Shown: one piece after another, positions 1 to 64,000 of the stretch
Position numbering within the stretch: position 1 is the first letter of the stretch
Layout: every line of letters starts with the position of its first letter
Source: Actinospica robiniae DSM 44927
GTDB taxonomy: Bacteria; Actinomycetota; Actinomycetes; Streptomycetales; Catenulisporaceae
DNA length: 64,000 bases
NCBI RefSeq assembly: GCF_000504285.1
Contig: NZ_KI632511.1
Coordinates: forward strand, 8,290,154 to 8,354,153
Reading direction: 5' to 3'
The notes under the pieces: generated by a model
What the model was told of the DNA's origin: nothing
The model's database searches: none
What the model saw: the letters and a program-made list of their open reading frames with translations, nothing else
Made by a program: the position numbers and the translations under genes

Positions 1-2
1 AC

Positions 3-611
3 TTCTCCGTCCTCGGCCAGGGCGGGACCGACTGGGCCGCGACCGGCGTGGCCATGACAAAGATCGACGACACTCACTACACCGCCACCGTTACCGCGAG
101 CGGCGCGGCGAGCCTGCAGTACAAGTACGACCTCGGCGGCGACTGGAACAACGTCGAGGAAACGGCCACCTGCGGCTACGTCGCCAACCGGTCCGTGACC
201 GTGAGCGGCACCGAGAACGACACGGTACTCAACTGGGCTGGCCCGAGTACCTGCGGCAACGCCCAGGCCGTCATCGACGTCACCGTCCCCTCCACCACCC
301 CGTCCGGCGACGAGGTGTACATCTCCGGCAACTTCTCCGCACTCGGCATCGGCATGTCCTCGGCGAACGACTGGTCCGCCGGGCTGTACCCGATGACGAA
401 GATCGGCACGAACCAGTGGCAGATCATCGTCCCCGCCGTGTCCGGCAGCACGTTGCAGTACAAGTTCGACCTCAACGGAACCTGGACGAACGTGGAGGAA
501 GGCAGCTCCTGCAGCTACGTCAACAACCGCTCCTTCACGTTCAACGGCGCCAACAGCTCGTACACGGCCAACGTCTCGGTCGTTGCCTGGGCTGGACTGA
601 ACGGCTGCTGA
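3..611 (+). CDS. C-terminal part of a secreted protein with tandem starch-binding-type (CBM20-like) modules, 5' truncated
   Basis: The frame is open from base 3 and runs off the left edge, so the true start is outside the window. The visible part, about 202 residues, holds two copies of one beta-rich module of about 95 residues. Each carries LQYK(Y/F)DL.G.W.NVEE followed by C.YV.NRS and ends with WAG...C. A short Thr/Ser/Pro linker joins them. The second copy begins VYISGNFSALG, which resembles the opening strand of CBM20-type starch-binding modules. Such modules sit at the C-terminus of secreted amylases and pullulanases, and the catalytic part would lie upstream. The paired cysteines in each copy suggest disulfides and export. 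The family is inferred from pattern only; another all-beta carbohydrate-binding family is possible. Confidence 0.6.
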   Translation, partial: FSVLGQGGTDWAATGVAMTKIDDTHYTATVTASGAASLQYKYDLGGDWNNVEETATCGYVANRSVTVSGTENDTVLNWAGPSTCGNAQAVIDVTVPSTTPSGDEVYISGNFSALGIGMSSANDWSAGLYPMTKIGTNQWQIIVPAVSGSTLQYKFDLNGTWTNVEEGSSCSYVNNRSFTFNGANSSYTANVSVVAWAGLNGC

Positions 612-630
612 CCGCGGCCTGGCAACGAAG

Positions 631-667
631 GATTCAGCCCCGTCGGCGTGCCCGGCGGGGCTGAATC
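631..667 (+). terminator. Hairpin terminator after the starch-binding protein
   Basis: The arms GATTCAGCCCCG and CGGGGCTGAATC are perfect complements of 12 bp around a short loop. The hairpin lies 19 bases after the TGA of the preceding gene and just before the MerR-type promoter. There is no long T tract, which is usual for actinomycete terminators. Confidence 0.8.
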
Positions 668-679
668 GTCGTATGCGGG

Positions 680-710
680 TTGACCCTCACGTGACGTGAT
701 GCCGGATAGT
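680..710 (+). promoter_or_regulatory. MerR-type promoter/operator with 19-bp spacer
   Basis: A TTGACC -35 box (680-685) and a GATAGT -10 box (705-710) are separated by 19 bp, the long spacer typical of promoters activated by MerR proteins through DNA distortion. Within the spacer is a near-perfect dyad, CCTCACGT-G-ACGTGATG, 7 of 8 positions matched. The expected transcription start is about 717-718. That coincides with the GTG start of the downstream MerR gene, so its mRNA is probably leaderless and the gene autoregulated. Confidence 0.65.
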
Positions 711-717
711 CGGGAGC

Positions 718-1833
718 GTGGAAGAGCACCTGACCGTGGGACGGGTCGCCGAACTGGCCGACGTGACCGTTCGAACCTTGCATCACTACGACGAGATCGG
801 CCTCGTCCAACCGTCCGCGCGGACCGCGGGCGGCTACCGGGCCTACTCGGCGGAGGATGTGGAGCGGCTTCGGGAGGTGCTGGCATTTCGGCGACTGGGC
901 TTCGGATTGCGCGAGATCGCAGACCTCGTGGACGACCCGGCCGCCGACGCGGTCGCGCGCCTGCGCCGGCTGCGCGGCCTGCTGCTGGAACAGCGCGACC
1001 GCGCCGCCGCCATGGTGACGGCCATAGACCGAGAACTGGAGGCACGGGCAATGGGGATCAAGACGACGCCGGAGGAGCAGCTGAAGCCGTTCGGCGCGCA
1101 GCTGTACGAGACCATCGGATCCGCCTATCCGGCGACGCGGCGCACCGAACCGCGGATCGCGGCAAAGGTCTGGGACGCGCTCGGAGACGCGCGCACGGTG
1201 CTGAACATCGGCGCCGGCACTGGTTCCTACGAGCCGGTCGGCCGCGACGTCACGGCGGTCGAGCCGTCCGCGGTCATGCGAGCACAGCGTCCGGCGGGCG
1301 CGGCGCTGTGCGTGGCCGCGGCGGCGGAGCGGCTCCCGTTCGAGGATCAGTCCTTCGACGCGGCGATGGCCTTCAGCACCGTCCACCACTGGCAGGACCC
1401 GATCGCCGGACTGCGCGAGATGCGGCGGGTGGCGCGGCGCGTGGTGGTGTTCACCCACGACGGCAGCGACACCGCATGGCGGCATCGCTTCTGGTTGAGC
1501 CGCGACTACCTGCCCGAGGTCTCGGAGCTGGTCGAAGGGCGGCCCTCGGTCGAGGAACTGGCCGGGTCGATCGGTGCGCGGATCGAGCCGGTGCTGATCC
1601 CGTGGGACTGCGCCGACGGGTTCTTCGAGGCCTACTGGCGCCGGCCCGAGGCATACCTGGAAGAACACGTACGCCGCGCGATGTCGGTGTGGACCCGGGT
1701 CGGGCCGCTGGCCGAACGGAGAGCGGTAGAAGGCCTGCGCGACGACCTCGCCACCGGCCGGTGGTCCGAGCGCAACCGCGAGCTCCTCGCCCTCGACGCA
1801 GCCGAGCTCGGCCTGCGGTTGCTCGTCGCCTGA
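718..1833 (+). CDS. MerR-family regulator fused to a class I SAM-dependent methyltransferase domain
   Basis: Residues 1-70 are a typical MerR winged helix (TVGRVAELADVTVRTLHHYDEIGL, with GGYRAYS), followed by a dimerisation helix to about residue 110. From about 125 the protein becomes a Rossmann methyltransferase: motif I IGAGTGSYEP (164-173), acidic VEPS (181-184), and LPFEDQSFD..MAFSTVHHW (205-224), as in Methyltransf_11 proteins. No stop or start signal separates the two halves. TipA- and BmrR-type MerR proteins carry an effector-binding C-terminal domain; here a methyltransferase takes that place, so it may sense SAM or a small-molecule substrate, or modify it. The GTG at 718 is chosen because it lies about 8 bp from the -10 box, and the HTH starts immediately. 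Confidence 0.85.
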   Translation: MEEHLTVGRVAELADVTVRTLHHYDEIGLVQPSARTAGGYRAYSAEDVERLREVLAFRRLGFGLREIADLVDDPAADAVARLRRLRGLLLEQRDRAAAMVTAIDRELEARAMGIKTTPEEQLKPFGAQLYETIGSAYPATRRTEPRIAAKVWDALGDARTVLNIGAGTGSYEPVGRDVTAVEPSAVMRAQRPAGAALCVAAAAERLPFEDQSFDAAMAFSTVHHWQDPIAGLREMRRVARRVVVFTHDGSDTAWRHRFWLSRDYLPEVSELVEGRPSVEELAGSIGARIEPVLIPWDCADGFFEAYWRRPEAYLEEHVRRAMSVWTRVGPLAERRAVEGLRDDLATGRWSERNRELLALDAAELGLRLLVA

Positions 1834-1909
1834 CCATCTCCATCCTCGCCCCGAGTGGGTGGGCGTGCGCCGGGCACCCGCCGCCGGACAGCCTCTAGAG
1901 TCAGGCGGT

Positions 1910-2647
1910 ATGTCCGAAGTCTTCCTCGGGGCCTGGCACACCGTCGTCCCGGAACGCGGCGAGCGGCACGGCCCGCTCGCTCCGCTGCTGCTCCTGCTCA
2001 CCCTGATCACCGGGTTCGTCGACGCCTACAGCTACCTGGTGCTCGGCCACGTCTTCGTCGCGAACATGACCGGCAACGTCGTCTTCTGCGGCTTCGCGCT
2101 CGCCGGTACCGGCGGGTTCTCGCTGCCCGCCTCGGTCACCGCTCTCGCCGCCTTCGCGGCCGGCGCGCTGATCGGGGGCCGGGTCGCGTCGGAGCGGCGC
2201 GAGCACCGCGGGCGGTTGGTCCACTTCGCGCTGACGATAGAGATGGTGCTGATCGCTGTCGCGTACGCGGTGGCCGGGAGCACCCACCCGGCCACCTCGG
2301 CGGGCAGCCGCTACGCGCTGATCTGCCTGCTCGGGCTGGCCATGGGCGTGCAGAACGCGTCCGCCCGCGCACTCGCGGTGCCCGACCTGACCACGACCGT
2401 GCTGACCATGACCATCACCGGCGCCAGCGCGGACAGCCGCGCGGCCGGCGGGCAGGGCGGCAAGACCGGACGACGGTTGCTGTCCGTGCTGACCATGTTC
2501 GTCGGCGCGTTGATCGGCGCGCTCGCAGTCCGGCACAGCCATCCGAGCGTGAGCCTTCTGGTCGCGCTCCTGCTGCTGCTCGGCGCCAGCGTGTTCACGT
2601 CGCGCCAGCTCGACTCGCGCGAGCCGTGGGTGAAGCCCGTGAGTTGA
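1910..2647 (+). CDS. DUF1275 (YoaK-like) integral membrane protein
   Basis: This 245-residue protein has about six hydrophobic segments. The first carries LITGFVDAYSYLVLGHVFVANMTGN, the hallmark of the DUF1275/YoaK family (Asp in TM1 and the NMTGN motif). A second conserved stretch is AMGVQNASAR....PDLTTTVLT. Members are inner-membrane proteins of unknown transport or signalling function. The ATG at 1910 is preferred over an in-frame start at 1859, because the upstream residues are not hydrophobic and do not resemble the family. It stands alone between the MerR fusion and the two-component genes. Confidence 0.85.
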   Translation: MSEVFLGAWHTVVPERGERHGPLAPLLLLLTLITGFVDAYSYLVLGHVFVANMTGNVVFCGFALAGTGGFSLPASVTALAAFAAGALIGGRVASERREHRGRLVHFALTIEMVLIAVAYAVAGSTHPATSAGSRYALICLLGLAMGVQNASARALAVPDLTTTVLTMTITGASADSRAAGGQGGKTGRRLLSVLTMFVGALIGALAVRHSHPSVSLLVALLLLLGASVFTSRQLDSREPWVKPVS

Positions 2648-2677
2648 GGCGCCGGCGGACGCTATACAGTCGCGAGC

Positions 2678-3424
2678 ATGGCAGAAGGCACGACCAGGAG
2701 CGGGGCCGCGATCAGGGGCGGGCCCGCCGGAGGCGCGGCGACTGCCGGCGGGCCGACGACCGTGCTGGTCGTGGAGGACGATCCTGGCATCGGCGGTTCC
2801 TTGGTGCGCGGCCTCGAGCGGGCCGGATACGTCGCTCGCGTCGTCGGCACCGGAGCGCAGGCTCTGGCCGCCGGGCCCACCGACGTCGTCCTGCTCGACC
2901 TCGGCCTGCCCGACTGCGACGGTGTGGATGTGTGCCGCGCGCTGGCTGGCCGTGGCAACACGGCAATCATCGTGGTCACAGCGCGCGGCGAAGAACATGA
3001 CCGAGTCGCCGCGCTCGACGAAGGTGCCGACGACTACTTGGTCAAGCCCTTCGGCCTGGCCGAACTGCTCGCCCGCATCCGGGCCGTCCTTCGCCGTGTC
3101 CAGCCCGCCGCGCCCAGCGCGGTCCAGCACGGCCCGCTCTCGGTGGACTCGCGGACCCGCAAGGTCACCATGCACGGAAGCGAGGTCGCGCTGACGCCGC
3201 GGGAGTTCGAGATTCTCGAGTGCCTGTCCGCGGACCCCGGCCGGGTGGTCACGCGGCAGGAGCTGCTGGAAAGGATCTGGGATGCGCACTGGTACGGCCC
3301 GACCAAGGTCCTCGACGTCCACGTCGCGGCGCTGCGTCGCAAGCTGGGCATAGCCGGGCTGATCGAGACGGTCTACGGTCGCGGCTTCCGCCTCGGCGAG
3401 GTCGACCCGGACTGCACGCCGTGA
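2678..3424 (+). CDS. OmpR/PhoB-family response regulator
   Basis: The receiver domain (residues about 27-140) has the acidic pocket E33/D34/D35, phospho-acceptor D74 in VLLDLGLP, T101 and K123 (LVKPF). It is followed by an OmpR-type winged helix with LTPREFEILE, VVTRQELLERIW and VLDVHVAALRRKLG. About 26 Gly/Ala-rich residues precede the receiver, longer than usual, so an internal start is possible. The stop overlaps the GTG of the histidine kinase by 4 bp (GTGA at 3421), so the pair is co-translated and should form a cognate two-component system. The target genes are not evident from the sequence. Confidence 0.92.
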   Translation: MAEGTTRSGAAIRGGPAGGAATAGGPTTVLVVEDDPGIGGSLVRGLERAGYVARVVGTGAQALAAGPTDVVLLDLGLPDCDGVDVCRALAGRGNTAIIVVTARGEEHDRVAALDEGADDYLVKPFGLAELLARIRAVLRRVQPAAPSAVQHGPLSVDSRTRKVTMHGSEVALTPREFEILECLSADPGRVVTRQELLERIWDAHWYGPTKVLDVHVAALRRKLGIAGLIETVYGRGFRLGEVDPDCTP

Positions 3425-4779
3425 TCAGGCGCATCGCCGGCACGTTCCTCGCCCTGCTCAGTGCCCTGATCGTGCTCGCCGTCGTACCGCTCGGCGTGTC
3501 GATCGCGCACAACGAGCGCACCAACTTCCGCTTCGACGCCGATTCCGCCGCGCGGACCGTGGCGAACACCGCGGAAGAGTATTTGTCCGACCATCACTCG
3601 AGAACCCCGATGCTCGCCGCGCTGGACCAGCCCGCCCAAAGCGGCGACTGCGCCATCGTCTACACGTCCGACGGGTCCGTGACGGCCGCCAGCAAATGCT
3701 CACACGACTTCCGCGCAGTCTCCGATGCCCTGGCCCGTCGCGTACTCAGCGGAGATCGCGGTGACAATCCCGACGAAGACCTCACCGCGCAGAAAGGTCA
3801 GTGGCTGCTCGTCGGCGCGCCGGTGGGTGACGAGGGCCGATTGAGTGGCGCGGTCGTCTTCGCCCGAACGATGGACCCCACCGACGACCGCGTTACCGCC
3901 ATGTGGGGCTGGCTCGCCATCACCGGTATAGGAGTGCTGGCGCTCGCGGCGATCCTGTCGGTCCGGCTGGCCCGCTGGATCACCGGCCCGCTCGAAGGGC
4001 TGGGCGTGGCCGCATCCCGGCTCGGCGCCGGCGATCTGAGCGTGCGCGCGGACGCGCAGACCGGCCCGGGGCAAGTACGACAGCTCGCTGAGACCTTCGA
4101 TTGGATGGCCGAGCGGATCGAGACCCTGGTAGGTGGCCACCGCTCCTGGCTCGCCGACGTCTCCCACCAGCTGCGGACGCCGTTGACGGCGCTGCGGCTG
4201 CGCCTGGATCTGCTGGCCGCAAACGTCTCCGACGAGGACGCGGCGGCCGAGTTCGCCGGTGCCCAAGAGGAGGTCGCCCGGCTTTCCCGCCTCGTCGACG
4301 GCCTGCTCGCGGTCGCCCGCGCGGAGGCCGCCGTCCCGCAGCGGAAGCCAGTGCGTATCGACGAGGTCGTCGACGAACGAGTGGCCGCCTGGGAGCCGGT
4401 CGCGGCCGAGCGAGCCGTCACGCTGCGCGCGCGGACCGAGCCCGTCACCGCCGCCCTCGGCTCCGGCGATCTGGAGCAGATGCTCGACAACCTCGTGGCC
4501 AACGCGCTCGAAGCCGTCGACGAATCCGGCCACGTGAGCGTCGAAGTGCTGCGCCGCGCCGGCCGCGCCATCGTGCACGTGGTCGACGACGGCCCAGGAC
4601 TCAGCGAGGAGCGCAAGCGTGCCGCGTTCCACCGTTACGGCCACCCCGAGCCGCGCGGCCACGGCCTCGGACTGGCCATCGTGCAGCGGCTGGCCGCGGC
4701 GAACGGCGGCGACGCAGCCCTGCGCGACACTCCAGGCGGCGGCCTGACCGTCGAACTCGACCTCGGCGCTGCGACTTAG
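3421..4779 (+). CDS. Two-component sensor histidine kinase (HAMP-HisKA-HATPase)
   Basis: The 452-residue membrane kinase has an N-terminal TM helix (about 6-30), an extracytoplasmic loop of about 130 residues, a second TM helix (about 162-182), and a HAMP linker. The HisKA motif DVSHQLRTPLTALRLRLD has H249 as phospho-acceptor. The HATPase_c domain has DNLVANALEAV (N box), VDDGPGLS (G1) and GHGLGLAIVQRLA (G2). It starts at the GTG that overlaps the regulator stop. Two Cys residues in the sensor loop (C77, C93) could form a disulfide. The ligand is unknown. It is the partner of the upstream OmpR-type regulator. Confidence 0.92.
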   Translation: MIRRIAGTFLALLSALIVLAVVPLGVSIAHNERTNFRFDADSAARTVANTAEEYLSDHHSRTPMLAALDQPAQSGDCAIVYTSDGSVTAASKCSHDFRAVSDALARRVLSGDRGDNPDEDLTAQKGQWLLVGAPVGDEGRLSGAVVFARTMDPTDDRVTAMWGWLAITGIGVLALAAILSVRLARWITGPLEGLGVAASRLGAGDLSVRADAQTGPGQVRQLAETFDWMAERIETLVGGHRSWLADVSHQLRTPLTALRLRLDLLAANVSDEDAAAEFAGAQEEVARLSRLVDGLLAVARAEAAVPQRKPVRIDEVVDERVAAWEPVAAERAVTLRARTEPVTAALGSGDLEQMLDNLVANALEAVDESGHVSVEVLRRAGRAIVHVVDDGPGLSEERKRAAFHRYGHPEPRGHGLGLAIVQRLAAANGGDAALRDTPGGGLTVELDLGAAT

Positions 4780-4917
4780 CCGGCGCCGTCGCGCCGGTCG
4801 CTTCGATGCGTCCGAGAACGCTGTTCCGGCGGCCGCGATTTCTGTCAGTGGATCTCCTTAAGATGGCCTCATCCCCTCCGGAGAGGGTGGGGATCGAGTG
4901 CTGAGGAGGGGGAGAAG

Positions 4918-7900
4918 GTGCAGGTGAGCACGGCTGTCTCGGGGGCGGAGGAGGAGCTGGTCATCCCGGCCGAGTGGATGCGGGTCCTGCATCCCCGGCG
5001 GGGCGGATCGCAGGCGTCGGCGATCGAGCTGCCCGCGCACACCGGCGCGACGGGACCACTCGAAGAGCTGCACGCGCAGGTGGCCGCGGCGTCCACGGAG
5101 TTGATCGAGAACTCCCGCACCGCTCCGGAGCTGACCGAGGCGTTCAAGGCTCAATTGGCCGGTAAGACGTCGCCGGCCGGAGCCGCGGCGGCTGCCCTGG
5201 CGGCCAAAACCATATCCGGCACCGATCTCCGGGCGCACCTCGATGCCTGGATCACGGCCCACGGCCTGCCGTTCGCGGTGGAGGCCACGCTCGCAGCCGG
5301 TCGGATCGAGCTGACCAGTCCCTACTACCGCTCGGAGCCACGGCTCGCCGTGTCGAGCTACGCCGGTCTGCGCGGCATGCAGCTCGAGCTGTTCCGGTGC
5401 CTGCGCGGGTACCTCGCGGCGGCGTCCGAGCCCGCGTACGCGCAGGCCGTCGAAGTGCTCGCAGCACATCGATCGGAGTTGCGTGACAGGGTCCTGGCGG
5501 CGTACCTCGCGCCGACCGAGGCGGCGTGGGTGGCGCAGGCCTGTGCCGAGGGCGGGAAGATCAGGACACAGGTAGAGCAATGGCGGCCGCTGGTCGTGCT
5601 TCTGCAGTGCTCGGTCGGCGGTGTCGAGGAATGGCAAGCCCTGCGCAAGCGCAAGGTGCTTCAGATGGGCCACGTCGACCTCGGCCTCCTGGCCACGCTC
5701 GCGATCTCGCTCGGCCCGGCGGCGGTGGAGCTCTTCCCACCCGTGCTGGACAACAGATGGGCGGACGCGGCCGTGCGCCGCGCCGCGCTCGACGTGCTGG
5801 CCCGGATACCGGGAGACGAAGCCTTCGCCGTCATGACGCAGCGGCTGACCATGAAGCACGTCTCGACCGCGGCCGCGCAGGCGGCCGAGCGCTTTCCGCG
5901 TCGCGCAACGCGCCTGCTGGCCGGGGCCGCGTGCGCCGCGGAGGCTGCCGAGAACGCGCTCCTCGCGCGCAACCTCCTCGTCGGCCACCTGGCCCGGCAC
6001 GCGGACCTCGTCCCGAGTGTCCGGCCCACGCTCACCGAGGCGGAGCGAGCGCTGGTGGACGAGCTGCGCGCGCTGGCCGCCGGCCGGCCCGCCGCACCCG
6101 TCGAGACGCTGCCCGAGCTACTCGTGAATCCGCCGTGGACGCGCAAGCGCCCGAGGCCCCGGCCGGCCCGCGGATCGGCGGCCGGGCCGGTCGAACCGGC
6201 GCCCGATGCGTTACAGGCCCCTGAGATCTGCCGGATCGACTGGCTGCCGGGCGAGCGCGAGACCTTCGACCACGGCAGGCCGAAGACCTTCGAGTCCGAC
6301 TGGGAGCCGATCCTCAAAGAGATCGAGGCCCGGGGCTTGACCCGCTGGGACCACGACGCGCGCGGCGCCCTGCTGCATGCACCTGAGGCAGAGGCACGCC
6401 GAGCACTGTCCTTCCTGCGCTCCGGTTTCGGACAGTCGGATCAGGTCTACGCGTTCGGCCCGCTGCTCGTGCGCTTCGGCACCGACGCGATCGAGCCGAT
6501 CCTCTACCAGGGCAGCGATCGAAGCCTGGTTCACCGCGGCGCGGTGCTGCAGCCGATCGTGGAGCTGCGGGTGGCCCGGCTGATGGCGCAGTGGTTGCAG
6601 CGGCTCGACGGCGGCCGTCCGCCGGCCCGGGCGTGGCTCGCCCGCCACGGTGCCGATGCCGCGGTCCTGCTCATCCCGGACGCGCTCGGCACCGACAAGC
6701 AGTTGCGTCCGCTCGCGGAGGACGCGCTGCGCTACCTCGCCGAGCCCAAGGTCGGCGTCGAGGTCGCGAGCATCGCCGAGCGCGAATACGGCGCGTCGGC
6801 GGCGGTAGAGGTCAAGTCCGTCGTCGAGGCGGACCCGCTCGAGCTCATCCCCGCTCGGGCACCGAAGCTCGCCGACTGGCTGAGCGAGGCCCACCTGCCG
6901 CAGATCCTGCTGCGCGGCCGGAAGGAGGCTCTGCCGGAGGAGTCCGTGCGGCATGTGCTGACCATGCTCATGCTCTCCAGGCCGGGCGAGCCGTATGCGG
7001 GCCTTGAGACGGTCGTCGAGCTGGCCGATCCGGTCTCGCTCTGCGGCTTCGGCCGTGCGCTGTTCGCCGCGTGGCGCGCGCGGGATTACGTGCCCAAAGA
7101 GTCCTGGATCCTCTACGCCCAAGGCTTTCTGGGTGACGCGTCGACCGTGCGCCACCTCGTCTCGCTGATCAGCGGCTGGCCGCGTGAGAACGGCAACCAC
7201 CGTGCGACGCTCGGGCTCGAAGTGCTCGACGACTTCGGCACCGATCAGGCGATGCTGCACCTCTACCGGATATCAAGGACCACGACCGGGCGGTCGCTAC
7301 GCGAGCGGGCCGGGGAGAAGGTGGGCCACCTCGCGGCGGCCCGCGGCATGACGCCCGCTCAGTTCGTCGACCGCCTGATCCCCGACCTGGGCCTTGATGC
7401 GCAGCAGGGCACTTGGCTCGATTACGGCCCGCGCCGGTTCCGGGTGGAGCTCGACGAACTCGGCGGCTACTCGCTCGCCGACGAACAGGGCGCGACGTAC
7501 GCGACGCTCCCGCAGCCGAAGCCCGGCCAGGACGACCCGGAACTCGCCGAGACCGCCCGAGAACGGCTCAGCAGCCTGATCGACGACGCCAAGCTGGTGC
7601 GCACCCACGCGGCCGAGCGGCTGGAGTCGGCGATGTCGATGAGCCGTGCCTTCAGCACGTCGGAGCTCCGTACCCTGCTCACGCACCCGCTGGTCGGAAC
7701 GATGGCACGCGGCCTGGTCTGGCTGAGCGAGGATTCCGGTCCCGGCACGGCGTTCCGCATAGCGGAGGACGGCGCCTTCGCAGACGTCGAGGACCGCACG
7801 TACGAGCTCCCACAGCAGGCCACCGTCCGCATCGCGCACGCGGCCCGGCTTGGCGCGGATCTCGGCGCGTGGGCCGAACTGTTCGCAGACTACGAAATCA

Positions 7901-8307
7901 TCCAACCCTTCCCGCAGCTCGGCCGGCCCGTCTACGGTCTGGTCGGCGCGGAGCGGACCGGAGCGCCGTTCACCCGATACCAGGAGGCGCTGGTCCTCGG
8001 TGAGAGGATGCGTGAACTGCTCGAACGCGGCTGGCAGCGAGAAAGGTCGTACGGATACGGTCCGCGGGAGTGCCTCTTGCGCCCCACGCCGGACGGCAGA
8101 TGGCTCGCGCTCGCACTCAAGCCGGACTTCCAGTACACCGCGGGCCCGGAGGCCCGGTCGCGCGTCGACTCCGTCAGCATCCTGGAAGCCCCGCACGTCG
8201 ACGGTTCCGGCCGGAGCCTGCCGCCGTCGCCCCTGCACGATCTCGACCCGATCACCGTCTCCGAACTCATCGGCGACCTGAACCGACTCGTCGATGGAGA
8301 ACCCTGA
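4918..8307 (+). CDS. DUF4132-containing protein, first gene of MoxR/VWA locus 1
   Basis: This 1129-residue cytoplasmic protein begins at a GTG preceded by a strong GGAGGGGGAG ribosome site. The N-terminal two thirds are alpha-helical with HEAT-like segments (for example around AAVRRAALDVLARIPGDEAF). The C-terminal 300 residues match DUF4132: LDYGPRRFRVELDE, ETARERLSSLIDDAKLVRTHAAERLE, LVGTMARGLVWLSE and YEIIQPFPQLGRPVYGL. DUF4132 proteins recur beside MoxR/VWA genes and have no assigned activity; a scaffold or target-recognition role is an inference. Its TGA overlaps the ATG of the AAA+ gene (TGATG), so translation is coupled. In the second locus of this window a shorter DUF5691 protein appears instead. 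Confidence 0.8.
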   Translation: MQVSTAVSGAEEELVIPAEWMRVLHPRRGGSQASAIELPAHTGATGPLEELHAQVAAASTELIENSRTAPELTEAFKAQLAGKTSPAGAAAAALAAKTISGTDLRAHLDAWITAHGLPFAVEATLAAGRIELTSPYYRSEPRLAVSSYAGLRGMQLELFRCLRGYLAAASEPAYAQAVEVLAAHRSELRDRVLAAYLAPTEAAWVAQACAEGGKIRTQVEQWRPLVVLLQCSVGGVEEWQALRKRKVLQMGHVDLGLLATLAISLGPAAVELFPPVLDNRWADAAVRRAALDVLARIPGDEAFAVMTQRLTMKHVSTAAAQAAERFPRRATRLLAGAACAAEAAENALLARNLLVGHLARHADLVPSVRPTLTEAERALVDELRALAAGRPAAPVETLPELLVNPPWTRKRPRPRPARGSAAGPVEPAPDALQAPEICRIDWLPGERETFDHGRPKTFESDWEPILKEIEARGLTRWDHDARGALLHAPEAEARRALSFLRSGFGQSDQVYAFGPLLVRFGTDAIEPILYQGSDRSLVHRGAVLQPIVELRVARLMAQWLQRLDGGRPPARAWLARHGADAAVLLIPDALGTDKQLRPLAEDALRYLAEPKVGVEVASIAEREYGASAAVEVKSVVEADPLELIPARAPKLADWLSEAHLPQILLRGRKEALPEESVRHVLTMLMLSRPGEPYAGLETVVELADPVSLCGFGRALFAAWRARDYVPKESWILYAQGFLGDASTVRHLVSLISGWPRENGNHRATLGLEVLDDFGTDQAMLHLYRISRTTTGRSLRERAGEKVGHLAAARGMTPAQFVDRLIPDLGLDAQQGTWLDYGPRRFRVELDELGGYSLADEQGATYATLPQPKPGQDDPELAETARERLSSLIDDAKLVRTHAAERLESAMSMSRAFSTSELRTLLTHPLVGTMARGLVWLSEDSGPGTAFRIAEDGAFADVEDRTYELPQQATVRIAHAARLGADLGAWAELFADYEIIQPFPQLGRPVYGLVGAERTGAPFTRYQEALVLGERMRELLERGWQRERSYGYGPRECLLRPTPDGRWLALALKPDFQYTAGPEARSRVDSVSILEAPHVDGSGRSLPPSPLHDLDPITVSELIGDLNRLVDGEP

Positions 8308-9455
8308 TGCGGAACGAACCCGCCGCGCCCGACGCCGGCGCACCCGACACCACCGCGCCCGCGGTGGCCGGCGCAGTCGGCGAGCTCCAGCGGCCGCCCG
8401 CGGAGATCCGCCACGCCGACGAGCTCGCCCGGCTCGCCGACAGCGACGGCGGCCACCGTCCCCCTGGCTGGCGGCTGAGCCTGCAAGCCGTGCGCGCCTT
8501 CGTGATCGGTGACGAGAGCCTCGGGATCAGCCGCAAGTTCGTCGGCGATCCGGCGCTGGTGGACCGCGCCCTGGTCAGCCTCGCCACCAGCAGAGGTCTG
8601 ATGCTCGTCGGTGAGCCGGGCACGGCCAAGTCCCTACTCAGCGAGCTGATCGCGGCGGCGGTCTGCGGCACCTCCACCCTCACCATCCAGGGCGGCGCGG
8701 CCACCACCGAGGACCAGATCAAGTACTCCTGGAACTACGCCCTGCTCGTCGCCGAAGGCCCGAGCGAGCGCGCCCTCGTGCCCGCGCCGCTGCTGCGCGG
8801 CATGGCCGAGGGGCTGATCGTGCGGTTCGAGGAGATCACCCGCTGCGCGCTCGAGGTGCAGGACACACTGCTCTCCCCGCTGTCCGAGCGCGCCCTGGTC
8901 GTGCCCGAGCTCGGTGCCGCCGGGACGGTGTTCGCCCGGGCGGGCTTCAACGTCATCGCCACGGCCAACTCCCGCGACCGCGGCGTCAACGAGATGAGCG
9001 CGGCGCTCAAGCGGCGCTTCAACTTCGAGACCGTCTTCCCCATCCCGGACTTCGAGACCGAGCTCGCGCTGGTCGAGCAGGAGGTCGAACGCCTGCTGCA
9101 GGCCTCGGGCGTCACCGCGCCGCCGCGCCTGGACGTGCTCGAGGTCCTGGTCGGGGCGTTCCGCGACCTGCGTACGGGCGTGACCGCCGACGGCACCCCG
9201 GTAGACCGGCCTTCGGCGATCATGAGCACGGCCGAGGCGGTCTCGGTGGCGCACGCGGTCGGCCTGCGCGGCTGGTTCCTGCGCGGCGAGTCCGGCGGCG
9301 TCGCCGACGTGGCCGCGTGCCTCGCCGGCACCGTGGCCAAGGACAGCGCCGACGACCTCAGCAGGCTGCGTCGCTACCTGGAGAAGCAGGCGAAGAGCCG
9401 CGGCGACGGCCTGTGGCGCGACCTGCACGAGGCCCGCCACCTGCTGCCGGGCTGA
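8307..9455 (+). CDS. MoxR-type AAA+ ATPase, locus 1
   Basis: This 382-residue AAA+ protein has Walker A GEPGTAKS (102-109), a Walker B region LIVRFEEI with E175/E176, sensor 1 Asn in ATANS (N221), and arginine-finger RR in ALKRRF (236-237). The stretch SWNYALLVAEGPSERALVP is nearly shared with the ATPase at 59013-60146, so the two are paralogues. MoxR ATPases work with VWA partners as chaperone- or chelatase-like remodelling machines. The start is the ATG overlapping the DUF4132 stop. An N-terminal 45-residue Ala/Pro-rich tail is probably disordered. The next gene begins 5 bases after its stop. Confidence 0.92.
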   Translation: MRNEPAAPDAGAPDTTAPAVAGAVGELQRPPAEIRHADELARLADSDGGHRPPGWRLSLQAVRAFVIGDESLGISRKFVGDPALVDRALVSLATSRGLMLVGEPGTAKSLLSELIAAAVCGTSTLTIQGGAATTEDQIKYSWNYALLVAEGPSERALVPAPLLRGMAEGLIVRFEEITRCALEVQDTLLSPLSERALVVPELGAAGTVFARAGFNVIATANSRDRGVNEMSAALKRRFNFETVFPIPDFETELALVEQEVERLLQASGVTAPPRLDVLEVLVGAFRDLRTGVTADGTPVDRPSAIMSTAEAVSVAHAVGLRGWFLRGESGGVADVAACLAGTVAKDSADDLSRLRRYLEKQAKSRGDGLWRDLHEARHLLPG

Positions 9456-9459
9456 GCCG

Positions 9460-11856
9460 ATGTCGATCACCTACATCGGAGTGCGCCACCACTCGCCCGC
9501 CTGCGCACGCCTGGTCGCGCGCACGATCGCGCGGCTGCGTCCGGCGTACGTGCTGGTCGAGGGCCCAGCCGACATGAACGAGCGGATCAGCGAGCTGTAT
9601 CTGCGCCACCGCCTGCCGATCGCGGTTTTCAGCAGCGGGCCGGGCTTCGCGTCGTACGCCCCGTTCTGCGCGTACTCGCCGGAATGGGCGGCGCTGACGG
9701 CGGCCCGCACGGCGAAGTCGGTGCCGCTGTTCATCGACCTGCCTGCCTGGCACCCGGCGTTCCGCGACCGCTCGAACCGCTACGCGGACGCCGAGCTGCA
9801 TTATGCGGCGGCGATGGAGCGGCTGTGCCGGGAGCTGCGCGCGTCGAGCGTCGACGAGCTCTGGGACCGGATGTTCGAGGTCGAGGACGGCGACGGCCTG
9901 GCCGAGCGGCTGACGGCGTACTTCGACCTGCTGCGCGGCGACCTGGACGCGAGCGAGGGCGACGCCGAGCGCGAGCGGTACATGGCGCGCTGGATCCGCG
10001 CGGCGGCGGCGCAGGCCGGCGACGCACCGGTGGTCGTCGTGACGGGCGGCTTCCACACCGCCGCGCTGCGGCGCCTCGTGGACCAGGGCGCTGATGTCGA
10101 GGGTGCGAGGCGCGAAGATGACAGGCCCGGCGCCCCGCGAGGGGACGGGGCTGGGACGGCAGCCGACAACGCGGCCTGGCCCGACGTGCCTTCGCCGGAG
10201 GACGGGGCGCGCGTGTCCAGCTACCTGGTGCCTTATTCCTTCCGGCGGCTAGATGCCTTTACCGGCTACCAGTCCGGCATGCCTTCGCCCGAGTACTACC
10301 AGCTGCTCTGGGAGCACGGGGCTCGGCGGGCGGCGGATGAGGTGGTCAAGGCCGTCGCGCAGCGGCTTCGGCAGCGGGGGTTGGCGGCTTCGACCGCGCA
10401 CCTCATCGCGGCGGGGGCTCAGGCTTCGGGGCTGGCTCGGCTGCGCGGGAGCCGGGTGCCGACGCGGGTCGACCTGCTCGACGGGCTGGTCAGCGCACTG
10501 GTCTCGGAGGACCTCGGGCAGCCGGTGCCTTGGGGGCGGGGCGGGGGACTGACGCCGGGGTCGCATCCGGTCGTGGTCGAGATGGTCGCGGCGATCAGCG
10601 GGGCGCGGGTGGGGCGCCTGCACGCGAAGACTCCGGCGCCGCCGCTCGTCCACGACGCTCTCGCGCAGCTCGAACGGCTCGGTCTCGACGACTGCTCCGG
10701 CGAACTCGAGCTCGACCTCTGCGACGCCACCGGGCTCGCGCGCAGCAGCGTTCTGCATCAGCTGCGGGTGCTCGGCGTGCCGGGGGCCGAGCGGGAGGCG
10801 GGGCCGGCGGACGGGCTTGATCCGGCTTCGCGGGAACGGTGGCGGATCGGGTGGGGGGAGCGGCGGCTGGTCGCGCTCATCGAGGCCGGGGCGCACGGGG
10901 CGACCTTGGCGCAGGCGGCGGCCTCGGCGCTCAAGGAGCGGGTCTCCGGGGTGGGCGGCGTCGACGTGCTGCCGCTGCTCTCCGGCACGCTCTTCGACAC
11001 CGTGCTGTGCGGCCTTCCGGCCGATGCCGATCAGATCCTGGCGCTGATCGCCGACGTGCTTGCTGACACCGCTTCAGCGGGCGGTGCTGATCTCGGGCCG
11101 CTCGGCTCGGTGCTTTCGGCATCGCTTGGGTTGTGGCGGCATGACCGGGTCTTCCGGATCGCGCGCAGTCCGAGCCTGACGCACGTCATCGCGGCCGCGG
11201 CCGAGCGCTTGCTGCGGCTCGCGCATGCGGTCACTGGGCCGGACACAGCGGCGGATCCGCATCGGTCGACGGCGCTAGCGGCGCTGCGCGACGCGGTTCG
11301 GCACGCGGAGCCGGTGCTGACGGTGGACCGGGCCGAGGTCACCGCCGCCGCAGCGCGGATCGCGAGTGATCAGCAGGCGCCGCCGGACCTGCGCGGCGCC
11401 GCACTGGGCCTCGGCTGGAGCCTCGGCGTCGGAGGTGGCGTCGTCGGCGTCGGCGGCGCAGTGGTGGCCGTGCCGCCGGGGATCGGGGTGCGGCGGATCG
11501 GGGACTGGCTGGCCGGGCTGTTCGCGCTCGCGCGCGAGGAGGCATCGAGCGCTGAGATGATCGGTCTGCTCGACGGCGTGGTGGGCGCCATGACCGAGGA
11601 CGAATTCCTCGGCGCCCTGCCCGCGCTGCGGATGGCCTTCGCCTACTTCCCGCCGCGGGAGAAGGAGGCCGTGGCGCGGAGCCTTCTCGACCGCCGCGGC
11701 CTGCGCGGGGACGCGCGCGGGCTGCTTCGGGTCTCCGTCTCGCCCGCGAACGGCATGGAGGCCAGGAGCCGGGAACGGACCGCCCTCGCCGAGCTGGTCG
11801 AGCACGGGCTGCTCTCAACGGAAGCGGAGCAGCTGGTGAAGGGCGTGCGGATATGA
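9460..11856 (+). CDS. DUF5682 family protein, locus 1
   Basis: This 798-residue cytoplasmic protein opens with YIGVRHHSPACARL and VLVEGPADM, matching DUF5682. A paralogue lies at 56623-59013. Conserved positions between the two are RHH...(A/S)CAR or SARA, an (V/I)EGP glutamate, an RExxM motif (R171-E172-M175 here) and GxxH (G196-H199). This set resembles the TraB/TIKI/ChaN/EreA fold, suggesting a metal-dependent hydrolase or esterase-like core in the first 250 residues; that is inference. The C-terminal 500 residues are helical and of unknown fold. Around residues 207-235 there is a low-complexity insert. Its last bases overlap the next gene (ATGA). Confidence 0.8.
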   Translation: MSITYIGVRHHSPACARLVARTIARLRPAYVLVEGPADMNERISELYLRHRLPIAVFSSGPGFASYAPFCAYSPEWAALTAARTAKSVPLFIDLPAWHPAFRDRSNRYADAELHYAAAMERLCRELRASSVDELWDRMFEVEDGDGLAERLTAYFDLLRGDLDASEGDAERERYMARWIRAAAAQAGDAPVVVVTGGFHTAALRRLVDQGADVEGARREDDRPGAPRGDGAGTAADNAAWPDVPSPEDGARVSSYLVPYSFRRLDAFTGYQSGMPSPEYYQLLWEHGARRAADEVVKAVAQRLRQRGLAASTAHLIAAGAQASGLARLRGSRVPTRVDLLDGLVSALVSEDLGQPVPWGRGGGLTPGSHPVVVEMVAAISGARVGRLHAKTPAPPLVHDALAQLERLGLDDCSGELELDLCDATGLARSSVLHQLRVLGVPGAEREAGPADGLDPASRERWRIGWGERRLVALIEAGAHGATLAQAAASALKERVSGVGGVDVLPLLSGTLFDTVLCGLPADADQILALIADVLADTASAGGADLGPLGSVLSASLGLWRHDRVFRIARSPSLTHVIAAAAERLLRLAHAVTGPDTAADPHRSTALAALRDAVRHAEPVLTVDRAEVTAAAARIASDQQAPPDLRGAALGLGWSLGVGGGVVGVGGAVVAVPPGIGVRRIGDWLAGLFALAREEASSAEMIGLLDGVVGAMTEDEFLGALPALRMAFAYFPPREKEAVARSLLDRRGLRGDARGLLRVSVSPANGMEARSRERTALAELVEHGLLSTEAEQLVKGVRI

Positions 11857-13055
11857 GTCGTGCGGACGTGCGTGCGGACATGGGCAAGGGCGCGGGCCGG
11901 ATCGACCCGGATCTGGAGCGGTGGCGGCTGATCCTGGGCGCGGCGGTACAGCAGACGCTGCCTATCGACGATGCCGCGAACGGTGTGGCATGCCGGCAGG
12001 ACGCCGCACTCGACTGGCTTTACGGCCGAGACGAGGACCTGCGGCGGCGCGGCATCCGCCCTTCGACGCCGGGCGGGGGTAGCGGCGAGGACCGGCGCGG
12101 GGGCAGCGAGGCTTCCGCGCTCACGGTGGTGGACTGGCTCGACGAGATCCACCAGCTCTTTCCGCGCGACACCGTCGAACGGCTCGAACGCGACGCGGTC
12201 GACCAGTACGGCATCGAGGAGATCCTCACCGATCCGGAGCTGCTGAGCCGGATCGAGCCGAGCGCCACGCTGCTGCGCGCCGTGCTGCGTACCAAGCATC
12301 TGATGAACCCGCAGGTGCTCGCCCTCGCCCGGCGGATCGTCGAGCGGGTCGTGCGCGATCTGATGGAGCGGCTGCAGCCGCAGCTGCGTGCGGCCTTCCA
12401 CGGCAGCCGGGTGGCCCGGCCCAGCCGGGTCAGGCTGGCGCGGGACTTCGACTTCCACGGCACCGTGCGCGCGAACCTGGCGCACTACCAGCCGGAGGAA
12501 CGCAGGCTCCTGATCGAGCAGCCGCGCTTCCATTCGCGGGCCCGGCGGCATCTCGAGACCTGGCAGCTGATCCTGCTCGTCGACCAGTCCGGGTCGATGG
12601 CCGCTTCGGTGATCCACAGCGCCGTCACCGCGGCCTGCCTGTGGAGCCTGCCCGGGCTCAAGACGCACCTGGTCGCGTTCGACACCAGCGTGGTCGATCT
12701 GACCGCGGACGTCGCGGACCCGGTCGAGCTGCTGATGAAGGCGCAGCTCGGCGGTGGGACGAACGTGGCCAAGGCGGTGGCTTACGCCGCGCAACTCGTG
12801 GAGAACCCTCGCCGCGCGATCGTGGCGGTGATCTCGGACTTCTACGAGGGCGGGGACAGCTCACGACTGGTGGGCGAGGTGCGGTCGCTGGTGCAGCAGG
12901 GCTCCGTCGTGCTCGGGCTGGCCGCGCTCGACGAGGAGGCGCTGCCGGCCTACGACCGGGCCATGGCGCAGCGGCTGGCGAACGTGGGAGCGCATGTGGG
13001 GGCGATGACGCCGGGGCAGTTGGCGGAGTTCGTGGCGGAGAGGCTGGGGCGATGA
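11853..13055 (+). CDS. VWA-domain protein (MoxR partner), locus 1
   Basis: The N-terminal half of this 400-residue protein is helical, with FPRDTVERLERDAVDQYGIEEI. The C-terminal half is a von Willebrand A domain with a complete MIDAS start, LLVDQSGSMAAS (DxSGS at 244-248), a second loop Thr in QLGGGTNVAKAVAYA, and an Asp in VISDFYEGGD. These features match the VWA protein at 55460-56623. VWA subunits of MoxR pairs bind a divalent metal and dock client proteins. No signal peptide or TM helix is seen, so it acts in the cytoplasm. It overlaps the upstream gene by ATGA, and its own stop overlaps the SWIM gene start. Confidence 0.9.
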   Translation: MSRADVRADMGKGAGRIDPDLERWRLILGAAVQQTLPIDDAANGVACRQDAALDWLYGRDEDLRRRGIRPSTPGGGSGEDRRGGSEASALTVVDWLDEIHQLFPRDTVERLERDAVDQYGIEEILTDPELLSRIEPSATLLRAVLRTKHLMNPQVLALARRIVERVVRDLMERLQPQLRAAFHGSRVARPSRVRLARDFDFHGTVRANLAHYQPEERRLLIEQPRFHSRARRHLETWQLILLVDQSGSMAASVIHSAVTAACLWSLPGLKTHLVAFDTSVVDLTADVADPVELLMKAQLGGGTNVAKAVAYAAQLVENPRRAIVAVISDFYEGGDSSRLVGEVRSLVQQGSVVLGLAALDEEALPAYDRAMAQRLANVGAHVGAMTPGQLAEFVAERLGR

Positions 13056-15085
13056 GCGGCGAGGCCGGCTCGGCGGCGACGGTCCGCGGCGATCTGCTGG
13101 CGCTGAACGAGGACGCGTTGACCGCCCTCGGTAACAGAGGCCTGGTCAAGCGTGCGGTCAAGGAGCTCGCCGGCGGCCTCGGCGCCTCCATCGGCGTCTC
13201 GGCTGACGGCGCGGTGGAGGCCTCGTATCCCGACGGGGTCACCACCGTCCTTCCGGCCGCGGCGGCGCTCGCCGAGGCGGCGTGCAGCTGTGCCGCTCCC
13301 GGGCTCTGCCGACACCGTGTCGGGCTCGTGCTGGCCTACCAAGAGTGGCACGGTGGTTCGGGCCCGAGCGAGAAGGGCACGGCAGAGTCGCAGGGCACGT
13401 TGTCGTCGCCGGCAGACATCGACGACGTGACGCTCGGGCGTGTCCTCGGCGCGCGGTCTTTGGAGACCGCGCGCCGACAGTTGGCCAAGGGGTTCGACGT
13501 GGTCGTACACAGGGCCGTCGGCGCGTCGCCCGCCCGGGTCGAGCTTCCCACCTGCACGGTCACCTTCCTCGTGCCGGACGATCCTTCGTATGCGACGACG
13601 GATGCCGCGCAGGCGCATCGGGCCGAGGCGGTCGTGCTCGCGGTTTGGGGCTACCGGGCTTCGATCGAGGCGCACGGCGACGCCGAGGCGGTGCCCGCCG
13701 CCGGCGGTGTGCGGGTACATCTCGGTGCTTCGGCCACCGAGACGGCCGAGATCGACCTCAGTGCGCTCGCAGCGGCCGCCGAAGTCGTCGACACTCTTCT
13801 GCTCGACGGCACCGCGAACGCGGGCCCGTTGTTGCGTGGGAACGTCCGGCATCTGGCGAGGGAACTGGATGCGGCTTCGATGCTGTGGCCTGCGGCGGTG
13901 CTGGAGGACCTGGCCGATCAGGCCGACTGGTACGCCGAACGCAGCGCACGGCACGAGATGCGTCGCACCGCGGACCTCATCAGTGAGTTTCACGCGCGCC
14001 ACCGTGCGGCCGCGCGGACGCCGGCGTCCGCGCGCGCCATCCTCGGCACGGCCGAGCCGCGCAGCACGCCGCTCAAGCGCGTCCGGCTGGTCGGGCTCGG
14101 CTGCCGGATAGCCGGGGGAGCGGGTTTCCGCACGGCCGAGCTGTTCTTCGCGCATCCGCTCGACGGCACAGTGCTCGTGCTGCGCCGGACCTGGCCGGTG
14201 GACGAGGAGAAGGCGCCGACGATCGCGCAGCTGCGCAGCCGTCGTGTCGCGGGTTCGACGCTGCACCACCTCGCCGCCGCCAACCTCGTCTCCGAGGTGG
14301 CCAGCCGCAGCGCCAGCCGGGTCATCGACCTCAACTCGCAGAGTATTGCGAAGACGGCCGTGATGCCGGTCGGCAACGCGTGGCGGGCGCTGCCGGAATC
14401 GCTGGTCATCCGCGATTTCAATGCCCTGCTCGCCAGGCTGGCCCGGCGCGGCCCGCGTCTGCTGTGCCCGCGCGTGGCCGCGGAGGACGTGTTCGTGCTC
14501 GCGGTGCGCAACGTTGAAGGGCTCAGATACGACCCGGCGGAGCAGCGTCTCGAGGCCTTCGTCGTGGACGAGCACGGCACGGAGGCGACCATCGCCGCGG
14601 ACTACAGCGCCTACAGCGAGCATGCGCTGAACGCGGTGGGGCAAGCGCTGTCCGGGGGTGAGGTGAGCTGCCTGGTCAGCGGGACGGTGACGGTCCAGTC
14701 GGGCCGTATCCATCTCAGGCCCCTGGCGATCTGGCGAGGCGCGGACACGCCGCTCGTGGTGCCGGATCTGGCGGAGACGGGTGGGCGCGGCCGGGTGCCG
14801 GGCGGGGTCGCGCGGACCCGGGGGAAACGTCCGCTCGCGGCGGCTCTCGACTTGCTCGACGACGCGGCCGATCTGCTCGTCGAGCACGCGCATCGCGGCG
14901 TCGGCATGCTCGCGCACGCGGCCGCCGACCGCGTGCACCGGCTCGCGCACGACCTCGGTCGGCACGGTTTGAGCGCGGTCTCCGCGCTCCTCGACGTTTA
15001 CGCGGCCACCCTCGTCACCGAGGACCGCCCGGCACGCGCCCGCGCCTGGGTCGACTGCCTTCTCGCGGTCGAGTCCTGCCGATGA
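13052..15085 (+). CDS. SWIM zinc-finger protein, locus 1
   Basis: This 677-residue protein carries a SWIM zinc finger near the N-terminus (CSCAAPGLCRH: C78, C80, C86, H88). SWIM fingers bind nucleic acid or protein and occur with MoxR/VWA modules and SNF2 helicases. The rest has no motif I recognise; it is alternating alpha/beta with many charged loops. Length is greater than the SWIM protein of locus 2 (486 residues), and apart from the finger the two show no obvious alignment by eye. The start is the ATG that overlaps the VWA stop. It is the last gene of the locus, and a long inverted-repeat element begins 45 bases after its stop. Confidence 0.85.
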   Translation: MSGEAGSAATVRGDLLALNEDALTALGNRGLVKRAVKELAGGLGASIGVSADGAVEASYPDGVTTVLPAAAALAEAACSCAAPGLCRHRVGLVLAYQEWHGGSGPSEKGTAESQGTLSSPADIDDVTLGRVLGARSLETARRQLAKGFDVVVHRAVGASPARVELPTCTVTFLVPDDPSYATTDAAQAHRAEAVVLAVWGYRASIEAHGDAEAVPAAGGVRVHLGASATETAEIDLSALAAAAEVVDTLLLDGTANAGPLLRGNVRHLARELDAASMLWPAAVLEDLADQADWYAERSARHEMRRTADLISEFHARHRAAARTPASARAILGTAEPRSTPLKRVRLVGLGCRIAGGAGFRTAELFFAHPLDGTVLVLRRTWPVDEEKAPTIAQLRSRRVAGSTLHHLAAANLVSEVASRSASRVIDLNSQSIAKTAVMPVGNAWRALPESLVIRDFNALLARLARRGPRLLCPRVAAEDVFVLAVRNVEGLRYDPAEQRLEAFVVDEHGTEATIAADYSAYSEHALNAVGQALSGGEVSCLVSGTVTVQSGRIHLRPLAIWRGADTPLVVPDLAETGGRGRVPGGVARTRGKRPLAAALDLLDDAADLLVEHAHRGVGMLAHAAADRVHRLAHDLGRHGLSAVSALLDVYAATLVTEDRPARARAWVDCLLAVESCR

Positions 15086-15130
15086 CGCCGCTACGGAGAA
15101 AGCACACGCAGGACACGCTTAACGCGAGCT

Positions 15131-15533
15131 GATGATCGGCTGAGTGTTGGTTGGGGGTGGTGGTTTGCCGGGTCGTGGTGGGCGTGGTGGTCGTGGGCGG
15201 CCGCTTCGCGTCGCCCACGGTTCTTCTGTCCACCCGCCCACCCGTTGCGTTGGTGGGGTGGGCTGGAGTTTCAAGATCTCGCCTCCGGCGCGGGCCCTCC
15301 CTCGGAGAGAGTGCCGGGTTTGGGTGGGTGCTGTCGTTGGGAGGGCGGGCTGGGGTTGGGGGTGGTGGGGTTGCGGGGGTGGGTTCTCTCCTCGGCCGGT
15401 CCCCGGAGGCAATCAGGAACCTGTCGGGAGGTCAAGCGGCGGCGATTCTCCCTGGTGGTGGATTTTGCGTCGCGCCGCTTGACCTCCCGGCAGAACCCTG
15501 ACCGGGCTTCGCCTGCCCGACCGAGGAGAGAGC
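15131..15533 (+). repeat. Left arm of long inverted-repeat element 1, ending in a large hairpin
   Basis: The arm begins GATGATCGGCTGAGTGTT and is shared with 37083-37470 and, in inverse orientation, with 39300-39676 and 20047-20426. It holds a conserved stretch with CCCACCCGTTGCGT and CCCTCGGAGAGAG, then a roughly 150-bp hairpin (15383-15533). Several overlapping open frames exist here in all directions, but they are low-complexity Gly/Arg/Val and I regard them as non-coding. Confidence 0.8.
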
Positions 15534-16205
15534 CCACCCCCTGAGGGTCCGGTGCGAGCTGCGCTCGGGCCCGGGTCCCGGCCGGTGGCCCGGTCGCGCT
15601 CGATCCGGAAGAATCCTGCATCACCGTGATCCGGCCATCCCGGCTCTCGATCCGCGCGAAGGCGTCGGTGTTCCGGTCATGCCTGCGGTGGAATTCTGCA
15701 TCGCCCCGGTCGGATCCACCCGGTGCTCACGTACTGCACAGCATCGCGTGGCCCGGCCGCAACCCGAGGGGAAATCCTGCACCGCTTTCGGCCACACCCA
15801 TGACCTCATCTGCACAGCCATCCCGTCCACCGCCCCTCCCGTCACACGTCCCGATCCCCCGTACTCTTCCATGCTAGACGCCACCACCGACAAAAGCCGT
15901 GTACCTGACTTTTATTGGATAGGGAAGATTCCAGAGATTTCCGGGGAACTCGGGCGTGCTCCCCGGCGTTGAAGGTTCAGAGAAGAAAACAGCGGCTCAG
16001 AACGGCGATGCCAGATCCGACATCAGGCGTGGCCGGACCACCGGTCCCTTCGCATGGATTGGGAATGGTCGGATCAAGGTGATGCAAGATCGTGCATCGA
16101 GCGCGGCCGGGCCGCGGGACGGGACTCAGCCCGAGCGCAGCTCGCACTGGTCCCTCAGGGGGTGGGCTCTCTCCTCGGTCGGGCAGGCGAAGCCCGATCA
16201 GGGTT
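15534..16205. repeat. Core of element 1: derivative lacking the HNH gene
   Basis: This gene-free stretch matches the two flanks of the HNH gene in the intact element at 37.1-39.7 kb, but lacks the gene itself. It starts with the inner inverted repeat (CCCACCCCCTGAGGG.....GAGCTGCGCTCGGGCC), contains the block CTAGACGCCACCACCGACAAAAG (15864-15900) that lies upstream of the HNH start in the intact copy, and closes with the mirror of the inner repeat (16120-16205). Copies of a GAATTCTGCATC / AATCCTGCA motif are scattered through it. I see no plausible gene. Confidence 0.7.
16196..16205 (+). repeat. 10-bp direct repeat (target duplication), left copy
   Basis: GATCAGGGTT lies immediately before the first base of IS copy 1 and is repeated exactly at 20047-20056, immediately after IS copy 2. 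IS4-family elements typically duplicate 9-12 bp. The pair therefore marks insertion of the whole 16206-20046 segment as one unit. Confidence 0.8.
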
Positions 16206-16276
16206 CAATGCCACGTAGCCTGGGTTGATCATGTGTGTGGCCTGGGTGTTGGGGGGTGGTGTCGTAGTCTGGGTTC

Positions 16277-17528
16277 GTGTCGGTGGATAGCGCGGATCGC
16301 GGGCGTGTGGTGATGGATCAGGTTTCTCTCGGGGTGCTGGTCGAGGCGGTGCCGCGGTTCAAGGTGGATCAGGCCTTGAACGACGAGAAGATCAGGGCTT
16401 TGCGTTCGGATGGGAAGCTGCCGCCGCATGTGACGGCGTATCTGACGATGGCGATGGCGCTGTTCGCGCAGGATGCCGCGGAGGAGGTCGCCACGAGGGT
16501 GACCGGGTCGCTCGACGCGTTCGGGGTGTGGGACGCGTCCTGGGGCGTGCCGACCTCCTCCGGGATCACGCAGGCGCGTAAACGGTTGGGCCGTGATGTG
16601 CTGCGGCGGGTGTTCGGGTACTGTGCCGAGCCGGTCGCGGTTCAGGATGAGACCCGGGGCGCGTTCGCGTGCGGGTTGCGGGTGATGGCGATCGACGGGT
16701 TCGCGATGGACGTGCCCGACACGCCGGGCAACGTCGCGGAGTTCGGGTACTCCACGACCGGGGGCAATCCGTCGGCGTTCCCGAAGGTGCGGGTGGTCGG
16801 GATCACCGAGTGCGCCAGCCACTGCTTCGTCGACGCGCGTATCGGTCCGTACGACCACCGGGGAGCAGAGTCTGGCCGCGCCGCTGCTCGCGCGTCTGGA
16901 CCGGTCTTGGCTGCTCACGGCGGACCGCGGGTTCTACAGCTTCCCGGCCTTCTCGGACGCGGCCGAGACCGGGGCCGGGCTGCTGTGGCGGGTCAAGGCC
17001 GACCTGCGCCTGCCACCCCTGCGGGTACTCGAGGACGGCACGTACGTGTCCGTGGTGATCGACCGCGAGATCCGCGGCGCACGGCGCGAGGCGATCGTGC
17101 GGGCCGCCGAAGCCGGAGAAGAGCTCGACCCGCACCAGGCCCGCCGGGTACGGGTGCTCCAGTACGACGTGCCCGACCGCGCCGGGCCCGCCGGCACGGA
17201 ACTCATCTGCCTGATCACGAACCTGCTCGACCCGCAGAGCGCGCCGGCCGAGACCCTCGCGTACTGCTACCACCAGCGGTGGGAACAGGAGAGCGCGCAC
17301 GACCAGCTCGAGACCGACCTGCGCGGCTCCGGGCGCGTCCTACGCTCGAAGCTACCCGACCTGGTCTACCAGGAGGTGTGGGCCTACCTCCTGGTCCACT
17401 ACGCGATCAACGCGCTGATCTGCCGGGCCGCGACCGGCGCGGACATCGACCCGGACCGCGTCTCCTTCGTCAAAGCCGTGCGCATCGCGCGCCGTACCGC
17501 CACCGGTACCGCGCGCTTTTCCCCCTGA
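16277..17528 (+). pseudogene. IS4-family transposase, broken by a 1-base frameshift
   Basis: Translation from GTG 16277 follows the intact transposase of copy 2 up to ARIGPY. There the sequence reads CCGTACGACCACC instead of CCGTACACCACC, an extra G near 16850 that throws the frame. The remaining two thirds, including the second Asp and the Glu of the DDE site, continue in another frame to the TGA at 17526-17528. Other changes are the loss of one codon near the N-terminus and Lys for Arg in NDE(K/R)IRAL. The product is probably inactive, unless programmed frameshifting occurs. The intact copy argues against that. Confidence 0.85.
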
Positions 17529-17771
17529 ACAGATGAAAGCCCCCGCCGCCCGCGCCGCCGCGCAACTGACCGCACCCGCCGCACTCAACCCGCCCCGTCG
17601 CGAACGCACCTACCCCCGCGCCGTCAAACGCATCCGACACAACCCACACCGGGTGAAAAAGGCCGCTGATACCGGCATACGGCACCCGAACCCGCCCACC
17701 ATCCGAATCTTCCGCACCAACCCACCCGCCACCAGCGGCCGAACAAGATCAACATAAGCTACGTGGCATTG
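17529..17771 (+). other. Non-coding 3' end of IS copy 1
   Basis: About 240 bases between the transposase stop and the right inverted repeat hold no credible gene. The small frames here are proline- and arginine-rich, and the same sequence is present in copy 2 (18479-18721). Confidence 0.5.
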
Positions 17772-18478
17772 GTTCCTGATCGGGCTTCGCCTGCCCGACC
17801 GAGGAGAGAGCACGCCCCCTGGGGAGGGGGTCTGAGCTGCGCTCGGGCCGAGTCCTGTCCCGTGGCCCGGTCGCGCTCAGTGCGGAAGGATTCTGCATCA
17901 CCCTGATCCGAACATCCGATTCTCGATCCGCGCGAAGGCGCCGATGCCCGGGTCGCGACTGATGTGAAATCCTGCACGGCCCTCGTGCGATCCACCCCGA
18001 TCGCAGATCTCGCGGCAGAATCCCGCAGGCCGGCCGTGTCCGATGCGGAAGGATTCTGCATCGCCCTGGTCGGATCCACCCGGTGCTCCCGTGATGCGCA
18101 CGGCCGCGTGGCCCGGTCGCATCCCGAGAGGAAATCCTGCACCGCTTTCGGCCACACCCCTGATGCCACATGCCCAGGCATCCCGTCACCCCCCGTCACA
18201 ACTCCCGATCCCCGTACGCTTCTATACTAGACGCCACTACTGACAAAAGTCGTGAATCCGGCTTTCATTCGATAAGCAATAATTCTGGAGATTTCCGGGC
18301 ACTCGGGCGAACTCCCCGGCGTTGAAGAAGTAGAAAAGAAAAGAGCGACCCGGAACGGCGATGCAGAATCCGACATCAAGCGCGACCGAGCCACCGCACC
18401 CGGCCTGAGCGCAGCTCAGACCCCTCCCCAGGGGGCGTGCTCTCTCCTCGGTCGGGCAGGCGAAGCCCGATCAGGAAC
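17772..18478. repeat. Passenger segment: second gene-less relative of the HNH element
   Basis: This 707-bp segment between the two IS copies is bounded by inverted arms (GTTCCTGATCGGGCTTCGCC... and its complement). It parallels 15491-16205: inner repeat with GAGCTGCGCTCGGGCC, several AGGATTCTGCATC motifs, the block CTAGACGCCACTACTGACAAAAG (18218-18254), and a closing inverted repeat. No gene is seen. It looks like a second deletion derivative of the DUF222/HNH element. Confidence 0.7.
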
Positions 18479-20046
18479 CAATGCCACGTAGCTTATGTTG
18501 ATCTTGTTCGGCCGCTGGTGGCGGGTGGGTTGGTGCGGAAGATTCGGATGGTGGGCGGGTTCGGGTGCCGTATGCCGGTATCAGCGGCCTTTTTCACCCG
18601 GTGTGGGTTGTGTCGGATGCGTTTGACGGCGCGGGGGTAGGTGCGTTCGCGACGGGGCGGGTTGAGTGCGGCGGGTGCGGTCAGTTGCGCGGCGGCGCGG
18701 GCGGCGGGGGCTTTCATCTGTTCAGGGGGAAAAGCGCGCGGTACCGGTGGCGGTACGGCGCGCGATGCGCACGGCTTTGACGAAGGAGACGCGGTCCGGG
18801 TCGATGTCCGCGCCGGTCGCGGCCCGGCAGATCAGCGCGTTGATCGCGTAGTGGACCAGGAGGTAGGCCCACACCTCCTGGTAGACGAGGTCGGGTAGCT
18901 TCGAGCGTAGGACGCGCCCGGAGCCGCGCAGGTCGGTCTCGAGCTGGTCGTGCGCGCTCTCCTGTTCCCACCGCTGGTGGTAGCAGTACGCGAGGGTCTC
19001 GGCCGGCGCGCTCTGCGGGTCGAGCAGGTTCGTGATCAGGCAGATGAGTTCCGTGCCGGCGGGCCCGGCGCGGTCGGGCACGTCGTACTGGAGCACCCGT
19101 ACCCGGCGGGCCTGGTGCGGGTCGAGCTCTTCTCCGGCTTCGGCGGCCCGCACGATCGCCTCGCGCCGTGCGCCGCGGATCTCGCGGTCGATCACCACGG
19201 ACACGTACGTGCCGTCCTCGAGTACCCGCAGGGGTGGCAGGCGCAGGTCGGCCTTGACCCGCCACAGCAGCCCGGCCCCGGTCTCGGCCGCGTCCGAGAA
19301 GGCCGGGAAGCTGTAGAACCCGCGGTCCGCCGTGAGCAGCCAAGACCGGTCCAGACGCGCGAGCAGCGGCGCGGCCAGACTCTGCTCCCCGGTGGTGTAC
19401 GGACCGATACGCGCGTCGACGAAGCAGTGGCTGGCGCACTCGGTGATCCCGACCACCCGCACCTTCGGGAACGCCGACGGATTGCCCCCGGTCGTGGAGT
19501 ACCCGAACTCCGCGACGTTGCCCGGCGTGTCGGGCACGTCCATCGCGAACCCGTCGATCGCCATCACCCGCAGCCCGCACGCGAACGCGCCCCGGGTCTC
19601 ATCCTGAACCGCGACCGGCTCGGCACAGTACCCGAACACCCGCCGCAGCACATCACGGCCCAACCGTTTACGCGCCTGCGTGATCCCGGAGGAGGTCGGC
19701 ACGCCCCAGGACGCGTCCCACACCCCGAACGCGTCGAGCGACCCGGTCACCCTCGTGGCGACCTCCTCCGCGGCATCCTGCGCGAACAGCGCCATCGCCA
19801 TCGTCAGATACGCCGTCACATGCGGCGGCAGCTTCCCATCCGAACGCAAAGCCCTGATCCTCTCGTCGTTCAAGGCCTGATCCACCTTGAACCGCGGCAC
19901 CGCCTCGACCAGCACCCCGAGAGAAACCTGATCCATCACCACACGCCCGCGATCCACGCCAGAGTCCACCGACACGAACCAAGACTACGACACCACCCCC
20001 CAACACCCAGGCCACACACATGATCAACCCAGGCTACGTGGCATTG
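18479..20046 (-). mobile_element. IS4-family insertion sequence, copy 2 (intact)
   Basis: The 1568-bp element is in inverse orientation to copy 1, with terminal inverted repeats starting CAATGCCACGTAGC at both ends. The left flank is GATCAGGAAC and the right flank GATCAGGGTT. The two flanks share GATCAGG, and the same heptamer abuts every IS end in the window, pointing to preference for this repeat. Confidence 0.85.
18722..19975 (-). CDS. IS4-family DDE transposase, intact
   Basis: The 417-residue transposase has an IS4 N-terminal domain (VDQALNDERIRALRSDGKLPPHVTAY). The DDE catalytic core shows first Asp in VMAIDGFAMDVPD, second Asp in LLTADRGFYS, and the Y-(2)-R-(3)-E signature in YHQRWEQESAHDQLE. 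It catalyses cut-and-paste movement of the IS. It would also be able to mobilise the defective copy 1 and the whole composite, because the terminal repeats match. The GTG start is conserved in both copies. Confidence 0.92.
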   Translation of the reverse strand: MSVDSGVDRGRVVMDQVSLGVLVEAVPRFKVDQALNDERIRALRSDGKLPPHVTAYLTMAMALFAQDAAEEVATRVTGSLDAFGVWDASWGVPTSSGITQARKRLGRDVLRRVFGYCAEPVAVQDETRGAFACGLRVMAIDGFAMDVPDTPGNVAEFGYSTTGGNPSAFPKVRVVGITECASHCFVDARIGPYTTGEQSLAAPLLARLDRSWLLTADRGFYSFPAFSDAAETGAGLLWRVKADLRLPPLRVLEDGTYVSVVIDREIRGARREAIVRAAEAGEELDPHQARRVRVLQYDVPDRAGPAGTELICLITNLLDPQSAPAETLAYCYHQRWEQESAHDQLETDLRGSGRVLRSKLPDLVYQEVWAYLLVHYAINALICRAATGADIDPDRVSFVKAVRIARRTATGTARFSP

Positions 20047-20426
20047 GATCAGGGTTCTGCCGGGAGGTCAAGCGGCGCCATGCAGAATCGACCATCAGCG
20101 GAAACCACCGCCGCTTGAGCTCCCGGCAGGTTCCTGATTGCCTCCGGGGACCGACCGAGGAGAGAGCACACACCCGCAACCTCACCATCCCGAACGCCGG
20201 CCCGCCCCGCCAACGCCAGCACCCCACAGATCCCGGCAATCTCTCCGAGGGAGGGGCCTGCCAGCGGCATTTTTTGATCTTGAAACTGCAGCCGCCCCAC
20301 CAACGCAACGGGTGGGCGGGTGGTCAGACGAACCATGCGACGCGAAGCGGCCGCCCACACCACGACGACCACCCCGACCCGACTAGCCACCACGCCCACG
20401 CCCCACGAGCACTCAGCCGGGCATCA
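20047..20426 (-). repeat. Right arm of long inverted-repeat element 1
   Basis: This gene-free stretch is the mirror of the arm at 15131-15533. It begins with the right copy of the 10-bp direct repeat, forms the second half of a hairpin (CTGCCGGGAGGTCAAGCGGCG and its near-complement), and ends with the outer motif ACTCAGCCGGGCATCA, complement of TGATGCCCGGCTGAGT. The last bases supply the TGA stop of the WYL regulator. The left half of this hairpin is at 16166-16205, across the composite transposon. Confidence 0.75.
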
Positions 20427-21432
20427 ACTCCCAGTGGGCTGCCCCTGCTGGCGACGCAGGTGGGTCGGCAATGGCAGCGTTCAGCAGGACGGCAAGGCTC
20501 GTCATGGCTGCGCGCAGCTCGTCGCCGCCCTCGACGCGGAACGGGAACGGGATCCCGGCCAGCCACTCCTGCGCGTACATCGCCGTGTTCCGGGTGGTGC
20601 CGACCAGCACGCAGGACGCGTCGTCCAGCGGTTCCAGCCTTCCCATCGGCGGCCTGATGTACCGTGCGACCTCGGCGTGGGGCGCCGCGAAGACGACCCG
20701 CGTGGAGAATTCCCAGCCGGCGCCGAGGTTCTCCTCGAGCATGGCGACCGGATCGAGGTTCTCCGGCAGATCGAAGGTCCCCGCGATCGGCTCCGCCGTC
20801 TCGACGCGGTCGATCCGATAGGTGCGGATCGCGTTCGCGTGGTGGGAATGGCACAGCAGGTACCACCGGCCGTGGCGCACCACCACGGCCCAGGGGTCGA
20901 CGTCGCCCGCCCACGCGCGGCCGGATTCGCCGCGGTAGGTGAGGCGGACTCGGCGCCGCGCCGCCACCGCGTCGACCAGGACGCTGGTGGTGGCCGGGTC
21001 GGTCGGGGCGGATTCGCGGTCGGGGACGGCGGCGGTGTGCGCGCGCAGCGTTCCGGCCGGGCGGCCGATCCCGGCGGGCAGCGCCTGGATCACCTTGCCC
21101 AGCGCGGATCCCACGAGGTCGTCGGCGTCGATCGCGGCGGGCCGGCCGTCCAGGACGGCCATGACCAGCCCGAGCGCCTCCTCCTGGGTGAAGACGACCG
21201 GGGGCAGCCGGGTGCCGCGGCCGAGCCGGTAGCCGCCGTGCGGCCCGCGCACCGAGGCCACCGGGATCCCGGCCTCGCGCAGGATCTCGACGTACCGGCG
21301 GGCCGCGCGCTCGGTCACCCCGAGCCGGGCGGCGAGCTGATCGGCCGTGGTCACCGGCCGGTTCTGCAGAATCTCGAGGGTGCGCAGGGCACGCGCGGTC
21401 GGGCTGGGCGCGGCGGGCTCCGATCTCGGCAC
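20413..21432 (-). CDS. WYL-domain transcriptional regulator (YafY/DeoR-type HTH)
   Basis: This 339-residue regulator begins with a DeoR-like winged helix (RALRTLEILQNRPVTTADQLAARLGVTERAARRYVEIL, then GPHGGYRL). A WYL domain follows (WAVVVRHGRWYLLCHSHHANAIRTYRIDRV). WYL proteins sense small ligands, nucleotides or nucleic acids. It is divergent from an alpha/beta hydrolase gene (21552), with a 119-bp shared upstream region, so that hydrolase is a likely target. Its final residues and stop codon lie within the terminal motif of the inverted-repeat element, so the insertion may have altered the natural C-terminus. Confidence 0.88.
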   Translation of the reverse strand: MPRSEPAAPSPTARALRTLEILQNRPVTTADQLAARLGVTERAARRYVEILREAGIPVASVRGPHGGYRLGRGTRLPPVVFTQEEALGLVMAVLDGRPAAIDADDLVGSALGKVIQALPAGIGRPAGTLRAHTAAVPDRESAPTDPATTSVLVDAVAARRRVRLTYRGESGRAWAGDVDPWAVVVRHGRWYLLCHSHHANAIRTYRIDRVETAEPIAGTFDLPENLDPVAMLEENLGAGWEFSTRVVFAAPHAEVARYIRPPMGRLEPLDDASCVLVGTTRNTAMYAQEWLAGIPFPFRVEGGDELRAAMTSLAVLLNAAIADPPASPAGAAHWELMPG

Positions 21433-21551
21433 GGAGACACGCTATCCGCGCCGCGCGCAATCCGGAAGCCGATCGTCCGGAATGAGTCCTAGCATAGCCG
21501 TTGCTCCCCTCGGAGCCTGCCTGCCGTACTGATCGAAAGGGCGCACCCCTC

Positions 21552-22235
21552 ATGGACTTCGTACTGATCGCCGGACTCTGGCTCGACGGCGGCGACGCCT
21601 GGACCCAGGTCGTCGCGGAGCTCGAGCGGCTCGGCCACCGCGCCGTGCCGGTGCGCCTGCCCGGCCAGGGCGACGGCAACACGGCCGCGACCCTCGCGGA
21701 TCAGCGGGCCGCGGTGCTGGCCGCGGTGGACGCAGCCGAGAAGCCGGTCGTGGTCGGGCATTCCGCGGCCGGCTCGCTGGCCTGGATCGCGGCTGACGCG
21801 CGGCCCGACGAGGTGGCCGCGGTGGTGCTGATCGGCGGCTTCCCGAGCCCGGACGGCCAGGAGTACGCCTCCTTCTTCGAGGTGCGCGACGGCGGGATGG
21901 CCTTCCCCGGCTGGGAGCCGTTCGAGGGCCCGGACAGTGTCGATCTCGACGAGGACGCGCGTCAGAGCATCGCCGCGGCCGCGATCCCGGTGCCTGAGGG
22001 CGTGGCCAAGGGCATCGTGCAGCTGGCCGACGAGCGCCGCTACGGGGTTCGCACCGTGCTCGTGTGCCCGGAGTACTCGCCGGAACAGGCCAAGGGGTGG
22101 ATCGAGGCGGGCGAAGTGCCCGAGATCGCGAAGGCCGAGCACGTCGAGTACATCGACATCGACTCAGGACACTGGCCCATGTTCACCCAGCCCGCCGAAC
22201 TGGCGCGCAAACTCCACGAAGCCGCGACGAGCTGA
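21552..22235 (+). CDS. Alpha/beta hydrolase
   Basis: This 227-residue protein has the alpha/beta hydrolase pattern: FVLIAGLWLDGGDAW at the oxyanion loop, nucleophile Ser in VVVGHSAAGSLAW, and a C-terminal His in IDSGHWPMFTQPAELA. The position after the nucleophile elbow is Ala rather than the usual Gly (GHSAA). The ATG at 21552 follows GAAAGG by about 11 bases. It is divergent from the WYL regulator and 19 bp upstream of an acetyltransferase. The substrate is not predictable; a small ester or lactone is likely. Confidence 0.85.
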   Translation: MDFVLIAGLWLDGGDAWTQVVAELERLGHRAVPVRLPGQGDGNTAATLADQRAAVLAAVDAAEKPVVVGHSAAGSLAWIAADARPDEVAAVVLIGGFPSPDGQEYASFFEVRDGGMAFPGWEPFEGPDSVDLDEDARQSIAAAAIPVPEGVAKGIVQLADERRYGVRTVLVCPEYSPEQAKGWIEAGEVPEIAKAEHVEYIDIDSGHWPMFTQPAELARKLHEAATS

Positions 22236-22254
22236 CCGGAAGGGCGGTGGCCTG

Positions 22255-22830
22255 ATGACGTACACGGCGAGGCCCCTCGACGCGGAGACCTGGCCCGCCT
22301 TCGCCGAACTCGTCGAGCGCAACAACGGCGTCTTCGGCGGCTGCTGGTGCATCGGTTTCCACAAGCCGCACAACGAGAAGGACCCGGCGGGGCGCAGCAA
22401 CCGCGAGCAGAAGGAGGAGCGCGTGCGTACTGATCGCGCCCACGCCGCGCTCGTCCTCGATGCCGAGGGCAAGGCTCAGGGCTGGTGCCAGTACGGCTCG
22501 CCCGAGGAGCTGCCCTCGATCAAGCATCGGCGCGAGTACGACAAGGACGCTCCGCCGCGGCCGGACTGGCGGATCACCTGCTTCTACGTCGACACCCGCC
22601 ACCGCGGGCAGGGCGTGGCCCGGGAGGCGCTGCGCGGTGCGGTCGAGCAGATCGGCCGGGCCGGCGGCGGACGCACGGAGGCCATCTCCGAGGTCACCGC
22701 CGGCCGCACGGCGCCGGGCCGATTCCTGTTCAGCGCCACCGTCGAGCTCTTCGAAGAGCACGGATTCACCCGGGTGCGCCAGGTCGGCAAGCACGCGTGG
22801 ATCGTCAGCAGGCTGATCGAGCCGCTTTAG
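22255..22830 (+). CDS. GNAT-family N-acetyltransferase
   Basis: The 191-residue protein has a GNAT acetyl-CoA site: CFYVDTRHRGQGVAREALRGAV (motif A R-x-x-G-x-G/A) and VELFEEHGFTRVR near the C-terminus. The N-terminal FGGCWCIGFHKP segment, with two close Cys residues, is found in a GNAT subgroup of unknown substrate. It follows the hydrolase by 19 bp in the same direction, so the two are probably co-transcribed. Its stop is 9 bases from the end of the convergent MFS gene. Confidence 0.8.
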   Translation: MTYTARPLDAETWPAFAELVERNNGVFGGCWCIGFHKPHNEKDPAGRSNREQKEERVRTDRAHAALVLDAEGKAQGWCQYGSPEELPSIKHRREYDKDAPPRPDWRITCFYVDTRHRGQGVAREALRGAVEQIGRAGGGRTEAISEVTAGRTAPGRFLFSATVELFEEHGFTRVRQVGKHAWIVSRLIEPL

Positions 22831-22839
22831 CACGGGTTC

Positions 22840-24285
22840 CTAGCGCCTCGTGGCGCGGCGGCGGGCGAACAGCGCCGCGATCAGCACGCCGGCCGCCACC
22901 AGCGCCGCGTTGACCAAGACGGCCGCGTGCACGCCGGTGAGGATGGCGGCCGGGTCGGTCAGGCCATTGGTGCGCGCCGTCACGACGGCGCTCATGATCG
23001 GCGTGCCCATGGTGATGCCGACTTGCTGGGTCATCGTGGCCAGCCCCGTCGCCATGCCCTGATCCTGCTGCGGCACGTCAGAGGTGGCCTGCACCATGAA
23101 GGCCACGATGACCAGCATGTTGCCGACCCCGCCGAGGAATGTGGCGGGCAGCATCAGGCCGAGCGAGCCGTGGCCCGGGCCGAGTGCGAGCAGCAGGACC
23201 GTGGCCAGAGCCTGCACCGCTCCGGCGTACATCAGTGTGGAGCGCGGGCCGATCCGGCCGAGCATCCGGGGCGCGAGGACGCCGCCGATGACGGTGCCGA
23301 GTCCGAGCACGGCGAAGCACAACCCGGCGGCCATGGCCGAGAAACCCAGCACCTTCTGCAGGTAAAGCGTCAGCACGAAAACCAGCGAGGTCTCGGTGGC
23401 GAAGGCGATCAGGCCGGCCAGGTTGCCCACCACCACCGTGCGCCGAGTCAGGATGCTGACAGGGACGAGCGGCCGCGGCACGGCCCGCTCGATCCGCACG
23501 AAGGCGCCGAGTAGGACGATGCCGCCGATCAGGCAGCCGAGAGCGATCGGGTCGCCCCAGCCGTGTTCGCCGGCCGTGGTCAGCCCGAATACGACGGCCA
23601 GCAGACCGCTGGTGACGGCCGCGGCGCCTGGCACGTCGAGCCGCGGGCGCTCGGCGGCCCGGCTGTCGCGGAGCACCAGGGGCGCCACCGCGAGCACGGC
23701 GAAGGCCACCGGCACGTTGATGAAGAACGCCCAGCGCCAGCTGAGCAGGTCGGTGAGCACGCCGCCGAGGACCGCGCCGGTGGTGAAGCCGGCCGACATC
23801 AACGCGCCGTTGAGCCCGAGTGCCTTGTCCCGCAACGGTCCTTGCGGGAAGGCGGAGGTCAACAGGGACAGGCCGGCCGGGGTCACCGCCGCAGTGGCCA
23901 GGCCCTGCACGGCCCGCGCGGCCAGCAGCATCCCGGGATCCACGGCGAGGCCGCCGACCAGCGAGGAGATGCCGAGCAGGGCGAGCCCGGCGAGGAACTG
24001 CCGGCGCCGCCCGATCAGGTCGGCCACGCGGCCGAAGAGCAGGGTGAAGCCTGCGGCGGCCAGGGCGAACGCGGTGCCGACCCATTGCAGGTCGCCGAGC
24101 GGGAAGTCCAGGCCGCGCCCCAGGGCGGGCAGCGCCACGTTCAGGATCGAGAAGTCCACCGCGAGCATGAACTGCGCGGCCAGCAGGACGACGAGGACCA
24201 GCCGGAGCCGCCGGTCCAGCCGGACCGGAGCCGCGGACGAGGCCGGTTCGGTGACGGGTTCGGAGAGATCGTTCAGCGTTGACAT
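22840..24285 (-). CDS. DHA2-type MFS drug transporter (14 TM)
   Basis: The 481-residue protein has about 14 hydrophobic segments. Family marks are DFSILNVALPALGRGL in TM1, LQWVGTAFALAAAGFTLLFGRVADLIGRRR (motif A), ARAVQGLATAAVTPAGLSLL, and GGVLTDLLSWRWAFFINVPV (motif C region). Such proteins export drugs and other amphiphiles by proton antiport. The ATG at 24285 is chosen because the longer frame upstream is not hydrophobic and overlaps the promoter region. No good ribosome site is visible. It is divergent from an XRE regulator across 142 bp, so that protein is the likely controller. Confidence 0.88.
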   Translation of the reverse strand: MSTLNDLSEPVTEPASSAAPVRLDRRLRLVLVVLLAAQFMLAVDFSILNVALPALGRGLDFPLGDLQWVGTAFALAAAGFTLLFGRVADLIGRRRQFLAGLALLGISSLVGGLAVDPGMLLAARAVQGLATAAVTPAGLSLLTSAFPQGPLRDKALGLNGALMSAGFTTGAVLGGVLTDLLSWRWAFFINVPVAFAVLAVAPLVLRDSRAAERPRLDVPGAAAVTSGLLAVVFGLTTAGEHGWGDPIALGCLIGGIVLLGAFVRIERAVPRPLVPVSILTRRTVVVGNLAGLIAFATETSLVFVLTLYLQKVLGFSAMAAGLCFAVLGLGTVIGGVLAPRMLGRIGPRSTLMYAGAVQALATVLLLALGPGHGSLGLMLPATFLGGVGNMLVIVAFMVQATSDVPQQDQGMATGLATMTQQVGITMGTPIMSAVVTARTNGLTDPAAILTGVHAAVLVNAALVAAGVLIAALFARRRATRR

Positions 24286-24427
24286 GAGGGGAAGTCTGCG
24301 TTCGCGGACGGCGGCCAGCCAGACGTCTGCTTTACGTAGGCACCGGCCGCATACCACGCCGATGCCTATGCATGACAGGGTCAGGCTGAGCGGGGATGCG
24401 CGGCCTTGTCGGGCGGATACTGAGATC

Positions 24428-25318
24428 GTGGCTGATTCCGCTGAGCTCGGTGAGTTCCTCAAGTCGCGTCGCTCCGGTCTGCGTCCGGAGGTCGTGGGCC
24501 TGCCCGACTACGGGTCGCGCCGCCGCGTGCCCGGGCTGCGGCGCGAAGAACTGGCGCAGCTGGCCGGGGTGAGCGCCGCGTACTACACCCGGCTCGAGCA
24601 GGGCCAGAGCGTGCACGCGTCCGTGCAGGTGCTCGAGGCCCTCGCCGACGCGCTGCGGCTGACCGAGGATGAGCGGGCGCACCTGCGCCACCTGGCCGAC
24701 TCCGGTGGATCGCGCCGTCGTACTCCGGCGCCCCGGCCGCAGTTCGCGCGCCCCGGGCTCCGGCAGCTGCTCGCCGGGCTCGGCGACACCCCGGCGATCC
24801 TGATGGACCGCCGCAGCGATGTGCTGGGCTGGAACCGGATGGGGTGGGCCCTGGTCGCCTCGCACCTGCCCGAGCGGGCCCCGGAGCGTCCGACCGAGCG
24901 GCCGAATCTCCAGCGGATGCTGTTCCTGGACTCGCACACCCGCGAGCTCTACGCCCGCTGGGATGAGGAGGCGCAGCGTGCGGTGGCGAATCTGCGGCTG
25001 GCCGCCGGACGCTTCTCCGGCGACCCCAAGCTGGCCGAGCTGGTCGGCGAGCTGGTGATCAACAGCCCTGAGTTCGAGTCGCTCTGGTCCCGCCACCCGG
25101 TGCGCAACTGCACCTCCGGCCGCAAGCTGCTCCACCACCCGGTGGTCGGCGCACTCGAACTCGACTTCGAGACGCTGACGACGGCCGAGGACGAGGGCCA
25201 GCGCCTGCTCGTCTACACCGCCGCCGAAGGCACGCCGGCTGCGGAAGGGCTGGCCCTGCTCGCGCACTCGGTCCACACGGCGGCACCGGAGGCCGCCTTC
25301 AGCCGCATCGCGGACTAG
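24428..25318 (+). CDS. XRE-family regulator with MmyB-like ligand-binding domain
   Basis: The helix-turn-helix (residues about 10-80) contains ELGEFLKSRRSGLRPE, RRRVPGLRREELAQLAGVSAAYYTRLEQG, and SVQVLEALADALRLTEDER. The C-terminal half matches the MmyB-like domain: GDTPAILMDRRSDVLGWNRM, FLDSHTRELYARWDEEA, and CTSGRKLLHHPVVGALELDFETL. The GTG at 24428 places the HTH at the usual position; ATG codons at 24362 and 24368 would add an unconserved tail. It is divergent from the MFS transporter, a common regulator/efflux arrangement. Confidence 0.88.
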   Translation: MADSAELGEFLKSRRSGLRPEVVGLPDYGSRRRVPGLRREELAQLAGVSAAYYTRLEQGQSVHASVQVLEALADALRLTEDERAHLRHLADSGGSRRRTPAPRPQFARPGLRQLLAGLGDTPAILMDRRSDVLGWNRMGWALVASHLPERAPERPTERPNLQRMLFLDSHTRELYARWDEEAQRAVANLRLAAGRFSGDPKLAELVGELVINSPEFESLWSRHPVRNCTSGRKLLHHPVVGALELDFETLTTAEDEGQRLLVYTAAEGTPAAEGLALLAHSVHTAAPEAAFSRIAD

Positions 25319-25333
25319 GCAGTGTCTTCCTGA

Positions 25334-26011
25334 TCAATCGGCGCGGCGGCCGGCGACGGCGTCGCCCCAGTGCCGGATGTGCTGGTCCTCATGGACCTGC
25401 GCGACGGCGACGTTCTCGTCGAGCAGGCCGCGCAGGTGCGGCGGGTAGGCGGTGGGGGAGGCGGGCAGCTGGAGCAGGACGCGGCGGCGGGTCTTGAGGT
25501 CGTCGCTGTGTTCGAAGATGCGCAGCGAGGTCTCCAGCCACGCGTCGACGATGTCGCGCGACTCGTCGAGGGCTGGGTCGCGGATGCCGGTGGGCGCGTA
25601 GGCGGGGCGGCGGCTCGCGCGCAGCGGCAGGTGCGCCCAGTACCAGGACCTGATCGCGCCGGCCCGCTCGGCGTCGGAGCCCTCGCGCAGGTAGTCGACC
25701 AGCGCCTGGCAGACGCGGCGGCGGCCGAAGGCGTAGAGCGCGGGCTCGATGAACCAGCGGCAGAAGCTGGGGTCCGGCTCGTAGACGGCGGCGGCCAGCA
25801 GCGGGCGGAACAACGACTCGGCCAGGGTGGGGCGCTCGAGCAGCGGCCGGCGCACGGCGGCGGCCACGTGGCGCGCCGCGCGGGGGCCGCTCAGCAGAGT
25901 ACTGATGTCGAGCTCGAGGAGGAGGGCGACCTCGGTGGTGCAGGTCAGGAACGAGCGCTCGACGGGGGCTTGGACCGAAGCGGTGCCTTGCTCACCTATC
26001 ACGGGATGCAT
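25334..26011 (-). CDS. Hypothetical protein, helical, unknown function
   Basis: The 225-residue product is soluble and helical, with Trp/Tyr-rich motifs SFCRWFIEPALYAFGRRRVCQALVDYLREG and GAIRSWYWAHLPLR, and a His-rich C-terminus (VHEDQHIRHWGDAV). I do not recognise a family. The hydrophobic residue spacing suggests HEAT- or TPR-like helices. It is convergent with the XRE regulator (15 bp between stops) and lies downstream of an acetyltransferase on the same strand, with 64 bp between them. Coding is supported by strong third-position G/C and sensible length. Confidence 0.6.
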   Translation of the reverse strand: MHPVIGEQGTASVQAPVERSFLTCTTEVALLLELDISTLLSGPRAARHVAAAVRRPLLERPTLAESLFRPLLAAAVYEPDPSFCRWFIEPALYAFGRRRVCQALVDYLREGSDAERAGAIRSWYWAHLPLRASRRPAYAPTGIRDPALDESRDIVDAWLETSLRIFEHSDDLKTRRRVLLQLPASPTAYPPHLRGLLDENVAVAQVHEDQHIRHWGDAVAGRRAD

Positions 26012-26075
26012 TCTGGCCCGCGCGGCCGCCCGGGTCCAGCCGCCGCGCCCGGCGCGGCGGCCGTTCCCGGAACCA

Positions 26076-26828
26076 TCAGGGTTCTGGCTCGTCGAGCTTA
26101 ACCGTTCCAGTCGGCCGCCAGCTGAGCTGCGCGCCGAGCTCGCGGAAGCCGAGCGCGGAGGCCACGCGGCGGGACGCGGGCGGCCGGGCCCGCCACTGCG
26201 GCAGCAGCTCCTCCGCGAGCGCGTGGGCCACGGCGCTGGACGCCGCCGCCCGGCCGAGGCCCCGGCCGCGCCACGCCGGTGCGGTCAGGATGCTGACATG
26301 GGCGGTGCGGCCCGGCCAGCCGCGGTATCCGGCTGCGGCGACGACCGTGCCGTCTATGCGCACGACGAAGGCGGGTGAGGTGACGCCGTCGAGCCCGGCT
26401 TCGCCGGCTTCCTCGGCGGTGGCCGACCGCTCGAGTTCGCGCAGGTCGGAATGTTCGGCCGGCAGCTGCTCGACGACCAGGCCGCTCGCCACCGCCGGCC
26501 GGAACTCGGCCGGGCTGAGGTAGGCCAGCGTCGCCGGGCCGAGCCTCTCGGCGACCGGAAGCATCGCGGCGACGGTATCAGGGTTCACCATCGCCTCGAC
26601 CGAGAGGCCGCAGAACGCCGTGCCGACCGCGTCGGCGACGCTCTCGTCCGGCGCCGTCACGAGCACCGAACCGCCGATCGCGACCGCCCCGACCCAGCCC
26701 CGCGGGCACAATCGCGACTCCGGCGCCACCACCACCCGCACGCCGCCGGCCGGATCGAAGGACACCGGCTCGCCGGCCAGCTCCTGCCACAGCGCGCGAG
26801 CTCTTGCCACCAGCGGGTCCGTCGTCAT
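26076..26828 (-). CDS. GNAT-family N-acetyltransferase
   Basis: The 250-residue protein has a divergent N-terminal half and a C-terminal GNAT domain: FVVRIDGTVVAAAGYRGWPGRTAHVSILTAPAWRGRGLGRAAASSAVAHAL. The acetyl-CoA loop is RGRGLG, followed by the end motif VASALGFRELG. The layout resembles two-part GNAT proteins related to GCN5/FR47. The acceptor is unknown. It reads toward the hypothetical gene at 25334. Confidence 0.8.
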   Translation of the reverse strand: MTTDPLVARARALWQELAGEPVSFDPAGGVRVVVAPESRLCPRGWVGAVAIGGSVLVTAPDESVADAVGTAFCGLSVEAMVNPDTVAAMLPVAERLGPATLAYLSPAEFRPAVASGLVVEQLPAEHSDLRELERSATAEEAGEAGLDGVTSPAFVVRIDGTVVAAAGYRGWPGRTAHVSILTAPAWRGRGLGRAAASSAVAHALAEELLPQWRARPPASRRVASALGFRELGAQLSWRPTGTVKLDEPEP

Positions 26829-26966
26829 GGGCTGATCTTCGCAGACGAATGTCCCCTCCCGCCAGGGGCTTCGGCGATGCGGGCCCCCGTTTCGACGAAG
26901 ATCGAGACTTAATGAAAAGCTCTGCCGATCATTGCGACGGTCATGACCGGCGGCGCTGGTGGCTCC

Positions 26967-27872
26967 CTACCGGCGTGACCGGGCGCGCTGGGTGAGGAAG
27001 AGGGCCGCGCGGTCGAGGGCTTCGTTCGCCTCGTCCAGGACGCCGGTGAACACCTGGAACCCGTGCGGCACGCCGGCGGTGACGTCGAGGGTGACGTCGA
27101 CGCCTGCCTCCCGGGCGCGCACGGCCAGGCGGGTGGAGTCGTCGAGCAGGATCTCGTTGCCGCCGACCTGAAGCAGCAGCGGCGGGAAGCCGGTCAGGTC
27201 GGCGTGGACGGCCGGGCTCAGCAGCGGCTGGCTCGGGTCGGCTCCGGCCAGGTACATGGGCGAGGTCTCCTGGAAGTCCTTGCGGCTGAAGATCGGGTCG
27301 ATGCCCTCCTTGGTCCGCATACTCTCGCCGGTCCGGGTGGCGTCGAGGCCGGCCGAGAAGGTGAGGATGCCGGCGGGCAGCGGCAGACCCGCGTCGCGCG
27401 CGGCGAGGGAGGCGGTGACGCACAGGCCGCCGCCGGCGGAGTCTCCGGCGAACACGATGGCGGACGGGTCTTCGCCGCGTTCGAGCAGTTCCCGGTAGGC
27501 GGCGACGGTGTCGTCGATCGCGGCTGGGAACGGGTGCTCGGGGGCCAGGCGGTAGTCCACCGAGTAGGCCGTGAAGCCGGTCCTGACCACGAGGTTCGCG
27601 GTCAGACAGAGCGCGGTCTCGGGGGAGCCGGCGATCCAGCTGCCGCCGTGGAGGTAGAGGATCGTGCCGGGGCGCGCCCCGGCTTCCGGCTCGACCCGCA
27701 GCGTCGGCCGGCCGCCGAGGGTCGCGGGGGTGGTGCGGAAGCCGTCCGGCAGCGCCATCCGTGCCATCAATTCCCTGAAATCAGCCCGCACCTCCTCGAT
27801 CGGCGGCTGCTCCTGCTCGGGCCGCGGGTGCCGCATCTGCGCGTCGAGACGGGCGCGTTGTTCGCTGCTCAC
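26967..27872 (-). CDS. HSL-family alpha/beta hydrolase (esterase/lipase)
   Basis: The 301-residue enzyme carries the hormone-sensitive-lipase motif LYLHGGSWIAGS for the oxyanion hole, the nucleophile in FAGDSAGGG, and the catalytic His in VPHGFQVF. DYRLAPEHPFPAA is also diagnostic. These are intracellular carboxylesterases acting on short acyl esters. It is divergent from a MarR regulator (start at 27940) with 67 bp between starts, so regulation by that protein is likely. Confidence 0.92.
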   Translation of the reverse strand: MSSEQRARLDAQMRHPRPEQEQPPIEEVRADFRELMARMALPDGFRTTPATLGGRPTLRVEPEAGARPGTILYLHGGSWIAGSPETALCLTANLVVRTGFTAYSVDYRLAPEHPFPAAIDDTVAAYRELLERGEDPSAIVFAGDSAGGGLCVTASLAARDAGLPLPAGILTFSAGLDATRTGESMRTKEGIDPIFSRKDFQETSPMYLAGADPSQPLLSPAVHADLTGFPPLLLQVGGNEILLDDSTRLAVRAREAGVDVTLDVTAGVPHGFQVFTGVLDEANEALDRAALFLTQRARSRR

Positions 27873-27939
27873 GGGTACGCTCTCCTTAGAAGTATCCTCG
27901 GAAGTATCTTCTCGAACACTATATGCCTAGGAAGCTAAA
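27873..27939. promoter_or_regulatory. Divergent promoter region between esterase and MarR genes
   Basis: The 67-bp gap is AT-richer than its surroundings. It contains two copies of GAAGTATC (around 27888 and 27900) within AGAAGTATCCTCGGAAGTAT, and a small dyad GAAG-TAT-CTTC. This is the expected place for a MarR dimer to repress both genes. The operator assignment is inferred from position and repeats. Confidence 0.45.
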
Positions 27940-28404
27940 TTGAGCAACGACCCGGCCGCCCTCGCCCGGTTCTTCGCCGACGTGGTGCGCTGCGAGACCC
28001 GGCTCTACAACGCCCTCAACGACCGCCTGCGCGAGCGGCACGGGATCGTCACCTCGCAGTTCGAGTTCCTGCACTACCTGCGCGAGCATCCCGGGGCGCG
28101 GGTGGCGGACCTCGCGGCGGAGTTCGCCGTCGGCATCGGCGCGACCAGTAAGAGCGCTGATCGGCTGGAGCGGGCCGGCCTGATCGAGCGGCAGCCGAAC
28201 CCGGACGACCGCCGCTCCTCGCTGCTGGTCCTGACCGACGAGGGCGCGCGGCTGGTCGACGCGGCCGTGCCGACGGTCGGCGAGGCCTTGGCCGAGCTGG
28301 TCGCGGGGCCGCTCGGGCCCGCCGCGATCGCGGACGCGGCGCGGGCCTTCGCGGTGCTGCGCTCGGCGCTCGAGGACGGCCGGATCGGCGCTCCGGCCGG
28401 CTGA
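27940..28404 (+). CDS. MarR-family transcriptional regulator
   Basis: The 154-residue protein is a winged-helix MarR regulator: VTSQFEFLHYLREHPGARVADLAAEFAVGIGATSKSADRLERAGLIERQPNPDDRRSSLLVLTDEG. The DxRS wing is complete. The start is the TTG at 27940; no ATG or GTG lies in frame close upstream, and the nearby ATG at 27923 runs into a stop. It is divergent from the HSL esterase gene. Confidence 0.9.
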   Translation: MSNDPAALARFFADVVRCETRLYNALNDRLRERHGIVTSQFEFLHYLREHPGARVADLAAEFAVGIGATSKSADRLERAGLIERQPNPDDRRSSLLVLTDEGARLVDAAVPTVGEALAELVAGPLGPAAIADAARAFAVLRSALEDGRIGAPAG

Positions 28405-28415
28405 TCCTCGCTACC

Positions 28416-28775
28416 ATGGCGCGCATGGCCAGTGTCATCAAGAGCGTTTCGTTCGATGCTCACGACGCCCGGGCGCTCGCGACGTTCTGGGCGGCGGTCT
28501 TCGGGACCGACGTCGACGAGGACGCGACGCCCGACAAGGCGTTCCTGGAGGCGGCCGGGTGGGGCGGGCCGAACATCTGGTTCACCCGCGTCCCCGAGCC
28601 GAAGACCGCGAAGAACCGGGTGCACTTCGACCTGCGCGCCCCGGGCCCGATGGACGACGAGGTTCGCCGGCTCGAGGCCCTGGGCGCGACCGTCGTGCGG
28701 CACTTCGCGGCGCTCACCACGATGGCGGACCCGGAAGGCAATGAGTTCTGCGTCGAGCCGGGCCCTTCGGTGTGA
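28416..28775 (+). CDS. VOC/glyoxalase-fold protein
   Basis: The 119-residue protein has a single glyoxalase/bleomycin-resistance fold: SVSFDAHDARALATFWAAVFG, then NRVHFDLRAPGPMDDEVRRLEALGATVV, then TMADPEGNEFCVEPG with the C-terminal Glu metal ligand. The family includes metal-dependent isomerases, dioxygenases and drug-binding proteins. Two in-frame ATGs, 28416 and 28425, are both possible starts. It is the last gene of the short block after MarR. Confidence 0.82.
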   Translation: MARMASVIKSVSFDAHDARALATFWAAVFGTDVDEDATPDKAFLEAAGWGGPNIWFTRVPEPKTAKNRVHFDLRAPGPMDDEVRRLEALGATVVRHFAALTTMADPEGNEFCVEPGPSV

Positions 28776-28793
28776 CAGGGGTCGAACAAGTGT

Positions 28794-29711
28794 CTAGCAG
28801 AGTTCGATCATGCTCCGCATCCGCGCCCGGGCATCGTCGGCGAAAGCCGTTTCCCACCCGGCGCTGATCGCGTTAGGCAGGGTATTGAGTGCCTCGATCA
28901 AGGCGACGAGGCGCACGCGCTCGTCCCAGTGCGGCGGGCGCGGCAGCCCTTCCCAGTACGCCGCGTCGAACCAGCGCCGCGCGCCCGGGAAAGCGGGGAT
29001 CAGCAAGCGATCCAGCTTGTCGAACTCGCCGGCGTGGTCCCACACCTCGGCCGTGTCGAAGTCAAGGATCGCCGCCAGCCGTCCGTTCGGCTCGACGAGC
29101 AGGTTGTCGGCGTACAGATCCCGATGGCACAAGGTCGGTCGGGCCTCGTCGCCCACGTGCGCCATCAGCCGTTCGACCGCGGCGAGTACCCGAGCGAGCT
29201 CACTCTCCTCGAGCGCGCCGGTCGCGCGGCAGCGGGCCGCGATCGCCTCGATCCGAACGCTGAGATAGTCCGGCCATCGGGCGAAGGACGGCGCGGAACC
29301 GTCGAGCCGAGAAGTGAATCCATCGCGCTCGATCCCGTGCAGCGCGCGCAGCGCCACGCCGAGGTCGGTGAACAGCCGCCGGACACCCTCGGGGCCGAGC
29401 GCACCCGGCTCGGGCGGGCGGCCCTCGACCCAGCCGAACGCCCGCACCAACCGGTCGCCCCGCACGGCGGAGCGCACCAGCGGGGCCACCGGCACGCCGG
29501 CCGCGGCCGCCAGATCAAGAGCCTGATGCGCTGATCGCCACTTCGCCGCGTACCCGGCGGGCCCGATCTTGACCACGTAGACTGCTCCGGCCGCGGTCGC
29601 CACCCGCCAGGTCTCGTTGGTGTGGCTCGCGGGCAGCCGGACCGCTTCGGGGACCGGCGTCCCGAGCAGTTCCGCGGCCGCCGAGGTGACGTCGCCGAAG
29701 CTTAAGATCAT
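28794..29711 (-). CDS. Aminoglycoside-phosphotransferase-like (APH) kinase
   Basis: The 305-residue protein has APH-family kinase motifs: VYVVKIG with the ATP-binding Lys, the catalytic loop LCHRDLYADNLLV, and the metal-binding ILDFDTAEVWD. The family phosphorylates antibiotics, choline, homoserine and other alcohols. No feature here fixes the substrate. It is convergent with the VOC gene and upstream-adjacent, in the divergent sense, to the chitinase cluster. Confidence 0.85.
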   Translation of the reverse strand: MILSFGDVTSAAAELLGTPVPEAVRLPASHTNETWRVATAAGAVYVVKIGPAGYAAKWRSAHQALDLAAAAGVPVAPLVRSAVRGDRLVRAFGWVEGRPPEPGALGPEGVRRLFTDLGVALRALHGIERDGFTSRLDGSAPSFARWPDYLSVRIEAIAARCRATGALEESELARVLAAVERLMAHVGDEARPTLCHRDLYADNLLVEPNGRLAAILDFDTAEVWDHAGEFDKLDRLLIPAFPGARRWFDAAYWEGLPRPPHWDERVRLVALIEALNTLPNAISAGWETAFADDARARMRSMIELC

Positions 29712-29798
29712 CTCAAGGTTTCCTTAAACTCGGGTTATCACTCGTACACTGCGAACGATCAACGTCTCTACCTGCTGATTCTCGCTGGTCGATCTGCA

Positions 29799-29824
29799 TG
29801 GTCTAGTCCCATTGGACTAGACCA
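29799..29824. promoter_or_regulatory. DasR-like operator (dre), inverted double site upstream of chitinase 1
   Basis: TGGTCTAGTCC (29799-29809) and GGACTAGACCA (29814-29824) are perfect complements around CATT. Each half resembles the DasR recognition element, whose known core is TGGTCTAGACCA in Streptomyces. DasR is the GntR-type repressor of N-acetylglucosamine and chitin genes and is released by amino-sugar phosphates. The site lies about 150-175 bp before the chitinase start. Confidence 0.7.
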
Positions 29825-29973
29825 GTATTGACGATCTCTCAGTTTCGCGAGTACATCTATCCCACCGCGCCGACTCGCCCACGAACCGGCGCGCACCCAC
29901 GCTCGCGGCGTCGACCTTTCGGCTCTGCCGGAGCGCCGTGAAACAGCAACGCATCGGAGTGGTGAGAACACCT

Positions 29974-31272
29974 ATGGACATCATGACATCCCGCGGCCGA
30001 GGCCGACTGCGCAGCAGGCGCACCGGCCTCGTCGCCGTGCTAGCCGCTGCCGGACTGGGCGTCGGCGGGGTCCTGGCCGCGTCAGGGACCGGATACGCCG
30101 CGACCTCCGCCCTCGGCTCCAACTGGTACGCCTCGGCGCCCTACCTGTTCGTCGACGGCAGCCAGCCCGACCCCACCCAGGTCATGTCCGCGAGCGGGCA
30201 GAAGGCGTTCGAGATCGCCTTCATCCTCGCCCCCAACTCCGGCGGCTGCACGCCGACCTGGAACGGCACCGACCCCACGTCCGGCGACACCACCGTCGGT
30301 CCGGTGATCAACGAGATCCGCGCCGCCGGCGGCGACGTCTCGGTGTCCATCGGCGGCTACGGCGGCACCAAGCTCGGCCAGGTCTGCGGCACCGCCGCCG
30401 CGACCGCCGCCGCCTACCAGCAGGTGGTCACCCAGTACGGCCTGCACGCGATGGACTTCGACCTCGAAGAGCCCGAGTACGAGAACACCCAGGCCATCGC
30501 GAACGAGCTCGGCGCGGCCCAGATCCTGCAGAAGAACAACCCCGGCATGTACATCTCGGTGACCATGCCCGGCACCGCCGCCGGCACCGGCTGGTTCGGC
30601 ACCCAGCTGCTGCAGGAGGCGAAGTCGCTCGGCTTCACGCCGAACAACTACTCGATCATGCCGTTCGACGGCGGCTTCAGCGGCGCCGCGGCGCAGACCA
30701 GCGCGCTCGAGGCCTACCACACGCTGCTGATGAGCACCTTCGGCTGGGACTCGGCCACCGCCTACGCGCACGAGGGCGTGTCGATGATGAACGGCCGGAC
30801 CGACTCGGCCGAGATGTTCTACCAGGCCGACTTCTCCACCGTGCTCAGCTACGCGACCAGCCACGGGCTCGGCCGCTACACCTTCTGGGACGTCAACCGC
30901 GACCGCCAGTGCACCCCCGCGGACAACAACGGCCAGCTCTCCGGCTCCTGCTCCGGCGTGCCGCAGAACTCCTGGGACTTCACCAAGTACACCGCGCAGT
31001 TCGCCGGGGCCACCCCGCCGACCAGCGCGCCCCCGGCCAGCCCGTCCGCCTCGGCCTCCCCGACGGTGACCGCGACGGCCACCGCCACCGGCTCCCCGAG
31101 CAGCACCAAGACCACCGGCTCCTGCTCGGCCGCCGCGTGGAACTCCTCGACCGCGTACACCGGCGGTGCCGTGGTCAGCTACAACGGCCACACCTGGACC
31201 GCCAAGTGGTGGACGCAGGCCGACACGCCCGGCGGTGCCGCCGGCGTGTGGACCGACAACGGCCCGTGCTGA
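29974..31272 (+). CDS. Secreted GH18 chitinase with one C-terminal CBM5/12 module
   Basis: The 432-residue preprotein has a long n-region (twin Arg in RSRRTGL) and a hydrophobic signal ending near GYAAT (about residue 43). The GH18 barrel has VSVSIGGYGG and catalytic MDFDLEE (D161, D163, E165 as proton donor). A Pro/Ser/Thr linker leads to a CBM5/12 chitin-binding module with the aromatic core AW.S.TAY.GG..VSYNGH.W.AKWWT. It hydrolyses chitin outside the cell. Starts at 29938 (GTG) and 29983 (ATG) are also possible. A DasR-like site lies upstream, and a second chitinase follows 50 bp downstream. Confidence 0.9.
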   Translation: MDIMTSRGRGRLRSRRTGLVAVLAAAGLGVGGVLAASGTGYAATSALGSNWYASAPYLFVDGSQPDPTQVMSASGQKAFEIAFILAPNSGGCTPTWNGTDPTSGDTTVGPVINEIRAAGGDVSVSIGGYGGTKLGQVCGTAAATAAAYQQVVTQYGLHAMDFDLEEPEYENTQAIANELGAAQILQKNNPGMYISVTMPGTAAGTGWFGTQLLQEAKSLGFTPNNYSIMPFDGGFSGAAAQTSALEAYHTLLMSTFGWDSATAYAHEGVSMMNGRTDSAEMFYQADFSTVLSYATSHGLGRYTFWDVNRDRQCTPADNNGQLSGSCSGVPQNSWDFTKYTAQFAGATPPTSAPPASPSASASPTVTATATATGSPSSTKTTGSCSAAAWNSSTAYTGGAVVSYNGHTWTAKWWTQADTPGGAAGVWTDNGPC

Positions 31273-31322
31273 ACCCCTGGCCCGGCCGGCGCATCAGCAA
31301 CCCCTACAACCAGGAGCGAACC

Positions 31323-33299
31323 ATGCGCAGATCCCTGAAGGCGGTGCTCGCTGCCGCGGGTACCGCCTTCGCGGTGGCGGTCGGAACCGCCACCCTCTCC
31401 GTCCTCGGCGCGAGCAGCGCGCAGGCCGCGCCGCTGAACACCACCGGCGCCGCGGCCACCTCCGGCGGACTGAAGATCGCCTACTTCGACCAGTGGTCGA
31501 TCTACCAGAACGCCTTCTACCTCAAGAACCTCGACACCGAGGGCATGGCGGGCAAACTCGACTACCTGATCTACGACTTCGAGAACATCGACCCGGCCAA
31601 CAAGACCTGCTTCGAGGCCACCAAGGCTTCGGACCCGGACCCGGCCGGCGAGAACGACCCGAACGCCGGCGACGGCGCGGGCGACGCGTTCGCCGACTAC
31701 CAGAAGTCCTTCGGCTCGGACATCAGCGTGGACGGCACCGCCGACGCGTACAACATGCCGATCGTGGGCAACTTCCACCAGCTCCAGGAGCTGGAGGCGA
31801 AGTACCCGAACCTCAAGGTCGAGGTCTCCCTCGGCGGCTGGACGTACTCGAAGTACTTCTCCGACGTGGCCGCCACCGCGGCCTCGCGGCAGAAGTTCGT
31901 CTCCTCCTGCATCGACATGTTCATCAAGGGCAACCTGCCCTCGCAGGGCGGCTACGGCGGCGCCGGCACGGCGGCCGGGATCTTCTCCGGCTTCGACATC
32001 GACTGGGAGTACCCGGGCGGCGGCGGCCACCTCGGCAACGACGCGAGCCCGGCGGACAAGCAGAACTACACCCTGCTGCTGCAGGAGTTCCGCACCGAGC
32101 TCACTGCCCTGACGGCCACCACCGGCAAGCAGTACACCCTCTCCGCCGCCCTTCCGTCCGGTCAGGACAAGATCCAGAACATCGAGACCGACAAGATCGG
32201 CCAGTACCTGACCTTCGGCGACGCGATGACGTACGACATGCACGGCGGTTTCGAGGCCACCGGCCCGACCAACCACCAGGCGCCGATCTACGACGATCCG
32301 AACGACCCGATGACGCCGGTCTCCCCGGGCACCGAGAAGTACTCGGTCGACGAGGCGGTCAAGGCGTACACGGTGGGCGACTCGCAGTACGGCATCCCGG
32401 GCGGATTCCCGGCCAACAAGCTGACGGTCGGCGTTCCGTTCTACTACCGCGGCTGGACGGGTGTGGCCGCGGGCAGCAACCACGGCCTGTTCCAACCGGC
32501 CAGCAGTCCGGCCGGCGGAGCAGCCGACTCGGGCAACGTGCCGGGTGTGCAGATGTACAAGGAGCTGACCGGCATCGTGGCCAACTCCGCGGACACGTAC
32601 TGGGATCCGGTGGCTGAGGCCGCGTACTTCTACGACGGCACCAACTTCTGGACCGGCGAGGACGCGCAGTCCATCCAGGCGCTGTCCGATTACGCGCACT
32701 GTAACGGCCTCGGCGGCGCGATGATGTTCTCGCTCTACGATCTCGACCCGGCGGCGACGCTGTTCAACGACACTGTGAGCGACATCAACGGCTCCGCGGC
32801 CTCGTGCCCGGCGCCGCCGACCGGCTCGGCGAGCGCTTCGGCTTCGGCTTCGGCCTCTGCTTCGGCGTCCGCGTCGGCTTCGGCCAGTGCGTCGCCGAGT
32901 GCCTCGGCGTCCGCCTCGTCCTCTCCGACGGGCGGTACGGGCACGTGCACAGCGGCGGCCTGGAACTCCACGACCGCCTACAACGGCGGTGCGGTCGTCT
33001 CGTACAACGGCCACACCTGGACCGCCAAGTGGTGGACCCAGGGCGACATCCCCGGCAACAACTCGCAGGGCGTGTGGACCGACAACGGCGCCTGCGCCGG
33101 CGGAACCCCGACCACTTCGTCTTCTCCGACGGGTGGTTCGGGCAGCTGCTCGGCCGCGGCGTGGAACTCCACAACCGCCTACAACGGCGGCGCGGTCGTG
33201 TCCTACAACGGCCACACCTGGACCGCGAAGTGGTGGACCCAGGGCGACATCCCCGGCAACAACTCGCAGGGTGTCTGGACGGACAACGGCGCTTGTTGA
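31323..33299 (+). CDS. Secreted GH18 chitinase with two tandem CBM5/12 modules
   Basis: The 658-residue preprotein starts at an ATG after AGGAG. The Sec signal peptide ends at SAQAA (about residue 36). The GH18 domain (about 48-495) has VEVSLGGWTYS (167-177) and the catalytic GFDIDWEYPG with D225, D227 and E229. A linker of alternating Ser-Ala joins it to two nearly identical CBM5/12 modules. The arrangement is that of ChiA/ChiC-type bacterial chitinases. It follows chitinase 1 by 50 bp, so both may share the dre-controlled promoter. The linker and first CBM are almost identical in DNA to those of the convergent chitinase 3. Confidence 0.95.
   Translation: MRRSLKAVLAAAGTAFAVAVGTATLSVLGASSAQAAPLNTTGAAATSGGLKIAYFDQWSIYQNAFYLKNLDTEGMAGKLDYLIYDFENIDPANKTCFEATKASDPDPAGENDPNAGDGAGDAFADYQKSFGSDISVDGTADAYNMPIVGNFHQLQELEAKYPNLKVEVSLGGWTYSKYFSDVAATAASRQKFVSSCIDMFIKGNLPSQGGYGGAGTAAGIFSGFDIDWEYPGGGGHLGNDASPADKQNYTLLLQEFRTELTALTATTGKQYTLSAALPSGQDKIQNIETDKIGQYLTFGDAMTYDMHGGFEATGPTNHQAPIYDDPNDPMTPVSPGTEKYSVDEAVKAYTVGDSQYGIPGGFPANKLTVGVPFYYRGWTGVAAGSNHGLFQPASSPAGGAADSGNVPGVQMYKELTGIVANSADTYWDPVAEAAYFYDGTNFWTGEDAQSIQALSDYAHCNGLGGAMMFSLYDLDPAATLFNDTVSDINGSAASCPAPPTGSASASASASASASASASASASASPSASASASSSPTGGTGTCTAAAWNSTTAYNGGAVVSYNGHTWTAKWWTQGDIPGNNSQGVWTDNGACAGGTPTTSSSPTGGSGSCSAAAWNSTTAYNGGAVVSYNGHTWTAKWWTQGDIPGNNSQGVWTDNGAC
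32859..33113 (+). repeat. About 255-bp inverted repeat, arm in chitinase 2
   Basis: Linker plus first CBM5/12 of chitinase 2. By eye it matches the complement of 33577-33832 in chitinase 3 with three mismatches, all clustered near GCACGTGCAC. The two arms are about 460 bp apart on convergent genes. Confidence 0.85.
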
Positions 33300-33329
33300 G
33301 AGCGACTGATCTCCGCTGACCTCCGCTGA

Positions 33330-33379
33330 AAAAGGAACCGGGTCGCGAGCCTCGCCAAGGCTCGCGACCCGGTTCTTTC
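33330..33379. terminator. Bidirectional terminator between convergent chitinase genes
   Basis: A perfect stem, AACCGGGTCGCGAGCC with GGCTCGCGACCCGGTT, is flanked by AAAAAGG on the left and TTCTTTCTT on the right. The tracts make it a good rho-independent terminator on both strands. It lies 30 bp after the stop of chitinase 2 and 12 bp after the stop of chitinase 3. Confidence 0.9.
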
Positions 33380-33390
33380 TTGCTCTGTTA

Positions 33391-34893
33391 TCAGCAGGCT
33401 CCGTTGTCGGTCCACACGCCCTGCGAGTTGCTGCCCGGGGTGTCGCCCTGGGTCCACCACTTCGCAGTCCACTTGTGGCCGTTGTACGAGACCACCGCGC
33501 CGCCGTTGTAGGCGGTCGTTGAGTTCCAGGCCGCCGCCGTGCACGAGCCTGAACCGCCGGACGTCGTCGAGGTCGCGGTCGGGGTTCCGCCGGCGCAGGC
33601 GCCGTTGTCGGTCCACACGCCCTGCGAGTTGTTGCCGGGGATGTCGCCCTGGGTCCACCACTTGGCGGTCCAGGTGTGGCCGTTGTACGAGACGACCGCA
33701 CCGCCGTTGTAGGCGGTCGTGGAGTTCCACGCCGTCGCCGTGCACGTGCCCGTACCGCCCGTCGGAGAGGACGAGGCGGACGCCGAGGCACTCGGCGACG
33801 CACTGGCCGAAGCCGACGCGGACGCCGAAGCGCTGGTGCTCGGGGTCGTGCCCGCGCCGCTGGTGAAGGGCTCGAAGGTGTTCGAGAAGAACCACGTGCT
33901 CTGCGATATGCCGGAGCAGCTGTCGGAACCGGCGGTGCCGGGGCAGCCGCCGTTGTCGCGCTGCAGCGCCCAGAAGGAGAGCTCCGCCAGGCCCTGCCGG
34001 GTGGCCCAGCTCTCGATGGTCGGAGCGTCCGCGGTGGTGAAGGTCTCGGCCGCGCCGTAGTCGTCGATGCCGACCATCTCGGTCACGCCGATCATGTTCC
34101 ACAGCTGGGCGCTGCTGTCGCTCGGGTAGAGCGAGGCCAGTTGGCTGTGCAGGCCGGAGGCCGCGCTCTCGCTGTCGGTGGCCATCTCGTGGGTGGCGCC
34201 GTCATAGTAGTCGAACGTCATGATGTTGACGACGTCGATGCGCGCGCCGTTGCTCACCGCGTTCTGCAGCACGGCGAGCCCGGAGTCGGCCAGGCCGCTC
34301 GTGGTCGAGGGCAGGGTGTAGGAGAACTGGACGGTACGGCCGTTGGCCGCGGCCCAATCCTCGACCATCTTGATCGCCTTGTTGCGCCGGTCGATGCCGG
34401 CCGAGTTGGTCAGCGAGTTGTCCTCGGTGTCCAGGTCGAGCCGGGTGACGTTGTAGGTCGTGATGACGCTCTCGTAGGCCGCGGCTATGGAGGCGACGGT
34501 GGTGCAGCTGTCCGCGATCTCCGTGCCGGTGTCGTCAGCGGTGTACCCGCCGAAGGACGGGATCACGTCCCCGCCCGCGGCCCGGACCGAGGCGATGTCG
34601 CTGGCGAAGGCCGTGCCGATCGGGGTGCTGCTGTCGCCGTTCCAGTCGACGGTGCACGAGCCCTTGCTCGCGGTCTGGATGAAGGCCATGGTCAGATACT
34701 TCGCGCCGGACTGCTGGGCCAGGCCGGAGAGGCTGTCGCCGTTGTATGCCTCGAAGTAGGGCGCGAAGACGTGGGCGGGGATGGCGGTGGCGGCGGCCTG
34801 GGCGCCCTCGGCGGTGGCCGCGAGGATGCCTGCGGTGCCGCCGGTGGCGAGGGCCACGGCCAGGAGTGCTCGGACGCTCTTGCGCAAGCGCAT
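33391..34893 (-). CDS. Secreted GH18 chitinase with two CBM5/12 modules
   Basis: The 500-residue preprotein has a Sec signal (RKSVRALLAVALATGGTAGILAATAEGAQAA), then a compact GH18 domain with VIPSFGGYT and catalytic RLDLDTED (D153, D155, E157). A Ser-Ala linker and two CBM5/12 modules follow. It resembles chitinase 1 in catalytic domain more than chitinase 2. A strong GAAGGAGG ribosome site precedes the ATG. A DasR-like site lies about 115 bp upstream. It converges on chitinase 2 with only a hairpin terminator between them. Confidence 0.93.
   Translation of the reverse strand: MRLRKSVRALLAVALATGGTAGILAATAEGAQAAATAIPAHVFAPYFEAYNGDSLSGLAQQSGAKYLTMAFIQTASKGSCTVDWNGDSSTPIGTAFASDIASVRAAGGDVIPSFGGYTADDTGTEIADSCTTVASIAAAYESVITTYNVTRLDLDTEDNSLTNSAGIDRRNKAIKMVEDWAAANGRTVQFSYTLPSTTSGLADSGLAVLQNAVSNGARIDVVNIMTFDYYDGATHEMATDSESAASGLHSQLASLYPSDSSAQLWNMIGVTEMVGIDDYGAAETFTTADAPTIESWATRQGLAELSFWALQRDNGGCPGTAGSDSCSGISQSTWFFSNTFEPFTSGAGTTPSTSASASASASASASPSASASASSSPTGGTGTCTATAWNSTTAYNGGAVVSYNGHTWTAKWWTQGDIPGNNSQGVWTDNGACAGGTPTATSTTSGGSGSCTAAAWNSTTAYNGGAVVSYNGHKWTAKWWTQGDTPGSNSQGVWTDNGAC
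33577..33832 (-). repeat. About 255-bp inverted repeat, arm in chitinase 3
   Basis: Linker plus first CBM5/12 of chitinase 3, inverted copy of 32859-33113. The near-identity at DNA level, including third codon positions and the Ser-Ala linker, points to recent duplication or gene conversion. Confidence 0.85.
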
Positions 34894-35007
34894 GGGTGGG
34901 GTGTCCTCCTTCTCGTCGGCCCCCGGCCGGCCCGCGGGTCGCGGGCGGGCGCGGTCGGGCTCGGCCGCGGGGCGGCGGTCGTCCGCAGGGGCCTGATGAG
35001 GTCACAG

Positions 35008-35023
35008 ATTGGACTAGACCACT
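35008..35023 (-). promoter_or_regulatory. DasR-like operator (dre) upstream of chitinase 3
   Basis: ATTGGACTAGACCACT, read on the minus strand as AGTGGTCTAGTCCAAT, differs from the Streptomyces dre consensus AGTGGTCTAGACCACT at three positions. It lies 115-130 bp before the chitinase 3 start. Confidence 0.65.
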
Positions 35024-35127
35024 GGCGCGGTCAAGGCTTGCTCGGTTAAGTGATCCTCAATCACGGCTCAAGCCGCGCTGCCGGCCGGGCCGCGGCCCGG
35101 CGCCGGGGGCCGGCGCCGCGGTCGTGC

Positions 35128-35145
35128 AGCAGGTCTATACCTGCT
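35128..35145. terminator. Small hairpin after the CGNR gene
   Basis: AGCAGGT-CTAT-ACCTGCT is a perfect 7-bp-arm hairpin 8 bp beyond the stop of the CGNR gene, followed by the GC-rich palindrome CCGGGCCGCGGCCCGG. It may end that transcript before chitinase 3. Confidence 0.45.
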
Positions 35146-35152
35146 CGCAGGC

Positions 35153-35731
35153 TCAGCCCTGGCCGCGGCGGGCGCGGAACGCGGCGGCCTTGACCCGGGA
35201 CTGGCAGGAGGCCGAACAGAACTGGCGGACGGCGTTGCGGGAGGTGTCGACGTACACACGGTCGCAGTGCGGGGCGCGGCACACGCCGAGGCGGCCGGCG
35301 AGTTCGCTGCCGACCGCGAGCGCGAGCGCCGTCGCGCATCCGGCGGACCAGCCGACCCCGTACCCGTCGTTCGAGCCGTGGAAGTGCAGCTGCCAGGGCT
35401 CCCCGGGCACGCGGTCGAGCTGTGGGCGGGCGCCCGTGTCGCGCAGCAGAAGGTTGACGGCCTCGGCGGCGTCGTCCACCCGGCCGTCCTCCATGGCCTC
35501 GAAGACGCGGCGCATCACCTGCGCGGCGCGCGCCAGGTACTCGGCGCCGTCGAGCGGCAGCCGGGCCGGCCGGCTGCCCTGCGTCCCGGCCGGGATGGCC
35601 GACGCCGCCGCGGTCAACAGCGACTCGCCAACCGGTGCGGCATAAGGCTTTCCGCGGCGTTCGCCCTCGGTCAAGTCGTTCACGAACGAGACGGACGCCT
35701 CCAACAGCAGCGCCACGTGACTATCGAACAT
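35153..35731 (-). CDS. CGNR zinc-finger regulator (ABATE/DUF1470 domain)
   Basis: The 192-residue protein has an N-terminal stress-response (ABATE) region starting FDSHVALLLEASVSFVNDLTEG, and a C-terminal CGNR-type zinc finger. The finger is CRAPHCDRVYVDTSRN followed by RQFCSASCQSRVKAAAFRARR, four Cys in C-x4-C and C-x3-C pairs. The motif Asn is in SRN. Such proteins are DNA-binding regulators in actinobacteria. An in-frame TTG at 35773 would extend it, but the ATG at 35731 matches the usual family start. It is divergent from an MFS transporter. Confidence 0.85.
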   Translation of the reverse strand: MFDSHVALLLEASVSFVNDLTEGERRGKPYAAPVGESLLTAAASAIPAGTQGSRPARLPLDGAEYLARAAQVMRRVFEAMEDGRVDDAAEAVNLLLRDTGARPQLDRVPGEPWQLHFHGSNDGYGVGWSAGCATALALAVGSELAGRLGVCRAPHCDRVYVDTSRNAVRQFCSASCQSRVKAAAFRARRGQG

Positions 35732-35819
35732 CACTTGACCGGTCACTCTCCCCGCGTCTAGGTTGATAACCAACGATACAGGTTTCGTCAGTCACGAGTT
35801 GCGTCAGGGAGGGCTCGCC
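35732..35819. promoter_or_regulatory. Divergent promoter region, CGNR regulator and MFS transporter
   Basis: The gap contains a GGTT-GAT-AACC dyad (about 35761-35771) followed by CCAACG and, nearer the MFS gene, GGGAGGG as its ribosome site. The dyad is a candidate operator for the CGNR protein, assigned by position only. Confidence 0.4.
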
Positions 35820-37073
35820 ATGCGCGTCGCGACCACGTCGGCGCCCGCCGAACCGGACCAGGCGGGGCAAACCGAACGCGGCCTGCCGACCCAGGTCAGG
35901 CTGCTGATCGCGGCCCGGGCGGTCAACCAGCTCGGCGCGTTCTCCCTCGCGTTCCTGACCGTGCTGCTCAGCCGCGACCTCGGCGCCGGGCTGGCCACGG
36001 CGGGCGCGGTCTCGGCGGCGTTCGGACTCGCCACCATCCCGAGCCGGCTGCTCGGCGGCCGCCTCGCCGAGCGGTGCGGCCCGCGCCGCACGATCCTGAT
36101 CGGGCTCCTCGGCTGCGCCGCCGCCCAGCTCGGCCTCGCCGCGGCGCCGGATCTGGCCCTCGCCGCCGTCTTCGCGATCGTTCTGGGCCTGGCCTTCGAA
36201 CTCTACGAGCCGCCCAGCCAGGCGATGATCGCCGACGCGGTGCGCCCCGCCGACCGGACCGCCGCCTTCGCGCTGCTCACCACCGCGCTCTCGGTCGGCA
36301 ATATGGGAGCAGGCCTCGTCGCCGATCTCGTCGGCCGCTCGAACCTGCGCTGGCTGTTCGTCGTGGACGCGGCCAGCTGCCTGGCCTGCGCGCTGCTCGT
36401 GCGCTGCTCGCTGGAGCCGGACGCCGCCAGGCCGCGCCGAGCCGGAGCGCCGAAGGAGTCCGGCTCCGGCGCTGGCTCCGGCACCACGTCGCCCTGGCGA
36501 GACAGGACTCTGCTGCTCGTGACGGCCGGCGGTACCGTCTTCGCGAGCATCTACATGCTGATCATCGTCGCGCTTCCGTTGTCCCTGGCCGGATACGGCC
36601 TGAACCCGGCGAGCGCCGGCCTGCTCATGGCCGCCTCGACGCTGACGCTCGTGGTGGTGCGTCCGGTGATGCGCATCCGCAGGATCGCCGAGCTGCCGGT
36701 CGGATCGATGTTCGCAGGCGGCTACGTGCTGATGGCGCTCGGCCTCGCCGGATTCGCCCTCGCGCACACATTGCCCACGCTGCTCGGCCCGACCGCGCTG
36801 ATCAGCATCGGCGAGCTGCTCGTGATGGGCCGGTCGCTCGCCCTAGTCAGCGACCTCGCGCCGCCCGGCGCCGCCGCCCGCTACCTCGCCGTGTACGGCC
36901 TGAGCTGGGGCGTCGCGACCTTCCTGGCGCCGCTGCTGAGCGCCTGGCTGCTCGCCGCCGGCGGCCCGGCGCTGCTGTGGTGGGTAGTGGCAGGGGTCTG
37001 TGTCGCCAACGCGCCCGCTTCGGCCCTGGTCGCGGGTCTTGCCGCGGGCCAGGGCTGCATAGAGCGTGCCTAG
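35820..37073 (+). CDS. MFS transporter (12 TM, MdtH/YceL-like)
   Basis: The 417-residue protein has about 12 hydrophobic segments. Between TM2 and TM3 is GGRLAERCGPRRTILIG, motif A of the superfamily; FELYEPPSQAMIADAVRPADRTAAFAL is typical of single-drug-type exporters. The ATG at 35820 follows GGGAGGG by 7 bases and is preferred over a start at 35763, which would overlap the divergent regulator's leader. The stop lies about 7 bp before the long inverted-repeat element. Function is export of an unknown compound, probably controlled by the CGNR protein. Confidence 0.88.
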   Translation: MRVATTSAPAEPDQAGQTERGLPTQVRLLIAARAVNQLGAFSLAFLTVLLSRDLGAGLATAGAVSAAFGLATIPSRLLGGRLAERCGPRRTILIGLLGCAAAQLGLAAAPDLALAAVFAIVLGLAFELYEPPSQAMIADAVRPADRTAAFALLTTALSVGNMGAGLVADLVGRSNLRWLFVVDAASCLACALLVRCSLEPDAARPRRAGAPKESGSGAGSGTTSPWRDRTLLLVTAGGTVFASIYMLIIVALPLSLAGYGLNPASAGLLMAASTLTLVVVRPVMRIRRIAELPVGSMFAGGYVLMALGLAGFALAHTLPTLLGPTALISIGELLVMGRSLALVSDLAPPGAAARYLAVYGLSWGVATFLAPLLSAWLLAAGGPALLWWVVAGVCVANAPASALVAGLAAGQGCIERA

Positions 37074-37319
37074 TACCGAATCGATGATCGGCTGAGTGTT
37101 GGCGGGGTGTAGTTGGCTTGTCGGGTTGGGGCGGCCGCTTCGCTTCGCCCACGGTTTCGTTTGCCCACCCTGCCCACTCGTTGCGTTGACGGGGTGGGCT
37201 GGGGTTTCAAGACAAAAATCGCCGCTGGCAGGCCCTTCCTCGGAGAGAGGCCGGGGTCTGTGGGGTGCTGGCGTTGGTGGGGCGGGTTGGTGTTTGGGGT
37301 GGTGGGGTTGCGGGGGTGT

Positions 37320-37470
37320 GCTCTCTCCTCGGTCGGTCCCCGGAGGCAATCAGGGACCTGCCGGGAGGTCAAGCGGCGGTGACTTGGGCTGATGCTCGAT
37401 TTTGCATCGCGCCGCTTGACCTCCCGGCAGAACCCTGATCGGGCTTCGCCTGCCCGACCGAGGAGAGAGC
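37320..37470. repeat. Large hairpin, left side of the HNH element
   Basis: GCTCTCTCCTCGGTCGG at one end pairs with CCGACCGAGGAGAGAGC at the other. The inner arms CTGCCGGGAGGTCAAGCGGCG and CGCCGCTTGACCTCCCGGCAG are perfect 21-bp complements. The middle contains GATGCTCGATTTTGCATC. Similar hairpins occur at 15383-15533 and 39300-39450, and one is split by the composite transposon. Confidence 0.9.
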
Positions 37471-37649
37471 CCACCCCCTGGGGAGTGGTGTGAGCTGCGC
37501 TCGGGCCCGGGTCCCATCCCGTGGCCTGGCCGTGCTCGATCCGGAAGAATCCTGCACCGCCTGTATGGGACCGCTTCTCTTCGGCTGCGTGGTCCGGGAG
37601 CCGTGCCCAGCAGTGTCCGGCAGCCCGGGGGCCGATACAGGATCGTGCA
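37471..37649. other. Gene-free inner repeat of the HNH element
   Basis: The stretch holds the inner inverted repeat and motif copies AGAATCCTGCACCGCC and GGATCGTGCATCACC. It forms the 3' side of the HNH gene. No gene is seen. Confidence 0.5.
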
Positions 37650-38921
37650 TCACCGCTCCTGGTGGACGGTGGTGTGATGCTTCGCGCAGTACAGGCGGAG
37701 GTTTCCCACTCTCGTCTCTCCGCCGTGCGCGAACGGCACGACGTGGTGGGCGTGCAGGGCGAACGTGAGGGGGCGGTCACAGCCCGGGTAGGTGCAGTAC
37801 CGGTCGCGCCATGCGAGAAACCCGCGCTGCGCGGGCGAGGCCAGACGCGCCCGGGGGTCACCGTCCAGCGCGATCCCGTCGAAGGTGCCCGTACGCCCGT
37901 CGGTCACCAGCTCGTGGCGCCGCGGATCACCGCGCTTGGGCAGGCGCCCGGCCGGAACCAACGCCCCGAACACCGTGCGCGCACAGCCGGCGGGGATCTC
38001 CGTGTGCACGGCAGGATCCTTCATGCCCGCCGCGGGCACGGCAGGATTCTTCACGGCCGCCGCGGGTGCGGCAGGCTTCTTCACGGCCGCCGCGGGTGCG
38101 GGAGGCTCGATGGTGACGGCGAGCGCGGGCAGGGAGAAGTGGGCGTGGCGCTGCTCGGGCGGGGCATCGAGGAAGACCTGTGCGAGCCGGGTGACCGCTT
38201 CCGCGTTCATCTGCTCGGTGCTGCGCACATCCTCCGGTACGATCTCTCCGCCGTCGAACTGCCGGGTCCGGATCATCTCGGCGACCTGCAGATCGATCGC
38301 GGCCTGGAAAACGGCGCCGCGCACCGGATCGAGCAGGATCTCACACCGGTGCATCTGACCCTCCCCGCACGTGCTGATCCGGGCGAAAGAACGCTCGCGC
38401 TCCCGCGCGTGACGCGCCTCGATCGAACCCGGCGCGACTTGCTCCTCGAGCACCCGTACCCGTTCCAGCCCGGCCCGCGCACCGCGCTCCCGGGTCACCT
38501 CGAGCGTCTTGGCGGCTTCCTCCGCGGGGTCCAGGCCCGTCGCCCGCACCGCCTTGACCGTGCGCGCCAACGCCCGCGCCGAATCAGGCCCGATCATCCC
38601 GGAGCACAACTGCGCCTCCACCCCCGGCAGCCGTGCCAGCAGCCGGGCGTCGTGCGCCAGCGCGCGGGCCCGGCCCTCGGTCACATCCAGCACCGTCCCC
38701 AGCCACGGACCCACACCCCCACGCGCGATACCCAGCCGGTCGCCCTCACCGACCAGCGCCAGCAGCATCCCCTGCAGCGCCTGCGCCGCCCGGCCCACCT
38801 CCACGATCGCCTCACGCACCGCATCAACCCGCCCCACATCATCCCCACCCGCCCGCGCACGCTCGAGCACCCCCCGCACCACGCGGGACATCGACGCGAT
38901 CTCCACAGTCACCCCGTCCAC
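37650..38921 (-). CDS. DUF222 / HNH endonuclease-domain protein (13E12 repeat family)
   Basis: The 423-residue protein has a long helical DUF222 region (residues about 30-270; LCSGMIGPDSARALARTVKAV and CEILLDPVRGAVFQAAIDL are characteristic). An Ala/Pro/Lys repeat linker (PAAAVKKPAAPAAAVKNP) is followed by a C-terminal HNH nuclease: YCTYPGCDRPLTFALHAHHVVPFAHGG, then NLRLYCAKHHTTVH. Both Cys pairs, the catalytic His (HHV) and the final His are present, so it should be competent. Proteins of this family are encoded on repeated units in actinobacteria, with unproven function. It lies inside nested inverted repeats. Confidence 0.9.
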   Translation of the reverse strand: MDGVTVEIASMSRVVRGVLERARAGGDDVGRVDAVREAIVEVGRAAQALQGMLLALVGEGDRLGIARGGVGPWLGTVLDVTEGRARALAHDARLLARLPGVEAQLCSGMIGPDSARALARTVKAVRATGLDPAEEAAKTLEVTRERGARAGLERVRVLEEQVAPGSIEARHARERERSFARISTCGEGQMHRCEILLDPVRGAVFQAAIDLQVAEMIRTRQFDGGEIVPEDVRSTEQMNAEAVTRLAQVFLDAPPEQRHAHFSLPALAVTIEPPAPAAAVKKPAAPAAAVKNPAVPAAGMKDPAVHTEIPAGCARTVFGALVPAGRLPKRGDPRRHELVTDGRTGTFDGIALDGDPRARLASPAQRGFLAWRDRYCTYPGCDRPLTFALHAHHVVPFAHGGETRVGNLRLYCAKHHTTVHQER

Positions 38922-39299
38922 GACACCCTCCCCTCACCGGCCCCGACATCCCCGAACACTTCTATTCTAGAGCCCGCCACTGACAAAAGGCGTGTATACG
39001 ACCCTTGCGTGGTAAAAGAATCAGGGATATTCCCGGGAACTCGCGGATGCTCCCGGGCGTTGAAGTAGGAGATGGGAGCGGTACCGCAACCGGCGATACA
39101 GGAATCTACGTGATGCAACATCCTGTATCGAGCACAGCCGAACCACCGGACACCACACCACAAGGCTGAGCGAACCAGGCAGCCGAAGAGGAGCGTCGGT
39201 CGGGTCAGGGCGGTGCAGGATTCTTCCGCACCGAGCGCGACCGGGACACCGGCCGGGACCCGGGCCCGAGCGCAGCTCACACCACTCCCCAGGGGGTGG
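38922..39299 (-). promoter_or_regulatory. Upstream region of the HNH gene, conserved in gene-less copies
   Basis: The 378 bp before the HNH start contain a locally AT-richer block, CTTCTATTCTAGAGCCC.....CACTGACAAAAGG (38959-38990), also found at 15864-15900 and 18218-18254 in copies that have lost the gene. Further upstream are GATGCAACATCCTGTATC and GTGCAGGATTCTTCC, related to the short motif repeated in the other copies. It probably contains the promoter. Its retention without the gene suggests another role too. Confidence 0.5.
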
Positions 39300-39676
39300 G
39301 CTCTCTCCTCGGTCGGGCAGGCGAAGCCCGATCAGGGTTCTGCCGGGAGGTCAAGCGGCGCCATGCACAATCGACCATCAACGGAAACCACCGCCGCTTG
39401 ACCTCCCGGCAGGTCCCTGATTGCCTCCGGGGACCGACCGAGGAGAGAGCACACACCCGGCACCCGACCACCCCGAACACCAGCCCGCCCCGCCAACGCA
39501 AGCACCCCACAGACTCCGGCATCTCTCTCCGAGGGAAGGCCCGCGCCGGAGGCGAAAGCTTGAAACCCCAACCCGCCCCACCCACGCAACGAGTGGGCGG
39601 GGCGGACAAACGAAACCGAGGGCGACGCGAAGCGCCCGCCCCAACCCAACGACAACCGCTCAGCCGATCATCAATC
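39300..39676. repeat. Right arm of the HNH element with large hairpin
   Basis: This is the mirror of 37080-37470. The hairpin spans 39300-39450. The outer part reads toward CGCTCAGCCGATCATCAATCG and provides the stop codon of the cupin gene. No gene is seen. Confidence 0.85.
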
Positions 39677-40189
39677 GTATGAGACCCAGAAGTTGTCGTG
39701 CATCAGGGAATTGCGTTCTCGGGCGGCGCGGGTCTCTTCGGTGTCCGGCTGCCCGGCGAGGGCGGCCAGGGTCTCGAAGTACTGCTCGCGCGGGCCGCCG
39801 GGGGCGAACAGGATGAGCATCGACGCCTCCTGACCCGACTCGTTGCGGAAGGCGTGGATGCCGCCCTCCGGCACGTAGAGGTAGTCGCCGGCCGTGGCGT
39901 CCACCCACTTCTCGCCGTTGAACAGGCGCACCGTGCCGGCCAGGATGAAGAAGGACTCCGCGATCGTGCGGTGGAAGTGCGGGGCCGGGCCGCTCGGCTG
40001 CGCGCCGAAGTCCCAGCGGTACAGGCCGAACTTGCCGTCCGTGCTCGCGCCGGTGGCCAGGTAGTGCACCCGGTTGCCGCTCTGATAGGTCAGATCCGGC
40101 GGAGCGTCGGCGGCGCGGAGGCGGGCGCTGACCTCGCCGCCCTCTCCGGTGTAGCGGGGCTCCGGATACGACGTCATGGGATAGGTCAT
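39671..40189 (-). CDS. Cupin-domain protein
   Basis: The 172-residue protein has a cupin barrel: PHFHRTIAESFFILAGTVRLF (motif 1 with HxH and Glu) and GDYLYVPEGGIHAFRNES (motif 2 with the fourth metal His). It probably binds a divalent metal and may be an enzyme or sensor of unknown substrate. The start at 40189 is one of two close ATGs (also 40177). It lies 7 bp after the LLM oxidoreductase and probably forms an operon with it. The stop codon falls within the end of the inverted-repeat element. Confidence 0.82.
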   Translation of the reverse strand: MTYPMTSYPEPRYTGEGGEVSARLRAADAPPDLTYQSGNRVHYLATGASTDGKFGLYRWDFGAQPSGPAPHFHRTIAESFFILAGTVRLFNGEKWVDATAGDYLYVPEGGIHAFRNESGQEASMLILFAPGGPREQYFETLAALAGQPDTEETRAARERNSLMHDNFWVSYD

Positions 40190-40196
40190 CGGCCGG

Positions 40197-41039
40197 TCAC
40201 CCGAGGCCCAGCGCGCCGGCCAGCTCGCGGAAGCCGGGGAGGACGTCGTCGGTGCCGATGACCTGGACGCAGACGTGGTCGGCGCCGGCATCGAGGTGGG
40301 CCCGCACGCCGGCGGCGATCTCCTCGGTCTCGCCGTGCAGGATCACCGCGTCGAAGAGCCGATCGCTGCCGTCCCCGCGCACCTCGTCCTCGGTGAAGCC
40401 GAGCCGTCGCAGGTTGCTGACGTAGTTGCGCAGCCCGAGGTAGCGCTTGAGGGTGGGGGTGCCGGCGGCGCGCGCCGCGGCCGGGTCCCTCTCCAGCACC
40501 ACCTTCTGCTCGGGCGCGAGCAGGACCCCGGAGCCGAGGATCTCGCGCGCCTCGCGGGTGTGCTCCGCGTTGACCAGGTACGGGTGCGCCCCGGCGGTGC
40601 GCTCGGCGGCCAGCCGCAGCACCCGCGGCCCGAGCGCCGCGAGCACGCGCCGCTCCTGGGGCACGCCGGCCGCGTCGAGAACGTCCAGGTAGGCGTTGAG
40701 CGCCTCGTAGGGCTTGGTGAACTCCGACGTCGCCTCCGGGTGGCCCGCGCCGATGCCCAGCAGGAACCGGTCCGGGTACCGGGCCGCGATGCGCTGGTAC
40801 GAGCGGCCGACCTCGTCCGCGGGCGCCGACCAGATGTTCACGATCCCGGTCGCCAGCACCAGCTTCTCGGTCGCGTCGAGCAGCTGCTCGACCTCTGCCA
40901 GGTCGGCCGAGGGCGACGCTCCGAGCCAGAGCGCGCCGTAGCCCAGCCGCTCGAGCTCGACGGCGAGCTCCGGCGAGACCGCTCCGCCCCGCCACACACC
41001 GTAGGAGCCCAGTTCGATCTTCTTCAGGTGATCAGTCAC
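40197..41039 (-). CDS. LLM-class F420-dependent oxidoreductase
   Basis: The 280-residue protein has the bacterial-luciferase-like barrel of the F420-dependent family: ELERLGYGALWLGASPS, LVLATGIVNIWSAP, YPDRFLLGIGAGHPE and HLDAGADHVCVQVIG. Such enzymes move hydride between F420 and organic substrates; mycobacteria and streptomycetes have many. The length is typical of the subfamily of about 280 residues. The substrate is unknown. It is transcribed with the downstream cupin gene. Confidence 0.88.
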   Translation of the reverse strand: MTDHLKKIELGSYGVWRGGAVSPELAVELERLGYGALWLGASPSADLAEVEQLLDATEKLVLATGIVNIWSAPADEVGRSYQRIAARYPDRFLLGIGAGHPEATSEFTKPYEALNAYLDVLDAAGVPQERRVLAALGPRVLRLAAERTAGAHPYLVNAEHTREAREILGSGVLLAPEQKVVLERDPAAARAAGTPTLKRYLGLRNYVSNLRRLGFTEDEVRGDGSDRLFDAVILHGETEEIAAGVRAHLDAGADHVCVQVIGTDDVLPGFRELAGALGLG

Positions 41040-41109
41040 GCCTGGTGCAACGGAGCTCGCGGGCCGGGCGATTCCCCACTTCCCCCGAAGGTGTCAAAGG
41101 TATGACAGC

Positions 41110-41141
41110 AGGAGCGCATCGGCCGTGGCCGATGCGCTCCT
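41110..41141. terminator. Hairpin terminator after the surface-protein gene
   Basis: AGGAGCGCATCGGCC and GGCCGATGCGCTCCT form a perfect 15-bp stem with a 2-base loop, 35 bp beyond the stop of the cell-wall protein on the minus strand. Confidence 0.85.
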
Positions 41142-41175
41142 CGGGACCTGCTGACGGATCCGGCGGGCTCTCGGC

Positions 41176-43215
41176 TCAGCGCCGCCGGAACCGCCGGCCG
41201 ACCCGCAGCGAGGCCAGGCCGCCGAGCAGGCTAAGCAGGCCGAGGCCGGCCGCCTCGACGAGGCCGGTCGGACCGGTCGAGGCGAGGTGGCCGGGGCGGT
41301 GCCAGCCTTGGCCGCCTGTGCCGGGGTGACCGTTGCCGGGGTGGCCACCGTGCTGCGTCGGGTAGGGCTTGCCCGCCTGGATCCTGATCTCCGGGCTCCG
41401 TGACGGGCCCCACTCCCGGCCGGACGGGGTGTAGACGACGCGCAGGACGTGCTCGCCCCTGGTCACGTGCGGGTATGTCAGCACCGCGCGGCCGTGCGCG
41501 TCGAGGGTGGCGGTGGCCACGGCCTTGCCGTCGATGTAGAGCGTGACCGTGCCGTGCGGGATCCCGGCGACGGCATCGAGCGCGTGGACGGTCACGTCGA
41601 CCGGGAGGTCCTGGCCCGGCTTGGCCTTGCCGCGCGGCACAGCCTCGGTGACCGTTGCCGCACCCCACTGGGCGTAGAGCGTCTCGTCGGCGCTGATCAC
41701 GGTGTTCGCGGTGAAGTGCACGCTCTGGCCGCTGCCGTCGGCCTTCGTGTTCCAGCCCTCGAAGTCCCAGCCGGCCCGGGTCGGATCGGCGGGGACGGTG
41801 CGGGCACCCTCGGCGAAGGTGGTGGCGAACACGCGGACCGCGGTGGTGGGCGTGCCGCCGTTTGCGTTGAAGGTGACCAGGTAGTTGTGCGGCAGCAGGC
41901 CCAGCAGCTGCCACTGAACGTTCGCGGTGGGCAGCTGGATCGCGCCGTCGTTCACGACCGTGCCGCCCGGCGCGTCGTGAAGCGAGCCGTTGCCGGTGAC
42001 GATGATGCCCGCGGGCACCCGCAGGACCGCGCCCTCCGGGATCTCCAGCGTGGCGGGGGAGTTGACGGCGAGTGAGCCGAACGTGGTGTCGCCGTCGCCC
42101 ATGCCGACCGCGGAGGACGTGTGGCTGTAGTGCTCGCGGTTGGCCGCGGTCACCATGCCGCCGTCGAGTAGGACATGGCCGCCCGCGCCGTGGTACCCGC
42201 CGCCGATGCCCGCGCCGTACCCGGTGGTCTTCGCGACGACGATCGGGTGCCCGGTGACGGTGAGCGAGCCGCCGGCACCGTTGCCACCACCGCCGATCCC
42301 GGCGCCGATGTATGAGCCTTCCGCAACGACGCCGGCGCTGCCGCCGATCGCCACGGTGCCGCCGTTCCCGCCGGTGGGCGGGCTGGTCAGGGCGGCTTGC
42401 CCGCCGCCGATTCCGGCGCCGCGCCCGGTGCTGGTGGCGTGGACCGTGGCCGCGCCGTCGATGGTGACCGCGCCGCCGTCCCCGCCCCAGTACCCGCCGC
42501 CGATGCCCGCGCCCGCACCGCTGGTCGCGGTGACGTGCGCCGAATCGGTGATGTGGATCGTGCCGCCGGCGGCGTAGTCGCCCCCGCCGATGCCCGCGCC
42601 GTCGGTGCTGGCGGCGGTGACCGTCGCGTGGTCGTTGATGGTGACGGTGCCGCCGGCACCGTGGTCACCGCCGCCGATGCCCGCGCCGAACTGGCCGCCG
42701 GCCGCCCGGACGTGTGCGTGTCCGGTGAGGGTGACGGAGCCGTTCTCCGGGTGGCGCGAGTCGCCGCCGATCCCGGCGGCGGTGCTCTGCCGGGCGGTGG
42801 CGTGCACCACGGCCCGGCCCTCGATCAGGAGCGTGGCGCCGTCGACCGAGATGCCGGCGCCGTCACCGCTCGCGGCCAGCGCGGTGAGCGTGCCGGCGGC
42901 GCCGACGCTGGAGTCGGTGACGGTCAGCTTCGATCCGGAGCCGAGCTTGATCGAGCCGGTGTCCAGGCTGTGCCCGGACAGGTCGAGCACGAGCGAGGAG
43001 CCGGCGGCGAGCGAGAGGTCTGCGTTGCCGCCCTGGACGACGTCGGCGTCCAGCGTCACGACGCCGCCCGCGCTCGCCGGGTTGGTGAACGCGGCCTGCA
43101 GCGCGGCGTAGGTGGTGACGTTCGCCGCGAACGCGTTGCCGGGCAGAGCCGTCCAGGTCGCCGCGGTCAGCGCGGCCACCGCCGAGAACCGCGTCAGACG
43201 CGATGTGTTGATCAT
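41176..43215 (-). CDS. Sortase-anchored surface protein with Gly-rich beta-helix-like repeats
   Basis: The 679-residue protein has a signal peptide ending near NAFAAN (about residue 30). About eight repeats of roughly 35-40 residues follow, each ending in GAGIGGG plus (D/Y/G)xxGxGG and a T(V/I)xIxxxAxVxA strand; they look like a right-handed beta-helix (about 120-380). Next are an InlB-type B-repeat (FNANGGTPTT...W.FEGWNTKADGSG...A.WG) and an Ig-like domain (VPRGKAKPGQDLPVDVTV... PSGREWGPS). The C-terminus is a sortase signal: LASTG (644-648), hydrophobic segment, RRFRRR. LAxTG is the class E sortase motif of actinobacteria. Likely a cell-wall adhesin or glycan-binding protein. Confidence 0.85.
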   Translation of the reverse strand: MINTSRLTRFSAVAALTAATWTALPGNAFAANVTTYAALQAAFTNPASAGGVVTLDADVVQGGNADLSLAAGSSLVLDLSGHSLDTGSIKLGSGSKLTVTDSSVGAAGTLTALAASGDGAGISVDGATLLIEGRAVVHATARQSTAAGIGGDSRHPENGSVTLTGHAHVRAAGGQFGAGIGGGDHGAGGTVTINDHATVTAASTDGAGIGGGDYAAGGTIHITDSAHVTATSGAGAGIGGGYWGGDGGAVTIDGAATVHATSTGRGAGIGGGQAALTSPPTGGNGGTVAIGGSAGVVAEGSYIGAGIGGGGNGAGGSLTVTGHPIVVAKTTGYGAGIGGGYHGAGGHVLLDGGMVTAANREHYSHTSSAVGMGDGDTTFGSLAVNSPATLEIPEGAVLRVPAGIIVTGNGSLHDAPGGTVVNDGAIQLPTANVQWQLLGLLPHNYLVTFNANGGTPTTAVRVFATTFAEGARTVPADPTRAGWDFEGWNTKADGSGQSVHFTANTVISADETLYAQWGAATVTEAVPRGKAKPGQDLPVDVTVHALDAVAGIPHGTVTLYIDGKAVATATLDAHGRAVLTYPHVTRGEHVLRVVYTPSGREWGPSRSPEIRIQAGKPYPTQHGGHPGNGHPGTGGQGWHRPGHLASTGPTGLVEAAGLGLLSLLGGLASLRVGRRFRRR

Positions 43216-43247
43216 GCATGGAGGGTAACCATACGATAGCTAGATGT

Positions 43248-43261
43248 GATCGAGTTCGACC
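43248..43261. promoter_or_regulatory. GATCGA-type dyad upstream of the surface-protein gene
   Basis: GATCGA-GT-TCGACC is one mismatch from the perfect dyad GATCGA-CT-TCGATC at 44512-44525 between the hybrid regulator and the glycan operon. It lies 33 bp before the ATG of the surface-protein gene, so that gene may belong to the same regulon. Confidence 0.5.
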
Positions 43262-43300
43262 ATCCGGCGGCGTGTCAACGGGTGGAGGGCGCGTCAGACG

Positions 43301-44413
43301 TCAGACACTCGAGTCGCGGATCACCAACCGGGGACTGATCTGGATCCGGTGCATCGGGCGGTCCGGGTCGCCCTGCATGCGCTTGGCGAGCAGCTCGACC
43401 GCGGTCTGCCCGAGGCTGAGCTTGGCCGGGCGGATCGCGGTCAGCGCCGGGTCGGCCAGGCCCGCCACCTCGTCGTCGTAGGCGACCACGGCCAGATCCT
43501 GCGGGACGCGAATACCGCGCTCCTGGCAGCGGCCGACCAGCGAGATCGCCTCCCGGTCCGAGTGCACCAGCAGGGCCCTGGTTCCGCTGGCGATGCAGGC
43601 GTCGAGGAACTCGTCGAGCCGCGCGTTCCAGCTCGGGGTGCGGTAGTCGGGGGTGAGCACGTCCGGGGTGCCGTCGAGCTCCACTCCGATCTGCTCGGCG
43701 GTCTCGCGCCAGCCGCGCCGCACCGCCTGGGTGTGCGGGCTGGTCGAGGAGGCGAGGAAGCCGATCCGGCGGTGGCCCTCGAGGGCCAGGTGGCGCACGG
43801 CCAAACCGGCGCCGAAGCTGTGATCCGTCGTCACCGACTCGACGTGCTCGTGGAACGGGCCGACGGTGGCCGAGCGCTCGACGAAGGTGACCGGGACGGG
43901 CAGCGCGGCCAGCCAGCCGATCAGCTCGGCGGCCGCCTCGCCGGCCGTGGGCGGGGCGATCAGCAGACCCTGGATACCGACCGTCTCGAGCAGCCAGAGG
44001 GTCTGCCGGCGCAGGTCGTCGACGTCGTCGTAGGACGAGCCGCGCAGCACGATCCGCACCCCGGCCGCGGGGGCGGCGTCGCGGGCGCCGCGGATGATCT
44101 GCGGCCAGTAGTAGTCCAGCGACGGCACGACCATGCCGACCGGGGGCAGGTCGGCCTCGTCCGGATCGCCCGGGGCGGCGGCGTCCTCGGGGACGGCTAC
44201 CGCGCCGCCTCCGCGAGGCAGCCGGATTCCGCCGTGCACGCGCTCGATCGCGCCCTCGTCGGCCAGTTGCGCGATGTCCCGGCGCACCGTCACGGCACTG
44301 ACCCCGAGCGCCCGGGCGACGTCCGCGACCCGCAGCGTGCCGCGGGCGCGCAGTTCGGCCAGCACGCTCTCCCGGCGCTGCACCGGCAGCAGCGGTGGCT
44401 CGGTCTCGGTCAC
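43301..44413 (-). CDS. DeoR-type HTH / LacI-type sugar-binding hybrid regulator
   Basis: The 370-residue protein has a DeoR winged helix (RRESVLAELRARGTLRVADVARALGVSAVTVRRDIAQLADEGAIERVHGG) fused to a LacI/GalR periplasmic-binding-like effector domain (VGMVVPSLDYYWPQIIRGARDAA... HRRIGFLASS... VVAYDDEVAGLADPALTAIRP). The hybrid is typical of sugar-operon repressors in actinobacteria. The GTG at 44413 follows GGAGG by 7 bases; a GTG at 44461 lacks a ribosome site and would place an operator-like GATCGAACGT inside the gene. It is divergent from the glycan-use operon, which it probably represses until a glycan fragment binds. Confidence 0.88.
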   Translation of the reverse strand: MTETEPPLLPVQRRESVLAELRARGTLRVADVARALGVSAVTVRRDIAQLADEGAIERVHGGIRLPRGGGAVAVPEDAAAPGDPDEADLPPVGMVVPSLDYYWPQIIRGARDAAPAAGVRIVLRGSSYDDVDDLRRQTLWLLETVGIQGLLIAPPTAGEAAAELIGWLAALPVPVTFVERSATVGPFHEHVESVTTDHSFGAGLAVRHLALEGHRRIGFLASSTSPHTQAVRRGWRETAEQIGVELDGTPDVLTPDYRTPSWNARLDEFLDACIASGTRALLVHSDREAISLVGRCQERGIRVPQDLAVVAYDDEVAGLADPALTAIRPAKLSLGQTAVELLAKRMQGDPDRPMHRIQISPRLVIRDSSV

Positions 44414-44706
44414 GGCGGAGCCTCCACTCCTTGACGTGTCAGGGTCGTGATCGAACGTCACGAAGGCACGCCGTGTGCATCATGGCACAGCGCGGAGGCC
44501 AGCGTTCATACGATCGACTTCGATCATAATCGCACTGATTGGTTCAGGTCTAGTGGGGTCACAAGTCGATAACGGGGCCTTGTGTTGCGGTTTTGTGTGC
44601 GCTCTACTCCTCTCACTGAGCGATCGAACGTAAGCGAACACTTTCGATCAGCAGTCGGCGAGCATCGTCGATCAGGTCGATGAGGACTTCAGCAGAGGGG
44701 GAGCGC
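44414..44706. promoter_or_regulatory. Operator cluster between hybrid regulator and glycan operon
   Basis: GATCGAACGT occurs at 44449-44458 and 44622-44631. A perfect dyad GATCGA-CT-TCGATC lies at 44512-44525. GATCGAA (44622-44628) is paired with TTCGATC (44643-44649). These half-sites flank both promoters and suit a dimeric or tetrameric repressor with looping. The assignment to the DeoR/LacI protein is from position and recurrence. Confidence 0.6.
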
Positions 44707-45717
44707 ATGCACCGTCCGCAGGCGATGCTCGTGATGCGGCGCGGCACGTTCCGGATCCAGTTCGGACCCGGCGAGCTCGGCCGGCTGCGCGCCGCGGCCG
44801 AGCTCGGCGATCCGGTCTGGGCCGAGGACCTCGACCAGAGCGCCGTCCGGGCCCGCCTCGCCGAGACGGAGGTGCTGCTGACCTCGTGGGGCTCGCCCCG
44901 GCTCGACGCCGCCGCGCTCGCGGCCGCGCCCCGGCTGCGGGCCGTGTTCCACTGCGCCGGCAGCGTCCGGCCGGTGGTCTCCGAGTCCCTGTGGGACCGC
45001 GGGATCCTGGTGACCAGCGCCGCCGAGGCCAACGCCACGCCGGTGGCCGAGTACACCCTGGCGGCGATCATCTTCGCGGGCAAGAAGGCGCACGTGCTGG
45101 CCGGCCAGTCGAGGCTGGAACCCTTCAGCTGGCACGCCGTCGGCGACCGGGAGGACCTGTCCAACTACGGCCGGGTGATCGGCATCGTCGGGTTCTCCCG
45201 GACCGGGCGGCAGCTGATGGACCGGCTGCGCCTGCTCGAGACCGGCGAGATCCTGGTCACCGACCCGTATGCGGACCCGGTGGCGGTGGCCGCGGCCGGC
45301 GGGCGCCTGGTCGAGCTCGACGAACTGCTCGTCAGGTCCGAGATCCTCTCCCTGCACCTGCCGGAGCTGCCCGAGACCCGGCACGCGATCGGCGCCCGCG
45401 AACTGGCCCTGCTGCCGGACGGCGCCACGGTGATCAACACCGCCCGCGGCTCCGTCATCGACACCGCGGCGCTCGAACGCGAATGCGTCACGGGACGGCT
45501 GAACGCGATCCTCGACGTCACCGACCCCGACCCGCTGCCCCCGGGTTCGCTGCTGGTCTCGCTGCCGAACGTCATGATCACCCCGCACATCGCCGGGTCC
45601 CTCGGCACCGAGACCCGGCGGATGAGCGCCCAGGCCCTGGACGAACTCGAGCGCTACGCCCGCGGCGAGGCGCCGCTGCACCCGGTCACCCGCGAGGCCA
45701 TGGAGGTCAGCGCATGA
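44707..45717 (+). CDS. D-isomer-specific 2-hydroxyacid dehydrogenase family protein
   Basis: The 336-residue protein has the NAD-binding domain of the D-2-hydroxyacid dehydrogenases: VIGIVGFSRTGRQLMDRL (Rossmann loop G-x-x-x-x-G with Phe-Ser rather than Gly-Gly), LPDGATVINTARGSVIDTAAL, and DVTDPDPLPPGSLL...PNVMITPHIAGS with the catalytic His. The ATG at 44707 follows GAGGGGGAG. As first gene of the operon it may reduce or oxidise a sugar-acid product such as a 2-keto acid. Its stop overlaps the next start (ATGA). Confidence 0.85.
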   Translation: MHRPQAMLVMRRGTFRIQFGPGELGRLRAAAELGDPVWAEDLDQSAVRARLAETEVLLTSWGSPRLDAAALAAAPRLRAVFHCAGSVRPVVSESLWDRGILVTSAAEANATPVAEYTLAAIIFAGKKAHVLAGQSRLEPFSWHAVGDREDLSNYGRVIGIVGFSRTGRQLMDRLRLLETGEILVTDPYADPVAVAAAGGRLVELDELLVRSEILSLHLPELPETRHAIGARELALLPDGATVINTARGSVIDTAALERECVTGRLNAILDVTDPDPLPPGSLLVSLPNVMITPHIAGSLGTETRRMSAQALDELERYARGEAPLHPVTREAMEVSA

Positions 45718-47666
45718 GCTCGCTCCGGGATCAGGACTCGGACATAGCCCCGTACACCGGCTGGACCCGCGACGACTGGACAGCGCTGGCCGACCGGATG
45801 CTGCTGGCCGCCCGGCGCCACGCCTCCCCGTCGCACGCGCTGATCACCCCGCCCGGCGCCCCCGGCGGCTACGGCACCCGCGTGGACGGACTCGAAGGCT
45901 TCGCCCGGACCTTTCTGTTAGCCGGATTCCGACTGGCCGGCGAGCAGGGCAAAGACCCGCTGGACCTGCTCTCCCGCTACGCCGAGGGGATAGCGGCCGG
46001 CACCGACCCCACGTCGCCGGAGCGCTGGGTGACCCCGCGCGAGCACGGCCAGGCCAAGGTGGAGGCGGCCTCCATCGCGCTCATCCTCGACCTGACCCGG
46101 CCGTGGCTGTGGGACCAGCTCGATGGCGGCGTACAGGAACGGGTCGTGGACTACCTGGCCCAGGTCGTCGGGGACAAGGACTATCCGCGGACGAACTGGC
46201 TCTGGTTCCGCATCGTCGTCGAGCAGTTCCTCTCCTCCGTCTCAGGGCCCTGGTCGCTCGACGACATGCACGCGGACCTCGCCCTGCACGAGTCCTTCGT
46301 GCGCGAGGGCGGCTGGTACAGCGACGGCGACGAGCGCAGTTTCGACCACTACTGCGGCTGGGCGCTGCACCTGTACCCGATCCTGTGGAGCCGGATGTCC
46401 GGGGCCGCCGATCTCGCCGCGCCCCTGCTGCCGGAGTACACCGCGCGCCTGGACCGCTTCCTGCTCGACGCGATCCGGCTCGTCGGCGCGGACGGCTCGC
46501 CGCTGCTGCAGGGACGCAGCCTGGTCTACCGCTTCGCCGCCGCGGCACCGTTCTGGATCGGCGCGTATGCCGGGACCGGCGCGGTGGAACCGGGTCGGCT
46601 GCGCCGCGCGGCCACCGGCATCGTCAAGCACTTCGTCGACCGCGGCGCCCCGGACAAAGACGGGCTGCTCACCCTCGGCTGGCACCACGAGTGGCGCGGC
46701 CTGGCCCAGAACTACTCCGGACCCGGATCGCCGTACTGGGCGGCGAAGGGGATGCTCGGCCTCGCCCTGCCGGCCGACCACCCGGTGTGGACGAGCACTG
46801 AGCTGCCGCTGCCGGTGGAGGAGGCGGACCAGCTCGCGCTCGTCTCCGCCCCCGGCTGGGCGCTGAGCTCGACCGCCGCGGACGGCGTCGTGCGCGTCTA
46901 CAACCACGGGACCGACCACGCCCGCCCGGGCGACCGGACCGGCGACTCCCCGCTCTACGCCCGCATCGGCTACTCCACCGCGACCTGCCCGCAGGTCGAT
47001 GAAGAGGGCTGGGACGCGCCGACCGACCAGTCCGTCGTCCTGCTCGACGGCGACGGGCGCCCCACGCACCGGTCCGGCTTCGAGACGCTCGAGGCGGCCG
47101 ACCTCGACGGCGCCGTCCTGCTGGCCTCGCGGGCGCGGTGCCGCTGGCTCGACCCCGACCGCAGCGGGCCCGAGCACGGCTCCGGCCGTCAGGGTACTGC
47201 GATCGACGCGGCCACCGTCACCACCGTCTCGATCGTGCGCGGCGCCTGGGAGGTGCGCTGCGTGCGCGTCGACCCGGCCGGCGCGCCCGGCTGGGACGAG
47301 GTCGTCGCGCTGCGGATCGGCGGCTGGCCCGTCTCCGGGTCCGACCCGCTCTCCACCTACGTCGGGCCGGCCGGCGCCGTCGTCGTCGGCCGGCACACCT
47401 CCACCGCGGTGGCCCTGCACGGTCTCGACCAGACCGGCGTGCACCGCGGCCACGACGCGACGCCGCTCGGGATGTGGACCGCCACGCCCTGGCTGCTCGC
47501 CGACCCGGAGCCGGGGCTCTGGAAGATCGCCGCCCTGGCCCTGGGAGAAGCGGAACGGGCCCCCGAAGCCCGGCTCCGCCTGCCCGAACCCGCTCCGGGC
47601 GCCACGACCGTCTCGATCACCTGGCCCGACCGGGCCGAGACCGTCGCCACGCTGCCTGCTGCCTGA
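45714..47666 (+). CDS. DUF2264 family protein
   Basis: The 650-residue protein matches DUF2264: GTRVDGLEGFARTFLLAGFRLAGE at the N-terminus, TNWLWFRIVVEQFL, GGWYSDGDERSFDHYCGWALHLYPILWS, and LQGRSLVYRFAAAAPFW. Asp/His/Tyr-rich loops of an (alpha/alpha)n toroid suggest a glycoside hydrolase or lyase-like active site. DUF2264 genes sit in loci for plant or microbial acidic polysaccharides. The C-terminal third is beta-rich. No signal peptide is visible, so it should act on imported oligosaccharides. It is coupled to the dehydrogenase by an ATGA overlap. Confidence 0.85.
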   Translation: MSSLRDQDSDIAPYTGWTRDDWTALADRMLLAARRHASPSHALITPPGAPGGYGTRVDGLEGFARTFLLAGFRLAGEQGKDPLDLLSRYAEGIAAGTDPTSPERWVTPREHGQAKVEAASIALILDLTRPWLWDQLDGGVQERVVDYLAQVVGDKDYPRTNWLWFRIVVEQFLSSVSGPWSLDDMHADLALHESFVREGGWYSDGDERSFDHYCGWALHLYPILWSRMSGAADLAAPLLPEYTARLDRFLLDAIRLVGADGSPLLQGRSLVYRFAAAAPFWIGAYAGTGAVEPGRLRRAATGIVKHFVDRGAPDKDGLLTLGWHHEWRGLAQNYSGPGSPYWAAKGMLGLALPADHPVWTSTELPLPVEEADQLALVSAPGWALSSTAADGVVRVYNHGTDHARPGDRTGDSPLYARIGYSTATCPQVDEEGWDAPTDQSVVLLDGDGRPTHRSGFETLEAADLDGAVLLASRARCRWLDPDRSGPEHGSGRQGTAIDAATVTTVSIVRGAWEVRCVRVDPAGAPGWDEVVALRIGGWPVSGSDPLSTYVGPAGAVVVGRHTSTAVALHGLDQTGVHRGHDATPLGMWTATPWLLADPEPGLWKIAALALGEAERAPEARLRLPEPAPGATTVSITWPDRAETVATLPAA

Positions 47667-47698
47667 CCGCTCCACTCCACGTCGAGGAAGGAAAACCC

Positions 47699-48970
47699 GT
47701 GCACAGAAGGAAGTTCCTCCAGCTCGCCGCGTCCGCCGCGGCGGCCGGCCCGCTGCTGTCGGCCTGCGGCTCCAGCTCCGGCTCGTCGAGCGGGAGCGAC
47801 GGGCCGGTCACCCTGACCGTGAGCACCTGGAGCATGTCGACCACGCCCGAGTTCAAGGCCCTGTTCGACGCCTTCCAGAAGCTCTACCCGAACATCACCA
47901 TCAAGCCGGTCGACATCCTCGCCGCCGACTACAGCACCAAGGTGAAGGTGATGCTCTCCGGCGGGGACTCCACCGACATCATCACCATGAAGAACACCAC
48001 CGACTACGGCCAGTTCGCCGAGCGCGGCCAGCTGCGCGACATCAGTTCCCTGGCGTCCTCCGGCACTGCCCCCTCCCTGCAGGGCCTGAGCTCGTTCAAG
48101 ATGAACGACAAGTACTACGCGCTGCCCTACCGCCAGGACTTCTGGGCCCTGTTCTACAACAAGAAGCTGTTCGACGCCGCAGGTAAGCCGTACCCGACGA
48201 ACATGACCTGGGACGAGTACGCCACCCTGGCCGAGTCGCTGACCACGGGTTCGGGCGGCAGCAAGGTCTACGGCACCTACCACCACACCTGGCGCTCGGT
48301 GGTGCAGGCGATCTCGGCCGCGCAGACCGGCGGCGACCTGATCGGCGGCAAGTACGAGTTCTTCACCGACCAGTACGACATCGCCCTCGGCATCCAGAAC
48401 GCCGGCGCGGCGCTCGACTACGGCACCGCCACCACCCAGAAGACCGGGTACCAGGCGATGATCGAGACCGGCAAGACCGCGATGCTGCCGATGGGCACCT
48501 GGCTGATCGGCACCCTGTGGGCGGACAAGAAGTCCGGCACCACCGACATCGACTGGTCGATGGCGCCCATGCCGCAGCGTTCCGGCGCCAGCGGCGTCAC
48601 CACCTTCGGCTCGCCGACCGCCTTCTCCATCAACAAGAAGGCCAAGAACGTGGACGCGGCGGAGAAGTTCATCGACTTCGCCACCGGACCGCAGGGCGCC
48701 GCGATCGTCGCCGGCATCGGCATCGTGCCGGCGCTGCTCAACGACGACACCCGCAAGGTCTACTTCGGACTGGACGGGATGCCCACCGACGCCGGCTTCC
48801 AGACGGCGTTCAAGCCGGACAAGGTCGTGCTCGAGATGCCGGTCAACGACAAGAGCTCGCAGATCGACACCATCCTGACCGCCGAGCACACGCTCGTGAT
48901 GACCAAGCAGAAGTCGATCGCCGCCGGAATCGCGGAGATGGACTCCCGCGTGCAGACCGAAGTCGAATAG
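47699..48970 (+). CDS. ABC-transporter extracellular solute-binding lipoprotein (sugar type)
   Basis: The 423-residue protein starts at GTG and has a Tat-like RRKFLQLA followed by lipobox LLSAC (Cys23) and a Ser/Gly linker. The rest is a MalE-type binding protein: VTLTVSTWSMSTTPEFKALFDAFQKLYPNITIKP, WALFYNKKLFDAAG, GKTAMLPMGTWLIG, and GSPTAFSINKKAKNVDAAEKFIDFATG. It captures an oligosaccharide outside the membrane and passes it to the two permeases downstream. It follows the DUF2264 gene by 32 bp. Confidence 0.93.
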   Translation: MHRRKFLQLAASAAAAGPLLSACGSSSGSSSGSDGPVTLTVSTWSMSTTPEFKALFDAFQKLYPNITIKPVDILAADYSTKVKVMLSGGDSTDIITMKNTTDYGQFAERGQLRDISSLASSGTAPSLQGLSSFKMNDKYYALPYRQDFWALFYNKKLFDAAGKPYPTNMTWDEYATLAESLTTGSGGSKVYGTYHHTWRSVVQAISAAQTGGDLIGGKYEFFTDQYDIALGIQNAGAALDYGTATTQKTGYQAMIETGKTAMLPMGTWLIGTLWADKKSGTTDIDWSMAPMPQRSGASGVTTFGSPTAFSINKKAKNVDAAEKFIDFATGPQGAAIVAGIGIVPALLNDDTRKVYFGLDGMPTDAGFQTAFKPDKVVLEMPVNDKSSQIDTILTAEHTLVMTKQKSIAAGIAEMDSRVQTEVE

Positions 48971-49029
48971 TCGAGGCGGTCCGGTGCGCGGCGAGCCCCA
49001 CCGCCGCGCACCGGACCGGGAGGAAGACG

Positions 49030-49971
49030 ATGACCGACCTGATCACCGCGTCGCCCGACTCGCCGTCGGTGCTCGCCCGGCCCAGACCGCGGCGCCGGCG
49101 CTCCCGCGGGTGGCGCAACGCCCTGATCGGCTGGAGTTTCATCCTGCCGAACCTGATCGGCTTCGTCGCGATCACCCTCGTGCCGGTGCTCGCGATGTTC
49201 GCCCTGTCCTTCGCCTCCTGGGACGGCTACAACCCGCCGTCGTGGGTCGGGCTGAAGAACTTCCGCAGGCTGTTCAAGGACGACGCCTCGATGACGGCGC
49301 TGTGGAACACGCTCTACTACGCGGTCGGCTACGTCCCGCTGACCATGCTCGCCGCCCTGGGCCTGGCGCTGCTGCTGAACCGGAAGATGCGCGGCGTGGC
49401 CTTCTTCCGCGCCGTCGCGTTCTTCCCGTACATCACCTCGCTGGTCGCGGTCGCGATCGTGTGGAACATGCTGTTCAACCCGCAGTTCGGGCCGGTCAAC
49501 CAGTTCCTGGGCTGGTTCGGCGTGCACGGCCCGGGCTGGACCACCTCCACGACGTGGGCGATGCCCGCGGTCATCGTCACCAGCGTCTGGCGGGACATGG
49601 GCTACTACATGATCCTGTTCCTGGCCGGGCTGCAGGCGATCCCGAAGGAGCTGTACGAGGCCGCCGAGGTGGACGGCACGAACGCCTGGCAGCGGTTCCG
49701 CGCGGTGACCGTGCCGGGGCTGCGCCCGACCAGCTTCCTGGTGCTGATCCTGCTGACCGTGCAGGCCTTCAAGGTCTTCGACCTGATCTACGTGATGACC
49801 CAGGGCGGACCGGGCGACGCCACCCTGGTGCTCGCCCAGCAGATCTACCAGACCGGCATCGTGGACGGCCAGTACGGCTACGCCTCGGCCATCTCCGTGC
49901 TGCTGTTCGCGCTGGTCCTGGTGCTGACCCTGATCCAGTTCTGGTTCAACGGCCGTAGGGAGCGCAAGTGA
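49030..49971 (+). CDS. ABC sugar-transporter permease (MalF/UgpA type)
   Basis: The 313-residue protein has six TM helices and the EAA loop EAAEVDGTNAWQRFRAVTVPGLRP. N-terminal RPRRRRSRGWRNALIGWSFILPNLIGF is the usual cytoplasmic start into TM1. It pairs with the next permease and the solute-binding lipoprotein. No ATPase gene is in the operon; in actinomycetes a shared MsiK-type ATPase often serves such importers. The stop overlaps the next GTG. Confidence 0.93.
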   Translation: MTDLITASPDSPSVLARPRPRRRRSRGWRNALIGWSFILPNLIGFVAITLVPVLAMFALSFASWDGYNPPSWVGLKNFRRLFKDDASMTALWNTLYYAVGYVPLTMLAALGLALLLNRKMRGVAFFRAVAFFPYITSLVAVAIVWNMLFNPQFGPVNQFLGWFGVHGPGWTTSTTWAMPAVIVTSVWRDMGYYMILFLAGLQAIPKELYEAAEVDGTNAWQRFRAVTVPGLRPTSFLVLILLTVQAFKVFDLIYVMTQGGPGDATLVLAQQIYQTGIVDGQYGYASAISVLLFALVLVLTLIQFWFNGRRERK

Positions 49972-50831
49972 CGACCACCGCCCTGGAGCGCCGTCAGACG
50001 CCGCGCTCCGCCCGCCGCGTCATCGGCCGCACGATCCTGTACGCGCTGTTCATCGCCGCCGCGGCCGCGATCCTGCTGCCATTCGCGTGGATGATCAGCG
50101 CGGGCCTCAAGCGCAACAACGACGTCTTCACCATCCCGATCCAGTGGATCCCGCACGACGTGCAGTGGCGCAACTTCGCCGACATCTGGTCGCAGATCCC
50201 GATGACGACCTACCTGCGCAACACGGTGTTCCTCAGCATCGTGATCACCTTCCTGCAGGTGCTCACCGGCAGCTTCGCCGCGTACGGGTTCGCGAAGGTT
50301 AAGTTCCGCGGCCGGGACACCCTGTTCGTGCTCTACATCGCGACGATCGCACTGCCCTGGCAGGCGTACATGGTGCCGCAGTACATCATGATGGTGAAGG
50401 CCGGGCTCACCGACACCTTCCTCTCGCTCATCCTGATCCAGGCCTTCGGCGCGTTCGGCGTCTTCCTGATGCGCCAGTTCTATCTGACGATCCCGGACGA
50501 CCTGTGCGAGGCGGCCCGTATCGACGGGCTCAACGAGTACGGCATCTGGGCCCGGATCATCCTGCCGCTCTCCAAGCCCGCGCTGGCCAGCCTGGCCCTG
50601 CTGACGTTCGTGACCACCTGGAACGACTACATGGGGCCGTTCATCTACCTCACCGACAACGACCACTGGACGATCCAGTTGGGCCTGCAGTCGTTCATCG
50701 GCGAGTTCAACGCGGACTACGCGATGATGATGACCGGCTCCGTCCTCTCGGTGCTCCCGATCCTGGTGATCTTCCTGTTCGGGCAGCGCTACTTCATCCA
50801 GGGCATCGCGACCTCCGGAATGAAGGGCTGA
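49968..50831 (+). CDS. ABC sugar-transporter permease (MalG/UgpE type)
   Basis: The 287-residue partner permease has six TM helices and the EAA loop CEAARIDGLNEYGIWARIILPLSKPAL. It starts at a GTG that overlaps the stop of the first permease (GTGA). The TM1 region ILYALFIAAAAAILLPFAWMISAGLK is standard for this subunit. It forms the channel heterodimer with the upstream permease. Confidence 0.93.
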   Translation: MTTTALERRQTPRSARRVIGRTILYALFIAAAAAILLPFAWMISAGLKRNNDVFTIPIQWIPHDVQWRNFADIWSQIPMTTYLRNTVFLSIVITFLQVLTGSFAAYGFAKVKFRGRDTLFVLYIATIALPWQAYMVPQYIMMVKAGLTDTFLSLILIQAFGAFGVFLMRQFYLTIPDDLCEAARIDGLNEYGIWARIILPLSKPALASLALLTFVTTWNDYMGPFIYLTDNDHWTIQLGLQSFIGEFNADYAMMMTGSVLSVLPILVIFLFGQRYFIQGIATSGMKG

Positions 50832-50834
50832 GCC

Positions 50835-51491
50835 ATGGGATCCAAGACGGCGCTGCCCTACGAGGCGATCTTCGGCTACGTCTACGCCGTGTTCCGGCTC
50901 AACCTGTGCCTGCTGGCCGCGGGCCTGCCGGTGCTGCTCGCCTTCGCCTTCACCGGTTCGCAGATCGAGGCCTGGCCCTTCTTCACCGCGCTGGCGGCGC
51001 TGTGCGGGCCGGCGGTCACGGCCGCGTTCGCCGCGTGCGCGTGCATGGGGGAGGAGACGGACCGGGTCGGACGGGTCTTCTGGTCCGCCTACCGGGCCGC
51101 CTTCGCCCGCTCGCTGGCCGTCGCGGCCGTCGCCGCGGCGGCCGTGATCGTGCTGGGCGTCGACCTCGAGGCCGCGGCCGGCACCCCGGCCAGGGCGGTG
51201 ATCCCCATGCTCGCCGCGCTCATCGCCGTGGTCGTCCTGATGACCACGGCGATGCTCGCGTCCGGCCGCCGGCTCTCCGCCGCCGGCCTGCTCGCCTGCG
51301 CCTACCTCTCCATCCGCAAGTGGTACCTGAGCCTGGCGAACCTGGCCGTGCTCGGCGTCCTGCTCGCGGCGATCGTCGGCAAACCCGTGCTGGGCCTGGC
51401 CGTGCTGCCCGGGCCCGCCCTCTATGTGGTCTGGGCGAACACGCGCCACATCGTCGCCTCGCTGACCACCACGGACACCGGCCTCGGCTGA
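50835..51491 (+). CDS. DUF624 family membrane protein
   Basis: The 218-residue protein has four to five TM segments and fits DUF624 (YesL-like): FGYVYAVFRLNLCLLAAGLPVLLAF, then PFFTALAALCGPAVTAAFAAC, and SIRKWYLSLANLAVLG. YesL-like genes accompany sugar ABC importers for plant-cell-wall oligosaccharides. The role is unknown; it may assist the importer. It begins 3 bp after the permease stop. Confidence 0.85.
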   Translation: MGSKTALPYEAIFGYVYAVFRLNLCLLAAGLPVLLAFAFTGSQIEAWPFFTALAALCGPAVTAAFAACACMGEETDRVGRVFWSAYRAAFARSLAVAAVAAAAVIVLGVDLEAAAGTPARAVIPMLAALIAVVVLMTTAMLASGRRLSAAGLLACAYLSIRKWYLSLANLAVLGVLLAAIVGKPVLGLAVLPGPALYVVWANTRHIVASLTTTDTGLG

Positions 51492-51527
51492 GGCCGGCCC
51501 CACCCCACACAGGGAAAGGATGTACCG

Positions 51528-52997
51528 TTGGCCACCTCCCACGACAGTGCGGTCCGCAGAGGCCCGACCATGGTCGTCAGAGCGCTGCTCGCCTGCGCTC
51601 TCGCCGTGGCGACGCTGCTGACCGCCGGCCAGCACCAGGCGCACGCGGCCACAGGAACCGCCGGCTTCAAGGGCGTGAACTGGGCCGATCAGCGAGACAA
51701 CTTCGTCAACGGGGTTCTCTACCCGTCCGGACTCAGCTCCACCGACACCTACTCCTCCGCCTACACCGTCGGGCAGCAGGTGGTCGGCCAGCTGGACTCC
51801 CTCACCGGCGCCAACACCGTCCGCATGCCGATCAACGAGCCGACCGTCGCCAACGACTGGAGCGTCTACACCGGCGCCATCGACGGAGCGCTCACCAAGG
51901 GCAACGTGATCCTGTCCTATTGGGCCTGGGAGAACGGCGAGCCCGACAGCGTCAGCGCGTTCGACACCATGTGGGACACCGTCACCGCGAAGTACGGCAG
52001 CAACGCCAACGTCTACTTCGAGGTCATCAACGAGCCCTACGCCTACAGCACCTCCGCGCTGCAGACCTTCTACAGCAACTGGCTCTCCCGCTACTCGAGC
52101 GTGCCGAAGGGCCACGTGATCCTGGACGGCTCCGGATACGCCACCGGTGTCTCCACCGTCGGCGGCGACAGCGCCCTCAACGGCACGCTGATCGGCGCGC
52201 ACTACTACACCTTCTTCGTCAGCTCGCCGTACAACGACGAGACCGATTGGGCGAACGGGATCTCCAGCGAGATCGGCAGCTACGCCAGCCGGACCATCGC
52301 CACCGAGTGGGGTGCGCCGATGAGCACGGGATCGAAGAACAGCGTCGAATACGACCCCATCGACTACAGCATCGAGAGCGGCTCCTACTTCGCCGAGTAC
52401 GTCCGGGGCGTGAGCAGCGAGCTGCGCACCCTCGGCGTCGGCAGCGTCTACTGGCCGGGCCTGCGTGACGGCGACTGGTACAGCCTGACCAGCAAGACCG
52501 GCAGCGGCTCGTCGATCGCGCTCTCCCTGGTCAACTCCAGCGGGCTGACCCGGCTGCAGTACGCCTGGGGCGTGGGCACCGGCGGCGGCACGTACGTCAG
52601 CTTCCGCAACGACGCCACCAGCCTGTACTTCGACGGCGCGGGTTCGACCACGAGCGGCTCGGACACGGAGCAGTACGCGTCGTCCGGCAGCACGAACCAG
52701 GAGTGGAGCATCGTCAATGACGGCACCTACGTCCTGATCGAGAACCGGGCCACCGGCATGTACCTGGACGGCATGGGGCGCACCACGAACGGCGCCGCGG
52801 TCGGCCAGTACAGCTACAGCAACAGCACCAACCAGCAGTGGACCCTGGTCAGCGACGGCAACTACGTCATGATCAAGAACCGGGGCACCGGCCTGTACAT
52901 CGACGGCATGGGCCGCACGACCAACGGCGCGAGCCTGGCCCAGTACGCCTCGAGCGGCAGCACCAACCAGCAGTGGAAGATCTCCGCGGCCGGCTGA
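51528..52997 (+). CDS. Secreted GH5-type glycoside hydrolase with ricin-B-like (CBM13) domain
   Basis: The 489-residue preprotein has a signal peptide (about 16-42, ending QAHAA). The GH5 (clan A) domain shows GFKGVNWADQRDNF at the entry strand, acid/base Glu169 in VINEPYAY, HYYTFF with an active-site His, and nucleophile Glu260 in IATEWGAP. The C-terminal 145 residues are a ricin-B lectin with three repeats of (L/M)Y.DG.G.TT.G......SSGS.NQ.W. The TTG start at 51528 follows AGGGAAAGGA. It hydrolyses an extracellular beta-glycan whose pieces the upstream ABC importer could take in. Confidence 0.88.
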   Translation: MATSHDSAVRRGPTMVVRALLACALAVATLLTAGQHQAHAATGTAGFKGVNWADQRDNFVNGVLYPSGLSSTDTYSSAYTVGQQVVGQLDSLTGANTVRMPINEPTVANDWSVYTGAIDGALTKGNVILSYWAWENGEPDSVSAFDTMWDTVTAKYGSNANVYFEVINEPYAYSTSALQTFYSNWLSRYSSVPKGHVILDGSGYATGVSTVGGDSALNGTLIGAHYYTFFVSSPYNDETDWANGISSEIGSYASRTIATEWGAPMSTGSKNSVEYDPIDYSIESGSYFAEYVRGVSSELRTLGVGSVYWPGLRDGDWYSLTSKTGSGSSIALSLVNSSGLTRLQYAWGVGTGGGTYVSFRNDATSLYFDGAGSTTSGSDTEQYASSGSTNQEWSIVNDGTYVLIENRATGMYLDGMGRTTNGAAVGQYSYSNSTNQQWTLVSDGNYVMIKNRGTGLYIDGMGRTTNGASLAQYASSGSTNQQWKISAAG

Positions 52998-53039
52998 TCC
53001 TGAGCTGACCTGACGAGCCCAACCGAAAAGAGGGGGAAC

Positions 53040-54902
53040 ATGCCGACCACACCGAGCGGCGTCCGCGGACAGCTGCTGCCCTGTGCCGAGGCCCTCGCGG
53101 TGCCGAGGGCGGGCGACCGCTCGGTGTGGTCGGCGCAATCCCTGCACGCGCCGACGATCCGCGCACTCGCGGATCGCGCGGCGGCCGACCGGGCGAAGCC
53201 GTGGCCGATCCCACTGGCCGGCGGCTTCGCCCGGTACGTCCGGGACGGGGACCGGGCCGAGTACGAGGACGTCGTATTCACCCGCGAACACCGGCTCACC
53301 CGCGCGGCGGTGATGGCCGCGGTGACGCTGGATCAGGCCTGGATCGACGAAGTCGTCGACGGCGTCGCCCTGCTGTGCGAGCAGAGCACCTGGTGCCTGC
53401 CCGCGCACGACGACTGCTTCGCCCGCGGGGGCGCGGTCACCGACGTCACCCGGCCCTTCCTCGACCTGCGCGCGGGTGACGTCGCCGCGCAGCTGGCCTG
53501 GATCGACCACCTGCTCGGCGAGCAGCTGGACGAGCGCGCGCCAGGTATCAGGGCTCGGATCCGGTACGAGGTGGATCGCCGGGTCCTGACTCCGTTCGTC
53601 ACCCGCCGGGACTGGCACTGGCTGCAGGACGTGCACAACTGGAGCGCCTGGATCCACAGCAACGTGCTCGTTGCGGCGCTCGTTCTGATCGACGAGCCGG
53701 AGGTGCGGGACGAGGTCGTCGAAACGGTCGTGGCAGGGCTCGATCAGTACATCGCCTCGATCCCCGCGGACGGCGCGATCGACGAGGGCTTCATGTACTG
53801 GTGGCAGGGTGCCTGCCGCGCGTTGGAGGCGCTGGACCTGCTGCACCACGCCTCCGGCGGGGCTCTCGGCGCGATCACCTCCGAGTCGTTGCGCCAGGTC
53901 ATCGCCTTCCCGCATCGGATGCAGCTTGGCGGCGACTGGTACCTCAACTTCGCCGACGGAGCCGCCCGGCTCCCCTCCGGCGAGCTGCCCTGGTGTGCCC
54001 TGCACCAAGCCGCCCGCCGCGTCGGCGACGCAAAAGCGCAGGCCCACGCCGCCACCCACCGCCAGGGCGACGCACCCGTCGCGCGGGAGGAGCAAGGGCT
54101 CGGCAGGCTGCTGCGCGCACTGACGGATCGTGAGTGGGTCGAGGCCGCAACGACCGACGCACCGCTGCCGCGCGAGGTCTGGCTGCCGTCGACTCAGGTT
54201 CTGCTGGTGCGCGAGAAAGCGGGCACGGCCAACGGAATCACGCTCGCGGTCAAAGGCGGCCACAACGGCGAGCACCACAACCACAACGATGTCGGCGGCA
54301 TCGTCGTCGCCCTTGACGGCGTCCCCGTGGTCGTCGACCCGGGCCGCCCCACGTACACCGCCCAGACCTTCAGTCCGGACCGCTACAAGATCTGGACCAT
54401 GCAAAGCTCTTGGCACTCCGTGCCCGAGATCCGCGCGACCCCGCAGGCCGCCGGTGCGCAGTACGCGGCCCGCGACGTCACCCCGAACCTCGAAGGCGAC
54501 GAACCGGGCCTGGCGCTCGACATCGCCGCCGCCTACCCCGCCCCCGGCCTCGTCCGCTGGCGCCGCGACGCCCGCCTCGACCGCCGCAGCCACCGCGTCC
54601 GCGTCACCGAGACGTGGGAGGCGCTTCACGACGAGGGCGGCGCTCAGACGTTCATCCACCTGATGCTCGCCGGAGACGTGGCACCCGGCGAAGGCCGCGC
54701 CCTGGTCGAGGCGGTCGACGGAGCCGGCCGGGCATCGATTTCGTGGGATCCGCCGCAGGCCCCGGCCGCCGTCACGGTGCGGGAGCTGGACGACCCCTGG
54801 CTCGCCGACGTGTGGGGAAAGCGGCTGACCCGCCTCGAGATCGACGTCACCGCGCTGGGTTCGAGCGGCACCTTCACATGGCGGGTGGAGCGGGCGGCAT
54901 AA
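53040..54902 (+). CDS. Heparinase II/III-like polysaccharide lyase family protein
   Basis: The 620-residue protein has an N-terminal (alpha/alpha) toroid with RRDWHWLQDVHNWSAWIHSNV and YWWQGACRALEAL, followed by the heparinase II/III-type beta-sandwich with KGGHNGEHHNHNDVGGIVVALDGVPVVVDPGRPTYT. The GxHxHxD-like His/Asn cluster and following Asp/Gly are typical. Such enzymes break uronic-acid-containing glycans or oligosaccharides by elimination. No signal peptide is seen, so it probably acts on imported fragments. A good AGAGGGGG ribosome site precedes the ATG. It ends the glycan operon. Confidence 0.85.
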   Translation: MPTTPSGVRGQLLPCAEALAVPRAGDRSVWSAQSLHAPTIRALADRAAADRAKPWPIPLAGGFARYVRDGDRAEYEDVVFTREHRLTRAAVMAAVTLDQAWIDEVVDGVALLCEQSTWCLPAHDDCFARGGAVTDVTRPFLDLRAGDVAAQLAWIDHLLGEQLDERAPGIRARIRYEVDRRVLTPFVTRRDWHWLQDVHNWSAWIHSNVLVAALVLIDEPEVRDEVVETVVAGLDQYIASIPADGAIDEGFMYWWQGACRALEALDLLHHASGGALGAITSESLRQVIAFPHRMQLGGDWYLNFADGAARLPSGELPWCALHQAARRVGDAKAQAHAATHRQGDAPVAREEQGLGRLLRALTDREWVEAATTDAPLPREVWLPSTQVLLVREKAGTANGITLAVKGGHNGEHHNHNDVGGIVVALDGVPVVVDPGRPTYTAQTFSPDRYKIWTMQSSWHSVPEIRATPQAAGAQYAARDVTPNLEGDEPGLALDIAAAYPAPGLVRWRRDARLDRRSHRVRVTETWEALHDEGGAQTFIHLMLAGDVAPGEGRALVEAVDGAGRASISWDPPQAPAAVTVRELDDPWLADVWGKRLTRLEIDVTALGSSGTFTWRVERAA

Positions 54903-54931
54903 CACCTCGTCAGCGGACCGGCAACCGGGGT

Positions 54932-54962
54932 TGACAGGCAGTCACACATTGGTGTGATTATC
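54932..54962 (+). promoter_or_regulatory. Promoter with overlapping dyad before the small secreted protein
   Basis: A consensus -35 TTGACA (54932-54937) is followed by a GATTAT -10 (54957-54962). Inside the spacer is a perfect dyad TCACAC-ATTG-GTGTGA (54943-54958), positioned to repress. The transcript would begin about 70 bp before the ATG at 55043. Confidence 0.55.
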
Positions 54963-55042
54963 GGAATACCCAGGGAGGAGGTCGGGAAGATTCCCGCGCG
55001 GCGGATCACCCGTCACCCCCTGCGGAAAGGAAGCACCCCACC

Positions 55043-55393
55043 ATGCGCATCTCCCGTCCCCTCGCTGCGGTCGGCCTGGCCGGCGCCCTCGCGGTGGCCG
55101 CCCCGGCCGGCGCCGCCTTCGCCGACGCGACGCCGCAGCCCCGCGCGGCGGGCAACTTCATCTACTGGAACTACAACACCGGCGAGAACGCGCTGATCAA
55201 CCCGGCGAACGACCGCTGCCTGAGGATCGACGCGGACAACATCGCCGGCCCCCTGACCAACCTCACCGACCGCGACGCGCTCGTCTTCACCGGGATCAAC
55301 TGCGACGGCGCGGCCTTCCGGGTCCCCGCGCGCGCCATCACCTACGGCCCGTTCCCCAAGTACCTGTCCGTGCTCTTCCCCGAGACCGTCTGA
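55043..55393 (+). CDS. Small secreted protein, unknown function
   Basis: The 116-residue preprotein has a clear Sec signal (SRPLAAVGLAGALAVAAPAGAAFADA, cleavage near AFA-DA), leaving about 88 residues. The mature part has two Cys (in NDRCLRI and INCDG) that may form one disulfide and a Trp-Asn-Tyr-rich start (FIYWNYNTGENALINP). I do not recognise the family. A strong ribosome site GGAAAGGAAG lies just before the ATG. It has its own promoter and terminator. Confidence 0.75.
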   Translation: MRISRPLAAVGLAGALAVAAPAGAAFADATPQPRAAGNFIYWNYNTGENALINPANDRCLRIDADNIAGPLTNLTDRDALVFTGINCDGAAFRVPARAITYGPFPKYLSVLFPETV

Positions 55394-55402
55394 GCCGGAG
55401 AA

Positions 55403-55440
55403 CGGCGCCGCACACCCCTGCCCCGGGGTGTGCGGCGCCG
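55403..55440 (+). terminator. Hairpin terminator after the small secreted protein
   Basis: CGGCGCCGCACACCCC and GGGGTGTGCGGCGCCG form a perfect 16-bp stem with a short loop, 10 bp after the stop. It also lies 20 bp beyond the end of the convergent MoxR/VWA locus 2 and may serve both. Confidence 0.85.
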
Positions 55441-55459
55441 TCGCGTGCGCGGGCCCGTA

Positions 55460-56623
55460 TCAGACCTCCTCGCCGGCGAACTGGCTCAGGTCGCGGCGCT
55501 CGATCGCCGCCGCCATCAGCGGGCCGAAGCGGTCCGGCGTGCAGGCGAAGGCGGGCACGCCGAGGGCGGCCAGCGCCGCGGCGTTCTGCCGGTCGTAGGA
55601 CGGGGCGCCCTCGTCCGACAGCGCGAGCAGCACGATCACCTGGACTCCGGCCGCGGTCATCTGCGCGACCCGGCGCAGCATCTCGGCCCGCACGCCGCCC
55701 TCGTAGAGGTCTGAGATCAGCACGAAGATGGAGTCCGTCGGGCGGGTGATCAGCGACTGCGAGTAGGCGATCGCCCGGTTGATGTCCGTGCCGCCGCCGA
55801 GCTGGGTGCCGAAGAGCACGTCCACCGGGTCGGCCAGCTCCGGGGTCAGGTCCACGACCTCGGTGTCGAAGACCACCAGCGAGGTCTTCAGCGCCCGCAT
55901 CGACGCGAGCACCGCGCCGAACAGCGAGGCGTACACCACCGAGGCGGCCATCGAGCCGGACTGGTCGATCGCCAGCACCACGTCGCGCTTGACCGCGCGG
56001 GCCGCGCGCGCGTACCCGATCAGCCGCTCCGGCACCACGCTGCGATACTCGGGCTGGTAGTTCTTCAGGTTCGCCCGGATGGTCCGGTTCCAGTCGATGT
56101 CCCGGGGCCGCGGCCGGTTCGTGCGCGCCGCCCGGTTCAGCGCCCCGGACACCGCGGCCCGGAACCCCTGCGCCAGCTGCGCCTCGAGCTCGTCCACGAC
56201 CTTGCGTACGACCGTGCGCGCGGTCTCCTTCGTCTCCTCCGGCATCAGCTTGTTGAGCGAGAGCAGGGTGCCGACGAGGTGCACGTCCGCCTCGACCGAC
56301 TCCAGCAGCTCCGGCTCCAGCAGCAGCTGCTTGAGGTTGAGCCGCTCGATCGCGTCCTGCTGCATCAGCTGGACCACGGTGGTGGGGAAGAACTCGCGGA
56401 TGTCGCCGAGCCAGCGCGCGACCGTCGGCGCGGAGGAACCCAGGCCGGCGCTGCGGCCGAGCCGCCCGCCGCCCGCGCCCGGACCGCCCCCGTAGAGCCC
56501 GGCCAGCGCGGCGTCCATCCGCGTGTCGTCTCCGCCGAGGCCGCCGCAGCAGCCCTCGGCTTCGCTGCCGAGCGCCAGCCGCCAGCGCCGCAGCCGCTCG
56601 CTCGTCTCCAAGGCCGCCGTCAT
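55460..56623 (-). CDS. VWA-domain protein (MoxR partner), locus 2
   Basis: The 387-residue protein has a helical N-terminal half and a C-terminal VWA domain with MIDAS DQSGSMAAS (DxSGS at 220-224), GGGTDINRAIAYS and LISDLYEGG. It parallels the VWA gene of locus 1 in length and motifs (NYQPE before the VWA domain, QLGGGT in the loop). It starts with an ATG overlapping the DUF5682 stop (TGATG). It is the last gene of locus 2. Expected role: docking client proteins to the MoxR ATPase. Confidence 0.9.
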   Translation of the reverse strand: MTAALETSERLRRWRLALGSEAEGCCGGLGGDDTRMDAALAGLYGGGPGAGGGRLGRSAGLGSSAPTVARWLGDIREFFPTTVVQLMQQDAIERLNLKQLLLEPELLESVEADVHLVGTLLSLNKLMPEETKETARTVVRKVVDELEAQLAQGFRAAVSGALNRAARTNRPRPRDIDWNRTIRANLKNYQPEYRSVVPERLIGYARAARAVKRDVVLAIDQSGSMAASVVYASLFGAVLASMRALKTSLVVFDTEVVDLTPELADPVDVLFGTQLGGGTDINRAIAYSQSLITRPTDSIFVLISDLYEGGVRAEMLRRVAQMTAAGVQVIVLLALSDEGAPSYDRQNAAALAALGVPAFACTPDRFGPLMAAAIERRDLSQFAGEEV

Positions 56624-59013
56624 CAGACCAGCTCCCGTTCTCTCGCCGTACCGGTCAACAGCAGCGCGATCGTGGACACGGCCTCCGCCCGGGCGGCGAG
56701 CAGCCACTCCGGCGCATCGGCGTCCACGGCCGCGGCGCCTTCCGCCGCCTCGCCATCGGCCGACCCCGACGCGAGGTCGGGCAGCTGTTCGGCGATGGCC
56801 CGGCGCTCCGGCCCGGCGAAGGTGCCGAAGGTTCGGCGCAGCAGCGGCAGGACGGTCTCGAAGCGCTCGCCGTCCAGGTCGCAGATCCAGGCGTCGATGA
56901 GCCGCAGCATCGTCTTGTCGTGCGCGAGCAGCAGCCCGCTGCCGGCCAGGAAGCCCTCCAGCCAGGCCGCGGCCCGAGCCGGCTCGGTACCCTGGGCCAG
57001 CGCCCGGGCCATCCGCTCGGCGACCGCGTCGGTGTCGAAGATGCCGCTGTCGCTCAGCAGCCGCACCGCGCGCCCGGCGGTGACCCCGTGCGCGGCCTCC
57101 GAGTCGGCCACCCTGGTCAGCGCCTCGGTCCAGGGCGTGCCCACCTCGGGATCCTCGAGCAGCTGGATCGCGCCGTTGGCCTCGGACATCCGGACGGCCA
57201 GGCTCATCGCCGGCTTGTCGTCGATGCCGACGCAGGCGCCGAGCAGTCCGATGGCCAGCCGCACGCCGAGCCCGCGCACCACCGTCGTGAGCGACTCCAC
57301 CCGGGTGCCGCGCACGTCCCGGTACCGCAGGACGTTGACGAGCGGCGGCAGGGCGCCGGCCAGCTCGGCGATGTCGGTGTCCACGGCGGCCCGGTTCTGC
57401 ACCGCGTCCACCATCGGCCCGACCGCGTCCGGCAGGTCCGCGGCGAGACAGCGCTCGACGAAGCCGGTGAGCTCGGCGAGCGAGGTCTCCTTGGCCGCCC
57501 GCTCCAGCATCCGCGCGGTGGCTGCGCTCGGGATCGTCGTCCCCCACACGCTCGCCTCGACCAGCTTGACCTCGAGCGCCGGCTCCCACACCAGCCGCCA
57601 GGACTCGCGGAAGGTGCCGGTGGACTTGGACTTGCCGGGCTCGCCCCACGGCACGTCGAGCAGCGCGAGCCGGCGCAGCAGCTTCGAGCGGTCGAGGTCG
57701 TTCGGGGTGCGCAGGTCGAGGTCGTAGGCCTTCTCGGCGGCGGCCCGCGGCAGTCGCAGCCGCTTGGACTCGCGGGCCAGATCGGCGGCCAGCGGCACCA
57801 TCGGGGTCTCGGGCGCCACCGCGCCGAGCACGTCGCCGACGATGAGCTCGCGCTCGATCAGCGAGAGCAGCTCGGGCGAGCCTTCGCAGAGCACCGCGAC
57901 GGTCGCCTCGGTCAGCTCGGCCAGGCCCGGGCGAGGGCGGCCGCGCAGGCCGCCGAGCGTCTCGGCCAGCCGCACGCCCTCGATCAGGTGCGCGCTGGAG
58001 ACCGGGACGCGCTCCTTTCGCAGCAGCTCGGCGACCCGGGTGAGCCAGCGTTCGGCGATGTGGTCGTCGTGCGCGAACAGGTGCCCGTACCAGCCGGGGG
58101 ACTGGATGCCGGCGCCGTAGCCGGAGTGGTAGGAGAGCCGGCTGTGCGTCCACGGCACCCAGGTGAGCGCGGTCGCCGTGGCCTTCGAGGCCTTGGGCAA
58201 CGCGGCCAGCGCGGCTTTGTCCTGCGTGGCCGTCGGCAGGCCGCTCGCCTTGCCGCGCTCGATTCCGAGCAGCGCCGGCACGTGGTACGCACCGCAGACC
58301 ACTGCGATGCGTCGCGCGCCGCCGGCCAGCGCCGCGCGCACGGCGGTGCGCATGTGCGCCTCACGCACGGCGTCGAACGCGCTGGTCTCCTCGTGCGCGC
58401 GGACCTCGCCCATCGCCTCGGCGACGGCGGCGAAGGCGTCGAGCGCGTCGGTGGCGTGCATCCGGTGCTCGACGACGTCCTCCCACCAGGTCTCGCCGTC
58501 CTCGTAGCCGGCGGCCTCGGCCAGCTGGCCGATCGGGTCCCGGCGACGCGGCGGCGCAGACTCGTCCGGCGTGGGCTCCTCCGGCGCGGCGGGCTCGGCG
58601 CCTTCTTCGGGCTCTGCCTGCTCGCCGGGCTCGGCGGACTCGTCCGTCGGCCCGTCGCCGCCGCGGTCCATGCCGAGGCTGGCGGCCGCGGGCAGGTCGC
58701 AGAACCCTGCCGGCACGTCTTGGGCCAGCGCGTACCGCAGCGCGGCCCACTCCGGGGAGAACTCGGCGAACGGCCAGAACGCGGAGAGCTGCGGGTCCGC
58801 CTCGCGGTAGGCGAACAACGCGACCGGCGGCTCCATCTCGGCCGCGCCGATCAGAGGGATCAGCGCGCCCGCGTCCGACGGCCCCTCGATCAGCACCCGG
58901 TCGGGCGCGTACTCGGCCAGCGCGGCGGCGACCGCGCGGGCCGAGCCGGGCCCGTGGTGGCGGATCCCGAGGACCGCCACGCTCGGGCCGGCGTCGGTGT
59001 GCGTGCTCGTCAT
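56623..59013 (-). CDS. DUF5682 family protein, locus 2
   Basis: The 796-residue protein is the paralogue of the gene at 9460-11856. It has IRHHGPGSARA (from R18), LIEGPSD with E43, REAHM (R217-M221) and CGAYH (H244), the same order and spacing of motifs as in locus 1. These fit a TraB/ChaN/EreA-like core. An acidic Glu/Pro-rich insert lies at about 120-155. The C-terminal 500 residues are helical and unknown. The start is the ATG overlapping the AAA+ stop. Confidence 0.82.
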   Translation of the reverse strand: MTSTHTDAGPSVAVLGIRHHGPGSARAVAAALAEYAPDRVLIEGPSDAGALIPLIGAAEMEPPVALFAYREADPQLSAFWPFAEFSPEWAALRYALAQDVPAGFCDLPAAASLGMDRGGDGPTDESAEPGEQAEPEEGAEPAAPEEPTPDESAPPRRRDPIGQLAEAAGYEDGETWWEDVVEHRMHATDALDAFAAVAEAMGEVRAHEETSAFDAVREAHMRTAVRAALAGGARRIAVVCGAYHVPALLGIERGKASGLPTATQDKAALAALPKASKATATALTWVPWTHSRLSYHSGYGAGIQSPGWYGHLFAHDDHIAERWLTRVAELLRKERVPVSSAHLIEGVRLAETLGGLRGRPRPGLAELTEATVAVLCEGSPELLSLIERELIVGDVLGAVAPETPMVPLAADLARESKRLRLPRAAAEKAYDLDLRTPNDLDRSKLLRRLALLDVPWGEPGKSKSTGTFRESWRLVWEPALEVKLVEASVWGTTIPSAATARMLERAAKETSLAELTGFVERCLAADLPDAVGPMVDAVQNRAAVDTDIAELAGALPPLVNVLRYRDVRGTRVESLTTVVRGLGVRLAIGLLGACVGIDDKPAMSLAVRMSEANGAIQLLEDPEVGTPWTEALTRVADSEAAHGVTAGRAVRLLSDSGIFDTDAVAERMARALAQGTEPARAAAWLEGFLAGSGLLLAHDKTMLRLIDAWICDLDGERFETVLPLLRRTFGTFAGPERRAIAEQLPDLASGSADGEAAEGAAAVDADAPEWLLAARAEAVSTIALLLTGTARERELV

Positions 59014-60146
59014 CAGGCGGACAGCTCCCGGCAGGCCTCGTAGAAGCCCTTCCACCCGTCGCGCGGCTTGACGACCGTCTCCAGGTACTCCCGCCACACC
59101 ACCGGGTCCGCCGACGGGTCCTTGATCACCGCGCCGATCAGGCCCGCGGCCACGTCCTCCGGCCGCAGCGTGCCGTCGCCGAAGTGCGCGGACAGCGCGA
59201 TCCCGCCGGTGACCACGGAGATCGCCTCCGCCGGGGAGAGCGTGCCGGAGGGCGACTTGACCTTGGTGCGCCCGTCCTCGGTGCGCCCGGAGCGCAGCTC
59301 GCGGAAGACCGTGACGACCCGTCGGATCTCCTCCGCCGCGGCCGGAACCGGGGGCAGCTCGAGCGAGCGGCCGAGCGACTCGACCCGCTGCGCGACGATG
59401 CGCACCTCGTCCTCGGCCGTGGCCGGCAGCGGAAGCACGACGGTGTTGAACCGGCGGCGCAGCGCGGAGGACAGGTCGTTGACACCGCGGTCGCGGTCGT
59501 TGGCGGTGGCGATGACCGTGAAGCCCTTGGCCGCCTGCACCTCGTCGCCGAGCTCGGGTATCGGCAGGGTCTTCTCGGACAGGATGGTGATCAGGGTGTC
59601 CTGCACGTCCGCGGGGATGCGGGTGAGCTCCTCGACCCGGGCGACCTTGCCGTTCGCCATGGCGGTCATCATCGGCGAGGGCACCAGGGCCTGCCGGGAC
59701 GGGCCCTCGGCCAGCAGCCGGGCGTAGTTCCAGCCGTAGCGCATCGCCTCCTCGGAGGTGCCCGCGGTGCCCTGCACCAGCAGCGTCGAATCGCCGCTGA
59801 CCGCCGCGGCGAGGTGCTCGGAGACCCAGCTCTTGGCGGTGCCGGGCACGCCGAGCAGCAGCAGCGCGCGGTCGGTGGCCAGGGTGGCCACGGCCACCTC
59901 GACCAGCCGGCGCGGGCCGATGTACTTGGGCGTGATCGCGGTGCCGTCGGCGGCCGTGCCGCCGAGCAGGTAGGTCGTCACGGCCTGCGGGGAGAGGTTC
60001 CAGCGCGGCGGGCGCGGGCGGTCGTCGCCCTTGGCGAGGGCGTCGAGCTCGCCGGCGAAGGCGTCCTCGGCGTGCGGGCGCAGGGCGTCCTCGGCGGGCG
60101 TCGGATTCGCGGTGGCGGTGCTGGTCGGCGTCATGGCGTTGGTCAT
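59013..60146 (-). CDS. MoxR-type AAA+ ATPase, locus 2
   Basis: The 377-residue ATPase has Walker A GVPGTAKS (99-106), a Walker B region ending in VEEL (E172/E173), sensor 1 in IATAND (N216), and arginine residues in ALRRRF. GWNYARLLAEGPSRQALVP closely follows the corresponding segment in the ATPase of locus 1. It starts at an ATG that overlaps the DUF5691 stop by four bases (ATGA). It is the energy-supplying subunit of the locus. Confidence 0.92.
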   Translation of the reverse strand: MTNAMTPTSTATANPTPAEDALRPHAEDAFAGELDALAKGDDRPRPPRWNLSPQAVTTYLLGGTAADGTAITPKYIGPRRLVEVAVATLATDRALLLLGVPGTAKSWVSEHLAAAVSGDSTLLVQGTAGTSEEAMRYGWNYARLLAEGPSRQALVPSPMMTAMANGKVARVEELTRIPADVQDTLITILSEKTLPIPELGDEVQAAKGFTVIATANDRDRGVNDLSSALRRRFNTVVLPLPATAEDEVRIVAQRVESLGRSLELPPVPAAAEEIRRVVTVFRELRSGRTEDGRTKVKSPSGTLSPAEAISVVTGGIALSAHFGDGTLRPEDVAAGLIGAVIKDPSADPVVWREYLETVVKPRDGWKGFYEACRELSA

Positions 60147-61333
60147 TCCTGTCCGGGGGCGTCGGCGGGTGCGGTCAGTTCGGCGTGCATGTCGGCGCGG
60201 AAGCCGAGCGGGCTGAGCAGTTCGTGGAAGTCGAGGTGGTGGACCCGGCCGGCCGCGATCTCAGCGGCCTGAGCCTGGCTCACGCGCTCCGCCTCGGGGT
60301 GCAGCTCCAGCGGCGCGCAGTCGGCGAGCATGCCCATGAGGTGGCCGGCGGCCCAGTCGCTGCCGCGGGCGCGCTTCTCGGCCGCCGCGCCGGCGGCGGT
60401 GGTGTCGCGTTCGCGGCTGTGCTCGAGCAGGACGGCGAGGATCACCCGCGCGGCGTCGAGCGGCCAGGGGCGGTGCGCCTGCGGCGCGGCGTAGCGGTAG
60501 ATGTCGTGGGTCGGGACCTCGGCCGTGGCCATCCGGGTGATCTCGGCGGTGAACGCCTCGGCAGGTCGCGACTCGGCCCGCTGATCGCGGCCCTTGAGTT
60601 GCGCCTCGATCGCGTGGGCTTCTTCGCGCACCTGCTTGGAGGGATCCTTGGCCAGGCCTTCGACGAACGGGAGGTCCGCGTCGGTGCGGTGGCGGCCGAG
60701 CACGCTGAGCAGGCTCAGCTTCACGGTGGCGGTCAGCGTCGGCCAGGCAGCGGTGAAAAGGGCGCGGGCGGCTTCCGGGTCGGCGGCGTACAGGCCGTTC
60801 GCGTAGGCGGTCCTCGCGTCCGGGTCGGGCCCGTCCCAGTCCTCCGGACGCAGCGGTCCGACAGATTCCCGGCGCAGGTAGCGCCAATCCGCGTTCTGCC
60901 CGGCGAGCCACTGCCCGCGCGGACCGAGCACGTGGGCCAGCGCGGGACGCATGGCCGTGTTGGTCCGGCCGACGTCGAGCAGGGCCGGCATCGTCGCCGA
61001 GGGCAGCCGCAGGCCCGCGGCCTGCACCGCGGCGAGCCATTCGCCGAGGTACTTCGGGTACGCGTCGAGCAGGGAGCGCAGCCGCAGCTGGACCAGCGGA
61101 GATATCAGGGGCCTGCCGTCGGCGGGGGCCGGCTCGGGCAGCGCGCCCTCGTGGCGGGCGGGCGGGGCGCCGGTGAGCGCGGGGACGGTCAGCACCATGG
61201 CCTGCCGCAGCAGCTCCTGTGCCGGGTCGCCGGCCTCCGGGCCGGCCGCCCCGGGCACGAACGGACGGCGGTCGGTGCCGACCAGCGCGGCCGAGAGCAC
61301 CTCCGACCACGACGAACTCGGGTACTGACTCAC
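60143..61333 (-). CDS. DUF5691 family protein, locus 2
   Basis: The 396-residue protein begins at GTG with SSWSEVLSAALVGTDRRPF, characteristic of DUF5691. A HEAT-like segment, AAWPTLTATVKLSLLSVLGRHRTDADLPFVEGLAKDPSKQVREEAHAIEAQLKG, recalls the helical repeats of the DUF4132 protein in locus 1. It occupies a place in locus 2 that DUF4132 fills in locus 1. The GTG overlaps the SWIM stop, and its own stop overlaps the ATPase start. The function is unknown; a scaffold role is an inference. Confidence 0.8.
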   Translation of the reverse strand: MSQYPSSSWSEVLSAALVGTDRRPFVPGAAGPEAGDPAQELLRQAMVLTVPALTGAPPARHEGALPEPAPADGRPLISPLVQLRLRSLLDAYPKYLGEWLAAVQAAGLRLPSATMPALLDVGRTNTAMRPALAHVLGPRGQWLAGQNADWRYLRRESVGPLRPEDWDGPDPDARTAYANGLYAADPEAARALFTAAWPTLTATVKLSLLSVLGRHRTDADLPFVEGLAKDPSKQVREEAHAIEAQLKGRDQRAESRPAEAFTAEITRMATAEVPTHDIYRYAAPQAHRPWPLDAARVILAVLLEHSRERDTTAAGAAAEKRARGSDWAAGHLMGMLADCAPLELHPEAERVSQAQAAEIAAGRVHHLDFHELLSPLGFRADMHAELTAPADAPGQE

Positions 61334-62790
61334 GGCAGGCTCACCGGCCCTTCCTCGCCCCACAGCGTCACCGGGGAGAAACCTGACAGGCTGTAGATAC
61401 CGAAGACCGGCACGGGCCGGCCGCCCCCGGCGGCGAGCAGCGCGTACGCGCAGCGCGGGATGTCCGGGTCCTTGGCCGCCGTGCCCAGCGCCATCGCGGT
61501 CTCGCCGGCGCTCGGGCGCACCAGCGGCACGGTCTGCGCGTTCTCGGCGTCGCAGATCCGCCACTCGCGTCGGTCGCCGACCTGTTCGAGCACCGGCACC
61601 GCGGCCGCGATCAGCGCCGGCACGGTGGTGGTCCACGGATCCGCGGCCACGGCCCGCGCGTACGCGGTGGCGGCCTGGCTGAGGCTCCCGCCGCCCGGCG
61701 CGGGCCCGTCGGCCGGCGACGGCTGGAGCTCGCCCTGTTCGAGCACGATGGCGCGCAGCGGCACGGCCTCCGGGGCGAAGGCGAGACGCGCCTCGAATGA
61801 GCTGCCCACGGGCAGCGCCAGTCCCGGACTCTGGCCCTGCGGGGCGAAGGCGAGCAGCAGCGCGATCCGGCCGCTGTCCTCACCGCGCAGCCACACCCGG
61901 CGCTCGACCAGCTTGTCCGGGGTGTCGTCGCGCAGCCCGAGCACCAGCCAGCGGTCGGAGACCTGCTCGCCGACGGCGGCGATCTCCTCGGTGGACGGCG
62001 CGAGCCCGACCCGGCGGCGCACCGTGGCGGCCAGCGGGCCCGGCAGGTCGGCCCGCCGGCGCCAGCCCTGGGCCAGCAGGTTCAGCTGCGCGAAGCCGCG
62101 CAGCGTGTGGTCGGGCCAGTCGGGGGCGGAGAGCGCGGGCGCGAGGTCGCGCACCCGGGCCGCCGCGCCGGCCGCCTGCGCGTCGACGAGCCGCCGGGCG
62201 AGCCCGTCCAGCGGCCGGTAGCCGGAGCCGCGCAGCCCGGCGAGCCCGCCGCGCACCTGGTCGGTGAGCCAGAGTTCGAGCTCGTCGAAGCCGGCGTCGA
62301 TCCGGCCGGCCCGCTGGGCGGTGCGCTTCTCCGCGGCCAGCGCGGCCTTGCGCGCCGCCTCCGGGTCGTTGGCCGACTCCGCCGCCTTCTCGGCCACGGC
62401 GGCCTTGCGCGCCTCGGCCTTCTGCGCGCGGTCCTTGCGCCCGCCGAGCCACTCCTCGACCCGCGCCGGGAGCGTCGGAGTGTCCGCCACCGTGCCCGCC
62501 GACCACAGCAGCAACAGCCCGAGGGCGTGCTTGCAGGGGAACTTGCGCGAGGGGCAGCTGCACGCGAACGCGGGCGCGGACAGCTCGACTGTGACCTGAT
62601 ACGGCTTCGAGCCGCTGCCCTTGCAGTCCCCCCATAACAGGTTCGCGCCAGGGCTCGTCCCCGTCTCGCTCCACGGACCCGGCGCCGCGAGCTTGGTGCC
62701 CGCCTTCTGCGATGCCGGGTCCGGAGCCAGGGCATGTATCTGCGCCACCGACCACCGCTGAGGTGAGCCGGAACTGGTTTCCGGTGCCAT
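61330..62790 (-). CDS. SWIM zinc-finger protein, locus 2
   Basis: The 486-residue protein is the first gene of the minus-strand locus. The SWIM finger is CSCPSRKFPCKH (C77, C79, C86, H88), followed by HALGLLLLWS. After it comes a highly charged Ala/Lys/Glu helix, probably coiled coil (about 115-165). The remainder has mixed structure without known motif. Finger position is the same as in the SWIM protein of locus 1, although the proteins otherwise differ. The upstream 136 bp (62791-62926) should hold the promoter of the locus. Confidence 0.88.
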   Translation of the reverse strand: MAPETSSGSPQRWSVAQIHALAPDPASQKAGTKLAAPGPWSETGTSPGANLLWGDCKGSGSKPYQVTVELSAPAFACSCPSRKFPCKHALGLLLLWSAGTVADTPTLPARVEEWLGGRKDRAQKAEARKAAVAEKAAESANDPEAARKAALAAEKRTAQRAGRIDAGFDELELWLTDQVRGGLAGLRGSGYRPLDGLARRLVDAQAAGAAARVRDLAPALSAPDWPDHTLRGFAQLNLLAQGWRRRADLPGPLAATVRRRVGLAPSTEEIAAVGEQVSDRWLVLGLRDDTPDKLVERRVWLRGEDSGRIALLLAFAPQGQSPGLALPVGSSFEARLAFAPEAVPLRAIVLEQGELQPSPADGPAPGGGSLSQAATAYARAVAADPWTTTVPALIAAAVPVLEQVGDRREWRICDAENAQTVPLVRPSAGETAMALGTAAKDPDIPRCAYALLAAGGGRPVPVFGIYSLSGFSPVTLWGEEGPVSLP

Positions 62791-62926
62791 GGTCCAAACC
62801 CTAGACGACCCCTCCGACAGAAACCGGCGGGCATCCGGACCGACCCGATAAGAGGTCGAATCTCAGAGTCGAGGCCATAGACAGCGGGGTCCGCCTGGGC
62901 GCCGCGACGGTGGGCGCACCGGCGTG

Positions 62927-63556
62927 TCAGAACCCGATGGCTTCATCCAGCAACAGGACGGTGCACCGCCCGGGGTGCAGCTCGCCGTTGAGGATCAGCA
63001 CGCGGTTCGCGGCGCTGGGCTGTCCGTAGGCCTGGCGGGTCCGCTCGCTCTCCAGCGGCAGGCAGTGCTCTTCGATGCGGCGCAGCGCCGTCTCGAGGTC
63101 GGGCACGATCTTCTGCGCGCCGACGATCAGGACGACTTGAGCGGACCCGCCGACGTAGCCGGTGAGCTGGCTGCCGGTGGCGGAGACGGCCACCAGGGAG
63201 CCGGCCTCGGTGACCGCGGCGACGCTCCCGACGATGACGTCGGGGCTGGCGATCATCCGCCGGATCTCGTCCATCTGCGTGGCGCGGTCCATAGCCATGC
63301 CGCGCGGCCGGATGGCGTCGTACCGGCCGCTCTCGTTGATGTCCGCGTCGATGCCGGAGAGCCGGAGCGTCTCGCTGGCGCCGGTGAGCACGCTCGCGCC
63401 CGGCGGGATCAGCTCTTCGACCCGGACGCGGGCGGCGGCCGCGCCCTCGAGGACCTCGGCCGCGAAGTTCTTCCCGCGCAAGGCCGCGGCCACTCGTTCG
63501 AGCTGAGCGGTGGACGCCGGGTCGGTGAAAAGCGGGGTCGTGACGGGGGTGGACAT
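62927..63556 (-). CDS. LUD-domain protein (LutC/YkgG-like)
   Basis: The 209-residue protein matches the LUD (DUF162) fold: IPPGASVLTGASETLRLSGID at the N-terminal half, DVIVGSVAAVTEAGSLVAVSATGSQLTGYVGGSAQVVLIVGAQKIVPDLETALRRI, and VLILNGELHPGRCTVLLLDEAIGF. LUD proteins are linked to lactate utilisation, but stand-alone copies have no settled role. A good AGGAG lies before the ATG at 63556. It is divergent from the sigma-factor gene across a nested palindrome. Confidence 0.88.
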   Translation of the reverse strand: MSTPVTTPLFTDPASTAQLERVAAALRGKNFAAEVLEGAAAARVRVEELIPPGASVLTGASETLRLSGIDADINESGRYDAIRPRGMAMDRATQMDEIRRMIASPDVIVGSVAAVTEAGSLVAVSATGSQLTGYVGGSAQVVLIVGAQKIVPDLETALRRIEEHCLPLESERTRQAYGQPSAANRVLILNGELHPGRCTVLLLDEAIGF

Positions 63557-63595
63557 GTCGGGCTCCTGTCGTTCGTCGCGGGCGTTCGATCAGTA

Positions 63596-63659
63596 CGACA
63601 AGATGGCCGTCGAGAATGTGAGGCGCGCCCGCCTCACATTCCGCGGGCCTGTCTTGTCG
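63596..63659. promoter_or_regulatory. Nested palindrome between LUD gene and sigma-factor gene
   Basis: A perfect 12-bp-arm dyad, GAATGTGAGGCG-CGCC-CGCCTCACATTC (63614-63641), lies inside a second pair, CGACAAGA (63596-63603) and TCTTGTCG (63652-63659). It occupies the middle of the shared promoter region and could bind a dimeric regulator that acts on both genes. Confidence 0.65.
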
Positions 63660-63694
63660 AACCAATGCGGACGGACGACGGGAGGCGACAAGGC

Positions 63695-64000
63695 GTGGAC
63701 GTGGACAGTGACTTCGAGACCGGCCTCAGCACGGTGATGGGCGAGCGCCGCCAGCTGATCAACCTGACGTACCGCCTGCTCGGCTCGCTCGCCGAGGCCG
63801 AGGACGCCGTGCAGGAGACCTACGCGCGCTGGTATGCGATGTCCCGGGAGCAGCGAGACGCCATCGAGTCACCCGGTGCGTGGCTGACCACCGTCGCCAC
63901 CCGCGTCTGCCTCAACCTGCTCGGCTCGGCCCGCGCGCGGCGGGAGACGTACGTGGGGGAGTGGATCCCCGAGCCGCTGCCCGAACCGGCCGAGTGGCCC
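63695..64000 (+). CDS. ECF sigma factor, SigJ/ECF41-like, 3' truncated by the window
   Basis: The first 102 residues are visible and the gene runs off the right edge. Region 2 is clear: RRQLINLTYRLLGSLAEAEDAVQETYARWYAMSREQRDAIESPGAWLTTVATRVCLNLL. WIPEPLPEP after it is typical of the ECF41 (SigJ) group, whose members have a C-terminal SnoaL-like extension and no anti-sigma factor. The GTG at 63695 follows GGGAGG; an in-frame ATG at 63665 is possible. It is divergent from the LUD gene. Confidence 0.88.
   Translation, partial: MDVDSDFETGLSTVMGERRQLINLTYRLLGSLAEAEDAVQETYARWYAMSREQRDAIESPGAWLTTVATRVCLNLLGSARARRETYVGEWIPEPLPEPAEWP

Follow-up and report, generated by a model that had tools for sequence, protein, structure and literature searches.

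The window analysed here, 64,000 nucleotides of the Actinospica robiniae DSM 44927 genome, encodes two proteins of the DUF5682 family. Drawing on sequence comparisons and predicted models, we propose that DUF5682 joins a predicted hydrolase domain of the Tiki type to a helical scaffold and serves as a subunit of MoxR-vWA operons of the YehL subfamily; we give this reading a probability of roughly two in three. Profile comparisons, a Pfam scan and predicted structures, which are largely independent of one another, support membership of the N-terminal domain (residues ~1-220) in the Tiki/TraB/ChaN/EreA superfamily, in fold as well as in family. Judged by sequence, DUF5682 is a new TraB-like family that is closest to TraB and ChaN and is not an EreA.

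DUF5682 genes lie in MoxR-vWA operons

Both window proteins match the Pfam model PF18934 (DUF5682; gathering score 26 bits), copy 1 (P0001) with 323.2 bits (E = 4.9e-96) and copy 2 (P0003) with 842.2 bits (E = 4.9e-253). Copy 2 reads on the minus strand, and the plus strand at 56623-59013 is not the DUF5682 gene. The gene set and order of operon 1 are those of yehI-K-L-M-P-Q in E. coli, which includes the YehL subfamily of MoxR, and all DUF5682 motifs are present in E. coli YehM. Operon 2 differs from the yeh arrangement in having DUF5691 and an upstream SWIM gene, rather than DUF4132 upstream and SWIM downstream (Table 1). The E. coli family member, YehM, is annotated as uncharacterised.

Table 1. 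Features of the two DUF5682 operons and motif positions in the window
Feature	Coordinates	Strand	Remarks
DUF4132 protein (YehI homologue), operon 1	4918..8307	+	start uncertain
MoxR-type AAA+ ATPase (AAA_5), operon 1	8070..9455	+	start uncertain
DUF5682 protein copy 1 (P0001, YehM type)	9460..11856	+	798 aa translation, Pfam PF18934
TraB/ChaN-like alpha/beta domain, copy 1, residues 1-260	9460..10239	+	predicted model, profile comparison
R9-H10-H11, copy 1	9484..9492	+	H10 is the counterpart of the first catalytic His (EreC H50, ChaN GExH, TraB GTxH)
E34 (EGP Glu), copy 1	9559..9561	+	counterpart of EreC E78, ChaN LEM, TraB EL
E75 of SPE motif, copy 1	9682..9684	+	family-specific invariant acid
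D93 of (F)IDLP, copy 1	9736..9738	+	at the end of a strand; probably corresponds to TraB GLE(T), EreA GLD, ChaN N
R171-E-x-x-M175, copy 1	9970..9984	+	counterpart of EreA RDxxM, TraB RN/RD, ChaN DxxMA
G196-x-x-H199, copy 1	10045..10056	+	second His counterpart (EreC H289; TraB/ChaN GxxH)
C-terminal helical part, copy 1, residues 470-798	10867..11853	+	HEAT/ARM-like arrangement in predicted model
vWA protein (VWA_CoxE), operon 1	11853..13055	+	overlaps DUF5682 stop by 4 bases
SWIM-like CxC...CxH protein, YehQ homologue, operon 1	13052..15085	+	no Pfam match
vWA protein (VWA_CoxE), operon 2	55460..56623	-	start inferred at DUF5682 stop
DUF5682 protein copy 2 (P0003)	56623..59013	-	796 aa translation, Pfam PF18934
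G241-x-x-H244, copy 2	58282..58293	-	translation, alignment
R217-E-x-x-M221, copy 2	58351..58365	-	translation, alignment
E43, copy 2	58885..58887	-	translation, alignment
R18-H19-H20, copy 2	58954..58962	-	translation, alignment
MoxR-type AAA+ ATPase, operon 2	59013..60146	-	
DUF5691 protein, operon 2	60143..61636	-	start uncertain
SWIM zinc-finger protein, operon 2	61330..62790	-	

This neighbourhood recurs in loci that span about ten phyla. A MoxR gene lies directly upstream of DUF5682 in 73 of the 75 loci with enough upstream DNA, and a vWA gene directly downstream in 68 of 76. Some copies may nevertheless work alone, because at three of 80 loci (L081, L091 and L100) searches of the DNA examined for MoxR, vWA and SWIM gave no match. 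PADLOC gave no match for DUF5682, and a search of viral contigs gave no relative.

The operons resemble the MoxR-vWA ternary conflict systems (Kaur et al. 2020, PMC7159879), which likewise have a MoxR and vWA core and a third component. The terms 'TIKI', 'YehL' and 'SWIM' are absent from the main text of that paper. Our literature search found no paper under 'DUF5682', and none on a link between MoxR and Tiki, TraB or Ere proteins, as judged by title.

The partners also bear on an improbable alternative, in which the MoxR-vWA pair matures cofactor enzymes and the His/Glu/Asp cluster of DUF5682 holds a metal or haem. Both operons carry a VWA_CoxE partner, the invariant residues are rich in His, Glu and Asp, and the relation to ChaN described below would fit. 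Extracts of PMC3893208 describe chaperone-like roles of MoxR proteins in the maturation of complexes, and extracts of PMC12409786 report a mutated yehM in copper-evolved E. coli, although as one among many mutations. However, tests of the flanks for five families turned up no gene for a cofactor enzyme next to the core genes.

Profile comparisons favour TraB and ChaN

The initial annotation had proposed a TraB/ChaN/EreA-like core and suggested profile-profile searching as a check. In such searches the DUF5682 N-terminal domain matched TraB with a probability of 81.5 (E = 1.1e-5 over 196 columns, with 12 of the 26 TraB sequences used) and ChaN with a probability of 61.8 (E = 7.6e-5 over 179 columns). 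Both alignments cover the domain and hold all four motif points in register. Profile scores were 36.3 for ChaN and 32.4 for TraB, versus at most 24.0 for seven decoys, and none of 200 column-permuted profiles reached the ChaN or TraB score. Probabilities from hhalign ranged from 29 to 82% across the comparisons, with none above 90. The EreA part of the claim fared differently in sequence: the EreA match (20.8) fell below the permuted maximum (25.3) and so within the null, and EreA was therefore rejected as the closest relative. The comparison sets held 26 TraB, 8 ChaN and 12 EreA sequences, with partial, contig-end and sub-threshold matches left out.

A scan of 56 N-terminal domains against 24736 Pfam models pointed the same way. 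ChaN was matched in 17 domains (best E = 0.0019) and TraB in 4 (best E = 1.5e-5); after DUF5682 itself, ChaN and then TraB rank next by number of members among 51 Pfam families. The TraB model (PF01963) also matched one DUF5682 protein unprompted (L091, identical to L153; E = 2.3e-4), at 23 bits, which is below its gathering score of 26.8 bits.

The motif residues are invariant across the family

We compared conservation in several sets. A1 (n = 18) consists of the two window proteins and 16 sequences retrieved with a Pfam model or through protein searches. A2 consists of the two window proteins and 63 of 80 genome loci, with 17 near-duplicates, fragments or frame-broken sequences left out (L034, L036, L046, L049, L051, L053-L056, L064, L070, L072, L076, L083, L087, L089 and L111); A3 keeps 54 of the 63 loci along with the window proteins. 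R9, H10, H11, E34, E75, D93, E140, R171, M175, G196 and H199 are identical in 65/65 A2 sequences and E172 in 64/65, and A1 gives the same invariants.

We also counted N-domain profile matches in loci L001-L112 and L173, 120 segments in total, some of which are duplicate copies of one gene. H10, H11, E34, E75, D93, R171, M175, G196 and H199 are each kept in 113/113 segments that cover the column, R9 in 111/113, and none of the 113 is degenerate. Of the 65 A2 sequences, 63 came from a genome scan with the patterns G[VI]RHH[GS]P and SPE, so selection accounts for part of the constancy of RHH and E75. E34, D93, R171, M175, G196 and H199 lie outside those patterns.

Translation bears out the initial annotation in that both copies share RHH, the EGP glutamate, RExxM (R171 and R217) and GxxH (H199 and H244). 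The RHH that it placed near residue 18 is found there in copy 2 (residues 18-20), whereas in copy 1 it occupies residues 9-11. Its argument that four motifs in two paralogues are hard to get by chance carries little weight, because common descent gives paralogues the same motifs. At the level of sequence, the evidence that counts is the family-wide invariance together with the matches to outside families. D93, which that annotation overlooked, is probably a further point shared with the superfamily; in copy 2 it corresponds to D106, and E75 to E88.

TraB/PrgY/GumN proteins (PF01963, Tiki group) resemble DUF5682 in having two GxxH motifs, a Glu that ends the second strand, an invariant Arg in R-(N/D/E) and an acid after a later strand (GLE in TraB, IDL in DUF5682). 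In the first motif, TraB has G-(T/S)-x-H (T in 22 and S in 4 of 26) where DUF5682 has V or I. DUF5682 further differs from TraB in its additional R9, H11 and E75 and in its helical C-terminal half. ChaN (PF04187, 'Haem-binding uptake, Tiki superfamily') shares G..H, Glu, a YxP element, DxxMA and GxxH in register. Where ChaN has its invariant Y85 and N103 (A5 alignment), DUF5682 has an aromatic residue that varies and an Asp that does not. EreA/EreC and BcR135 (PF05139) share R-(D/E)-x-x-M with the second His aligned, and the spacing of 28 from R171 to H199 equals that from R261 to H289 in EreC. R171 is aligned with an Arg in 26/26 TraB and 11/12 EreA sequences; the GxxH His is present in all three comparison sets (TraB 26/26, ChaN 8/8, EreA 12/12).

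The first motif of DUF5682, (G/P/A)-(V/I)-R-H (n = 65), lacks one catalytic feature. Position 7 is G in 50, P in 14 and A in 1 sequence, and position 8, the place of the GExxH glutamate, is V in 42 and I in 23, with no acid. ChaN has GExH in 8/8 sequences of its set, and EreC has E47; neither glutamate has a counterpart in DUF5682. Because this glutamate is missing, we consider DUF5682 a new TraB-like family rather than an EreA. RRSP, a 2His/2Glu Tiki endopeptidase compared by description only (extracts of PMC6254334), has His, Glu, Arg (R4001) and His counterparts in DUF5682, which differs in missing the first Glu of the 2His/2Glu set.

Predicted structures resemble the superfamily

Extracts of PMC6254334 describe the superfamily core as a parallel beta-sheet flanked by helices. 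The AlphaFold model of full-length P0001 (pLDDT 89.9, pTM 0.88) has its best match in structural re-alignment with VIA to 7w5z_E (Z = 9.6 over 182 residues at 4.8 A, model residues 1-213). EreC (6xcq) stands at rank 44 among helical-repeat rows (Z = 6.6, 169 residues, 4.9 A). Because the helical C-terminal half dominated the whole-model search, we modelled the N-terminal domain alone (copy 2, pLDDT 86.9). VIA ranks 1-9 for this model are then all superfamily members (Z = 6.4-10.0; next row 5.5): 8b6h_DQ (10.0), 8bqs_DQ (9.9) and 7w5z_E (9.8) at the top, with ChaN 2g5g and HopBA1 5t09 (8.0 each), EreC (7.2 over 170 residues, and 6.9) and BcR135 (6.5 and 6.4). Absence of PMT and RRSP from the VIA list is uninformative. 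The five highest Foldseek ranks for the domain are also all superfamily members. The initial annotation had set a fold without EreA/ChaN topology against its own proposal, and the predicted models instead place the superfamily at the top structural ranks. In the copy 1 model, the motif residues are found where strands end or shortly beyond, R171 being in the helix that precedes the last strand; from these places they would cluster in space.

Z values of 8-10 for the top structural matches are moderate only, and Foldseek gave no PDB match with E<=1e-3 for either the whole model or the domain, as might be expected of a generic alpha/beta fold whose motifs arose by chance. We judge that reading very improbable, since two sequence methods, one of them an unbiased scan of 24736 Pfam models, converge with structure on the same small group and the motifs are in register with TraB and ChaN. 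BFVD yielded a single match with E<=1e-3, to a viral 'TraB family protein' (E = 5.3e-4).

RHG is the first motif of histidine phosphatases. The RH after strand 1 resembles it, so RHH could be read as that motif with the GxxH His as its partner, and histidine phosphatases do appear in the structural list of the copy 2 domain (5w5g_A, Z = 4.1; phosphoglycerate mutase 3r7a_B, Z = 3.6). Their Z of about 4 compares with 8-10 for the Tiki group, and the PF00300 profile score of 14.4 lies inside the null; we reject this reading as having next to no probability.

The top structural matches sit in a respiratory complex, ciliate complex IV, and the paper on that complex lists a TraB-family protein among its accessory subunits. 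Identification of the Tetrahymena chain as TraB is taken solely from that statement, because PDB sequence searches (with P0001, A1, A3, YehM and a TraB profile) gave nothing or apparent chance matches. The latter were to designed repeats, phosphoglycerate mutase and stathmin.

DUF5682 might belong to the superfamily and yet be a ligand-binding or scaffold protein, like haem-binding ChaN or the complex IV subunit. ChaN is one of its two best sequence relatives, the top structural matches come from that respiratory complex, and one superfamily Glu is missing. Extracts of PMC6254334 and PMC7979712 describe members without known hydrolase activity (ChaN binds haem, and PMT lacks the 2His/2Glu set). 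Nevertheless, His, Glu, Arg and His with two acids and a second His in 65/65 sequences from about ten phyla exceed what the fold needs, and the 113 segments include no degenerate copy. We consider a non-hydrolytic role unlikely.

A proposed mechanism for DUF5682

The conserved residues suggest that the core is catalytic, as the initial annotation called it. The best mechanism would make DUF5682 a water-activating hydrolase, probably a peptidase, that is served by the MoxR-vWA pair. Residues ~1-260 would form the Tiki alpha/beta domain with a His-Glu-Arg-His set (H10, E34, R171 and H199), D93 and H11, and residues ~470-798 a helical-repeat scaffold. Extracts of PMC7979712 describe roles for the EreC residues H50, E78, R261 and H289. 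As proposed for EreC, H10, E34 and H199 would hold and activate water and R171 would steady the transition state; the function of the absent GExxH glutamate may fall to D93, E75 or H11. A protein client would be chosen and remodelled by the MoxR ATPase together with the vWA protein, leaving it for the DUF5682 site to cut or modify. Our computations show the family, the predicted fold, the register of the motifs, their invariance and the operon; from these we infer the catalysis, the amide or ester chemistry and the handling of clients by MoxR-vWA.

More tentatively, and less likely than not, a YehL-type MoxR, a vWA protein (YehP) and DUF5682 (YehM) may together form an ATP-driven machine that remodels and cuts its clients at a Tiki-type proteolytic site. 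If so, this machine, which E. coli K-12 and about ten phyla would possess, would be a kind of AAA+ protease with no relation to Clp, Lon, FtsH or the proteasome. Naming the residues of a probable active site makes YehM function testable by mutagenesis in a laboratory strain, and the YehL subfamily of MoxR machines would gain a likely enzymatic subunit. The other known members of the Tiki/TraB/ChaN/EreA superfamily are mostly membrane, secreted, resistance or toxin proteins, and the superfamily would gain a cytosolic, AAA+-linked branch. A third DUF5682 copy in the same genome is fused to a vWA-like domain, as read from its sequence.

DUF5682 motifs are conserved across the family

The two DUF5682 proteins of the window share 27% identity across their main aligned stretch and 41% across the first 100 residues. 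The initial annotation held that four motif points are common to both, and this is confirmed: R9-H10-H11, E34, R171-E172-x-x-M175 and G196-x-x-H199 of copy 1 (whose numbering we use) recur as R18-H19-H20, E43, R217-E-x-x-M221 and G241-x-x-H244 in copy 2. Its placement of RHH near residue 18 holds for copy 2 but not for copy 1.

DUF5682 proteins and their loci
Feature	Location	Strand	Description
DUF5682 copy 1	window 9460-11856	+	798 aa; Pfam PF18934 match
DUF5682 copy 2	window 56623-59013	minus	796 aa; Pfam PF18934 match
Operon 1	window 4918-15085		DUF4132, MoxR, DUF5682, vWA (CoxE type), SWIM-like
Operon 2	window 55460-62790		SWIM, DUF5691, MoxR, DUF5682, vWA
Transposase-like ORF	window 16277-17536		Just after operon 1; resemblance read from translation
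Third DUF5682 copy	G000:C1:2050312-2052534 (L003:1345-5040)		Same genome (G000), outside window
E. coli K-12 yehM	L173:10696-12975		

These motifs proved to be family-wide. From a pattern-based genome scan we took the best 80 of 568 confirmed DUF5682 loci, which by our assignment span Actinomycetota, Pseudomonadota, Myxococcota, Acidobacteriota, Cyanobacteriota, Planctomycetota, Verrucomicrobiota, Bacteroidota, Deinococcota and Chloroflexota. All motif positions were invariant in 65/65 aligned sequences except E172 (64/65; the protein of locus L091 has RD in place of RE), and E75 (SPE), D93 (DL) and E140 were likewise invariant (65/65). RHH and SPE were part of the patterns used in the scan, so their constancy is not independent evidence; that of the other positions is. 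The same positions were invariant in 18 sequences collected without motif patterns. A subfamily (L031, L032) has CHH instead of RHH and keeps all remaining motifs, and in L031 the gene adjoins a MoxR-type AAA_5 gene. The Glu motif of this subfamily, LELCED, looks even more TraB-like.

The N-domain resembles TraB and ChaN

The N-terminal part had been proposed to contain a TraB/ChaN/EreA-like catalytic core. In profile-profile comparison with profiles assembled from genome search matches, the DUF5682 N-domain profile (56 rows) matched TraB (Prob 81.5, E 1.1e-5, 196 columns) and ChaN (Prob 61.8, E 7.6e-5, 179 columns). A controlled run gave scores of 36.3 for ChaN (Prob 51), 32.4 for TraB (Prob 29) and 20.8 for EreA (Prob 0.9). 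The highest of seven decoys (histidine phosphatase, SDR, MoxR, vWA, SWIM protein, DUF4132, DUF5682 C-part) scored 24.0, and 0/200 column-permuted profiles equalled the real ChaN or TraB score (maxima 23.8 and 19.5). At the sequence level the proposed relationship is supported for TraB and ChaN; the EreA match shows no signal above its permuted null (maximum 25.3). On the same scale TraB-ChaN scores 46-52, and the accepted pairs ChaN-EreA and TraB-EreA score 31-34 and 17-22.

When the 56 N-domains were searched against 24736 Pfam models with hmmscan, 51 families matched: DUF5682 in 56/56, ChaN in 17/56 (best E 0.0019) and TraB in 4/56 (best E 1.5e-5), the remaining families among the matches listed each being hit by only one or two of the N-domains. 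One of these, NESP55, had a low E (4.1e-6), which we read as a low-complexity match. Independently, the TraB Pfam model matched the L091 protein (E 2.3e-4, below the cut-off). Searching the A. robiniae genome with three Pfam models found no TraB, EreA or ChaN protein.

The AlphaFold model of copy 1 (65-row alignment; pLDDT 89.9, pTM 0.88) predicts an alpha/beta domain (strands 3-8, 30-36, 54-60, 63-69, 88-93, 191-196, 253-258) followed mostly by helices. Searches with the whole model returned mainly helical repeats (importins, retromer), matched to residues 432-757; structural re-alignment against PDB chains (VIA) ranked 7w5z_E first, on residues 1-213 (Z 9.6), and EreC 44th (Z 6.6). For the copy 2 N-domain modelled by itself (pLDDT 86.9, pTM 0.85), Foldseek found no PDB match with E<=1e-3; its top five, all with E>1e-3, were a Tetrahymena complex IV subunit and BcR135. 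VIA ranks 1-3 were 8b6h_DQ, 8bqs_DQ and 7w5z_E (Z 9.8-10.0), and ranks 1-9 were completed by ChaN 2g5g (Z 8.0, 157 residues, 5.1 A), HopBA1 5t09 (Z 8.0, 144 residues, 4.5 A), EreC 6xcq and 6xcs (Z 7.2 and 6.9) and BcR135 2rad and 3b55 (Z 6.5 and 6.4); the next row was a methyltransferase (Z 5.5). Passages of PMC6254334 and PMC7979712 place ChaN, HopBA1, BcR135 and EreC in one fold group, and a figure legend of the 8B6H paper assigns one accessory subunit to the TraB family, which we infer to be chain DQ. In a viral structure library (BFVD), the sole match with E<=1e-3 was a 'TraB family protein' (E 5.3e-4). A Z of 8-10 is by itself only suggestive; the weight comes from one small superfamily filling the top ranks, and the predicted models appear to recover the EreC/ChaN-type fold. 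We regard it as nearly certain that the N-domain has the fold of, and belongs to, the Tiki/TraB/ChaN/EreA superfamily.

Putative catalytic residues are largely retained

H10 corresponds to EreC H50 and to the His of ChaN GExH and TraB GTxH, E34 to EreC E78 and the Glu of ChaN LEM and TraB EL, and M175 to the Met of EreA and ChaN. H199 is matched by His in TraB (26/26), ChaN (8/8) and EreA (12/12), and R171 by Arg in TraB (26/26) and EreA (11/12); in ChaN this position is R, K or W and precedes an invariant D. The EreA profile alignment and equal spacing (28) equate R171/H199 with EreC R261/H289. D93 probably corresponds to the acidic residue in TraB GLE(T) (E 22/26, D 3/26) and EreA GLD (D 11/12), the sub-alignment behind the TraB register being weak (Prob 3) and ending just short of D93. 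The Glu preceding the first His (EreC E47, RRSP E3900) is V or I in DUF5682 (65/65), and TraB has T or S at the E47 position. In the relevant passages of PMC7979712, EreC H50, E78 and H289 are said to hold water, the Arg to stabilise the transition state and the Glu to tune the first His. By this correspondence, DUF5682 retains the water-holding trio and transition-state Arg without the His-tuning Glu.

The main rival explanation is a ligand-binding or structural domain, a role for which ChaN sets a precedent within the superfamily. We favor, at roughly two chances in three, a predicted hydrolase acting in a MoxR-vWA complex as the best supported mechanism. The MoxR-vWA pair would ready a client for the DUF5682 subunit, which would act as a peptidase- or esterase-like hydrolase.

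DUF5682 genes co-occur with MoxR and vWA genes

Partner searches in the best 80 of the 568 confirmed loci recovered MoxR in 74, vWA in 74, SWIM in 61, DUF4132 in 53 and DUF5691 in 14, with DUF4132 and DUF5691 together in only one. Within these 80, MoxR lay directly upstream of DUF5682 in 73/75 loci with at least 1400 bases of flank, and vWA directly downstream in 68/76 with at least 1200 bases, the vWA misses being due partly to distance limits or contig ends (loci L049 and L052 do carry a vWA match). Three of the 80 (L081, L091, L100) had no match to any partner family searched; in the first two the DUF5682 gene sits amid unrelated genes (cytochrome b, thiolase, AhpC/TSA).

A. robiniae carries two operon layouts around a common MoxR-DUF5682-vWA core. 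Its third DUF5682 copy is a single polypeptide with a vWA-like domain at the C-terminus, and a 396-aa MoxR-like ATPase ORF lies immediately 5' (both names read from translation). This copy is a natural fusion tying DUF5682 to its vWA partner, beside a MoxR-like ORF.

The Pfam version used still annotates PF18934 as a family of unknown function. A literature search, with most subscription journals outside its scope, found no mention of 'DUF5682', and titles and abstract openings yielded no paper joining MoxR with Tiki/TraB/Ere on this subject; a prior mention may exist in the paper that first described the Tiki superfamily (Sanchez-Pulido and Ponting 2013). In E. coli K-12, yehI-yehK-yehL-yehM-yehP-yehQ matches the gene set of operon 1, and YehM has all DUF5682 motifs. 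YehL is named as one of seven MoxR subfamilies in a passage of PMC3893208, and a copper evolution study (PMC12409786) includes yehM among the mutated genes.

Follow-up and report, generated by a model that had tools for sequence, protein, structure and literature searches.

A gene for a DUF222-HNH nuclease that stands in nested long inverted repeats of the Actinospica robiniae genome raises the question of whether the whole is a mobile unit and, if so, which enzyme moves it. It lies in the window, the whole 64,000-nucleotide stretch of DNA that was analysed, and the initial annotation had read it as a REP13E12-like mobile unit, resembling an autonomous element whose only enzyme is the nuclease. 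As described below, the mobile unit was confirmed, and an enzyme acting from outside proved a likelier driver than the nuclease.

The element and its relatives in the window

The element is 2.6 kb long, with inverted arms of about 570 bp around one intact HNH gene. All the parts claimed for it were found (arms, hairpins, inner repeats and HNH residues), with hairpins of 167 nt, and the bounds first given, 37080-39676, were refined to 37071-39682 (+/-3 nt, no strand assigned) by a terminus model over 96 element ends and by the open reading frames. The left terminal repeat, of IS630 type, occupies 37071-37096 on the plus strand (TAGTACCGAATCGATGATCGGCTGAG) and the right one 39658-39682 on the minus strand (TCATACGATTGATGATCGGCTGAGC, outermost bases diverged). 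Next to them lie the long arms, 37120-37582 (plus) and 39188-39650 (minus), which pair over 340 nt at 89% identity (37243-37582/39188-39527) and over 92 nt at 87% (37120-37211/39559-39650). They contain the hairpins at 37312-37478 (63 pairs) and 39292-39458, neither assigned to a strand. The inner inverted repeat regions, likewise without strand, are located at 37517-37653, with GATGC/ATCCTGCATC-type motifs, and at 39110-39150; the repeats themselves are 37517-37540/39127-39150 and 37633-37653/39110-39130. The nuclease gene (423 aa) is encoded on the minus strand at 37650-38921. Two flanking genes converge on the element: the TAG stop codon of an MFS transporter gene (37071-37073) overlaps its left TA, and the TGA stop of a cupin gene is placed inside its right end.

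Two relatives elsewhere in the window had been described as gene-less, which was correct, and as separate elements, which was not: 15120-20436 is one element whose right hairpin is interrupted by an IS4, the core of a second element and an inverted IS4. Of this second gene-less element only the core is present (17773-18476), between two inverted IS4-type copies; neither relative is assigned to a strand. The two copies with the enclosed core (16206-20047) together split one hairpin and resemble a composite transposon at the preferred site of the IS. In the elements at large, ISs of IS4, Mutator/IS256-like, IS110 and rve types recur at a few arm positions (about 115-131, 359-363 and 371-385 of the model), as if hairpins were landing sites; IS-bearing copies include those at 16206-17773 and 18476-20047 of the window and at loci L058, L065, L077, L045, L051, L066, L075, L031, L068 and L136.

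A mobile family with a fixed target

The genome of Actinospica robiniae is a single 9.92-Mb contig, classed with Actinospica acidithermotolerans in one genus. A 21-nt half-hairpin pattern matches it 385 times (194 + 191) against 5 (3 + 2) for the reversed control, which at four matches per element corresponds to about 97 elements; this total is a motif count, and about 80 elements were read individually as loci. Both forms supposed by the initial annotation, gene-bearing copies and gene-less deletion-type derivatives, occur genome-wide, and copy-number variation of the arm elements was likewise borne out. Both ends are present in 52 elements: 32 are compact and gene-less (1.0-1.6 kb), three measure about 2.6 kb and the others are enlarged by ISs. 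The HNH gene is carried by eight elements, with an intact frame in five; the other elements seen are gene-less derivatives of about 1.45 kb, many of them IS-enlarged, in which the promoter region and a remnant of the HNH gene start remain ahead of the right arm. One element (L051) is found close to the beginning of the chromosome contig, at a distance of 0.1-3 kb (positions 1-3000). In two related genomes, draft contigs break off within hairpins or arms (L157, L160, L162, L163, L164), and the copy numbers counted for these genomes are therefore probably too low.

The ends are sharp: unrelated flanking DNA leads up to a YTA, after which each end reads NNGCGANTTGATGATCGGCTGRG. Of the 52 elements, 41 have the boundary TA at one end and 40 at the other, against 0-3 at shifted positions; 32 have it at both, and joining their flanks restores YTAR in all 32 (21 CTAG, 6 CTAA, 4 TTAG, 1 TTAA), a context in which about 6% of the TAs of the neighbouring DNA stand. 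A four-base duplication with YTAR on both sides, as in IS5-like elements, was rejected because in more than 40% of ends TA is followed by a pyrimidine. The comparison of empty and filled sites, proposed at the outset, yielded two loci at which same-genus genomes have the flanking genes and lack the element, in alignments too diverged for direct reading of a single TA; no empty site was found in the stretches of the Actinospica robiniae genome examined. Two copies, L084 and L088, are 99.3% identical and have different flanks. The family is mobile, as follows from the orthologous sites without the element and from near-identical copies in different surroundings, and with a median identity of 84% among compact copies it is old, with some recent movement.

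Flanking genes read toward the element at 71 ends and away from it at 27, and in 26 of those 71 flanks the boundary TA forms the first two bases of the stop codon, as would be expected if insertions were mostly tolerated where the TA belongs to a stop codon. Regulatory or terminator repeats that never move, and so are no transposons, might display the same strong bias to positions downstream of genes; such an explanation is nevertheless very improbable in view of the empty sites, the near-identical copies with different flanks and the fixed YTAR boundary.

Which enzyme moves the element

When the terminus pattern was searched in genomes of the same taxonomic family, it occurred at either end of a 1.13-kb IS of a same-genus genome (L278, 1539-2673). 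This IS has perfect 27-bp repeats (TAATGCCGATTGCTGATCGGCTGGG...) and two ORFs with a winged HTH and PF13358 (DDE_3), features that place it in the IS630 family, and of its first 25 nt, 20 are those of the element consensus TAGTGCGAATTGATGATCGGCTGAG. IS630 is known for CTAG/TA targeting (PMC2170065; Tenzen & Ohtsubo 1991 cited there). The elements thus share with IS630/Tc1-mariner transposons and their MITE-like derivatives the TA at both boundaries and the CTAG/YTAR target, and with the same-genus IS the terminal repeats of about 25 bp. They differ from MITE-like derivatives in size (1.3-1.6 or 2.6 kb against a few hundred bp), in arms of about 570 bp with 167-nt hairpins unrelated to the IS, and in a DUF222-HNH cargo with a damage-type promoter motif; at 1.0-1.6 kb, or 2.6 kb with a gene, they fall outside the classical MITE, which is short (<~600 bp) and has no coding capacity.

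No DDE transposase is present inside the element, where DUF222-HNH is the only ORF, and IS630 copies elsewhere are broken, so the element appears to be non-autonomous. The five DDE_3 (IS630-type) loci first found in the genome have no ends that match the elements better than chance; a later search with the IS of the relative recovered the matching IS630 in Actinospica robiniae as broken pieces only (79-82% identical, 3.983-3.985 Mb), for which reason the family may now be largely static. Two identical IS630-type ISs at 8182296 and 8461885 (L208, L209; ends CTAGTGCCGTATCAGG) differ from the element ends past the first bases, and one of them lies in or beside element L134.

The family is probably a non-autonomous transposon with IS630/Tc1-mariner-type ends that is moved in trans, by a transposase perhaps lost here, since ends and target match IS630 and the local IS630 is broken. 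An IS630-family DDE transposase would bind the ~25-bp terminal repeats, cut the element out and paste it into a TA within YTAR, preferably CTAG and often at or just past the stop codon of a flanking gene. A gene-less derivative has become the most abundant form. Four points stand against this explanation. The cognate IS630 is broken, although two copies are as much as 99.3% identical. Only two DUF222 lineages of this genome have recognisable IS630-type ends, the main one and the divergent L121/L122 lineage (ends TAATGCTGATTGATGCTCGG), and the ends of L120, L123 and L124 match them no better than background. The alignments at the empty sites are too diverged for the single TA to be read directly. 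Furthermore, a simple passenger would have no need to stay with hairpin arms over the divergence described below.

An alternative is a nuclease that is itself the mobilising enzyme, recognising arms or hairpins, cutting at YTAR and moving both types of copy. In favour of this, it is the sole gene of the element, under purifying selection (dN/dS between copies 0.14-0.23, about 0.17), DUF222 lineages here and in Actinospica acidithermotolerans pair it with cognate hairpin arms or remnants, and the gene-less derivatives retain the arms. This role is improbable, as the element has the ends and target of an IS630-family IS, the DUF222-HNH loci of other genomes are armless, and the predicted structure of the protein matched no transposase fold (Foldseek against the PDB returned nothing significant, the sensible matches being HNH nucleases only). 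Mobilisation in trans by an IS630/Tc1-mariner transposase is therefore the likelier of the two.

The nuclease and its hairpins as probable cargo

The protein of the window matches PF01844 (E=1.7e-6) and keeps H392, H393, N407 and H416 together with a C376/C381/C412/H415 pattern. The plan of the REP13E12 / DUF222-HNH proteins, a DUF222 domain with a C-terminal HNH, is shared: PF02720 scores above the cut-off in the homologues L111, L112, L114 and L140 and below it in the window protein, and the HNH is present in all DUF222-HNH proteins compared. The likeness to IscB and to HNH homing or RNA-guided nucleases consists of the HNH motif with weak NCBIfam and PDB similarity; the match to IscB is confined to about 45 HNH residues, with no other IscB region found. 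A PADLOC search gave no matches.

The minus strand carries TTGTCAGTGGCGGGCTCTAGAAT at 38964-38986, some 43 nt ahead of the GTG start codon of the gene; this sequence matches the PafBC/RecA-NDp promoter motif tTGTCRgtg-N8-TAnnnT (PMC5656591). Searched as TTGTC[AG]-N11-TANNNT in 964 kb of loci, the motif has 94 of its 96 matches near elements (a few are copies of one IS), and it is retained in 31 of the 32 compact gene-less copies. At motif level this suggests control of the nuclease gene by DNA damage, and since the motif also precedes 4 of 18 armless DUF222-HNH genes of other genomes, such control would seem to predate the arms. In M. tuberculosis a RecA-dependent response to mitomycin C is described for five putative HNH endonuclease genes (PMC8151990).

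The other DUF222-HNH genes of the genome are 38-42% identical; those of L120-L123 each lie in their own arm pair with the same hairpin design, and L124 has one diverged hairpin half. In Actinospica acidithermotolerans the arms and hairpins are arranged as in Actinospica robiniae, and a profile search of genome contigs with six aligned proteins found three loci, all of that species. The gene thus stays paired with covarying hairpin arms down to about 40% protein identity. No flanking inverted repeats were detected at 18 DUF222-HNH loci of other genomes (two belong to the same taxonomic family; three are truncated by contig ends), and other same-family genomes (e.g. L172, L257) have one distant, armless homologue each. 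The REP13E12 (13E12) repeats of mycobacteria are multicopy and carry DUF222-HNH, the protein family of the window gene. The arms distinguish the window element from the 18 other loci, and because those are armless, the REP13E12-like reading fits the gene and not, as far as these 18 loci show, the architecture.

The 167-nt hairpin folds 9-10 sd better than shuffles, both as RNA and as DNA, and an Rfam search with it gave no matches. Changes on both sides were observed at 29 of 63 hairpin pairs (13 hairpins, all lineages), a number reached by none of 500 shuffles, with slid controls at 2-9; to judge from these alignments, the hairpins evolve by compensatory change. Mispairs in 120 aligned hairpins are about equally G-T (161) and A-C (178), so the constraint looks to be at DNA level, or due to palindrome correction, and RNA selection on one hairpin strand is not favoured. 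The nuclease gene and the hairpins are presented here as a cargo that is long-standing in the family, and we infer that the two form a cognate pair, probably at DNA (cruciform) level.

Compatible with movement in trans, and adding a role for the cargo, is the tentative proposal that IS630 ends provide mobility and nuclease and arms form a selfish cassette, in which damage-induced HNH cleavage at extruded cruciforms would lead to recombination or gene conversion that spreads and homogenises the arms. The gene-hairpin pairing over deep divergence, the two-sided changes and the near-equal mispairs agree with it, as do the arms, more conserved between gene-bearing and gene-less copies (85-91% identical) than the interior promoter region (73-77%), and the frequent gene conversion among REP13E12 loci of M. 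tuberculosis (PMC13061034); however, palindrome correction in replication might likewise produce two-sided changes, with no selection involved. Rather unlikely, though conceivable, is a self-maintaining cassette of nuclease and cognate DNA hairpins: DNA damage would induce the enzyme, which would recognise the hairpins extruded at every copy and so spread or homogenise them, and either the IS630 ends would serve as an acquired vehicle or the HNH protein itself would transpose.

What is new here is a high-copy transposon family with a DUF222-HNH nuclease cargo under a PafBC/RecA-NDp-type motif, paired with covarying hairpin arms. For a non-autonomous family with IS630 ends and a preference for gene ends, some 97 copies in a single genome make a heavy load. 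Many actinobacterial genomes encode DUF222-HNH proteins, and their carriers, the REP13E12 repeats, have been described without a defined biological function (PMC13061034). A lineage whose gene has remained with large covarying hairpins supplies a candidate substrate for DUF222-HNH.
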